36,625 bases of DNA from Streptacidiphilus neutrinimicus (GTDB lineage: Bacteria; Actinomycetota; Actinomycetes; Streptomycetales; Streptomycetaceae). Position numbers and translations under genes: made by a program. The DNA lies in NCBI RefSeq assembly GCF_000787815.1, contig NZ_BBPO01000041.1, positions 2,615-39,239 of the forward strand. Direction: 5' to 3'. A model generated the notes under the pieces. That model searched no databases, was not told the origin of the DNA, and was given only the letters and a program-made list of their open reading frames with translations. Shown piece by piece: positions 1 through 36,625 of this stretch; within the stretch, counting starts at the first letter, position 1; the number at the start of each line of letters is the position of its first letter.

Positions 1-1
1 C

Positions 2-232
2 GGCTACGCGGTCACGGTCGTGGACCGCACCCCGCTGCGGTCCACCGCCGCGACGGCGCGGCACGCAGCGACCACCGCCCGGGTGACGGCCACGGCCGGC
101 GGCCCGGTCCCCGCAGCGGGTGCCCCGGGCCGGACGGGCGACGGCCGGCCGCCGCTCGCGCCACGCGGCGCGAACTGCTGCGACATCGCCATGAGCCTCA
201 CCATGGCGCTGCTGCTGATCACGCTGCTGTGA
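2..232 (+). CDS. C-terminal end of an unidentified protein (5' truncated)
   Basis: The frame is open from the first bases of the window to a TGA, so this is probably the end of a gene that starts outside. The visible 76 residues begin with a beta-strand-like stretch (GYAVTVVDRTP), pass through an Ala/Thr/Gly/Pro-rich low-complexity stretch, and end in a short hydrophobic tail (MSLTMALLLITLL) that could be a membrane segment. A GTG at 20 could also be read as a start but has no clear ribosome binding site. I do not recognise a family. The coding status rests only on the open frame in high-GC DNA, so it is uncertain. Confidence 0.35.
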   Translation, partial: GYAVTVVDRTPLRSTAATARHAATTARVTATAGGPVPAAGAPGRTGDGRPPLAPRGANCCDIAMSLTMALLLITLL

Positions 233-358
233 GCCGCGCCCCCGGGCGCCCCAGGGCGCCTCGCGGGTGAAAGGCCCGGAATGTCGGGCTAGCCTGGAAG
301 AACGGGGCACGAGTCGTTACCGGCACGGCCTCACCGGCTCGGCGGAAGGACCGGATCG

Positions 359-790
359 ATGTCAACAACGGCGTGGCGATTCCGTGGCACCGAGGGGGCC
401 GACGACGCGGTCCTCAGGCTCAAGCAGCTGGCCGGCAAGGATCTCATCGATGTGCGCGACGTCGCCGTGATCCGCTGGCCGCACTACGCCGCGGCGCCCC
501 AGGTGCAGGAGCACGTGACCGACGAGGGCAGCAAGGCGTCCTCGCTCGCCAAGAAGTTCAGCAAGGCGGGCATCGAGGGCTCGATGATCGACTCGGTGAA
601 GGGCGACATGACACCGGGCAACTCGGCACTGGTGCTGCTGAGCACCGACGCGGAGATCGACACCATCGCGAAGGCTTTCGAGGGCCACGCCATGGAGTTG
701 ATGCGCTCCGACCTGTCGGTGAAGCAGGAGGACCTGCTCAGGACGGCCTTCGGCAACCCGCCCGGCCCTGAAGGCCCGGCCGCCGGGTGA
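359..790 (+). CDS. DUF1269-like small protein
   Basis: A 143-residue protein. The ATG follows a GGAAGGA ribosome binding site by about 8 nt. The order of segments (a short strand and helix near the start, VAVIRWPHY around residues 36-44, a Gly/Ser/Lys-rich middle, then NSALVLLSTDAEIDTIAKAFEGH around 92-114) resembles DUF1269 proteins, whose middle normally holds a glycine-rich membrane hairpin. Here the middle is short and polar (KASSLAKKFSKAGIEGSMIDS), so this copy looks soluble or trimmed. Function is unknown in the family. It stands alone and converges with the NUDIX gene; the 142 bp between them hold only weak GC-rich inverted repeats. Confidence 0.7.
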   Translation: MSTTAWRFRGTEGADDAVLRLKQLAGKDLIDVRDVAVIRWPHYAAAPQVQEHVTDEGSKASSLAKKFSKAGIEGSMIDSVKGDMTPGNSALVLLSTDAEIDTIAKAFEGHAMELMRSDLSVKQEDLLRTAFGNPPGPEGPAAG

Positions 791-932
791 CGACCGACGG
801 GACGGGACCCCGGCTGCCCCTGCGTCAGCCCGAGGGCGAGTGCGTCCTGCGGGCCGATCCGCCGACCGTTCCACCGGCCGGTGACGCAGCGGCTCCGGCC
901 CGGGCCCCGGACGATCGGAGCTGAGGCGCAGG

Positions 933-1523
933 TCAGCCCGGCGGACGCCGCTCCGCCGCCGTCTGCGCGGCCAGCAGGAGCGCCGTGACGCTGCCCGCCT
1001 CGGTGATGACGCCGGAGCCGACCAGCGCGACCGCCTCCGCCAACGGCACCTGACGTACCGTCATGAGCTGCTCGGCCGCGTCCCGGTGGAGGGGCCCTGG
1101 GGTCAGGCCGGCGGCGAGGAAGAGGTGGGTGCGGGCGACCGAGCTCGTCGGCAGCGGGTGGATCGCGCCCAGCGACTGCCAGGAGGCGGCGCGCCACCCG
1201 GTCTCCTCCGCCAGCTCCCGGGCCGCCGCCAGCGCCGGGTCCTCCCCGGTCTCGGTGCCGCCTCCGGGCAGATGGAGCATACGGCGGCCCTGCAGATAGA
1301 ACTGGTCCTCCACCAGGACGACCCGGTCCTCGGCGTCGAGGGCGACGACGCGCACGCCGTCGGCGACGCGGACGTGCTCGTAGAACTCCGGCGCGGCCGG
1401 ACCCTCCAGCACGTCCTGGTACAGCTGGACGAACCGGCCCTCGTAGACGGTGCGGCGCTCCACCAGCCGCCAGAGTTCCGGTTCGTCCTGCTCGTCCTTG
1501 GCGTCATGACCGGGTGTCAGCAT
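933..1523 (-). CDS. NUDIX hydrolase (ADP-ribose pyrophosphatase-like)
   Basis: A 196-residue protein with a complete NUDIX box, G-x5-E-x7-REL-x-EE-x-GW, at about residues 88-110 (it begins GGTETGEDP and ends RELAEETGW). The flanking layout, with an N-terminal strand domain (VYEGRFVQLYQDVLEGP) and a C-terminal helix carrying the usual 'E-x-G-ITEAGSV' segment, is that of ADP-ribose/nucleoside diphosphate-sugar pyrophosphatases, which cleave NDP-X to NMP and X-phosphate with Mg2+. The exact substrate cannot be read from sequence. It lies 22 nt downstream of the G1 peptidase gene on the same strand. Its ATG sits inside a perfect 17-bp palindrome (1520-1536), and no clear Shine-Dalgarno is seen, so the start is less certain than the gene. 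Confidence 0.85.
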   Translation of the reverse strand: MLTPGHDAKDEQDEPELWRLVERRTVYEGRFVQLYQDVLEGPAAPEFYEHVRVADGVRVVALDAEDRVVLVEDQFYLQGRRMLHLPGGGTETGEDPALAAARELAEETGWRAASWQSLGAIHPLPTSSVARTHLFLAAGLTPGPLHRDAAEQLMTVRQVPLAEAVALVGSGVITEAGSVTALLLAAQTAAERRPPG

Positions 1524-1536
1524 CCTGTCAGGATGC
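1520..1536. repeat. 17-bp palindrome over the NUDIX start codon
   Basis: GCATCCTG-T-CAGGATGC is a perfect inverted repeat with a one-base centre. It overlaps the start codon of the NUDIX gene (CAT at 1521-1523) and lies just downstream of the G1 peptidase stop. It could be an operator. A one-base loop cannot form a normal RNA hairpin without opening two or three base pairs, so a DNA site is more likely than a terminator. This is inference from symmetry only. Confidence 0.5.
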
Positions 1537-1545
1537 CTCAGCCGA

Positions 1546-2259
1546 CTACTCGTGCAGGAACGTTTCCGTGAAGCTGGTGCCGCCCGAGAGCGCGCTGGTG
1601 CGGGCCTCGGTGGTGCCGTTCGAGCTGGGGTCGAGCGCGGTCGGACCGAAGGAGCCCAACGACGCGCCGTTGACGGTGGCCGAGGTGAAGCTCAGCGTGC
1701 CGAAGTTGGGGTAGGCCCCGGTCGGCGACTCGATGATGACCTCGGCGCTGGCGCGCGACGCGGACAGGGTCTTGCTCGTGGTGTACGTCCAGCCCCGCGT
1801 CGTGTCGCTCAGCTTCAGGGTGTACCTGTTGCTCCCGGCGTACGTCACCGAGGCGGAGATGTGGTCGCCGGCCCTCACCGGGTACGAACCGGTGCTCAGG
1901 TAGACGGGGTTGGCCGGGTACATCTCGTACCAGGCCTGGTCCACCGGACTGCCGCTGGAGCAGTCGGTCGCCACGCCGGTCTGCTCGACGGTCGAGGAGC
2001 CGTAGCCGTCGATGCCCACCCACGGCGCGTAGAGGTCGTTGGTCGAGTTGCAGGTCGCCTTCGCCTCGGTCCAACTCGCCGACACGGAGGTGAATCCGCT
2101 GCCTGTCGCGGCGTAGCCGCCCCAGTTGTACCCGTTGATGTTGTAGTGCAGCGGGCGGAAGTCCAGTCCCTGAGCGGCCGCCGCGGTGACCGGCACGGCA
2201 GGGGCGGCCATGGTGGCTGCGACCGCGAGGGTGGCGACGCGTATCAGGAATCTGCGCAT
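1546..2259 (-). CDS. Secreted G1-family glutamic endopeptidase (eqolisin)
   Basis: A 237-residue protein starting at the ATG at 2259, 8 nt after a GAAGGAG site; a longer frame upstream lacks such a site. Residues 1-28 form a classical signal peptide (MRRFLIRVAT, a hydrophobic core, Ala-rich end), so it is exported. The mature part carries eqolisin marks: NWGGYA (about 45-50), VEQTG with the candidate catalytic Gln93, the QAWYEMYP segment (108-115) and AEVIIESPTG with the candidate catalytic Glu177. G1 peptidases use a Gln/Glu dyad and work at acidic pH. Cys70 and Cys100 could form a disulfide. It has no propeptide of the length known from fungal members. The long intergenic region upstream carries palindromes that may control it. 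Confidence 0.88.
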   Translation of the reverse strand: MRRFLIRVATLAVAATMAAPAVPVTAAAAQGLDFRPLHYNINGYNWGGYAATGSGFTSVSASWTEAKATCNSTNDLYAPWVGIDGYGSSTVEQTGVATDCSSGSPVDQAWYEMYPANPVYLSTGSYPVRAGDHISASVTYAGSNRYTLKLSDTTRGWTYTTSKTLSASRASAEVIIESPTGAYPNFGTLSFTSATVNGASLGSFGPTALDPSSNGTTEARTSALSGGTSFTETFLHE

Positions 2260-2363
2260 GCTGGCTCCTTCGTGAGTGACGATCAGGACGCTCGTACGCC
2301 GGCCGCCGCGTGGGCGACGCTGCCGAGCATGCCGGTTGTCATGACTCATAACAAGAGGCTGTG

Positions 2364-2402
2364 CACCACTAATCGTGGTGATTGCTGACGAACGATCACC
2401 AC
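2364..2402. promoter_or_regulatory. Nested CACCAC/GTGGTG inverted repeats upstream of the G1 peptidase
   Basis: CACCAC-TAATC-GTGGTG (2364-2380) is an inverted repeat with 6-bp arms. The right arm is used again in GTGGTGAT - 12 nt - ATCACCAC (2375-2382 with 2395-2402). Three arms of one motif in 39 bp, about 105-143 bp before the peptidase start in a locally less GC-rich stretch, suggest an operator for a dimeric regulator. No -10/-35 pair can be assigned with confidence. Confidence 0.5.
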
Positions 2403-2506
2403 CCACCCCCGATTCACCCTTCCCGATCTCGCGCGCTCGGCGTCAACTCACGCGTCTTCATTGAGCTTTGACCATCCGAGGCCAACCGGACCGCTACGCC
2501 GTTGAG

Positions 2507-2546
2507 CGTAGGGAATCCGTGAAGTCGGCTTCACAACTCCCCTACG
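2507..2546. repeat. Compound hairpin, 13 bp of pairing
   Basis: Outer arms CGTAGGG (2507-2513) and CCCTACG (2540-2546) enclose inner arms GTGAAG (2519-2524) and CTTCAC (2529-2534) around a TCGG tetraloop, with 5-nt spacers on both sides. It has no U-run and no gene end nearby, so it is not an obvious terminator. It may be an operator, an RNA leader structure or part of a small RNA. Confidence 0.5.
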
Positions 2547-2931
2547 AGCCCCGCTCTTTGCTGGTCGGCCGGGAGGCCTGACTGCTGGTGGGATGGCGTG
2601 CCCGCCGGGCAGTTGGCGGGAGCACTGGATCCAATGAGGGCGCGAGCCGTGCCTTCCGCAGGCTGCACATCATGACCGCACGAGGGCGAAGGGGCGGGTC
2701 CTGGCGCTGTTCATCGGCGACGACTGGGCGGAGCCCCGGCCGGGCAGGGTCGACCGATCGGGGGAGCGGGGGGATGAATCGCGCGCCGACCGGTGACGCT
2801 TCACCACGACATGGCACTTCCGAGTGAATGTCCATCGACAAACCTGGGTCGCGCAACTCCCCCGTGATAGTCCTTCGTATGCGAATGTGCCGGGGGCAAG
2901 TGCCCGGCGACCGAGTGCGAGGTGGCATGCG

Positions 2932-4614
2932 ATGACAGACACCGAAAAAACCCTCGGACGGACCCTGCTCGACCTGCCGGCGACGGTCGCCGGCCCCCCG
3001 GCGCCGACGCCGGGCGCGCCCGGCGGCCCGATCGAGCAGGGGTACTTCACCACCTTGGAGCAGTGCCGCAAGAACACCTACGACGTCGTCGTGGTCGGCG
3101 CGGGCGCCGTGGGCAGCACCGTCGTGCACCGGCTGCTGCGACGCGGGTTCCGTGTGCTGCTGCTGGAGAAGGGGCCGTTCCTGCTCCCCGAGCACGTCCA
3201 GAACCTCGACCCGGTCTACCAGCCGCTGATGACCACCGCCGTGGCCACCCCCTGGGAGATCGTCCCGAAGGACGGGTACGGGCTGGCGCCGCAGATCCCC
3301 TACGTCGGCGGGCGGGCGCTGTTCTGGAGCACCTGGATCCCGCAGCCCACGCGCGAGCAGATGCCCGACTGGCCGCCGGAGGTCCTCGACGGGCTGCGGC
3401 CCTACTGGCGGGCCGCCCACGAGTTCCTCGGCTCGGTCGAACCCTCCGACATGGGGCCCGAGTTCGACACCTTCCACCCGCGGCTGATGCGCGACCTGTT
3501 CGACGGGCTGCCCGACCTCCCGAACTTCATCGACTACGCCCGGCTGCGCGATCTCGAACAGCCGCTGGCGTCCCGGGCCACCCGATCGAGCCTCGGCTAC
3601 CGCAAGTTCAGCCCCGCGCCGGTGGTCCTGGCAGACGCGCGCCGGTACGACGGGAGGTCCCGCAACGGCACGGCCCGGCTCTCCGTGGTCCCGAACTGCC
3701 TGGTGGAGCGGATCGAGCACAAGGCCGGGACCGGCAGCCGGGTCGCCACCGCACTGCAGACCTCCCAGGGTAGTTACGACCTCCAGGGTGTTCCGCTCGT
3801 GCTGGCCAACGGCGTGATCGAGCCCACGGGGCTGCTGATGCACTCCTTCGGCGACGCGCTCAGCGGCCTGGCCGGCAAGAACCTCGGCGGCCATGTCGCC
3901 GACTGGTTCACCATGCGCGTGCCGCGCGACGCCTACCCGGACCTTCCCGACCGGCTGCAGATCTCCTGCGCCTACCTGGAGGGCACCCACCGGCCCAACG
4001 GCTCCCCGGAGGAGGCCCGCGACTTCCACATCCACCTCATGGGCGGCTCCAACCCGCGTCCCGAGGACTCCGTCGCCGACCTGTACCGGCTCATCCCCGA
4101 CTCCTTCGACCAGGACTTCCTCACCCAGCTCAGCACGGCGGACCACATCGGCTTCCTGGTGCACTGCCTGGGCGAGTGGCGCGGCGAGCGGTCCGCGGAC
4201 GCGGCCTCCTACGTCAGCGTCGGCCAGGGCGGCATCCCGCAGATCAGGTTCAATCCCAACAAGGCCGACCGGGCGCTGGCCGAGGCCATGGACGAGTCCG
4301 CCCGGGCCCTGGTCGGCCTGCTCGCCCGCGGCCGCACACCGCAGTACTGGGACAGCGACCAGCAGAAGTGGTCCGGCCAGATCCCTCCGGGGCGGGAGAA
4401 GAAGCTGCTGGTCCACGAGTCCGGGACGCTCTGGATGGGCGACGGCCCGGAGGACTCGGTCACCGACCACGTCGGGCGCCCGCACGGCGTGGAGGGCGTG
4501 TACGTCGCGGGGGCGGCGATCTTCCCCAGCAGCGGCTCGTGGAACCCGACGCTCACCGCGGTCGCCCTCGGCCTGATGCTGGCCGACCACCTGATTCTGG
4601 AGGCCGGCCGATGA
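2932..4614 (+). CDS. GMC-family flavoprotein oxidoreductase 1
   Basis: A 560-residue flavoprotein. I chose the ATG at 2932 because a GAGGTGG site precedes it; the frame extends upstream without one. The N-terminus has a long tail, then the FAD-binding Rossmann motif VVVVGAGAVGS (about 52-62) ending in the acidic residue of LLLEKG (77-81). The C-terminal GMC domain has HESGTLWMG with candidate catalytic His495 and the GSWNPTLTAVALG segment with Asn538. GMC enzymes oxidise alcohols, sugars or related groups; the substrate is not apparent. No Tat or Sec signal is seen, so it should act in the cytoplasm. It lacks the cysteine trio present in the second GMC protein. It is the first gene of the operon and overlaps the next gene by ATGA. 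Confidence 0.88.
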   Translation: MTDTEKTLGRTLLDLPATVAGPPAPTPGAPGGPIEQGYFTTLEQCRKNTYDVVVVGAGAVGSTVVHRLLRRGFRVLLLEKGPFLLPEHVQNLDPVYQPLMTTAVATPWEIVPKDGYGLAPQIPYVGGRALFWSTWIPQPTREQMPDWPPEVLDGLRPYWRAAHEFLGSVEPSDMGPEFDTFHPRLMRDLFDGLPDLPNFIDYARLRDLEQPLASRATRSSLGYRKFSPAPVVLADARRYDGRSRNGTARLSVVPNCLVERIEHKAGTGSRVATALQTSQGSYDLQGVPLVLANGVIEPTGLLMHSFGDALSGLAGKNLGGHVADWFTMRVPRDAYPDLPDRLQISCAYLEGTHRPNGSPEEARDFHIHLMGGSNPRPEDSVADLYRLIPDSFDQDFLTQLSTADHIGFLVHCLGEWRGERSADAASYVSVGQGGIPQIRFNPNKADRALAEAMDESARALVGLLARGRTPQYWDSDQQKWSGQIPPGREKKLLVHESGTLWMGDGPEDSVTDHVGRPHGVEGVYVAGAAIFPSSGSWNPTLTAVALGLMLADHLILEAGR

Positions 4615-5174
4615 CCACCGGAGTCCCGCTGACCGCCGGTCCGCTGGCGAACGCCGCCCTCCCGGACGCCCCGCCGCCCGCGCCGCCCGCCACGGAGATC
4701 GACCGCTTCGTCGCGCTCTCCGTCGCGCTCACCGGCTTCGACGCCTTCGAGCTGCAGGGCACCGGAATGGCCGGCTTCTACCTGAAGACGGTGGTGGAGC
4801 AGGTCGGCAGGCGGCCCTACGACGCGCTGCGGAAGGCCATGGAGCAGGTCGGCTTCGACCCGGAGAAGCTCCAGGGCGACGTCGACCAGGACCTCGCCCG
4901 GGCCGTCACCCACCTCTGGTACCTGGGCGTGTGGCCGCCGCTGTCCGCAGAGGTCCACGCGCAGTTGCAGCGCCAGGTCGCCAACGACGCGTTCACCGCC
5001 GCGCCCGAGGCGTACGTCCAGGGCCTGGTGTGGCGGACCTTCCACGGCCATCCGCAGGGCGCCAAGGCGCCGGGCTTCGGCACCTGGGCGGCCCCGCCGC
5101 CGGGCGAACCCGAACTCCCGCGGCCGGGAGAGCCGGCGCGACACCACGACGGCACGACGGGAGGCACCCGATGA
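4611..5174 (+). CDS. Small subunit of a GMC dehydrogenase (sorbitol/FAD-sugar dehydrogenase small-subunit type)
   Basis: A 187-residue protein between two GMC genes, overlapping both by 4 nt (ATGA at each end), which implies translational coupling. The stretch FVALSVALTGFDAFE (about 31-45), the following helix FYLKTVVEQVG, and HLWYLGVW near residues 102-109 match the layout of the small (gamma) subunit of membrane FAD-dependent sorbitol and glucose dehydrogenases. In those enzymes this subunit acts as a folding and export partner of the catalytic GMC subunit and normally carries a Tat signal. Here the N-terminus (MTTGVPLTAGPLANAALPD) has no twin arginine, so the complex should stay in the cytoplasm. 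The last 30 residues are Pro/Gly-rich and probably disordered. Confidence 0.75.
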   Translation: MTTGVPLTAGPLANAALPDAPPPAPPATEIDRFVALSVALTGFDAFELQGTGMAGFYLKTVVEQVGRRPYDALRKAMEQVGFDPEKLQGDVDQDLARAVTHLWYLGVWPPLSAEVHAQLQRQVANDAFTAAPEAYVQGLVWRTFHGHPQGAKAPGFGTWAAPPPGEPELPRPGEPARHHDGTTGGTR

Positions 5175-7090
5175 GCCCCGCGCGCGACCTCGACGGCCAC
5201 CGCTACGACGTGATCGTGGTGGGCGCCGGATGGGCCGGCTCGCTGGTCGCCAAGCGCCTCGGCAGCCAGGGCTGGCGCGTCCTGGTCCTGGAGGCGGGCA
5301 CCACGACGCTGGACACCTGGCCCGGACACCTCGACGCGATGAACACCTTCTACTCCTCGCTGATCAAGGTGCCCAACGCCCCCTACCGCGCCAACACCGC
5401 AGCTCCCTCGCCGTCCGTCCTGGACACCGTCCCCCACAAGGGCGTTCACCGCTACCAGTCGGTCGGCTACCTGGTCCAGGAGGGTCCGCTGCCCTACGGC
5501 ACCGACTACTTGCGCGCCGGCGGCGGGACGGGCATGCACTGGCTCGGCCTCACCCCGCGCATGCTGCCGCAGGACTTCAAGGTGCGCACGGAGTTCGGCT
5601 ACGGCCGCGACTGGCCGATCGGCTACGACGACCTCCAGCACTGGTACTGCGAGGCCGAGCGGGAGATCGGCGTCGCGGGCGACGCCGCCGAGCAGACCAG
5701 GGAGATCGGTCTGCCGTTCCCCGAGGGCTACGTCTTCCCCATGCACGAGATCCCGAGCAGCTACGTCGACCGGGTCATGGCCGAGCACCTGGACGGCAAG
5801 ACGGTCGTCGACCCCGGCACCGACGAGCCGGTCGAGCTGCGGGTCGTCAACACCCCGCACGGGCGCAACTCCACCCCCAACCAGGCCTACGACGGCGGCC
5901 GCGGCTTCCGCCCGCAGGACGCCGTGGGCCTGCCCAACTACGGCGAGCGCTGCGTAGGCAACGCCTCCTGCACCCCGATCTGCCCGGTCCAGGCGAAGTA
6001 CAACCCGCTCAAGACCCAGGCGCAGTGGAGCAGGAAGGTCACCCTCATCGACCGCGCGGTGGTGAGCCGGGTGCTGGTCGCCGACAACGGCCGGGTCACC
6101 GGCGTCGAGTACCAGGCGTACGACGACCCGGCGACCCCTGTCGCCACCACGCGCACGGTCGAGGCCGACGTCGTAGTGGTGGCCGCCCACGCCATCGAGA
6201 GCGCCAGGCTGCTGCTCGCCTCCGAGCTCGCCAACAGCAGCGACCAGGTCGGGCGCAACCTGATGGACCACCCGGTGATGCTGGCCTGGGGCCTGATGCC
6301 GCACCAGGTCGGACCGTTCCGCGGGCCCGGGTCCACCTCGGCCTTCGAGAGGTTCCGCATGGGCGAGAGCCGCAAGGAGCACGCCCCGTGGCGGCTGGTG
6401 ATCGCCAACTGGGGCTGGACCTGGGCCGCCGGCTCGCCCGGCAGCGACGTCGCGGAGATGCTCGGCATCCCCGAGACCCCCTTCCAGCAGCGTAAGAAGG
6501 CTCTCTACGGCGTGCCGCTGCGCGAGCGGCTCGGCGACCGGATCGGCCGCCAGATCGCCTTTCAGTTCGAGCTGGAGCAGGACGCCCAGCCCGGCAACCG
6601 GGTCACCATCGACCGCCGCCACCGCGACGCCCTGGGCAACTGCCGCCCGATCCTCAGCTACGACCTGTCCGACCACGTGAAGAAGGGCATGCAGGCGGCC
6701 ATGGGCGTCTCGCACCAGATCTTCGACCTGCTCGGGGCGGAGGAACGGACCGCCTACCAGGCCGACGCGCCCAGCTACTTCGAGTACGAGGGCACGGGGT
6801 ACGCCTTCAACGGGGCCGGCCACGGCTGCGGCACCCATGTCATGGGCGACGACCGCAGGACCTCCGTGGTCGACCAGTGGCAGCGGTCCTGGGACCACGC
6901 CAACCTCTACCTGGTCGGCTGCGGCAGCATGCCCTCGATCGGCACCTCGAACCCCTCGCTCACCATGTCAGCGCTGGCCCTGCGCAGCGTCGAGAGGATC
7001 CATCAGGACCTCACGGAGCTGCACCGGCCGCTCGTCCTGCGGCCCGCGCCCGCCCCCGAGTACGCCCACCCGACGGAGGCCCGACCGTGA
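5171..7090 (+). CDS. GMC-family flavoprotein 2 with a [3Fe-4S]-type cysteine motif
   Basis: A 639-residue flavoprotein. The ATG at 5171 overlaps the small-subunit stop. FAD-binding motif VIVVGAGWAGS is at 14-24. C261-x5-C267-x3-C271 has the spacing of the [3Fe-4S] ligands in the catalytic subunit of bacterial FAD-dependent glucose dehydrogenase. The C-terminal domain has GHGCGTHVMG with candidate catalytic His551 and GTSNPSLT with Asn594. With the preceding small subunit it looks like the catalytic pair of a three-component sugar or alcohol dehydrogenase. The usual multihaem cytochrome subunit is absent from the operon, so its electron acceptor is unknown. The substrate cannot be inferred. 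It overlaps the next gene by GTGA. Confidence 0.88.
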   Translation: MSPARDLDGHRYDVIVVGAGWAGSLVAKRLGSQGWRVLVLEAGTTTLDTWPGHLDAMNTFYSSLIKVPNAPYRANTAAPSPSVLDTVPHKGVHRYQSVGYLVQEGPLPYGTDYLRAGGGTGMHWLGLTPRMLPQDFKVRTEFGYGRDWPIGYDDLQHWYCEAEREIGVAGDAAEQTREIGLPFPEGYVFPMHEIPSSYVDRVMAEHLDGKTVVDPGTDEPVELRVVNTPHGRNSTPNQAYDGGRGFRPQDAVGLPNYGERCVGNASCTPICPVQAKYNPLKTQAQWSRKVTLIDRAVVSRVLVADNGRVTGVEYQAYDDPATPVATTRTVEADVVVVAAHAIESARLLLASELANSSDQVGRNLMDHPVMLAWGLMPHQVGPFRGPGSTSAFERFRMGESRKEHAPWRLVIANWGWTWAAGSPGSDVAEMLGIPETPFQQRKKALYGVPLRERLGDRIGRQIAFQFELEQDAQPGNRVTIDRRHRDALGNCRPILSYDLSDHVKKGMQAAMGVSHQIFDLLGAEERTAYQADAPSYFEYEGTGYAFNGAGHGCGTHVMGDDRRTSVVDQWQRSWDHANLYLVGCGSMPSIGTSNPSLTMSALALRSVERIHQDLTELHRPLVLRPAPAPEYAHPTEARP

Positions 7091-8277
7091 CCGTCCGCGA
7101 CCCGCTGACCGGACTGACCGGCTTCACCGACATCAAGACGCCGCTGGCCGAGATCGAGCAGCCGCCGTTCGAGATCCCGAGGACCGTCCCGAAACTGCGC
7201 TACTTCCTGCAGGCGGCGCTGGCGTTGGAGTTCCTCACCATCCCGCCGTACCTCACCGCGATGTACACCATCAAGCCCGGTGCCAACCAGGAGGCCTGGT
7301 ACGCGCTGCGGGCGGTCGTGCTGGAGGAGATGCTCCACATGACCCTGGTCGCCAACATGCTCAACGCCGTCGGCGGGAAGCCCGTCGTGGCCGACCCGAG
7401 GTTCGTCACGGACTACCCGGCCAAGCTCCCCTACGCCAAGGAGCAGGTGCCGATCGCGCTGCGGGGCTTCGGGCGGGAGGCCATCCGGACGGGGCTGTGG
7501 ATCGAGCGCCCGGAGAAGATGGAGGACCTGCCCCGGACCGGCAAGGAGCCCGATCCGCGCGGGTGGACGTCCATCGGCCAGTTCTACGCCACCATCCGCG
7601 AGGGCATGCGCCGGCTCGCGGAGAAGCAACCGGACCTCTTCGACGGGGACCTCACCCGCCAGGTGGGCCCGGAGGACTTCTACAACTCCGGCGGCCGGGC
7701 CTTCCCGGTCACCGACCTCGCCTCAGCGCTCAAGGCGATCGAACTGATCTCCGAGCAGGGCGAGGGCGTCCCCGGATCGATCTACAACCCGGACGAGCGG
7801 CTGTTCGGCCAGGCCAACGAACTGGCGCACTACTTCAGGTTCATGGAGGTCCACGAGGAGCGCCGCTACGGCCCGCTCGACACGCCCGCCTCGGGCCCGA
7901 CCGGCCCCGCCCTGCCGATCGACTGGACGGCGGCCTACCGCATCGACCCGCAGGCCAAGGTCGCCGACTACCCGCCCGACAGCGAGGTCCGGCTGGCCGC
8001 CGAGCACTTCAACCAGGTCTACGCACGGCTGCTGTGGCTGCTCGACCGCTCCTTCAACGGCGAGCCCAAGCAGCTCCAGGCAGCCATCCCCGTGATGCTC
8101 GAACTGCGGGACCTGGCCGCCCAGCTGTACGCGAACCCGCACCCGGACCCGGCCAGGGCCGCCAAGGGCGTCCACGCCAGTGCCACCTTCGAGATCACGC
8201 AGGCGGAGCTGCTGGCGGCCAAGAAGCAACTGGACACCGGTGCCGGCGCGACCGCGCTGCTGGCGAGCCTGGCCTGA
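7087..8277 (+). CDS. VioB/RebD-type ferritin-like protein
   Basis: A 396-residue protein starting at the GTG at 7087, which overlaps the upstream stop (GTGA). The helical N-terminal region has ALALEFLTIPPYL (Glu48) and VVLEEMLHMTLVANMLNAVGG with Glu80/Glu81/His84, and a later helix has NELAHYFRFMEVHEERRY (about 244-261). This is the metal-ligand pattern of the ferritin-like domain of the iminophenyl-pyruvate dimer synthase family (VioB, RebD). Those proteins are haem or iron oxidative-coupling enzymes in violacein and rebeccamycin synthesis, but the fold alone is found in many proteins of unknown role, and this one is much shorter than VioB. Here it is coupled to two GMC flavoproteins, so an iron-dependent oxidation in the same pathway is likely. 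Confidence 0.75.
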   Translation: MTVRDPLTGLTGFTDIKTPLAEIEQPPFEIPRTVPKLRYFLQAALALEFLTIPPYLTAMYTIKPGANQEAWYALRAVVLEEMLHMTLVANMLNAVGGKPVVADPRFVTDYPAKLPYAKEQVPIALRGFGREAIRTGLWIERPEKMEDLPRTGKEPDPRGWTSIGQFYATIREGMRRLAEKQPDLFDGDLTRQVGPEDFYNSGGRAFPVTDLASALKAIELISEQGEGVPGSIYNPDERLFGQANELAHYFRFMEVHEERRYGPLDTPASGPTGPALPIDWTAAYRIDPQAKVADYPPDSEVRLAAEHFNQVYARLLWLLDRSFNGEPKQLQAAIPVMLELRDLAAQLYANPHPDPARAAKGVHASATFEITQAELLAAKKQLDTGAGATALLASLA

Positions 8278-8350
8278 CCTGGTGACCCTGCTGACCCTCC
8301 CGACCCCTGTGACCTCACCCGGCTCGTACCTCCCAGAGGAGACCGTCACC

Positions 8351-9205
8351 ATGAACGAACTGGCGCCGCCGCTTCCCCCGATCCCGGCCGGTTTCCGGCT
8401 GCCGTTCTTCTACGGCGCACTGCACAACATCGGCATCGACTACCTGGTCCCGCCGGAGCGGGTGAACGGCCACCTCGCCGGTACGGGCCTGTCGCCCGCA
8501 CTGCTGGACGGGAAGGCCTGCGTGTCGTTCAACTACCAGCTGTACTTCGCCCAGTTCGACTTCGGGCCCAGCGTGACGCAGGAGATCGAGCTCAACATCA
8601 TCGCCTTCCCGACCGCCTCCTCCAACCTCGTCCCGGAACTGACCTACCGCCAGTTCGCCCAGGGCGAGGACCAGACCAAGCTGCGCGGCAACTGGCGGAT
8701 CCAGGTCGCCTGCGACGCGCCGATCGCCATCAGGGCAGGCAAGGAGCTGTTCAACGAGCCGAAGTTCCCGGCCTGGTTCAAGACCACCATGCCCTCCCCC
8801 AACGCGGACCCGAGCGCCGTCTGGCAGGTCGAGTGCCTGGACGCCTCGCTCACCCCGGACGGGAACGACATCATCAGGCACGACACGTCGCTGTTCTCGT
8901 TCAAGGCGGATCTGTCGGGGCTGCTGCCCGCGCCGGTCAGCATGGCGCCCTTCACCGAGTACGGGACGGACGCGAACCGCCGCACCCTGGCGGCGCCGCT
9001 GAACGTCTACCAGAACTACCAGCACTTCGCCTTCGACGGTCAGGGCGGCAAGCGCGTCAGCCTCACCGTCGACGACGCCGAGTCCGGCGTCGGCGCCGAC
9101 CTGAAGGCGCTGCTCAAGGACGCGCACGCGGTCGGCGCGTGGTCCTACCAGTCGCCGATCGTCGCCGCGCAGAACCGCCCGTACTACAGCGCGACGAAGT
9201 CCTGA
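8351..9205 (+). CDS. Acetoacetate-decarboxylase-like protein
   Basis: A 284-residue protein whose ATG follows AGAGGAG by 9 nt. The segment YLVPPERVNGHLAGTGLSPALLDGK (about residues 31-55), followed by a strand pair FNYQLYFAQFD and ELNIIAFPT, resembles the start of the acetoacetate decarboxylase superfamily barrel. I cannot place the catalytic Schiff-base lysine of true decarboxylases with confidence, so decarboxylase activity is not claimed. Superfamily members also act as hydratases, aldolases or binding proteins. It is the last gene of the GMC operon, 73 nt after the ferritin-like gene, and is followed by a strong hairpin. It could equally be an uncharacterised family. Confidence 0.5.
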   Translation: MNELAPPLPPIPAGFRLPFFYGALHNIGIDYLVPPERVNGHLAGTGLSPALLDGKACVSFNYQLYFAQFDFGPSVTQEIELNIIAFPTASSNLVPELTYRQFAQGEDQTKLRGNWRIQVACDAPIAIRAGKELFNEPKFPAWFKTTMPSPNADPSAVWQVECLDASLTPDGNDIIRHDTSLFSFKADLSGLLPAPVSMAPFTEYGTDANRRTLAAPLNVYQNYQHFAFDGQGGKRVSLTVDDAESGVGADLKALLKDAHAVGAWSYQSPIVAAQNRPYYSATKS

Positions 9206-9225
9206 CCCGGGCACGCAACGACTGT

Positions 9226-9256
9226 GGCCCCGCGCGCTCCCCTTCCGCGCGGGGCC
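9226..9256 (+). terminator. Hairpin after the GMC operon
   Basis: A perfect 11-bp inverted repeat, GGCCCCGCGCG - 9 nt - CGCGCGGGGCC, lies 20 nt after the last gene of the operon. It has no U-run, which is usual for actinomycete terminators. It also lies only 13 nt before the GTG of the small zinc-ribbon gene, so it may shape that gene's leader. Confidence 0.7.
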
Positions 9257-9269
9257 CTACACTTCCCGC

Positions 9270-9497
9270 GTGATCAACAACGTCAAGTGCACCCAGTGCG
9301 GCGCCGTCGGTCTGGAACCGGGCTTCATCGAGGACAACGCCCCCGCCGGCCGCGGCGACGCACGCTGGGTCGCCGGCCCCATCGAGCGCGGCCCCCTGGG
9401 CGGCGCGAAGCGGATGGGCCGCCCACACCTCCAGGTCGACGCCTTTCACTGCCTCAACTGCGGCCACCTGGAGTTCTTCGCCGTCCGCCCGGCGTGA
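9270..9497 (+). CDS. Small zinc-ribbon protein
   Basis: A 75-residue protein with two CxxC pairs: KCTQCG (Cys7, Cys10) and HCLNCG near residues 61-64. The spacing and size fit a single zinc ribbon of the kind found in small proteins of the DUF6487 sort, which I propose only tentatively. It starts at a GTG with no Shine-Dalgarno; the upstream hairpin ends 13 nt before it. It converges with the thioesterase-condensation gene, leaving 3 bp between the stops. No partner is evident. Confidence 0.65.
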   Translation: MINNVKCTQCGAVGLEPGFIEDNAPAGRGDARWVAGPIERGPLGGAKRMGRPHLQVDAFHCLNCGHLEFFAVRPA

Positions 9498-9500
9498 CGC

Positions 9501-11786
9501 TCAGCGCTCCGTCACGCCGGCCGTGCGCCGTTCGAGCAGTTCGCCGTATCCGGCACACCAGCCGGCCAGGGTCGCGGCGTCGAACATGTCGGACTGGTAG
9601 GGCACGAAGCCGTGCCAGCCTCCGTCCTCGGGTTCGAGGATGAACGAGAACTCCATCTTCGCCCCGCCGGTCGGGACCAGGGTGAGGGCCACGTCGAGGT
9701 CGCCGAGCGCCGGCTGCATCGGCGGCGTGTTCAACACGACGAAGGGCACCTGGGGGAAGACCCCGAGGCCGTCCTTGCCGGCCTCCCGCAGCATCTCGCC
9801 GAGCAGGCCGAAGGGCACGAACCGGTCGACGTTCTCGAACAGCGCGGCCCCGGCACGCCGCACCAGGGCCGCGAAGGGCTCCGCGTCGTCCAGCGCGATC
9901 CGGACCGCGACGTTGTCCACGAAGAAGCCGACGACCTCCTCGTACTCGCTCCGCGGCCGGTTGGCGAAGTTGACCGGCACGGTCAGGTCGGCCTGGCCGG
10001 TCAGCCCGCCGAGCCACTCCAGGAAGGCCGCGAACAGCACCGCGAACTCGGTCGCACCCGCTGTGTCGGCGAAGGCCCGCACCTGGTCGGCGAGCCGCGC
10101 GGGGACGAGGAACTCGTGCAGTCCGCCGCGGCCGCTGAGCTGCACGGGCCTCGGCCGGTCCGAGGGCAGCGCGTAGGTGAGCGGCGCGTCCGCGAGGAGG
10201 TCCGTCCACCACGCGCGCAGCGCGTCCAGGCGTGGGCCCCGGTAGTGCTCGGACTCCCAGCGCGCGAAGCCGAGCAGGTCGGCCCGCGTCGGCTCGGGCA
10301 GGCCGCCGCGGTACAGCTCGTCCAGATCGCGCAGCATCGTCGAGTTCGACCAGGCGTCCGAGACGGTGTGCTGCACCAGGACGAGCAGGTCCCAGTCCTC
10401 GGGCCCGATCTCGGCGAGGGCGGCCCGCAGCAGCGGTCCCTCGCCGAGCGGGAAGGGCACCCGGGCGCCCTCGCGCCGCCAGGCGTCGACGGCGGCGTCC
10501 CGGTCCTCGGGGGAGACGCCGGTGAGATCCGTGATCGGCAGCGGGATGCGGGCCGTCGGCAGCACCTCCTGGACCAGGTGCCCGCCGCGCCGCACCAGGC
10601 GGGTGCGCAGACCGGCGTGACGCGCCGTGAGCAGCGTCAGCGCGCGCTGCAGGGCCGGGACGTCGAGGGCGCCGGTGATGGACAGGGCCATGGCGATGGT
10701 GAAGCTCGCCGGCTCCGTGGTCGCCTCCAGCCGCCCGAAGGACCGGCGCTGGCCCCAGGCCATCGGCCCGGACGCCTCCACCGGGCCGCCCTCGGCGACA
10801 AGAGCGGTCAGTGCCGCCTTGTGCCGTGCCATCTGCCCGAGCAGCGCGTCGTCCAGGACGCCGGCCGGGGCGTCGTAGCCGAGCCCCGCCGCGGTCACGG
10901 ACATCCGCACGTCGGCCAGCCGCAGCCGGCCGAGCAGTTCGGCGGCGGCCTCCGCCTCCTGTTCGGCGCCGGTCACTGGATCCTCTCCTCGGTCATCAGG
11001 GGTTCGGGCGGCTCGGGATGGGGTGTGCACGGGCCGACGACGCTCTCGGCCGAGCGGCTCGGCTGCCGGTGTCCGGCCCTGGGGCGCGCGCAGGGTGTCC
11101 AGCGAGGTCGCCACGAAGGCGCCGATCTCCTCGATCCGGTCGTCGAAGAAGTGCCCCGCGCCCTCGAGCGCGAGCAGGGCGAGCGGCCCTCCGGAGACCG
11201 CGCGCCAGCCCTCCGCCGCGGCCACCGGTGCGATCGGGTCCTCGGTGCCGAGGACCACCGAGACCGGGCAGGCCAGCGGACGCGGCGTCACGACGGCGGC
11301 ATGCTGCTCGTAGAGCCGGTAGTCGTCCCGGACCAGCCCGGCGTAGAACTCGGTCAGCTCGCGGTCGTGCAGGATCTCGACCGGCAGGCCACCGAACGCG
11401 GCGAGAGCGCCGAGGAACGCCGCGTCCGGAAAGGAGTGCAGCATCGGTCCCGGGCGCCGGTAGCCGGGTGGCCGGCAGGCCGCCGCGAACAACAGGGCGG
11501 GGGCCGGGCATCCTCGCTCGGCGAGCCGGTGGGCGGTCTCGTAGGCGAGCAGAGCGCCCATGCTGTGCCCGTACAGGGCGTAGTCGTCGCCGACGCAGCG
11601 CTCGGCGACGATCCGGGCCAGGTCGTCCGCCGCGTCGGCGAACGACCGTGGCCCTTCCTCGCCCGTCCGCGTGCCGCGTCCGGCGACGTCGAGCGCGACC
11701 AGCTCGACGTCCTCACCCAGGAACTCGGGCCACGGTTTGAAGACCCGTGAGGTGCCCCCGGCGTGGGGCAGGCAGAACAGGCGCAT
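9501..11786 (-). CDS. Type II thioesterase joined to TubC docking + condensation domain
   Basis: One open frame of 761 residues. Residues 1-232 are a type II thioesterase: FCLPHAGG near the start, GHSMG with Ser75, Asp183 and GAGH with His212. These enzymes remove wrong or stalled acyl groups from carrier proteins. A poor-quality Arg/Pro-rich linker (about 233-270) follows. Residues 275-330 look like a TubC N-terminal docking domain (ELLGRLRLADVRMSV, then MARHKAALTALV). The rest is an NRPS condensation domain whose HHxxxDG motif reads QHTVSDA, so the first His is Gln while the second His and Asp remain. A GTG at 10976 with a GAGGAGAGG site before it could start a separate 491-residue TubC-C protein, but no stop separates the parts. 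It is the last gene of the PKS-NRPS operon. Confidence 0.85.
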   Translation of the reverse strand: MRLFCLPHAGGTSRVFKPWPEFLGEDVELVALDVAGRGTRTGEEGPRSFADAADDLARIVAERCVGDDYALYGHSMGALLAYETAHRLAERGCPAPALLFAAACRPPGYRRPGPMLHSFPDAAFLGALAAFGGLPVEILHDRELTEFYAGLVRDDYRLYEQHAAVVTPRPLACPVSVVLGTEDPIAPVAAAEGWRAVSGGPLALLALEGAGHFFDDRIEEIGAFVATSLDTLRAPQGRTPAAEPLGRERRRPVHTPSRAARTPDDRGEDPVTGAEQEAEAAAELLGRLRLADVRMSVTAAGLGYDAPAGVLDDALLGQMARHKAALTALVAEGGPVEASGPMAWGQRRSFGRLEATTEPASFTIAMALSITGALDVPALQRALTLLTARHAGLRTRLVRRGGHLVQEVLPTARIPLPITDLTGVSPEDRDAAVDAWRREGARVPFPLGEGPLLRAALAEIGPEDWDLLVLVQHTVSDAWSNSTMLRDLDELYRGGLPEPTRADLLGFARWESEHYRGPRLDALRAWWTDLLADAPLTYALPSDRPRPVQLSGRGGLHEFLVPARLADQVRAFADTAGATEFAVLFAAFLEWLGGLTGQADLTVPVNFANRPRSEYEEVVGFFVDNVAVRIALDDAEPFAALVRRAGAALFENVDRFVPFGLLGEMLREAGKDGLGVFPQVPFVVLNTPPMQPALGDLDVALTLVPTGGAKMEFSFILEPEDGGWHGFVPYQSDMFDAATLAGWCAGYGELLERRTAGVTER
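10974..10988 (-). promoter_or_regulatory. Internal ribosome binding site and GTG for the TubC-C part
   Basis: On the minus strand GAGGAGAGG lies 5 nt before an in-frame GTG (10976-10974), exactly where the TubC docking domain begins. This would let the condensation protein be made on its own, from the same frame as the thioesterase fusion. Whether it is used cannot be seen in the sequence. Confidence 0.5.
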
Positions 11787-11804
11787 GAGGTTCAGACCCT
11801 CCCG

Positions 11805-14800
11805 CTACAGCGTGCCGCGGACGCGGGACGGCTCGGGAGCGTCGCCGGCCGGCCCCGCGGTGTTCCGCGCGAGCCCGGCCACCATGGCCTCGATGGTGGG
11901 TTCCCGGTAGAAGTCCATCATCGCGTAGTCGCAGTCGAACTCGTCCCGGACCCGGTTGAGCAGGCGCATCGCGTTGATCGAGTGACCGCCCAGATCGAAG
12001 AAGGAACCGCCGGCCTCCGCGCCGACCGGTTGCCCGAGCTCTGCGGACCACAGCTCGCGCACCCGCTCGACCAACCGGTCCACCGCGAGTCCGGCAGGCG
12101 CGACCACCGGAGGCGGGGTCGGTGTCGGCTGCCCGGGATCGGGCAGGGCGGACCTGTCGATCTTCCCGTTCGCGTTCAGCGGCAGGGAGTCGAGCACGAC
12201 CCAGCGCGTCGGCACCAGGTAGGCGGGGAGCCGCCCGCCGAGCTGCTCGCGGATCCGTCCGACGACGTCGGGGGACGGCGTCCTCGGCACGACGTAGCCC
12301 ACGAGGTAGGCGTCGCCCTGGTGGTCGTGGCGCGCGGTGACGTACGCGTCCGCGACCTCCTCCAACGCGAGCAGCGCGTGCGTCGCCTCGCCCGGCTCGA
12401 CCCGGTAGCCACGGATCTTGGCCTGGTCGTCGGCGCGGCCGCGGAACTCGAGGCGGCCGTCCGGGCGCAGCCGTACCAGATCGCCGGTGCGGTACAGCCG
12501 GCCCCACTCGGTGGTCACGAACCGCTCCGCGGTCAGCTCGGGTCGGCCCAGGTAGCCCTGCGCGAGCCCGGCGCCGCCGATGTGGAGCTCCCCCTCGACG
12601 CCGGGGGCGACGCGACGGCCGTGCTCGTCGAGGACGTGCAGCGCGGTGTTGTCGATCGCCCGGCCGAGCGCGATCGGCCCGGCCTCGACGCTCTCGTCAG
12701 CGACCGTCTCCGTGGTCACCAGGACCGTGGCCTCGGTGGGCCCGTAGACGTTGAGGACCTCGTACGGCAGACCGGGGCGGGGGCGACGTCGCATCTCCTC
12801 TCCGCCGAGCATCAGCTGACGCAACGACGCCGGCTGCAGTTCGTCGCCCAGGGTCAGCAGCTCCGCTCCCAGCGGCGTGGGCACGATGCAGACCTCGATC
12901 TCCCTGTCCCCCAGCCACTTCGCCAGCGCGCGGGTGTCCAGCCGGTCGGCGTCGTCGGCGACGACGACCGTGCCGCCCGCGGTCAGGGCGGGCCAGACCT
13001 CGAGCACGGAGGCGTCGAAACTCTGGCTGCACACCATAGCCGCGCGCCGAGCCTCGTCGAAGCCGAAGCGGGCGCGGTGCCAGCCGCAGAGGTTGACCAC
13101 TCCGGCATGGGTGGCGACCACACCCTTCGGCAGGCCGGTCGAGCCCGAGGTGTAGATGACGTAGCAGGGGTCGTCCGCGCTGCCCTCGACCGGCGCGGTC
13201 GGCCCGGCTCGCAACGCGTCGGCTATGTCGAGCAGCGCGATCCCGGGTGCCGGGACGGCGTCCGCCCCGGAGCCGGACAGCACCAGGCGGGCCCCGCTCT
13301 CGGCGAGCACGACGTCGACCCGCTGCCGCCCGAGCGCCGGGTCGAGCGGCAGGTAGGCCGCGCCCCGCCCGAGCACGGCGAGCATCGCCGCGATCAGATC
13401 CGCCGAACGCGGCAGCCACAGCGCGACGACGTCGCCGGAGCCGACGCCGCGCGCGGCGAGCGCCCCGGCGATCCGGTCTGCGCGCGCGACGAGCTCGCCG
13501 TAGCTGACCGCGCCCTGCGACGACTCGACGGCGACGGCGTCCGGACGGCGTGCGGCCTGCTCGTCGACCAGTCGGCGCACGGTCGTGCGCGGCGTCTGGA
13601 CGTCGCGGCCGCGCAGGGCAGCCAACTCGGACAGCCGCAGGCCCGGGTCGTGAGAGCCCGCGCGCAGGATCGAGCGCCACACCGCGAGGAAGCCCTCGAC
13701 CGTGGCGGCGTCGAAGAGGTCGGTGTTGTATTCCAGCTGGCACAGGACGCCGTCCGCGCCGTTGGTCAGGTTGACCGTCAGGTCGGTGACGGCGCGGCTG
13801 GTCGCGAACTCCAGCACCGAGGCCTCTACGCCCGGCAGGTCCAGGTCGAAGACCTGCTCGTTCTCGAACTCGACGATCACCTGGAAGACCGGTGTGCGGT
13901 CGGTGCGGCGCGGGAGCGCGAGGGCGTGCACGATCCGCTCGAAGGGCGTGTCCGAGTGGTCGTAGGCGTCCAGCACGACGCCGCGCACCCGCCCGAGCAG
14001 CTCGGCGAAGGTCGGGTCCCCGGAGAGGTCGATGCGCAGGGCCAGCGGGTTGAGCAGGAAGCCGACCAGATCCTCGGCTCCCTCGGGGCGCACCGAGGCC
14101 GGCGTGCCGAGCACCACCTCGTCCTCGCCCGTGCCGACCTGGCGCACCATGGCGGCGAACGCGGCGAGCAAGGACGTGAACAGGGTGACGCCGTGTGTGC
14201 GGCTCAGGTCCTTGAGCGCCGTGGTGAGTTCGAGGTCGAAGGTGGTGAACGCGGCCCGGCCGCGGGAGGTCATCACCTCGGGCCGGGGCCGGTCCGCGGG
14301 CAGTTGCGGCTCGGGCAGCCGACCGCCCAACTGCCGCACCCACCAGTCCAGCTCCGCGCGCGCGAGCTCCGACTCGCCCGACTCGGCCTGTCGACGCGCC
14401 AGGTCCGCGCAGCTCGCGGTCAGCGCGGGCAGGTCCGCGGGGCGGCCGTCGAGCGCGGCAGTGTAGAGGGCCGACAGGTCGCGGCACATGACCATCGTGG
14501 ACAGCGCGTCCATGACGATGTGGTGCATCGACCAGACCATCACGTGCGCGTCCGGGGCCAGCCGGATCAGCCGGGCGACGAACAGCGGGCCCTCGGCCAG
14601 GTCGAACTGGCGGCGGCCCTCCTCGTCGAGCGCCTCGCGCGCCACCGTCTCCTCGTCGGCGCCGGAGCGGTCCACGAAGGCGAAGTCGAGCTCGGCCGTG
14701 GCCCGCACGATCTGGCACAGCTCGCCGTCGATCTCGCGGAACCCGGTGCGCAGGCTCTCGTGTCGCCGGATCAGGCCGCCGAGCGCGGCATGCAGGGCGT

Positions 14801-17795
14801 CGACGTCGACGGCGCCGCGCAGCCGGATCGCCTTGGCCTCGTTGTAGACCGAGCGCCCGGCGAGGAGCTGCTCCGAGAACCACACGCGCTGCTGGCCGGC
14901 GGAGACCGGGGCGACGACGGGCTCCACCGGGTCGACGGGCTCCGGCTCGGACCGCTCGGCGATGCGCGGGGCGGCCGTCGGCGTCGGCGTCGGCGTCGGC
15001 ACCACGGACCCGGCCCGCGCACTCTGCGCGGTCCTGCGCAGGGTGTCGAGCTCGACCATGCTTGCGGACAGGCCGCGGGCCGGAACCCCGAAGTCGACGA
15101 GGGCGGCGATCTCGTCCACGCCGATCTCCCGCAGCCGCCGCACCAACGGGGCGCAGGACTCGACGGTCCCGATCAGCGACCGCTGGTCGCAGTACCGGCC
15201 GTACGCGCGCTCGAAGACGAAGTCGAGGTCGTCCTCGGTCATCCGGTCGAGGTCGACGTTGAAGCCCAGGCTGTTGGTGACCTCCCCGAACATCGACAGG
15301 GAGGAGCGCAGGTACCGGCTGAGCGGCGCGAAGGCGTCGCGTCTCGCCTGTGCGAGGTCCGGGCCGAGGTAGGTGTGCAGGAGCAGGACCACGCGGCCGC
15401 CTTCCGGGTCCAGCCCTGCTGCGGCGCGCTCCTTGCGGTAGAGGACGATGTTGTCGGCCAGTTGCTCGGGCGTCTGGCTCATCAGGTTCGTGACGATCCC
15501 GAGGTCGTGCCGCGCGGCGCGCCCGTAGGACACCGGGTTCCCGACGACGGCCGCGAACATCGGCGGCTCCGACTGGACCGGCTTCGGGAACACCTGCACG
15601 GTGGTGGTGCGGCCGTTGCCGCACGCGCGCTGCACCGACTCGCCGCGCCACAGCCGACGCACCTCGTCGAGCTGCTCGTACATGAGATCGCGGTGGTTCC
15701 CGAAGCGCTCGGGGTGGAAGACGAAGTCGTCGGGTCGCCAGCCGGGCGCGAACCCGAGCCCGGCCCGTCCTCCGGAGAGCGCGTCGACCATCGCCCACTC
15801 CTCTGCGACGCGGATCGGGTCGTGCAGCGGGAGCACCACCGATCCCGCGTTCAGCCGGATCTGCGAGGTCTCCCGGGCGAGCGCGGCGGCCAGCACCGAG
15901 GGGTTCGGGGATATGCCCCCGAAGGAGTGGAAGTGACGCTCGGGCAGCCACAGCGCGTGGAAGCCGTGCCGGTCGGCGAAGCGCGCGGTCTCGACCACGA
16001 GGTCGTACCGCTCCTCCTCCGGGGTCTCGCGCGGATAGTCGCCGAAGAAGTAGACGCTGAAGTCGAGGGCCCCGTCCTGCGCGGGGCTTGCCGCGCCGTT
16101 CGTCTCGGGGCGCGACGCGGGGCTCGCCGCACGCTGGGACACGGGGCTCGCCGCAGGCTGGCACACGGCAGCCGGGCGCTCGGTGGCCGTCGCGGTCGTC
16201 ACCGCACGCGGCGCTCCCGTCGGCTGCACCTTGGCCGAGGGGAAGAAGCCGCCCGAGCGGAGCTCGCGCAGTGAGGTCTTGACCGCGTCCGTCACGAACG
16301 CGAGGTCCGCGTCGGAGTGCGCCGTCGAAAGGAAGAAATTGCGCCATTCCCAGACCAGCACGCCCTTCAGCAGGAGGTGCGGATACAGGAGTTCCATGTC
16401 GGCGAGGTGCTCGAACCGGAACATCGAGCCGAAGTGGTTGATGCGGAGCGGGAACTCCTCGTCGGTGAAGAACCCGTTGAGCTCGCCGACGAACGCGTCG
16501 GTGCGCGCGTTGAGCCGCTGCTGCAGGCCGGGGCCCTCGGCGAGCAGGTGGGTCAGCACGGCGCGCGCCGCCACCATGGAGACGGGGTGCTGGATGTAGG
16601 TGCCGCCGAAGAACGTGGTGTCGCGCGGCGGGTAGCTGGCGTCACCGTAGCGCCAGAATCCGCCGTCGATACCGTCCATGATGTCGGCGCGGCCCGCGAT
16701 GGCGCCGATCGGGAAGCCGCCGCCGAGCGCCTTGCCGTAGGTGGCCAGGTCGGCGGTCACGCCATAGAACTCCTGGGCGCCACCGGGGCACGGACGCAGG
16801 CCGGTGAGCATCTCGTCGAAGAGCAGGACGATGCCGTGACGTGTCGTCAGCGCCCGCAGCTCGCGGACGAACTCCCCCGGCTGGAAGGCGGGTTTACGGC
16901 TCTGCACGGGCTCGACCATCACGGCGGCGATCTGCGGCCCGAGCTCGTCGATGACGCGGAGGCTCTCGGGCGAGCCGTAGTCGAGCACGACGAGGTCGGC
17001 CACCGCGGAACCGGGGATGCCGGAGGAGACCGGCACCGTCTGCCGGCCGCCGTCTCCCGGCACCGAGCGGCCGAGGACGTTGTCCGCGTGGCCGTGGTAG
17101 GAGCCGTGGAACATCACGATCTTCGTGCGTCCGGTGGCGTTGCGGGCGAGGCGGATGGCGGCGCTGTTGGCCTCGGTGCCCGAGTTGGCGAAGGCGACCC
17201 GGTCCATCCCGGTGATGTCGGCGAGCAGTTGGGCCGCCTCGCCGGTCTCGGTGTTGCGCGGACCGAGCTGCAGGCCACGCGAGAGGTGCTCGCGCACGGC
17301 CTCGGTCACGAAGGCGGGTTCGTGGCCGAAGAGCAGCGTGCCGAAGCCCATCGTGACGTCGACGTAGGCGTTTCCGTCGAGGTCCTCCAGGCGGGAGCCG
17401 GCCGCGCGGCGGCCCGCGATCGGGTACTGCATCTCCTTGGTCGCGCTGCGGAAACCGACGACCGCACGGCTGTCGGCGAGCACCGAGCGGTAGCGCTGTG
17501 CCGCGTCCTTGGAGGACGCCGTCTTCGCCGTCAGCCTGCTGATGAGCCCGGCCACGTGCTCGCGCTGTGCCGCGTCGGCCGAACCCGCCATACCTGACTC
17601 GCGCGCCACACTGACCCGCGGGCCGTGCTCCTGCGGACGCGCCGAGCCCTTGGCCGGTGTCCCGGCCGTCGGCTCCGGAGCCGGGGACGGGGCGGCTTCG
17701 GTCGTCGCCCCTGTCGCCCCCGTCGCCCCGGCGAGCTGGGCGGAGATCTGGCGGCTCAGCGCGAGCATCCGCGCCGACGCGTCGTCAACGGTCAC
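11805..17795 (-). CDS. Aminotransferase-monooxygenase-NRPS module (AMT-LLM-C-A-PCP)
   Basis: A 1996-residue multienzyme, numbered from the GTG at 17795, which overlaps the PKS stop and has GGGAG before it; a TTG at 17810 is an alternative. Domains in order: class III PLP aminotransferase (about 80-520, Lys355 in YGKALGGG); MupA-type FMN luciferase-like monooxygenase (577-920); condensation domain (965-1395, MHHIVMDA); adenylation domain (1404-1885, YTSGSTGLPKG and NGKIDR); peptidyl carrier (GGHSI, Ser1939). AMT converts a beta-ketoacyl-carrier intermediate to beta-amino, as in mycosubtilin. An AMT next to this monooxygenase occurs in microginin and puwainaphycin synthetases, where alpha-hydroxy-beta-amino acids result. 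The adenylation pocket aligned by eye reads D-A-L-I-M-G-V-V-L-K, which I cannot assign. No epimerase, methyltransferase or type I thioesterase is present. Confidence 0.92.
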   Translation of the reverse strand: MTVDDASARMLALSRQISAQLAGATGATGATTEAAPSPAPEPTAGTPAKGSARPQEHGPRVSVARESGMAGSADAAQREHVAGLISRLTAKTASSKDAAQRYRSVLADSRAVVGFRSATKEMQYPIAGRRAAGSRLEDLDGNAYVDVTMGFGTLLFGHEPAFVTEAVREHLSRGLQLGPRNTETGEAAQLLADITGMDRVAFANSGTEANSAAIRLARNATGRTKIVMFHGSYHGHADNVLGRSVPGDGGRQTVPVSSGIPGSAVADLVVLDYGSPESLRVIDELGPQIAAVMVEPVQSRKPAFQPGEFVRELRALTTRHGIVLLFDEMLTGLRPCPGGAQEFYGVTADLATYGKALGGGFPIGAIAGRADIMDGIDGGFWRYGDASYPPRDTTFFGGTYIQHPVSMVAARAVLTHLLAEGPGLQQRLNARTDAFVGELNGFFTDEEFPLRINHFGSMFRFEHLADMELLYPHLLLKGVLVWEWRNFFLSTAHSDADLAFVTDAVKTSLRELRSGGFFPSAKVQPTGAPRAVTTATATERPAAVCQPAASPVSQRAASPASRPETNGAASPAQDGALDFSVYFFGDYPRETPEEERYDLVVETARFADRHGFHALWLPERHFHSFGGISPNPSVLAAALARETSQIRLNAGSVVLPLHDPIRVAEEWAMVDALSGGRAGLGFAPGWRPDDFVFHPERFGNHRDLMYEQLDEVRRLWRGESVQRACGNGRTTTVQVFPKPVQSEPPMFAAVVGNPVSYGRAARHDLGIVTNLMSQTPEQLADNIVLYRKERAAAGLDPEGGRVVLLLHTYLGPDLAQARRDAFAPLSRYLRSSLSMFGEVTNSLGFNVDLDRMTEDDLDFVFERAYGRYCDQRSLIGTVESCAPLVRRLREIGVDEIAALVDFGVPARGLSASMVELDTLRRTAQSARAGSVVPTPTPTPTAAPRIAERSEPEPVDPVEPVVAPVSAGQQRVWFSEQLLAGRSVYNEAKAIRLRGAVDVDALHAALGGLIRRHESLRTGFREIDGELCQIVRATAELDFAFVDRSGADEETVAREALDEEGRRQFDLAEGPLFVARLIRLAPDAHVMVWSMHHIVMDALSTMVMCRDLSALYTAALDGRPADLPALTASCADLARRQAESGESELARAELDWWVRQLGGRLPEPQLPADRPRPEVMTSRGRAAFTTFDLELTTALKDLSRTHGVTLFTSLLAAFAAMVRQVGTGEDEVVLGTPASVRPEGAEDLVGFLLNPLALRIDLSGDPTFAELLGRVRGVVLDAYDHSDTPFERIVHALALPRRTDRTPVFQVIVEFENEQVFDLDLPGVEASVLEFATSRAVTDLTVNLTNGADGVLCQLEYNTDLFDAATVEGFLAVWRSILRAGSHDPGLRLSELAALRGRDVQTPRTTVRRLVDEQAARRPDAVAVESSQGAVSYGELVARADRIAGALAARGVGSGDVVALWLPRSADLIAAMLAVLGRGAAYLPLDPALGRQRVDVVLAESGARLVLSGSGADAVPAPGIALLDIADALRAGPTAPVEGSADDPCYVIYTSGSTGLPKGVVATHAGVVNLCGWHRARFGFDEARRAAMVCSQSFDASVLEVWPALTAGGTVVVADDADRLDTRALAKWLGDREIEVCIVPTPLGAELLTLGDELQPASLRQLMLGGEEMRRRPRPGLPYEVLNVYGPTEATVLVTTETVADESVEAGPIALGRAIDNTALHVLDEHGRRVAPGVEGELHIGGAGLAQGYLGRPELTAERFVTTEWGRLYRTGDLVRLRPDGRLEFRGRADDQAKIRGYRVEPGEATHALLALEEVADAYVTARHDHQGDAYLVGYVVPRTPSPDVVGRIREQLGGRLPAYLVPTRWVVLDSLPLNANGKIDRSALPDPGQPTPTPPPVVAPAGLAVDRLVERVRELWSAELGQPVGAEAGGSFFDLGGHSINAMRLLNRVRDEFDCDYAMMDFYREPTIEAMVAGLARNTAGPAGDAPEPSRVRGTL
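14977..15000. repeat. Hexamer repeat in an interdomain linker
   Basis: Four perfect copies of GTCGGC encode the Thr-Pro run of the linker between the monooxygenase and the condensation domain. Being in units of six, length change here would keep the frame. Confidence 0.8.
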
Positions 17796-20700
17796 CGCGG
17801 GCTCCCGCAAGCTGAAGCGACACCAGCTGGGACAGCTGCTCCATCATCTGGAGCTGGACCTGCTGGAGGACCCGGACCTGCTCGGCGAGCGCCTCGAGAG
17901 TCGTGGTCGCGTGGACCGCTGGGGCCGTCACCGCCTCCGCGACGGCGACCGTCGGGGCCGCCGGGACGACGGGTGCCGGAACGGACGCCGGGGCCGTTGC
18001 CGCCGGGACGGGGCTCGCCGCCGGGGCGGGGGTCGCCGCCGGGGCGGTCGGCTCGGCCGCGCCGGCGGAGCGCTGCGCCACCATCGCCGCGAGCAGCGCG
18101 GGCGAGCCGGCCTCCTCGAAGACCTCGCGCAGGCCCACCCGGACCGCGTACTCCCGCTCCAGCTCGCGCACCATGTTGATCATCTGGAGCGAGTCGGCGC
18201 CGAACTCGACGAACGTGCTGCCCGGCCTCACCGCGGAGGGGTCGCAGCCGAAGTGGCGGGCCGTCAGCTCGACGATCCGAGCCAGCACTTGCTGCTCGTG
18301 GGTGGTGGCCGCACGGGTGCTGCTCATACTGTTCCCTCTGTTCCCTTCGGAGTGGGTTGCAGTGCGCGGTGCGAGCACGGACGGGTCCGGCAGGGGGCCT
18401 GTCCAGTAGGTTCGGTGCTGGTAGGGATAGCGCGGCAGCGGCACGCGGCCGCCGCCGCGTCCTTCGGTGAGGGCACTCCAGTCGATGTCGGCCCCGGCGC
18501 AGTAGAGCGCGCCGAGCGACTCGAGCAGCGTCTCCGCCTCGCGTCCGCGCCGCTGCGTGGGCAGCAGGAGCGCGGACGCCTCCTCGGGCAGGGCGCGGCG
18601 GGCGAGGCCGGTGAGGGTCGTTCCCGGTCCGATCTCGACGACCGCGCCGACGCCGGCGTCGGCGAGCGCGGCCAGGACCAGGTCGAAGCGGACGGCCCGG
18701 CGGGTCTGGTGGACGAGGTAGTCGGCGTCCGGGCGCCAACCGAGCTCGCGTAGCGTGCCGTCCGGTCCGGTGACGAACGGGATGTCCAGCTCCGTCAGGC
18801 TTGCTCCGGCGGCCTGGGCTCGCCAGGTCTCGAGCATCGGGTCGAGCAGGCGGGAGTGGAAGGCGCGGTCCACCGCGAGCGGCGCGTACGCGACACCCCT
18901 GGCGTCCGCCGCCGCGCACAGCGTGCGAACTGCCGAGGCGGGCCCGGCGAGCACGTGGTTCGCCCGACCGTTGACGGCGGCGAGGTCCAGATCCGGCACC
19001 GAGGCCAGCAACTCGTCGACGTCCGGGCGCTCCGCGAAGACCGCGACCATGCCGGCCTGGACGCTCGCGTCACGCATCAGCCGGCCACGCGCCACGGTCA
19101 GGCGCATGCCTTCGGCGACCGTGAGCGCACCCGCCGCACACAGCGCCGCATACTCGCCGACGCTGTGGCCCGCGACCAGCTGCGGTCGCACGCCCAGCGA
19201 TTCCCACAGTCTGCAGAGGGCGACCTGGTGAGCGAAGAGCGCGGGCTGCGCGAGCTCGGTCGGCCACACGTCGGCGCCGCCCGGGGGCGCGCCGTCGCCG
19301 GTTCCCAGCAGTTCGGGCAGCAACGAACCGCCGGTCAGCTCCTGGTGGTGCCGATCGCAGGCCTCTACCGTCTCGCGGACGATCGGGAAGAGGTCCGACA
19401 ATGCGCGCGCCATACCGCGATAGGCACTGCCCTGGCCCGAGAACACGAAAGCGACGCCGCGTTCCCCGAGGGGCGCGGCCGAGTGCGCCGCACCCTCGGC
19501 CTTCTCCAGCCGGTCGGCGACCTCGGCGAGGTCGCGGCCCAGCGCGACCGTCCGGTGCGCGTAGTGCCGTCGTCCGACCGCGGCGCTGAGCGTCACGTCC
19601 TCCGTCCGCGCCCCGACGTCGGAGCGCAGCCGACCGACGTAGCGCTCGCGCAGCTCCACGAGCGCCTGCGGCGACTTCGCGGACAGCGGCACCGGGGTCA
19701 CCGGCAGCGGTGGCAGCGTGGCGCTCGGCCGGCGCTGCTCGGGCGCCTCCTCCACGATGAGGTGCACGTTGGTCCCGCCGACCCCGAGCGCGTTGATCCC
19801 CGCGCGGCGCGGGGAGTCGCCGACGGTCCACGGTCGAGCCTGTGCCGGGATGTCGAACGGGCTGCCGGCCAGCGGCAACAAGGGATTGGGCGAACGGAAG
19901 TTCGCCATCGGCGGGATGGTCCTGTTCTTCAGCGCCAGGATCGTCTTGATCAGGCTCGCCATGCCCGCGCAGGCGTCCAGATGGCCGATGTTGGCCTTGG
20001 TGGAGCCGAGCGCACAGTAGCCGACCCGGTCGGTGTCCTCGCGGAACGCCGTCGTCAGGCCCTCGAACTCGATCGGGTCGCCCTTGTAGGTGCCCGTGCC
20101 GTGCGTCTCGAGGTACCCGATGGACTCCGCCGAGACCCTGGCGGCCTGGAGTGCGCGGCGGATCGTCCGCCGCTGTCCCTCGGCGCTCGGCGCGCTGTAT
20201 CCGGCCTTGGACGCCCCGTCGTTGCCGATGCCGCTGCCGAGCAGCACGGCGTGGATCGTGTCGCCGTCGGCCTGCGCGTCGTCGAGGCGCTTGAGGATCA
20301 CGGCGGCGACGCCGTTCCCGCCGACCGTGCCGTCGGACGCCGCGTCGAAGGCACGGCAGACGCCGGTGCGCGACAGGATGGAACCCCTGACGTGCCGGAA
20401 GCCGAGGACCTGCGGGACGTGTACGGCGGCTGCGCCGGCCACGGCGACGTCCGTGTCCCCCGCCAGCAGCGACTGGCTTGCGATGTGCACCGTCGTCAGC
20501 CCCGTCGAGCAGGCGCTCTGCACACCCAACGAGGGGCCGGTCAGGTCGAGCGCGAACGAGGCCCGCGTGGCGATGAAGTCGGGGTGGTTGCCGTACGTGA
20601 CCAGCGATCCGGAGACCCAGTCGGACCAGCCCTCCGGAATCAGGTTGCTGACCAGGTAGGACCGGTGCCCGTACAGGTGATAGCCGTGGGCCGCGAAGAC

Positions 20701-21048
20701 GCCGACCCGTACGCCGTCGGGGGCCGCCGCGTAGCCCGCGTCCTCGAGGGCGTGGTGGACGACCTCCAGGAACAGCCGCTGCTGGGGATCGGTGGCACGC
20801 GCCGTGTTGCCGCTCATGCCGAAGAAGCCGGCGTCGAACTCCGCGATCCCCGGGATCAGCGCGCTCGCGCCGATGAAGTCGGCCTCTCGGTACTCCTCGG
20901 GTGGCACCCCGGCCGCGGCGAGCTGCTCCTCGGTGAAGCGCTGCACGCTGCACACGCCGTCACGGATGTTGCGCCATAAGGCGAGCTCGTCGTCGGCGCC
21001 GGGCAGGCGGAAGGCCATGCCGACGACCGCGATGCGCCGGTCGGTCAT
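17785..21048 (-). CDS. Type I PKS module KS-AT-ACP with C-terminal docking helix
   Basis: A 1087-residue PKS. Ketosynthase: Cys180 in QSACSTG, His316 in ETHGTGT, His356 in NIGHLD. Acyltransferase: GHSVG with Ser629 and RAFH (728-731), which fits malonyl-CoA selection. Carrier protein: GADSL with Ser953. There are no ketoreductase, dehydratase or enoylreductase domains, so the product stays a beta-ketoacyl thioester, which the downstream aminotransferase needs. An Ala/Pro linker (about 995-1045) leads to a C-terminal amphipathic helix rich in Leu/Gln (1051-1080) that looks like a docking element for the next protein. There is no loading domain, so the starter comes from an acyl-CoA or a separate carrier. 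Leu24 is encoded by TTA. It overlaps the MFS gene by ATGA. Confidence 0.93.
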   Translation of the reverse strand: MTDRRIAVVGMAFRLPGADDELALWRNIRDGVCSVQRFTEEQLAAAGVPPEEYREADFIGASALIPGIAEFDAGFFGMSGNTARATDPQQRLFLEVVHHALEDAGYAAAPDGVRVGVFAAHGYHLYGHRSYLVSNLIPEGWSDWVSGSLVTYGNHPDFIATRASFALDLTGPSLGVQSACSTGLTTVHIASQSLLAGDTDVAVAGAAAVHVPQVLGFRHVRGSILSRTGVCRAFDAASDGTVGGNGVAAVILKRLDDAQADGDTIHAVLLGSGIGNDGASKAGYSAPSAEGQRRTIRRALQAARVSAESIGYLETHGTGTYKGDPIEFEGLTTAFREDTDRVGYCALGSTKANIGHLDACAGMASLIKTILALKNRTIPPMANFRSPNPLLPLAGSPFDIPAQARPWTVGDSPRRAGINALGVGGTNVHLIVEEAPEQRRPSATLPPLPVTPVPLSAKSPQALVELRERYVGRLRSDVGARTEDVTLSAAVGRRHYAHRTVALGRDLAEVADRLEKAEGAAHSAAPLGERGVAFVFSGQGSAYRGMARALSDLFPIVRETVEACDRHHQELTGGSLLPELLGTGDGAPPGGADVWPTELAQPALFAHQVALCRLWESLGVRPQLVAGHSVGEYAALCAAGALTVAEGMRLTVARGRLMRDASVQAGMVAVFAERPDVDELLASVPDLDLAAVNGRANHVLAGPASAVRTLCAAADARGVAYAPLAVDRAFHSRLLDPMLETWRAQAAGASLTELDIPFVTGPDGTLRELGWRPDADYLVHQTRRAVRFDLVLAALADAGVGAVVEIGPGTTLTGLARRALPEEASALLLPTQRRGREAETLLESLGALYCAGADIDWSALTEGRGGGRVPLPRYPYQHRTYWTGPLPDPSVLAPRTATHSEGNRGNSMSSTRAATTHEQQVLARIVELTARHFGCDPSAVRPGSTFVEFGADSLQMINMVRELEREYAVRVGLREVFEEAGSPALLAAMVAQRSAGAAEPTAPAATPAPAASPVPAATAPASVPAPVVPAAPTVAVAEAVTAPAVHATTTLEALAEQVRVLQQVQLQMMEQLSQLVSLQLAGARGDR
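20977..20979 (-). other. TTA leucine codon (bldA target) in the PKS gene
   Basis: Codon 24 of the KS-AT-ACP gene is TTA (in the context GCC TTA TGG). In Streptomyces the only tRNA reading UUA is made from bldA, mostly late in growth, so an early TTA can hold back translation of the whole protein. Confidence 0.85.
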
Positions 21049-22319
21049 CTCGCCTCACCGCCCACTGCCGCCGGGTCGAGCTCCGAGGCCGCCTCTTCGC
21101 TGTCCGACCGGCGCGCACCCGAGCGCCTGGAGACGAACACATAGCTCAGGAACGCGACGCCGCAGCCGATCGCGACGCCGTGGGAGACGCCGACCACCCA
21201 CAGCGGGCTGTGATGGTCCAGCAGCAGGGCGCTGATCACCATCCCCGAGCCGAAGCCGAGGTTCTCGGCCATCGAGGAGAAGCCGAAGACATAGCCGCGG
21301 TCGTCGTCGGCCACGGTCTGCAGGCGTGACGCGTAGGCGTTGTCGGTGAACCCGTCGGCCATCCCGGCGCACAGCGCCACGACGACGCCCACGACCAGGG
21401 GCGGGCCGGTGAAGGCGACGATGAACGAGGCGGACATCAGGATCGTGCCGACGGCGAAGGCGTTCTCGCCGATCGAACGCCCGCTCTTCTTCACGTAGCG
21501 CACCACGCCGCGCTGGACCACGATGTTGCCGACGGCCCAGACCGCCCAGAAGCGGCTGACGAACTCCGCGGGATGGGCCGGGTCGAGCGCCGTCGAGTAC
21601 ACCGGCAGGCCGACGTTGTGCGAGGCCGAGCCGAGGGCGTCCACCGCGCGGATCGCGATCATCACGAGGAGTACGGGGGTGGCGCGCAGGATCCGCAGCC
21701 CGATCATCGGGGAGATCTCCCCGCCGCCCGCGGAGGGCGCCGCGGATTCGGACATCCGCAGCTTCAGCGGCAACCGGGCCATGTTCGCCGCGGAGACGAC
21801 GAAGGTCGCCGCGTCGATCCCGAACGCGGCCCGGAAGCCGAAGGCGGTCACCACGATCCCGGCCGAGGCGAAGCCGGCCACCATCGCCAGCGAACGTCCC
21901 GTGGTCAGCAACCCGTTGGCGCGGACCCGCTGGTCCTGCCCGACGATCACCGGGACGCTGCTCCGCAGCGCGACCGTCGAGAGCGTCCCGCCGCACCCGG
22001 CGACCACGGCCACCAGGTAGAGCAGTGCGGGCCGTGCGCCCGGCTGCACCGTGAGCAGCGCCGTCAGTGCCACGGCCTGCGACAGGTCGCCGCAGATCAT
22101 CACGACCTTGCGATTGAAGCGGGTGACGATCGAGCCGGACACGAAGCCCATGAAGAAGCCGACGCCCAGGCGCACGGCCATGATGAGGCCGGTCTGCGCG
22201 GCGCTCCCGGTGGTGCTCAGTGCGTAGAGATTGAGCGCCACGAGATTCAAATAGCTACCGTAGGCGGATACGGCGTTGCCCGCCACCAGATAGCGGAAAT
22301 TCCTGAAGCCGGAGGTCAT
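21045..22319 (-). CDS. MFS transporter (EntS/MFS_3-like), likely product exporter
   Basis: A 424-residue membrane protein with about ten to twelve hydrophobic segments. It begins GFRNFRYLVAGNAVSAYGS and has the first-loop pattern typical of EntS/MFS_3 permeases (GFVSGSIVTRFNRKVVM, about 66-82). I chose the ATG at 22319, where the first membrane helix begins after 7 residues; the frame extends 24 codons further upstream without support. The ribosome binding site is weak. It is the first gene of the PKS-NRPS operon and overlaps the PKS gene by 4 nt, so it most likely exports the product and gives the producer self-protection. Its substrate is otherwise unknown. Confidence 0.87.
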   Translation of the reverse strand: MTSGFRNFRYLVAGNAVSAYGSYLNLVALNLYALSTTGSAAQTGLIMAVRLGVGFFMGFVSGSIVTRFNRKVVMICGDLSQAVALTALLTVQPGARPALLYLVAVVAGCGGTLSTVALRSSVPVIVGQDQRVRANGLLTTGRSLAMVAGFASAGIVVTAFGFRAAFGIDAATFVVSAANMARLPLKLRMSESAAPSAGGGEISPMIGLRILRATPVLLVMIAIRAVDALGSASHNVGLPVYSTALDPAHPAEFVSRFWAVWAVGNIVVQRGVVRYVKKSGRSIGENAFAVGTILMSASFIVAFTGPPLVVGVVVALCAGMADGFTDNAYASRLQTVADDDRGYVFGFSSMAENLGFGSGMVISALLLDHHSPLWVVGVSHGVAIGCGVAFLSYVFVSRRSGARRSDSEEAASELDPAAVGGEAR

Positions 22320-22388
22320 GGAAAAGGGAGCCCTGTCATATGTGGGTTGGCCGGGCTGAACTGAGAGAGCGGACGAGCTTGTGGCTCT

Positions 22389-22426
22389 CATGCATTGCTT
22401 GTGTTTGCTTGCGCTGCATGCATTGC
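22389..22426. promoter_or_regulatory. Direct repeats upstream of the PKS-NRPS operon
   Basis: CATGCATTGC occurs perfectly at 22389-22398 and 22417-22426 (28-bp period). Between them TTGCTTG occurs at 22395-22401 and 22405-22411 (10-bp period). They lie 70-107 bp before the MFS start in an AT-richer stretch, which suggests binding sites for a regulator on one face of the helix. Confidence 0.45.
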
Positions 22427-22800
22427 GTGCCGTGCTTCGGCGAATGCAGTCGTGCGGAACGCGGGGCGCCGCCGGTCCGTCACCGCAGGAACGGGTTTCC
22501 GTCGGGTAATCTCAGCACCGACAGGTCGTGAACAACGGGGTCGCGAGCCCGGGAACGACTTCAGTCATTGCGCCTCCCTGTGTACCCAACAGCGTGGCCT
22601 GGCTTCGTGGACCCCTCAGCAGAACTCGAAGATCCGCACATTCATACCGCACCCATATCCGTGGCGGCAACCAACGCCGCGAGAAACGCGGGTAAATCAA
22701 GACATAAGGAGGCGAACGAACCAGCCTTTTCTCGTCACCGGGATCGAGACGAGGGTCCTCGGCGGGAACACCCGGTGCGGCCGACGCTGTTGGAACGGGT

Positions 22801-22818
22801 AGGGACCAGTGGGTCCCT
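22801..22818. promoter_or_regulatory. Inverted repeat upstream of the PIG-L gene
   Basis: AGGGACC-AGTG-GGTCCCT is a perfect 7-bp inverted repeat 34 nt before the start codon of the PIG-L gene. It may be an operator or a leader hairpin. Symmetry is the only evidence. Confidence 0.4.
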
Positions 22819-22851
22819 GAGCGCGTACTTCTTGCACCGGAGGACTGTTTG

Positions 22852-23685
22852 ATGAACGACCGGCCCCTGACGCTGATGGCGGTGCACGCCCATCCCGACG
22901 ACGAGGCCACCGGGACCGGGGGCGTCCTCGCGCGCTACGCGCACGAGGGCGTGCGCACGGTTCTCGTCACGTGTACCGACGGCGGGTGCGGAGACGGGCC
23001 GGGCGGTGTGAAGCCGGGCGAGCCCGGTCACGACCCGGAGGCCGTGGCCGCGATGCGGCGACAGGAACTCAAGGCCAGCTGCGAGGTGCTGAACATCAGT
23101 CACCTGGAGATGCTGGACTACGCCGACTCCGGGATGATGGGCTGGGAGGCCAACGACGCGCCCGGGTCCTTCTGGCGGACCCCCGTGGAGGAGAGCGCGG
23201 CCCGCCTCGCCGAACTCCTGCGGCGCTACCAGCCCGACGTGGTGGTCACCTACGACGAGAACGGCTTCTACGGCCATCCCGACCACATCCAGGCGAACCG
23301 CATCACCACCGCGGCGCTGGCGATGACCGACCTGTCGCCGAAGCTGTACTGGACGACGGCGCCGCGCTCGATGATGCAGCGCTTCGGCGAGGTCATGCGC
23401 GAGTTCGGCTCGGACTGGGAGGAGCCCGATCCGGACGAGGCCGCCGCGCTGGCCGAGATCGGCCTGCCCGACGAGGAGATCACCACCTGGGTGGACACCA
23501 GCGAGTTCGGCGAGCAGAAGTTCGACGCGCTGGCCGCGCACGCCAGCCAGGGCGAGAACATCTTCTTCCTGCGGATGGGCAAGGAGAGGTTCACCGAGCT
23601 GATGGGCATGGAGACCTTCGTCCGCGTCCAGGACGCCACCGGCGCGCCCGTGCCCGAGAACGACCTCTTCGCCGGTCTGCGCTGA
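22852..23685 (+). CDS. PIG-L family amidase, mycothiol S-conjugate amidase (Mca)-like
   Basis: A 277-residue zinc hydrolase. The ATG at 22852 follows GGAGGA by 7 nt. AVHAHPDDE (about 10-18) carries the N-terminal zinc ligands, and YDENGFYGHPDHI (about 134-146) carries the second histidine motif. Overall length, the ADSGMM segment and the closing NDLFAGLR match Mca, which cleaves mycothiol S-conjugates to release mercapturic acids; MshB and other GlcNAc deacetylases are related. The exact substrate is not certain. It is divergent from the PKS-NRPS operon, so a role in detoxification of or resistance to that product is possible but unproven. Confidence 0.82.
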   Translation: MNDRPLTLMAVHAHPDDEATGTGGVLARYAHEGVRTVLVTCTDGGCGDGPGGVKPGEPGHDPEAVAAMRRQELKASCEVLNISHLEMLDYADSGMMGWEANDAPGSFWRTPVEESAARLAELLRRYQPDVVVTYDENGFYGHPDHIQANRITTAALAMTDLSPKLYWTTAPRSMMQRFGEVMREFGSDWEEPDPDEAAALAEIGLPDEEITTWVDTSEFGEQKFDALAAHASQGENIFFLRMGKERFTELMGMETFVRVQDATGAPVPENDLFAGLR

Positions 23686-23701
23686 CCACCGCAGCCCCGC
23701 A

Positions 23702-23738
23702 CCCGAAGGCCCCCGCGACCGCGCGGGAGCCTTTCGGG
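23702..23738 (+). terminator. Terminator hairpin after the PIG-L gene
   Basis: CCCGAAGGC and CCCGCG pair with CGCGGG and GCCTTTCGGG around a 4-nt loop, giving about 15 bp with one mismatch and one bulge, 17 nt after the stop codon. Confidence 0.75.
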
Positions 23739-23809
23739 AAGGGGGCGAAGGTCCGTCCACGTCTCCGCTACGCTCAGGGCCCTTCGACCGATCGATCAGG
23801 AGTCCTGCG

Positions 23810-24181
23810 ATGAGGATGGCCCTGCTGCGTGGGCACCACCGTGCTGGGAGACCGTCCCGACGAGGGGCGGGTCTCCTCGCCTTGGCGGCCGTCGTCGTGG
23901 GGGGCGCCGCCGCGTGCGGGCCGAACACGGACGCCTACTTCGAGCTGCAGAACGCGATGAAGTCCCACATCACGAATGTGGACCACCGACCGGTCAGCTC
24001 CGTGTCCTGCACCCCGCACGTCCACGACACGATGCGCGGCGACACCGCCCACCTGCAGTGCCTGGTCACCTTCACGGACGGCACGTCCTACACGGCCAAC
24101 GCGGAGATCGAGAACCAGAACTCCGGCGGCCGGCACAACATGCCCGACCTCTACCGCTGGGACGCCCCGCCGCCCAAGTAG
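23810..24181 (+). CDS. Small putative lipoprotein
   Basis: A 123-residue protein. The N-terminus is basic (MRMALLRGHHRAGRPSRRG), followed by the hydrophobic stretch LLALAAVVVGGAAAC. The AAAC end with Cys36 can serve as a lipobox, so the protein is probably exported and lipid-anchored. The mature part has two cysteines (SCTP, QCLVTF) around a small beta-rich domain (CLVTFTDGTSYTANAEIEN). This resembles DUF4333-type small secreted domains, but I do not claim the family. The start at 23810 has AGGAG 8 nt before it. It stands alone and its stop lies 4 bp from the converging DUF3592 gene. Confidence 0.68.
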   Translation: MRMALLRGHHRAGRPSRRGAGLLALAAVVVGGAAACGPNTDAYFELQNAMKSHITNVDHRPVSSVSCTPHVHDTMRGDTAHLQCLVTFTDGTSYTANAEIENQNSGGRHNMPDLYRWDAPPPK

Positions 24182-24185
24182 GCGG

Positions 24186-24665
24186 TCAGCCCGCCCCGGG
24201 GCCGGCGAACCCGAGACCGGCGATCCCGAGGCCCAACGCGGCGAAGAACAGCCCGACGAGCACGAAGACCGCCAGGAACACCAGCGCCACCAGCACCGCC
24301 GCACCGGAGCCGCGGGACCCCGCGTCCGCGACGACTCCCCGCTCCGGCGCGCCCGGCAGGTAGCGCACCACTACGTGGTCCCCCACGATCCGCATGCGGC
24401 GGGAGGGGTCGTCGATCCGGTGTTCCGCGCCGTCAGGAGTCCGGAAGCCGATGATCGCGCGCCGCGTGCTGCTGACGTGCTCCCGGCCCTGGACCGAGAC
24501 GTAGGTGTCCAGCACCACGCCCTCGGCCACCAGGCCGGTGCCGACCGTCTGCCGGGCCGTCGCCCAGCGCCGCACGATCACCACGCCCACCGCTGTGCCG
24601 ATCGCCGCGAACAGCAGACCGATCGCACCGAACACCACACCGAATGCGCCCACGGCACCGAACAC
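24186..24665 (-). CDS. DUF3592-like membrane protein
   Basis: A 159-residue protein with a hydrophobic N-terminal segment (about 1-35, FGAVGAFGVVFGAIGLLFAA), a soluble middle of roughly 80 residues, and a C-terminal pair of hydrophobic stretches (AAVLVALVFLAVFVLVGLFF). The middle shows the DUF3592 pattern: VAEGVVLD near its start, then GFRTPDGAEHRI and DHVVVRYLPGAPE. The GTG at 24665 was chosen because AGGAGG lies 9 nt before it; an ATG at 24689 is possible. The family has no settled function. No operon partner is evident. Confidence 0.75.
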   Translation of the reverse strand: MFGAVGAFGVVFGAIGLLFAAIGTAVGVVIVRRWATARQTVGTGLVAEGVVLDTYVSVQGREHVSSTRRAIIGFRTPDGAEHRIDDPSRRMRIVGDHVVVRYLPGAPERGVVADAGSRGSGAAVLVALVFLAVFVLVGLFFAALGLGIAGLGFAGPGAG

Positions 24666-24763
24666 GACGGCTCCCCTCCTCTGAAGCATGCACCGCCCGG
24701 CCTCGACCGGGCGTCCGCAACCGGAGATGCCGACGGCGCCGCCACGGGTCCATGATCCAGGCC

Positions 24764-25666
24764 TTATCCGTGGGCGGCGTTGCGCCAGGTGCGCGGGGTG
24801 GTGCCGTGGGTCGCGCGGAAGACGCGGGCGAAGTAGCCCGGGTCCGGGAGGCCGACGCGGCGGCCGACCTGTGCGACCGGGAGGTCGGTGCCGGAGAGCA
24901 GGCGGCGGGCCTCGGCCATGCGGCGCTCGGTGATCCAGTCCACGACGGTGCGGCCGGTGCGCCGCCGCACCACCGTGGTCAGGTGACCGGGGGTCAGCCC
25001 GAGGCTGTCGGCGACGTCCCGCAGCGAGAGCGGTTCGGCGTAGCGGCGCTCGATCACCTCGAACACCTCGGCCAGCAGCGGCTCGTTGCTCCGTCGCAGG
25101 TCGCCCACCACGTCCGTGGCCAGCCGCGCGACGTCGACCAGGAGCAGCGTCAGGTGCGCGAGCACGGCCTGCCGGTAGCCGTCCGCGCGGTCGGTCAGCT
25201 CGGACTCGATCGCGGTGATCGTCGCCGTCCAGACCGGCCGCCGCGCGGGCGGCACGCTCAGGCGCAGCAGCCCGCCCGGGATGCGGTGCAGGAACGGCAG
25301 CAGCAGCGGATGCGCCCGCCAGGTCGACCAGGGTCCCTGCTCCTCGCCGCCGAGCGCCGCCGGGTCGAAGAACATCCCGGTGCCCCCGCCGAAGGCCGCG
25401 ACGGACGTGGGATCGATCACCGCTCCGGGGGCCACCACGAAGGCGTCGCCCTCCGCCAGCGGGCCGAACGGGCCGCTCGGCTCCCCCGGCCCCGCGCGCT
25501 CGACGTACATGAGCACCGGGAAGTCGTGGATGTGGCGCCGTCCGTGTCCGGGCTGCCGGTCCGGATCGAACCGCAGCACCGACACCGGCGGCGTCGCCGG
25601 GTCCGTCCGGTAGCGGTAGACCGGCACGCCCGCGCGGAAGCGGACCGGGCTCGCCATGTCGGGCAT
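24764..25666 (-). CDS. AraC-family transcriptional regulator
   Basis: A 300-residue regulator. The N-terminal half looks like a cupin-type sensing domain (HIHDFPVLMYVERAG, then GDAFVVAPGAV). The C-terminal 100 residues hold the two helix-turn-helix units of AraC proteins: LSLRDVADSLGLTPGHLTTVVRR and, later, PVAQVGRRVGLPDPGYFARVFR followed by HGTTPRTWR. I placed the start at the ATG at 25666; another ATG lies 9 nt later, and neither has a good Shine-Dalgarno. It is divergent from the methyltransferase gene with 65 bp between them, so it may control that gene and itself. Confidence 0.87.
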   Translation of the reverse strand: MPDMASPVRFRAGVPVYRYRTDPATPPVSVLRFDPDRQPGHGRRHIHDFPVLMYVERAGPGEPSGPFGPLAEGDAFVVAPGAVIDPTSVAAFGGGTGMFFDPAALGGEEQGPWSTWRAHPLLLPFLHRIPGGLLRLSVPPARRPVWTATITAIESELTDRADGYRQAVLAHLTLLLVDVARLATDVVGDLRRSNEPLLAEVFEVIERRYAEPLSLRDVADSLGLTPGHLTTVVRRRTGRTVVDWITERRMAEARRLLSGTDLPVAQVGRRVGLPDPGYFARVFRATHGTTPRTWRNAAHG

Positions 25667-25731
25667 ACAGTCGAAGATAGTCCTGGTTCTGCCGACAATC
25701 GACCAACTCCGCAGTGGAGCCGGGGACCACC

Positions 25732-26418
25732 ATGGGAGGCATGGCGAAGAATCATCCCACCACGGTTTCCGCACAGCCTCACGACTACCTGCCCGCCGCC
25801 GGGCGCGACGCGCTCCTGCCCTTCTACGATCGGCTCACGGCGCTGCTGGGCGCGGGCGAGCTGCACCGCACCCTCCTTGCGCAGGTGGGCCTCGCCGACG
25901 GCCTGCGCGTGCTGGAGATCGGCTGCGGCACCGGCAACCTGTCCGTGCGCGCCAAGCGCGCCCACCCCGGCGTGGAGCTGACTGGTTCGGACCCCGATCC
26001 GCTCGCCCTCGCCGTCGCCGAGCGCAAGGCCGCCGGTCTCGACGGCATCCGTTTCGAGCGCGGCTACGCACAGCGGCTGCCCTACTCCGACGCCGGCTTC
26101 GACCGGGTGCTGTCGGCGCTGATGCTCCATCACCTCGACGACGAGGCGAAGGCCGCGACCGCCGCCGAGGTGCGGCGGGTGCTGCGCCCCGGAGGAAGCC
26201 TGCACCTGGTGGACTTCACCGGGACCAAGCACGGCCCGCACGGCTACCTGGCCAGTCGCCTGATGAAGTCCGGCCACTTCAGCGCCGAGTCCGCCGAGCC
26301 CGGCGACGACATCCTGCGGCTGCTCGCCACGGCGGGCCTCGACGCCACCCTGGTCGCGACCCGCCGTCACCGGTTCCTGGGCCGGGTCGGCTACTACCGG
26401 GCCGGCCGCCCGGCCTGA
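25732..26418 (+). CDS. Class I SAM-dependent methyltransferase
   Basis: A 228-residue protein with the SAM-binding motif I VLEIGCGTGNLS, an acidic motif II loop (LTGSDPDPLAL), motif IV FDRVLSALMLHHL and the following EVRRVLRPGGSLHLVDF, all standard for Methyltransf_11/25 enzymes. The acceptor is unknown. Starts at 25732 and 25741 are both possible; I chose 25732 because GGGGA lies 5 nt before it. It is divergent from the AraC regulator and followed 68 nt later by the broken hydrolase gene. Confidence 0.85.
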   Translation: MGGMAKNHPTTVSAQPHDYLPAAGRDALLPFYDRLTALLGAGELHRTLLAQVGLADGLRVLEIGCGTGNLSVRAKRAHPGVELTGSDPDPLALAVAERKAAGLDGIRFERGYAQRLPYSDAGFDRVLSALMLHHLDDEAKAATAAEVRRVLRPGGSLHLVDFTGTKHGPHGYLASRLMKSGHFSAESAEPGDDILRLLATAGLDATLVATRRHRFLGRVGYYRAGRPA

Positions 26419-26486
26419 CCACACCCTGCACCGCACCTGTCCGGACCGGCAGGCAGAATCGGTCCGGAGCGTCTGAGGAGGTCGTG

Positions 26487-27319
26487 GTGGAAGAACGGTG
26501 GACCCCGTCGGGGGTGCGGCTGCGGCGCGTGGCCGCCGCCCCCGGGCCCTGGAACTGGCTGTTCGTGCCGGGCGGCCCCGGGCTCGGCTCGGAGTCGCTT
26601 GCGGGGCTGGCGGACGCATCCGGCGTGCCCGGCACGCTCTGGCTGGTCGACCTGCCCGGGGACGGCTCGAACCGGGGCCACTCCGCCGTCCCCGACCGTC
26701 CGTTCGACCACTGGCCGCACGTTCTCGCCGAGGCCGTCGACGGCCTGGAGCAGTGCGTCGTGGTCGGGCACTCGACCGGCGGGATGTTCGCCCTGTCCGT
26801 TCCCGCCCTCGCAGACCGCCTGTCCGCCCTGGTGCTGGTCAGCAGCGCGCCCGACGCCGGATGGCGTCCGATCTTCGAGGAGTGGGCGGGAGCCCACCCC
26901 GTACCCGGCCTGGAGGACGCGGCACAGCTGTACGCCGCCGCGCCCGGCGACGGCACGCTGCGGGACCTCACCCTGGCCGCCGCGCCGTGGAACTTCACCG
27001 AGGCCGGACTGACGACCGGCCGGAAGCTCCTGGCCGGTCTCCCCTACTGCCACGAGGCCGTCGCCTGGGCGGACGCGCACTTCGACGCCGACTACCGCGC
27101 GGCGTGGCGTGGCGTCCGGACGGCCTCCCCACCCTGGTCCTCAGCGGGGCCGAGGACCACGTCGTGGACCCGCGCGTGTGGGAGCGGGCCGAGGGCTTCA
27201 CGGGTCCGGGCGTGCTGCGGCACACCGTCGACGGGGCCGGCCACTTCCCCTGGATCGAGAACCCCGGTGCGGTGCGGGACGCGTTCGCCGCCCTGACGGC
27301 CCGTCTCGCCGCCCGGTGA
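26487..27319 (+). pseudogene. Alpha/beta hydrolase with a frameshift
   Basis: The GTG at 26487 follows GAGGAG by 6 nt. The first frame reads an alpha/beta hydrolase: LFVPGGPG (oxyanion region), GHSTGG with the nucleophile Ser, up to DADYRAAW at about 27109. There it loses sense and continues as Arg/Ser-rich nonsense. The second frame carries the missing end: LPTLVLSGAEDHVVDPRVW (catalytic Asp) and GAGHFPWIENP (catalytic His), ending at 27319. The break falls on three tandem copies of GGCGT (27101-27115); with two copies the protein would read AAWRPDGLPTLV without interruption. So this is either a recent slippage mutation or a sequence error. Intact relatives would be about 275 residues. The substrate is unknown. 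Confidence 0.85.
27101..27115. repeat. (GGCGT)3 at the frameshift site
   Basis: Three perfect tandem copies of GGCGT sit exactly where the hydrolase reading frame changes. The extra 5 nt accounts for the change of frame. Confidence 0.9.
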
Positions 27320-27339
27320 CCGCGACACCGCACGCACCG

Positions 27340-27375
27340 CCCCTTGCCCCGCCGACGGGCCGAGCGGGCAAGGGG
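27340..27375. terminator. Bidirectional terminator hairpin
   Basis: CCCCTTGCCC (27340-27349) and GGGCAAGGGG (27366-27375) form a perfect 10-bp stem between two converging genes, 20 nt after the hydrolase stop and 22 nt from the VOC stop. Confidence 0.8.
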
Positions 27376-27397
27376 TGCCGCGCGCTCGCCCGGCGCG

Positions 27398-28177
27398 CTA
27401 CATCGGCGTGGGCTTGATCATGGCGAACGGCGCGCCCTGCGGGTCGGCGACCACCGTCATCCGGCCGGCCATCATGTCGAACGGCGGGGCCAGCACCGTG
27501 CCGCCGCTCCTGACCAGGGCGTCGACGGTGGAGTCGACGTCGTCGACGGAGAAGTAGCTCAGCCAGTGGGCGGGGGTGCCGGGCGGGTCGTTCGCCAGCA
27601 GAGTGGCACCGCCGACCGCGCGGCCGCCGACCCGCAGCTCCCAGTAGGAGTCCGCGCCCTCCAGCGGCTCGATCTCGATGCCGAACGCCTCGCCGTAGAA
27701 CGCGGTGGCGGCGAGGACGTCGCTGGTGTGCAGCTCGTTCCAGGTGAGCGCGCCGGGCTCGTTGACCACCTGGGCGCCGAAGAACTCGCCGGGCTGCCAG
27801 ACGCCGAAGACCGCGCCCTGCGGGTCCGAGGCGATCAGCATCCGGCCCAGCTCGCCGACGTCCACCACCGGGACGAGCAGCGTGCCGCCCGCGGAGACGA
27901 TGGCCTCCTGGGTGGCCTGGGCGTCGGTAGTGGCCAGGTAGCTGGTCCACACCGTGGGCGGCTCCGGCATGCCCTCGGGCGCCGTCGCCGGGCCGATCCC
28001 GGCCGCAGCCTTTCCGTTGAGCTCGCACACGGCGTAGCCGCCGAACTCCGCCGGACCGGGCTGGCCCTGCCAGCCGAACAGGTCTCGGTAGAAGTCGAGG
28101 GCCGCCTGCTGGTCCTGGGCCATCAGGTCGATCCAGCACGGGGTGCCGGTCGCGTACGGGGTGGTGACTTCGGGCAT
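27398..28177 (-). CDS. VOC family protein with two glyoxalase/bleomycin-resistance-like units
   Basis: A 259-residue protein whose ATG at 28177 follows AAGGAGC by 5 nt. It is built of two VOC units. The first runs from GTPCWIDLMAQDQQAALDFYRDLFGW to ASDPQGAVFGVWQ (about 10-130). The second runs from TWNELHTSDVLAATAFYGEAFG to VADPQGAPFAMIKP (about 140-256). This is the layout of the CFP30B/hydroxylase-like VOC proteins common in actinobacteria. No known reaction can be assigned. It converges with the broken hydrolase gene. It lies next to the RiPP cluster on the same strand but is separated from it by 205 bp with repeats and a terminator-like hairpin, so it is probably not part of it. Confidence 0.85.
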   Translation of the reverse strand: MPEVTTPYATGTPCWIDLMAQDQQAALDFYRDLFGWQGQPGPAEFGGYAVCELNGKAAAGIGPATAPEGMPEPPTVWTSYLATTDAQATQEAIVSAGGTLLVPVVDVGELGRMLIASDPQGAVFGVWQPGEFFGAQVVNEPGALTWNELHTSDVLAATAFYGEAFGIEIEPLEGADSYWELRVGGRAVGGATLLANDPPGTPAHWLSYFSVDDVDSTVDALVRSGGTVLAPPFDMMAGRMTVVADPQGAPFAMIKPTPM

Positions 28178-28290
28178 GGAAGCTCCTTGGGGCAGGGGTC
28201 TTCCGCAACCCTGCCGCCGCGGACCGGAGCCCACCACACGACACGCCATCACGAAGGAGGGAAGCCCCCGTCCGACACGCCGGCGGCCGG

Positions 28291-28340
28291 CCCGAGGGTT
28301 CGTGCCCGAGGGTTCGTGCCCGAGGGTTCGTGCCCGAGGG
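28291..28340. repeat. 14-bp tandem repeat, 3.6 copies
   Basis: CCCGAGGGTTCGTG occurs three times without mismatch (28291-28304, 28305-28318, 28319-28332), followed by a partial CCCGAGGG (28333-28340). It is intergenic, between the VOC gene and precursor gene 1. Confidence 0.92.
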
Positions 28341-28345
28341 CCTTC

Positions 28346-28380
28346 GGACCGGCCGCGCGGCGGGCTCGTGGGCCCGGTCC
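28346..28380 (-). terminator. Possible terminator of the RiPP operon
   Basis: GGACCGG (28346-28352) and CCGGTCC (28374-28380) can pair with a 21-nt GC-rich loop that allows some inner pairing. On the minus strand the hairpin begins 2 nt after the stop codon of precursor 1. Confidence 0.5.
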
Positions 28381-28382
28381 TG

Positions 28383-28544
28383 CTAGGCCTTGAGGCTGGA
28401 GCAGCAGGAACTGCAGGTGCTGGAGCAGGTGCCGTTCATGACCTCGGCGGCGTCGGCGTAGTCGGTGATCTCGAAGGTCTCGGACTCGAGCTCCAGGATC
28501 TCGCTGCCCAGGGTCGGCACCGCGGTGGTGGTCTGCTCGTGCAT
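28383..28544 (-). CDS. RiPP precursor peptide 1 (thiopeptide/azole type)
   Basis: A 53-residue peptide; AGAGGAG lies 6 nt before the ATG. Leader: acidic, with the block EILELESETFEITDYADAA (about 16-33) and VMNG before the core. Core: TCSSTCSSCCSSLKA, rich in Cys, Ser and Thr, the residues that cyclodehydratases turn into thiazol(in)es/oxazol(in)es and LanB-type enzymes turn into dehydroalanine/dehydrobutyrine. An acidic 'FEITDYADAAEVM'-like leader with a Ser/Cys-rich tail is characteristic of thiazolylpeptide precursors. The core begins with Thr, not the Ser that starts most thiopeptide rings, so a linear azole peptide is also possible. It is the last gene of the minus-strand cluster and is a near-duplicate of precursor 2. 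Confidence 0.88.
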   Translation of the reverse strand: MHEQTTTAVPTLGSEILELESETFEITDYADAAEVMNGTCSSTCSSCCSSLKA

Positions 28545-28580
28545 GGTGGTCTCCTCTGCGGAAGTCGGGACGGTACCGGC

Positions 28581-28620
28581 GTCGGCGGCAGCCCTGTCGG
28601 GGGACGGGGCTGCCGCCGAC
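28581..28620 (-). promoter_or_regulatory. Perfect 14-bp hairpin between the two precursor genes
   Basis: GTCGGCGGCAGCCC (28581-28594) and GGGCTGCCGCCGAC (28607-28620) form a perfect stem with a 12-nt loop. It lies 10 nt after the stop of precursor 2 and 36 nt before the start of precursor 1. It may be a partial terminator or an RNA-stabilising structure that sets the ratio of the two peptides. Confidence 0.8.
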
Positions 28621-28630
28621 CGCGCGGGTG

Positions 28631-28792
28631 TTACTCCTTGTTGGCGCAGCAGGAGCTGCAGGTGCTCGAGCAGGTCGAGCCGTTCATGACCTCGGCGGCA
28701 TCCGCGTAGTCGGTGATCTCGAAGGTCTCGGACTCGAGCTCCAGGATCTCCTGGCTGAGGGAGGCGAGCGCCTTGTGGTCGACGTTGGACAT
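28631..28792 (-). CDS. RiPP precursor peptide 2 (thiopeptide/azole type)
   Basis: A 53-residue peptide, short enough to be missed by length cut-offs. AGAGGAGG lies 5 nt before the ATG. It begins MSNVDHKALASLSQ and then shares with precursor 1 the leader block from EILELE to VMNG without a change. The core is STCSSTCSSCCANKE, with one extra Ser at the front and a different tail (ANKE in place of SSLKA). The shared TCSSTCSSCC implies the same modification pattern. It ends in TAA. It lies 116 bp after the ABC permease gene, with direct repeats in the gap that could be a promoter or operator. Confidence 0.88.
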   Translation of the reverse strand: MSNVDHKALASLSQEILELESETFEITDYADAAEVMNGSTCSSTCSSCCANKE

Positions 28793-28873
28793 GAGGTCCT
28801 CCTCTGCGGGGGCCCACCGTGCGGCGGGCCTGCGGAACGAACTGGAACAGGTCTATCGGCGGCCGCTGGCAGG

Positions 28874-28902
28874 GGTGCTGGCAGATCGCTGACACATCGC
28901 TG
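28874..28902 (-). promoter_or_regulatory. Heptamer direct repeats at 11-bp period upstream of the precursors
   Basis: On the minus strand CAGCGAT (28902-28896), CAGCGAT (28891-28885) and the weaker CAGCACC (28880-28874) are separated by 4 nt each. Heptamers with 4-nt spacers are the known layout of SARP-type activator sites. They lie just after the ABC permease stop and about 80-110 bp before precursor 2. The same bases also form an inverted repeat TGACA-6 nt-TGTCA (28890-28905). Confidence 0.45.
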
Positions 28903-28908
28903 TCACGT

Positions 28909-29733
28909 TCAGCGCCGCGTGTCCCAGCGGAAGCGGCGCACGGCCACGAGGGTGCCGACGACGCCCCAGGCCAGCAGGACGGCCAGCTGGCGCCACGGCA
29001 CGCCCCCGTGCCCGGTGAAGGCCCCGAGCAGGGCCTGGTTGAGAGGGCGCATGGGCAGGGCGTCGGCCACGTCGTCGAGCAGCGCCGAGTGGATCGGGAA
29101 GTAGTTGCCGGAGATGAACATCAGCGGGAACTGGATGAACTGCACCACCGCCGACGCCGCTTCGGAGTCGCTGATCAGCGAGGAGACGCCGACGCCGAGG
29201 GCGCAGAAGCTGGCGGCGCCCAGCGTCAGCGAGGCGATCGTGGCCCCCCACTGGGCGGGCAGCGGGACGCCGTAGCAGTAGCCGACGACGGTGATCAGGA
29301 CGACCTCGACGGCGCTGACGACGAGCGCGTGGGCGAGCAGGCCGGCGAAGTAGGTCCAGGCGGGCAGCGGGGTGGCGTGCAGACGCTTGAGGATGCCGTT
29401 CTGCCGGCGGATGGAGAGGGAGACGGCGAGCTGCCCGTAGCAGGCGCCGAAGACCGACAGGGCGGCCACGGTGGGGGTGAAGTACTGCATGCCGGACAGG
29501 CCGTAGAAGAAGCTGTCGGGCTGGTTGCCGCCGAAGACGGCTCCGAAGATCACGATGATCATGACCGGCAGTGCGAAGGTGAAGAACACCGACTGCGGGT
29601 TGCGCCAGAACGACAGTTGCTCGTAGCGGATCTGGTGCAGCGTCAGTCGCAGGCGGCCGGTCCCGGCCGCAGCGGTGATCGGCGGGGTGAGTGCGGGACG
29701 TTCGGGGCGTTCGGTGGTGGTGGCCTGGCTCAT
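28909..29733 (-). CDS. ABC-2 type transporter permease
   Basis: A 274-residue membrane protein. A soluble N-terminus of about 50 residues (including FWRNPQSVFFTFALPVMIIVIFG) leads into about six hydrophobic segments; the GYCYGVPLPAQ and FIQFPLMFISGNYFP regions are typical of ABC-2 drug/peptide exporters. Its ATG overlaps the ATPase stop (ATGA), so the two form one transporter. In this cluster it most likely exports the mature peptide and may provide immunity. It ends 116 bp before precursor 2. Confidence 0.88.
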   Translation of the reverse strand: MSQATTTERPERPALTPPITAAAGTGRLRLTLHQIRYEQLSFWRNPQSVFFTFALPVMIIVIFGAVFGGNQPDSFFYGLSGMQYFTPTVAALSVFGACYGQLAVSLSIRRQNGILKRLHATPLPAWTYFAGLLAHALVVSAVEVVLITVVGYCYGVPLPAQWGATIASLTLGAASFCALGVGVSSLISDSEAASAVVQFIQFPLMFISGNYFPIHSALLDDVADALPMRPLNQALLGAFTGHGGVPWRQLAVLLAWGVVGTLVAVRRFRWDTRR

Positions 29734-30695
29734 CGCGTGCTCCGGTGACCTGCGGCGGACAAGGGGGACTTCTCGGTGTCGGGGGCGGGGGCAGCCTCGT
29801 GGTCGGCGGTGAGGCCGAGGTAGACGTCCTCCAGGCTCGGCTGCTCCACCGTCAGACCGTTCAGGACCAGGCCTCGGTCCAGGGCCCAGCCGGTGAGCTG
29901 GTGCAGGACGCGGGTGGGCTCGGCGACGGACGCGGTGACGGTCCCGTCGGCCTCGACGTCGACCGGGACCGGCAGGTCGTCCGGCGAGCAGCCGTCCGGG
30001 AGGGTGAACCGGATCCGCTTGAGGGCGTGGTCGCGGCCGCCGATGGTCGCCGGGGTCCCGGTGGCCACGATCCGCCCGGCGGCGATCACGGCGACGCGGT
30101 CCGCCAGGGCCTGCGCCTCGTCCATGTAGTGGGTGGTGAGCAGGATGCTCGTGCCCGTGTCGCGGAGGTTGCGCACGACGTCCCAGGCGCCGTGGCGGGC
30201 GTTCGGGTCGAAGCCGGTGGTCGGCTCGTCCAGGAAGAGCAGGCGCGGGTTGCCGATGATGCCGAGGGCCAGGTCCAGGCGGCGCTTCTGGCCGCCGGAG
30301 AGGTCCTTGACCCGGGTGCGGCTCTTCTCGGTGAGGCCGGTGAGCGCGACGACCTCGTCGACGGGGCGCGGTGCGGGGTAGTAGCCGGCGTTGCGGGCGA
30401 TGGTCTCCCGGACCGTCAGGTACGGCTCGACGGCGATGTCCTGGAGCACCAGGCCGACATGGCGGCGCAGCCAGCCGCTGTGCGCCCGGTCGCCCGGGTC
30501 GCGGCCGAGCACCTCCACCGTGCCGCCGTCGCGCTGACGGAAGCCCTCGAGGATCTCCAGCGTGGTGGTCTTGCCCGCCCCGTTGGGTCCGAGCAGCGCG
30601 AAGATCTCCCCCGCCTCGACGTGGAAGCCGACGCCGCGGACCGCTTCCTTGTCGCGGTAGCTCTTGCGCAGGTCCTGCACGAGCACGTGGTTCAT
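29730..30695 (-). CDS. ABC transporter ATP-binding protein
   Basis: A 321-residue ATPase. Walker A GPNGAGKTT (about 36-44), Q-loop, signature LSGGQKRR (about 133-140), Walker B LLFLDEPTTG (about 153-162) and the switch histidine in LTTHYMDEA are all present. A C-terminal extension of about 100 residues follows the nucleotide-binding domain, as in DrrA-type drug-export ATPases. The start has GGAGAG about 9 nt upstream. It is coupled to the permease by a 4-nt overlap and separated from the YcaO gene by 252 bp of G-rich repeats. Confidence 0.9.
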   Translation of the reverse strand: MNHVLVQDLRKSYRDKEAVRGVGFHVEAGEIFALLGPNGAGKTTTLEILEGFRQRDGGTVEVLGRDPGDRAHSGWLRRHVGLVLQDIAVEPYLTVRETIARNAGYYPAPRPVDEVVALTGLTEKSRTRVKDLSGGQKRRLDLALGIIGNPRLLFLDEPTTGFDPNARHGAWDVVRNLRDTGTSILLTTHYMDEAQALADRVAVIAAGRIVATGTPATIGGRDHALKRIRFTLPDGCSPDDLPVPVDVEADGTVTASVAEPTRVLHQLTGWALDRGLVLNGLTVEQPSLEDVYLGLTADHEAAPAPDTEKSPLSAAGHRSTR

Positions 30696-30779
30696 CGGCG
30701 CGTCTCTCCACTTCGCGGGGCCGGCGCTGGGCCGGTGCGGTGTCGCTGGGTCACGGTGTCGGCTTTCGTGTCGGTGCGG

Positions 30780-30900
30780 ATCGGGGCGGTTCGGGGCGGA
30801 GCGGATCGGGGCGGAGCGAGGCGGGGCGGTTCGGGGCGGAGCGGGGCGGGGCGGTTCGGGGCGGAGAGCGGATCGGGGCGGAGCGAGGCGGTTTCGGGGC
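30780..30900. repeat. G-rich degenerate repeat with a G-quadruplex motif
   Basis: The plus strand repeats units such as GCGGTTCGGGGCGGAGCG with small changes. At 30823-30851 four GGGG runs are separated by loops of 6, 6 and 1 nt, which meets the usual G-quadruplex rule; further GGGG runs flank it. It lies in the 252-bp gap between the YcaO gene and the ABC ATPase gene, with the G-rich strand as the template for the minus-strand operon. Confidence 0.75.
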
Positions 30901-30947
30901 TGACCGGCGCTTTCGGTGGTTCCGGCCCTTCGGGTGGGTGGCCGGGC

Positions 30948-32957
30948 TCACGAGAAGGGGTGCGGGACCAGCCGCAGGGGCCGGTCGGGGTCGGCGCGCC
31001 GGGCCGCGCGCAGCCTGGGCAGGCGCAGGGCACGCTGGCGGGACCAGCCGAAGTCCATGGGCAGCAGGCCGGGCGCGATGACCCGGACGGTGCGCAGGCC
31101 GAGCGCGCGCTGCTCGTGCGAGGTCTGGTCGACCACGATCACGTCGTGGCCGGCGGCCGCGATCGCGTCGCAGCACCGCCGCACGTCCTCCCGCAGGTCC
31201 AGGGGACCTTCCGGGGCCCGCTGGCCCTGCCCGCGGTCGGCGCCCAGGGAGGCGAGCGGGACGGTTGCCGAGGGCGTCAGATAGGTGGCGGCGTGGGCCG
31301 CCATCCGGGGCAGGCCGAACAGGGCCGGGTGGTCGTCCTGGCGGCGGACGAGGGTGAAGTCCTCGGCCATGGCCTCCAGTTCGTCGGTGCGGGCGGAGAC
31401 GCGCCCGGCCAGGCCGGGCAGATAGGTGAGCGTCTCGGCCAGCGCGGACTCGACCGCCGCGGCCGGGTCCAGCGCCGCCGCGGCGGCGAAGGAGAGGTGT
31501 CCCGGGCCGCCGTCGCGCCGCACGGCGACGGCCGCGACCGAGGGGATCGGCAGGTCGGCGCGGGTGTCGAGCACGTGCAGCCGGTAGCCGAGGAGCTCGG
31601 CCCGATCGAGCATGCCGCGTACCGCGGCCGGTGCGCCGTCGTGGAGGTCGATCCCGGTCAGGGACGCGCCGCCGTACCAGGAGAGCAGGAACGCGTCGCG
31701 TTCGACGACCTCCAGCAGCCCGAACAGGACGGCCTCCTCGAGGCAGCTGCCGGTGGCGCAGCCGTTGGAGCACTCGTCGACGAAGTCGTCCCCCGCGCTG
31801 CCCTCGAAGTAGTAGGCGGAGCGCCGGGCGACGAGCACGGGCCGCTGGTCGCGCAGGGACCAGCCCGGCACCCAGGGGATGGGCCGCGCCGGGTCGAAGG
31901 GCTGCAGCCGCTGCTCGGCGGCGTAGGTCTCCGGCGCGTACACGCCGCAGTCGCGCGGGTCCAGTGCCGCGTCGCCGAGGCTGTCGTACGAGGCCACCAG
32001 CGGCGGGGCGAGGGACTGTCGGCGCGTGCTCGCGTAGCGTTCCAGCCCTTCCAGCAGGCCGAGGTGGCGGCTGCGCCGGAAGGAGCCGGTCTTGCCGCTC
32101 CAGGTCATCTCGTTCAGACCGCCGGAGGTCCGCAGCAGGACCGCGCCGGCCACGGGGGCGGTGGTGGGCGAGGTCAGGTCGGTGCGGGTGCCCGCGCCGA
32201 GCGCGCCGCACACCGGGTTGGCCAGAGCGGTCGCGGGCAGGGCGTACGCCTCGGGCGTCCGCAGCCGGTAGGCGTGCGCGGGCCGGGGACGCGGCAGCAG
32301 GGCAAGTCCGGGCTCCGGCGCGGCGGCCTGCTCATCGGCCTCGCGGCAGACGGGACACAGCGCCTCGGGCAGGAGCGGAACGGTGACGGTGTGCCAGGTG
32401 GCCAGGTCGATCCTGGTCACCCGGCGTAGCCGCCGGTCCCCGCCGGTGAGGCCGTCCGCGGGCGGCGCTTCGCCGGTGACGGCCTCGTGCACCGCCAGGA
32501 CGGCGGTGGCGAGCCCGGCGGTCGGCAGCGGCCACGCCGCGGCGGCGGTCGTGCCACGTCCGGTCTCCAGGGCGTCGCGCTCGGCTGAGCCGCGCAGCCG
32601 CTGCCGACGCATGGCCAGGCACACCCCGCAGGCGGTCCCCTCGGCCGTCCCGTCACCGCCCCAGGGGCCGACAAGGACGGCGTCGGCGGCCAGGTGGACG
32701 GTCGCGCGGGCGCGGTCCGCGAGACCGTGCGAAGCGCCGGACGCAGGGGCGTACGAAGCGGCGGACGCGAGGGCGTCGGCGTCGCCGAGCCAGGCCACGT
32801 CCGGCGCCGGTCGGCCGAGACGTTCGGCCTCGTCGGCGAGCAGCAGACGCAGCCGCTCCCCCGCCGCCGCCAGCGGGTGGTCGGCGGCGGCGAAACCCGC
32901 CGTCACCACTGCCGCCGCTGCTGCGTGCGCGGATGCCTCGGCACCGGTCACGGTCAT
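30948..32957 (-). CDS. Fused TOMM cyclodehydratase (zinc-tetrad/E1-like domain + YcaO)
   Basis: A 669-residue protein. The N-terminal part (about 1-250) has DAVLVGPWGG followed by C110-x2-C113 and C201-x2-C204, the zinc tetrad of the cyclodehydratase partner domain. The C-terminal part is a YcaO enzyme: LLEGLERYAS (Glu303, Glu306), NGCATGSCLEEAVLFGLLEVVERDAF (the ATP/Mg site, about 398-423) and a proline-containing end VPHPFS close to the PxPxP tail of azoline-forming YcaOs. It should use ATP to turn Cys (and perhaps Ser/Thr) of the precursor core into azolines. The true end is Ser, not Pro. No flavin dehydrogenase for oxidation to azoles is in the window. The ATG overlaps the upstream protease stop (ATGA). 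Confidence 0.9.
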   Translation of the reverse strand: MTVTGAEASAHAAAAAVVTAGFAAADHPLAAAGERLRLLLADEAERLGRPAPDVAWLGDADALASAASYAPASGASHGLADRARATVHLAADAVLVGPWGGDGTAEGTACGVCLAMRRQRLRGSAERDALETGRGTTAAAAWPLPTAGLATAVLAVHEAVTGEAPPADGLTGGDRRLRRVTRIDLATWHTVTVPLLPEALCPVCREADEQAAAPEPGLALLPRPRPAHAYRLRTPEAYALPATALANPVCGALGAGTRTDLTSPTTAPVAGAVLLRTSGGLNEMTWSGKTGSFRRSRHLGLLEGLERYASTRRQSLAPPLVASYDSLGDAALDPRDCGVYAPETYAAEQRLQPFDPARPIPWVPGWSLRDQRPVLVARRSAYYFEGSAGDDFVDECSNGCATGSCLEEAVLFGLLEVVERDAFLLSWYGGASLTGIDLHDGAPAAVRGMLDRAELLGYRLHVLDTRADLPIPSVAAVAVRRDGGPGHLSFAAAAALDPAAAVESALAETLTYLPGLAGRVSARTDELEAMAEDFTLVRRQDDHPALFGLPRMAAHAATYLTPSATVPLASLGADRGQGQRAPEGPLDLREDVRRCCDAIAAAGHDVIVVDQTSHEQRALGLRTVRVIAPGLLPMDFGWSRQRALRLPRLRAARRADPDRPLRLVPHPFS

Positions 32958-34201
32958 CGGCCCGCCTCCCGCTGCCGGTGGCGCGCCGGACGGACCACGC
33001 GCAGCGTCACCAGCGCGGTCGTGGCCAGCATCGTCAGCACCGCCGTGAGCAGCCGCTCGGTGGCGGGCGTCAGAGAGAACACCGCCCAGGCGACGGCGAG
33101 CAGCAGTCCCGCCGTCAGGACCGTCCACAGCGCCGCGTAGCCGAGGTAGAGCCGTCTCGCCCGGCGTGGGTAGCCGCCGGCCCCCGGACCCGTGCCGGGC
33201 CGCCGCCCGGGCAGGGAACGGGCGACGAACCTGCGGGTCTCCTGGGCCAGGCGCGTCGTGCCGAGGACCGCCTCCAGGATCCGGTAGCCGTCCAACGGGG
33301 GCAACGGAAGCAGGTTGGCCAGCCCGACGACGGTGCCCGAGAGCAGGACCGCGCTGAGCGTCGGGTGGCTGCCGCCGTGCCGCGTGAGCAGCAGCCAGCC
33401 GCCGTAGGCGGGCAGCAGGACGGCGAGGTTGGTCAGGGCGCCCGCGGCGGCGACGGCGACCTGGCGGCGTCGCGACAGGAAGCGCGCGTCGGGCACGTCG
33501 CAGTACAGGTAGACCATGGGCAGCCGCCAGCGCACACCCAGTTCGCCGACGGTGGCCCCGACCGCCCGAGCGGTCAGCGCGTGGCCGACCTCGTGGAGCG
33601 CCATGCTGAACCACAGGGCGACGGCGACCAGCAGGAACATCGCCGGACGGTGGCCCAACGCCCGTGCCGACGCGGTGAGTTCCGGGAGCCGCCAGGCGAG
33701 GCCCGCAAGCAGGGCGCAGAGCGCCGCGCCCAGGAGCAGCACGGCGGCTCCGCGCGCGACCCGGTGCCGAGCCGGGGAGGGGAGGTGACGCAGCACGTCG
33801 AAGCGCGCGTCGCCGTCCGCGACCAGCCGCAGCCGCCCCTCTGCCCAGTGCCCGCGCGCCGGCGGGGTGGCCGCGGGCACGGCGGCGGCGGACGCCGGCA
33901 GCTGCGTCTCGGTGCCGACCAGCAGACGGCGTCCGTAGAACAGGCCCAGCAGTTGGCGCCACTGCGGCTCGCCGAGCCGGGCCCCGAACCGGGCGGCGTA
34001 GTCCTCGCCGATCTGTTCCAGCGTCCGCACGCCGTCGAGCCGGTCCAGGACGAAGTGCACCTTCGGCGACAGCTCCATCCGGGCGCCGGTGCGCGGGTCG
34101 AGCAGCAGCCGTACGGGCTCGTGCCCGCGCAGCAGCGGGGCGCTGACGAGGATGTCGGGGCGGGTGCGCGGCGCGGCCGCGCGGGGTTCGGTGGGGTTCA
34201 C
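32954..34201 (-). CDS. M50-family membrane metalloprotease with PqqD/RRE-like N-terminus
   Basis: A 415-residue protein starting at a GTG that overlaps the upstream stop (GTGA). Residues 18-95 resemble a PqqD-type peptide-recognition domain (RLLLDPRTGARMELSPKVHFVLDRLDG, then LEQIGEDYAARFG). Several membrane helices follow. HEVGH (203-207) and NLLPLPPLDG (296-305) are the zinc-binding and third-ligand motifs of site-2-protease-type peptidases. Relatives such as YydH occur in RiPP clusters. It could bind the leader and cut within or near the membrane, or serve in immunity. Two or three more hydrophobic segments follow the active site. Confidence 0.85.
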   Translation of the reverse strand: MNPTEPRAAAPRTRPDILVSAPLLRGHEPVRLLLDPRTGARMELSPKVHFVLDRLDGVRTLEQIGEDYAARFGARLGEPQWRQLLGLFYGRRLLVGTETQLPASAAAVPAATPPARGHWAEGRLRLVADGDARFDVLRHLPSPARHRVARGAAVLLLGAALCALLAGLAWRLPELTASARALGHRPAMFLLVAVALWFSMALHEVGHALTARAVGATVGELGVRWRLPMVYLYCDVPDARFLSRRRQVAVAAAGALTNLAVLLPAYGGWLLLTRHGGSHPTLSAVLLSGTVVGLANLLPLPPLDGYRILEAVLGTTRLAQETRRFVARSLPGRRPGTGPGAGGYPRRARRLYLGYAALWTVLTAGLLLAVAWAVFSLTPATERLLTAVLTMLATTALVTLRVVRPARHRQREAGR

Positions 34202-35310
34202 GACGCCGCCGTGGCCGGCTCGGCCGCGCCGGACCCAGCTCGGGGTTCGGCGAGAGCGCGCGCGAGGAGGTAGGCGAGGTAGGCCTCGTCCTGGAGCGTC
34301 ATCGACAGCCGGTTGTTGGTCATGTGCAGGTAGGGGACGAGCAGCCTCGGCAGGGTCACCGCCAAGTCGGTGACGCCGGGCCGGGCGCCGTCCCAGGGCT
34401 CCTCGTCCTGGTCCGGTGGGGCGAAGGCGATCCGCCCCTGCTCGGTCAGGTCGACCAGGCGGGCCCGCAGCTCGCGGCAGTGCTCGGCCCAGGCCCGCAG
34501 CGTGCCGGGCAGGGTGGAGAAGTCGTCTGCCTCGGCCGCGGCGAGGATGCGCCGGATGCGCGGGGCGAGCGAGTCGGCGGTGGCCCGGTAGCCGCGGTCG
34601 AAGTCGCCCTGGCCTGCGGTCTCGGCTCTGCCGGAGGACTCGTCCCAGAAGCGGTGGTAGCCGTCGAGGAACTCGGCCAGCAACTCGCCGTCGCGCACCA
34701 GGCATCCGGCGGTGACCATCATCACCTGGGCGGCGAAGCCGAGGGCGACGGGGCGCAGGTGCAGGTTCAGGGTGCGGTTGGCGTCGAGGACGAGGCGGCT
34801 GGAGTGCTCGAAGTGCCACTCCGCGAGCGCCACGCCCGCCGGGCCGCCGTACTTGCCGTACTCGGGCTGGTAGCGCTCGGCGCTGAAGGTGTTGGTGTCG
34901 CGCAGCCGCATGGTGCCGTCCGGGCCGAGCAGCCGGGTGCGCTGCGCCGGGGTGAACTCCCGCTCCATCAGCTTGTCGTAGTAGTCGTCCAGGAAGCCGG
35001 GCGGCACCTCGTACAGGGCCGGGCGACGGCGCAGGAACGCGGCGACGGCCGCCTCGGTGCGCTCGCGCACGGCCGGGGCCGCCTCGGGCGTGGAGGGGCG
35101 CAGGCGCAGCCGGACGTGGGGCCCCTCCAGCCAGTAGTTGATGAAGAAGTGACCCGCCAGCAGGCCGTCGTCGGTCAGCTCGTCGACGAGGGGCTCGATC
35201 AGCTGGAGCAGCAGCGGGCGGGGGCTGGCCGAGTAGTAGATGTGGTAGGCCAGCCAGTGGCCCCGGGTCTCCTCGGCGCCCTGCTGCGGACCGGTGTGCA
35301 CGGAGTTCAT
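34198..35310 (-). CDS. LanB elimination-domain / thiopeptide-type biosynthesis protein (SpaB C-terminal family)
   Basis: A 370-residue protein; the ATG at 35310 has AAGGA before it and overlaps the upstream stop by ATGA. It starts with the family pattern GHWLAYHIYYSASP (about 17-30), LLLQLIEPLVDEL, FFINYWLEGPHVRLRLRP (about 55-72) and ends with LHMTNNRLSMTLQDEAYLAYLLARAL, all typical of the stand-alone SpaB C-terminal (thiopeptide-type) family. In split LanB systems such proteins remove glutamate from glutamylated Ser/Thr to give dehydroamino acids. The homologous pyridine synthases join two dehydroalanines in thiopeptides. Sequence alone does not let me choose between these roles. Confidence 0.88.
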   Translation of the reverse strand: MNSVHTGPQQGAEETRGHWLAYHIYYSASPRPLLLQLIEPLVDELTDDGLLAGHFFINYWLEGPHVRLRLRPSTPEAAPAVRERTEAAVAAFLRRRPALYEVPPGFLDDYYDKLMEREFTPAQRTRLLGPDGTMRLRDTNTFSAERYQPEYGKYGGPAGVALAEWHFEHSSRLVLDANRTLNLHLRPVALGFAAQVMMVTAGCLVRDGELLAEFLDGYHRFWDESSGRAETAGQGDFDRGYRATADSLAPRIRRILAAAEADDFSTLPGTLRAWAEHCRELRARLVDLTEQGRIAFAPPDQDEEPWDGARPGVTDLAVTLPRLLVPYLHMTNNRLSMTLQDEAYLAYLLARALAEPRAGSGAAEPATAAS

Positions 35311-36625
35311 CGGAGTCCTTCCTCGGTCGGCTCGGTCGGCTCGGGCGGTTCGTTCGTCAGGGTTGCCTGGGTTGTGTGTGTTGTGTGGGTCGTCCGGGGT
35401 GTCGGGTGCGCGGCGGGCCCGGCGGTCGTGGGCAGCAGCTCCACCACGAGCTCGCTCACGTGGTCGCCCGCTCCGGAGCGGGCCGCCAGCTCGTGGCCGG
35501 CCGGGAGCATCTCCTCGAACACGACGCGTCCGGGGCGCTCGGCCAGGGCGGCGTCCAGGGCCAGCAGCGACAGCGGGCTGTCGAAGTCGACGTACTGCGG
35601 CTTGTCCCGGTCCGGGGCGCCGGCTGCGGCGTCCTGGCGGATCCGCGCGAACACCTGGGCGGGCAGGCCGTGGCGGGCACGCAGGCGCAGCCACGCCAGG
35701 TACCACTCGGCCTCGTCACCGCCCGCCTCGCGGCGCGGCAGCGAGCCGGCCGCCGCGGTCCAGGAGCGCCGCTGGAGCACCAGCGCGCCGTACCGCAGCC
35801 GGGGGCGGGTGGTCACGCCGTCCACGGCCGGGCCCTCGGGGACGCCGCGCCAGGGGTCCAACTGCGCCTGGAAGGCCGGGGAGAGCAGCAGCAGGGTGCG
35901 CGGGATCTCCGGGAGCGCCACCGACACCAGGTAGCCGAGGTAGAGCGGCACGACCTCGCGGTCCAGTCGCCGCGAGCGCAGCACGAGTCGGTCGTCCGTC
36001 TCGTCGTGGACCACGTAGAGGTCGTCGAGGTCGAGGCGGGCGTCGGGTTCGGCGGTGCCGGTCTCGCCGGGGCAGACGATCTCGTAGTCGGTCAGCCGGT
36101 CGTGCAGGTTGAGGTTGGTGGTGGCGGCCCCTGCCGTGACCTCCGCGAACACCGCCCCTTCGGGCCGGTTCGCGCGCAGGTGCGCGCGCAGCGCCTCGGC
36201 CACCTCGCCGCCGTCCTCGTCGCGCAGGCAGTGGGTGAACCGGGTGAACGGGTAACCCAGGCCGCCGTATGCGTTGTTCAGGACCAGCAGTGGGTCGTCC
36301 GCGCGCCGGACCCACTGCAGGAAGTGCGACTGCGGCTGGAAGGCCCGTGGCAGCGCGCCCAGGTGCGCGGTGGCGGCCGCGACGGCCTGCGGAGTGAGGA
36401 ACAGCTCGGGGCTCTCGCCCTGGTTGCCGCTCCACAGCTCCCGCATCCGCTCGGTGAGTTCGGCCCTGGCGCGGTCGATCGCGGTGATCTCCGGCTGGCG
36501 CAGCCAGTTCTCCTCCGGCGGCCGGCCGCCGTCCGGGGCGGAGCGGCCGGGGCGGGCGGCGAAGTCGAGGTAGCGGTCGAAGATGTCCTCGTGGAAGTCG
36601 TGGACGAGGGTGAGCAGGTCGTCGC
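35307..36625 (-). CDS. Lantibiotic dehydratase (LanB) glutamylation protein, start outside window
   Basis: The frame is open to the right edge; 438 residues of the C-terminal part are visible. It contains LWSGNQGESPELFLTPQ, YGGLGYPFTRFTHCL, EVTAGAATTNLNLHDRLTDYEIVCPGE, PLYLGYLVSVALPE and a closing YVDFDSPLSLLALDAAL, as in the LanB N-terminal family that transfers glutamate from glutamyl-tRNA to Ser/Thr of a precursor peptide. The last 40 residues are a Thr/Pro tail. It is followed by the separate elimination-type protein with a 4-nt overlap, so the dehydratase is split as in thiopeptide and goadsporin pathways. The promoter and any further genes lie beyond the window. Confidence 0.88.
   Translation of the reverse strand, partial: DDLLTLVHDFHEDIFDRYLDFAARPGRSAPDGGRPPEENWLRQPEITAIDRARAELTERMRELWSGNQGESPELFLTPQAVAAATAHLGALPRAFQPQSHFLQWVRRADDPLLVLNNAYGGLGYPFTRFTHCLRDEDGGEVAEALRAHLRANRPEGAVFAEVTAGAATTNLNLHDRLTDYEIVCPGETGTAEPDARLDLDDLYVVHDETDDRLVLRSRRLDREVVPLYLGYLVSVALPEIPRTLLLLSPAFQAQLDPWRGVPEGPAVDGVTTRPRLRYGALVLQRRSWTAAAGSLPRREAGGDEAEWYLAWLRLRARHGLPAQVFARIRQDAAAGAPDRDKPQYVDFDSPLSLLALDAALAERPGRVVFEEMLPAGHELAARSGAGDHVSELVVELLPTTAGPAAHPTPRTTHTTHTTQATLTNEPPEPTEPTEEGLR

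Follow-up and report, generated by a model that had tools for sequence, protein, structure and literature searches.

The question that this locus raises is what is made from two short genes whose products end in nearly the same run of Cys, Ser and Thr. The initial annotation of the window (the whole 36,625-nucleotide stretch of Streptacidiphilus neutrinimicus DNA analysed here, from an 8.4 Mb draft genome) described twin 53-residue azole precursors and offered two products for them, a thiopeptide of a new ring size or a linear polyazole. We find both open reading frames where they had been placed, on the minus strand:

28631..28792, minus strand: precursor gene 1, MSNVDHKALASLSQEILELESETFEITDYADAAEVMNGSTCSSTCSSCCANKE, 53 aa; core STCSSTCSSCC (predicted start), then ANKE
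28383..28544, minus strand: precursor gene 2, MHEQTTTAVPTLGSEILELESETFEITDYADAAEVMNGTCSSTCSSCCSSLKA, 53 aa; core TCSSTCSSCC, without the leading Ser, then SSLKA

Both exceed the cut-off of 30 bits for NF033400 (thiazolylpeptide-type bacteriocin; the thiazolyl_B precursor family), precursor 1 with 36.2 bits and precursor 2 with 33.2, and for TIGR03892 (thiopep_precurs, cut-off 25 bits) precursor 1 lies over the cut-off with 25.2 bits and precursor 2 under it with 20.2. The pair exceeds chance expectation among the frames of the window, since of 463 stop-bounded frames of at least 30 aa just these two combine ten or more Cys/Ser/Thr with four or more Cys in their last 18 residues. The leader block EILELESETFEITDYADAAEVMNG (24 residues) and the 10-residue core TCSSTCSSCC are identical in the two, as had been reported. 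Of the differences described between them, those in the tails and in the leading Ser hold, but the first 14 residues of the leaders differ too, and the statement that one gene is too short for common gene-calling cut-offs fails, both being 53 aa long. With the core start placed as above, precursor 1 has Ser1 and Ser9 and precursor 2 lacks Ser1. The two frames are 86 bases apart, and each has a purine-rich ribosome site (GAGGAGG and GAGGAG, one per gene) 5-6 bases 5′ of its ATG. Their codons differ at 2 of 24 positions in the leader block and 2 of 10 in the core, always synonymously, which suggests that the duplication is recent or that the copies have been kept alike. Streptacidiphilus melanogenes NBRC 103184 possesses both genes. 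Its precursor 1 is 98% identical to that of the window, with 5 of 53 codons different (four synonymous, one nonsynonymous), and terminates in D, not E; its precursor 2 has the same core as the window's and differs at 3 of 39 compared codons, all synonymously, the N-terminal residues outside this comparison being different. We note also a 14-base tandem repeat, GCCCGAGGGTTCGT, present in 3.6 perfect copies at 28290-28340, immediately 3′ of precursor 2.

The precursors are real and part of a complete azole/dehydroalanine cluster, all of which is read from the minus strand. In transcription order the precursors are preceded by the genes below; coordinates headed L005 and L006 are those of two neighbouring stretches of the same genome (window position = L005 position + 24385).

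L006:78-1082, minus strand: SARP-like regulator, by profile matches
L005:17778-19991, minus strand: F-like protein, with ThiF-type and leader-binding matches and without a Pfam match
L005:15692-17788, minus strand: YcaO1 with a leader-binding domain, by profile matches
within L005:13998-16631, minus strand: SagB, by profile matches
L005:10922-14041, minus strand: LanB-N glutamylation protein; 35307..36625 of the window is its 3′ part, and the gene continues to about 38426 in window numbering
34198..35310, minus strand: stand-alone Lant_dehydr_C protein (LanB-C), eliminase type by profiles, tree and motif; predicted start
32954..34204, minus strand: M50 peptidase, site-2-type, HEVGH (PF02163, 1e-11); candidate leader peptidase
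30948..32957, minus strand: YcaO cyclodehydratase 2 fused to a leader-binding/C-like domain (TIGR03604, 6.2e-91; TIGR03882, 2.6e-16; PF02624, 1.6e-80); predicted start
29730..30695, minus strand: ABC transporter ATPase (PF00005, 4.5e-29)
28909..29733, minus strand: ABC-2 type transporter permease (PF01061, 1.7e-22; weak SagH/DrrB-type matches); predicted start

The view of the twins as azole precursors is thus backed by the precursor models and by adjoining YcaO, SagB and leader-binding genes. Both YcaO proteins match TIGR03882 (leader-binding), contain GLLEGLER, SxGCAxG and EQRALGL and end in PHPFP or PHPFS, which we take to be YcaO motifs. The closest solved structures to LanB-N are TbtB (6ec7, 1.8e-47) and GodF (9jhq, 3.9e-15), and the M50 peptidase has a PqqD-like stretch below threshold (PF05402, 0.0068) and scores 77.5 bits against NF041824, whose cut-off is 300. 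Several of the predicted gene starts overlap the preceding stop codon, and these coordinates suggest one operon. Directly after the final base of the window LanB-N is interrupted by a run of N (L005:12241-12424) with the same 20 residues flanking both sides. This is an assembly gap; in S. melanogenes the gene has no N and is spanned by two matches that overlap by the 20 residues.

The S. melanogenes cluster is complete and has the same gene order throughout, with the regulator first and the second precursor last (L178, L022). Past it lie AraC, PIG-L, MFS and PKS homologs in the order of the window, with identities of 90, 95, 92 and 97% respectively (the PKS value covers only 38 residues, at the end of the locus), and the glyoxalase gene that follows precursor 2 in the window has no match in the S. 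melanogenes locus, so that precursor 2 is most likely the last gene of the cluster. Elsewhere in the window, positions 9501-22391 hold NRPS/PKS genes that encode a thioesterase-condensation protein, a 1087-aa KS-AT-carrier protein, an MFS transporter and a 2001-aa protein with class-III aminotransferase, luciferase-like monooxygenase, C, A and carrier domains.

A silent or decaying cluster that yields no product in this strain seems to us unlikely. Relicts do exist, for example in a genome (G011) where two precursors and part of a permease gene survive next to a transposase, and a scan of 28200-29000 for sigma-70 promoter and terminator consensus sequences gave no match. However, the sigma-70 consensus is frequently absent from Streptomyces promoters, the ORFs of the cluster are open except at the assembly gap, and in S. 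melanogenes the cluster is complete and its precursors show mainly synonymous change.

Could the product be a small-ring thiopeptide? Ser1 and Ser9 of precursor 1 would then become dehydroalanines and be joined in a pyridine, and precursor 2 would be a dead or regulatory copy. Consistent with such a ring, thiazolylpeptide models match leader and core, the azole enzymes and split LanB are as in thiopeptides, and TbtD is the best and sole PDB match below 0.001 (4.4e-4) of the Lant_dehydr_C protein, a match that taken alone would have misled. Thiopeptide clusters encode both an eliminase and a pyridine synthase, and both are Lant_dehydr_C proteins. When the pyridine-synthase model NF045556 was searched in 394 genomes, 39 had a match at E<=1e-10 and eight a match over the cut-off. 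From the 60 matches listed we took a comparison set of 27, with labels given by score and neighbourhood only: 16 presumed pyridine synthases (10 over the cut-off, six weaker) and 11 presumed eliminases, which are matches adjoining a presumed pyridine-synthase gene. A maximum-likelihood tree places 10 family Lant_dehydr_C proteins (out of 74 matched) and the 11 presumed eliminases on one branch (100/99), apart from the 16 presumed pyridine synthases. One column of the HxxxNR motif is His in 10/10 family and 11/11 eliminase rows and Tyr (14) or Phe (2) in the pyridine synthases. By tree and motif, then, the one Lant_dehydr_C protein that the cluster encodes belongs to the eliminase type. Its NF045556 score of 84.5 bits (cut-off 325) also falls inside the range of 42.8 to 105.8 bits spanned by the presumed eliminases.

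Nor did we find a second Lant_dehydr_C protein in the cluster. With five of seven first-look candidates in this genome scored, none was over the NF045556 cut-off and the only match at 1e-10 was the cluster's own protein; PF14028 has five matches in the genome, four of them at two other loci, where the frames span 769-1155 aa. Among family loci of at least 12 kb (80 out of 85 sought), counting ORFs of at least 150 aa, 73 have one Lant_dehydr_C ORF, seven have none and none has two, and the pyridine-synthase profile is preferred in 0 of the 80. Together with the eliminase tree and motif, the lack of an over-cut-off NF045556 match and the core without Ser1, this led us to reject a thiopeptide ring, and with it the new ring size proposed for the locus. 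Precursor 2, moreover, has undergone only synonymous change over its 39 compared codons, yet lacks Ser1, and this too counts against the small-ring thiopeptide, which we judge very improbable. The other product offered by the initial annotation, a linear polyazole, is supported.

We think it likely, from the homologies of the cluster proteins, that both genes encode leader-core precursors of a linear RiPP that contains azoles and dehydroalanine. The F-like protein and the leader-binding domains of the YcaO fusions would bind the leader block, after which the YcaO proteins would cyclise the Cys and some Ser/Thr of the core and the rings would be oxidised to azoles by SagB. Remaining Ser would be glutamylated by the split LanB pair, which would also eliminate the glutamate to give dehydroalanine, the M50 peptidase might cut off the leader near the NG/core junction, and export would fall to the ABC pair. 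Two cores would give two congeners from one machinery, and without a [4+2] pyridine synthase the peptide would stay linear. For an assumed core start, the calculated [M+H]+ of STCSSTCSSCCANKE with four thiazoles is 1430.42, and with one or two further dehydrations 1412.41 or 1394.40; the corresponding values for TCSSTCSSCCSSLKA are 1387.45, 1369.44 and 1351.43. A retained Gly would add 57.02, and in S. melanogenes the terminal D of precursor 1 would shift the masses of that peptide by one CH2.

Several observations count against a linear product. The family Lant_dehydr_C proteins carry FFINYW in place of the F(F/Y)(L/V)RYW of the presumed eliminases, profiles and trees are no proof of chemistry, and intact precursors occur in G011 (L175) and in one further locus (L062) without cluster enzymes nearby. 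The cluster may also contain a non-homologous macrocyclase. An azole peptide that additionally carries thioether bridges between Cys and dehydroalanine, or that is closed by an unrecognised enzyme, could account for dehydration enzymes beside Cys-rich cores and might involve the F-like protein, whose role is putative. Nevertheless, Pfam scans of the cluster proteins revealed no LanC-type cyclase, and YcaO enzymes form azoles preferentially at Cys; we attach little probability to such bridging or closure, and prefer the linear azole/dehydroalanine peptide.

The window precursors are not a singleton. A profile built from nine precursors finds relatives (E<=1e-3) in 88 of 394 Streptomycetaceae genomes, and the main branch of the family carries a longer, near-invariant core, STSCSSTSTCSSTTSTTSCSA, of about 21 residues with the pattern STSCSSTSTCSSTTSTTSC(S/T)A. 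From named GTDB genomes a leader pattern selected 127 stretches, of which 114 were confirmed and the best 80 of the 114 kept, a choice that biases conservation upward; in these, 79 of 83 precursors recognised by a sequence pattern hold exactly STCSSTTSTTSC, in 36 DNA versions that use both the AGC and the TCN kinds of Ser codon. The remaining four comprise both S. melanogenes precursors, a single precursor with STCSATTSTTSC and one member of the Nocardioides pair (L093). A 12-residue core stretch is letter-perfect across Streptomyces, Kitasatospora, Actinacidiphila and Micromonospora in the named loci while the DNA varies, which indicates a strong, shared function.

Among 77 named loci of at least 9 kb we matched YcaO in 76, the ABC ATPase in 74, LanB-N in 73, the permease in 73, LanB-C in 72, the M50 peptidase in 72 and SagB in 69; both YcaO queries mostly match one gene, so that these figures are not counts of two YcaO genes, and a distinct YcaO1 is present in L178 (82%) and L076 (59%). 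The F-like protein was matched in 3 of the 77, as expected, because the named loci extend only about 10 kb either side of the precursor and mostly stop short of the far end of the operon in relatives. We note that in L062 (Streptomyces physcomitrii) a main-branch precursor with an intact core has no cluster gene matched within 10 kb on each side, and that in L076 (Streptomyces sp. F001) LanB-C, M50 and permease are unmatched between LanB-N and YcaO2, as if deleted.

The window pair belongs to a short-core branch whose gene order and transporter are unlike those of the main branch. In main-branch loci such as L026 the precursor adjoins YcaO2 and points away from the operon, with the ABC pair placed between M50 and YcaO2, whereas in the window, in S. 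melanogenes and in genome G133 (L176) YcaO2, the ABC pair and the precursors follow one another in the same direction. G133 carries both kinds, short-branch STCSSTTSSSSCCKK (L105, L176) and, elsewhere, main-branch SSTSCSSTSTCSSTTSTTSCTA in main-branch order (L223). The core STCSSTTSSSSCC is intermediate between STCSSTTSTTSC and STCSSTCSSCC, and the short cores would correspond to the C-terminal half of the main core. The ABC proteins of the window are about 58-75% identical to other ABC pairs in most genomes found and about 28-48% to the main branch's own pair, which we read as a probable exchange of the transporter. The window permease has matches at E<=1e-30 in 32 of 394 genomes, 23 of these above 300 bits. 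A permease-guided search of 11 regions for short-core clusters gave no full relative of the window cluster; five of the 11 had a YcaO1 and/or LanB-C match, all of 28-33% identity, and a crude precursor scan of those five found none. In L207-L211 a different YcaO and/or LanB-C cluster adjoins ABC genes 61-75% identical to the window's.

Two further loci are worth recording. At the G011 locus (L175:5285-7359) we find a pair of short-core precursors, their cores intact, together with a fragment of a permease, and a transposase between them; no further cluster gene was matched in 19 kb there, and the rest of the genome yielded just a YcaO match of 36% and a partial LanB-C match of 34%. The locus looks like a decayed cluster with its precursors retained. 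In G013 (L177:13900-14560) three tandem precursors with other cores, such as ATSTTSCSTTSSSTSCTSSCG, follow YcaO2 and ABC pieces; LanB is absent near these precursors in a genome that is 76% complete and frame-broken at the locus.

The main interest of the locus lies in the near-invariant core of the family and the short natural variant of it in the window. Goadsporin acts on Streptomyces development. We raise tentatively the possibility that the family is an undescribed, widespread linear azole/dehydroalanine class, its core fixed by a conserved target or a signalling role, from which the Streptacidiphilus-type branch arose by shortening the core to its conserved C-terminal half, with duplication of the core and adoption of another exporter. 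The short twin cores do look like a natural truncation of the main-branch peptide, and if this is so they would reveal which part of the core matters. They would also offer a small, tractable substrate pair with which to study how Ser, Thr and Cys are shared between two YcaO proteins and a split LanB.

A product of the family was not found in the open-licence PMC literature, where the core and leader strings matched only the phrase thiazolylpeptide-type bacteriocin; a description may exist in subscription papers or supplements, which lie outside that scope. The passages of the Streptacidiphilus genome-mining paper (PMC7601586) do not describe the peptide, and its table for S. melanogenes gives 0 thiopeptide clusters and 1 bacteriocin cluster. 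S. pacificus CWH03, the producer of spongiicolazolicin, carries a main-branch precursor (L063), but spongiicolazolicin was rejected as the family product, since its peptides of 29 and 28 residues, as given in passages of PMC8838263, misfit a core of about 21.

How does the cluster compare with known systems? Main-branch NF033400-type precursors share the leader block, the core STCSST and homologous enzymes with the window, whose cores differ in being 10-11 Cys/Ser/Thr followed by a Lys-containing tail rather than about 21 residues, as do gene order and transporter. With thiopeptides such as thiomuracin (Tbt) the cluster shares azole enzymes (a YcaO cyclodehydratase and a SagB-type dehydrogenase beside the precursor), an F-like protein, precursors that match thiazolylpeptide models and, by homology, separate LanB-type glutamylation and elimination proteins, but a TbtD-type pyridine synthase was not found in it and one core lacks Ser1. 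Dehydrazoles such as carnazolamide combine azoles and dehydroalanine in one peptide, as we propose here, although according to passages of PMC10676384 their dehydration is by a DUF4135 LanM-type enzyme and not a split LanB. A product working like goadsporin or the predicted coryneazolisins would fit best. Coryneazolisins, as outlined in passages of Cox et al. 2015 (PMC4603692), are a predicted class, proposed to be non-macrocyclic and with no known product in that paper, that has two YcaO (D) proteins, of which one is discrete and the other C-fused, along with lanthipeptide-like dehydratases and Cys/Ser/Thr-rich cores of 10 C/S/T, Ile and then 5-7 C/S/T, and that lacks a [4+2] protein. Their name appears in one paper of the open-licence literature. 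The window cluster likewise has two D proteins and lanthipeptide-like dehydratases and lacks a [4+2] protein, but both of its D proteins carry a leader-binding domain and its cores, compared with the published description only, have no Ile, and for these two reasons we do not place it in that class. Goadsporin, in passages of PMC5303826, is a linear peptide whose azoles and dehydroalanine are made by a YcaO protein, a dehydrogenase and a split LanB (GodF/GodG), from a cluster with one cyclodehydratase (GodD), a peptidase-ABC protein (GodB) and an acetyltransferase (GodH). Neither a GodH-type acetyltransferase nor a GodB-type protein was found among the cluster proteins scanned against Pfam, and the window cluster has two YcaO proteins, an M50 peptidase and a separate ABC pair instead. 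Like the goadsporin system, however, it combines YcaO, dehydrogenase and split LanB, including a LanB-N related to GodF, with no pyridine synthase.
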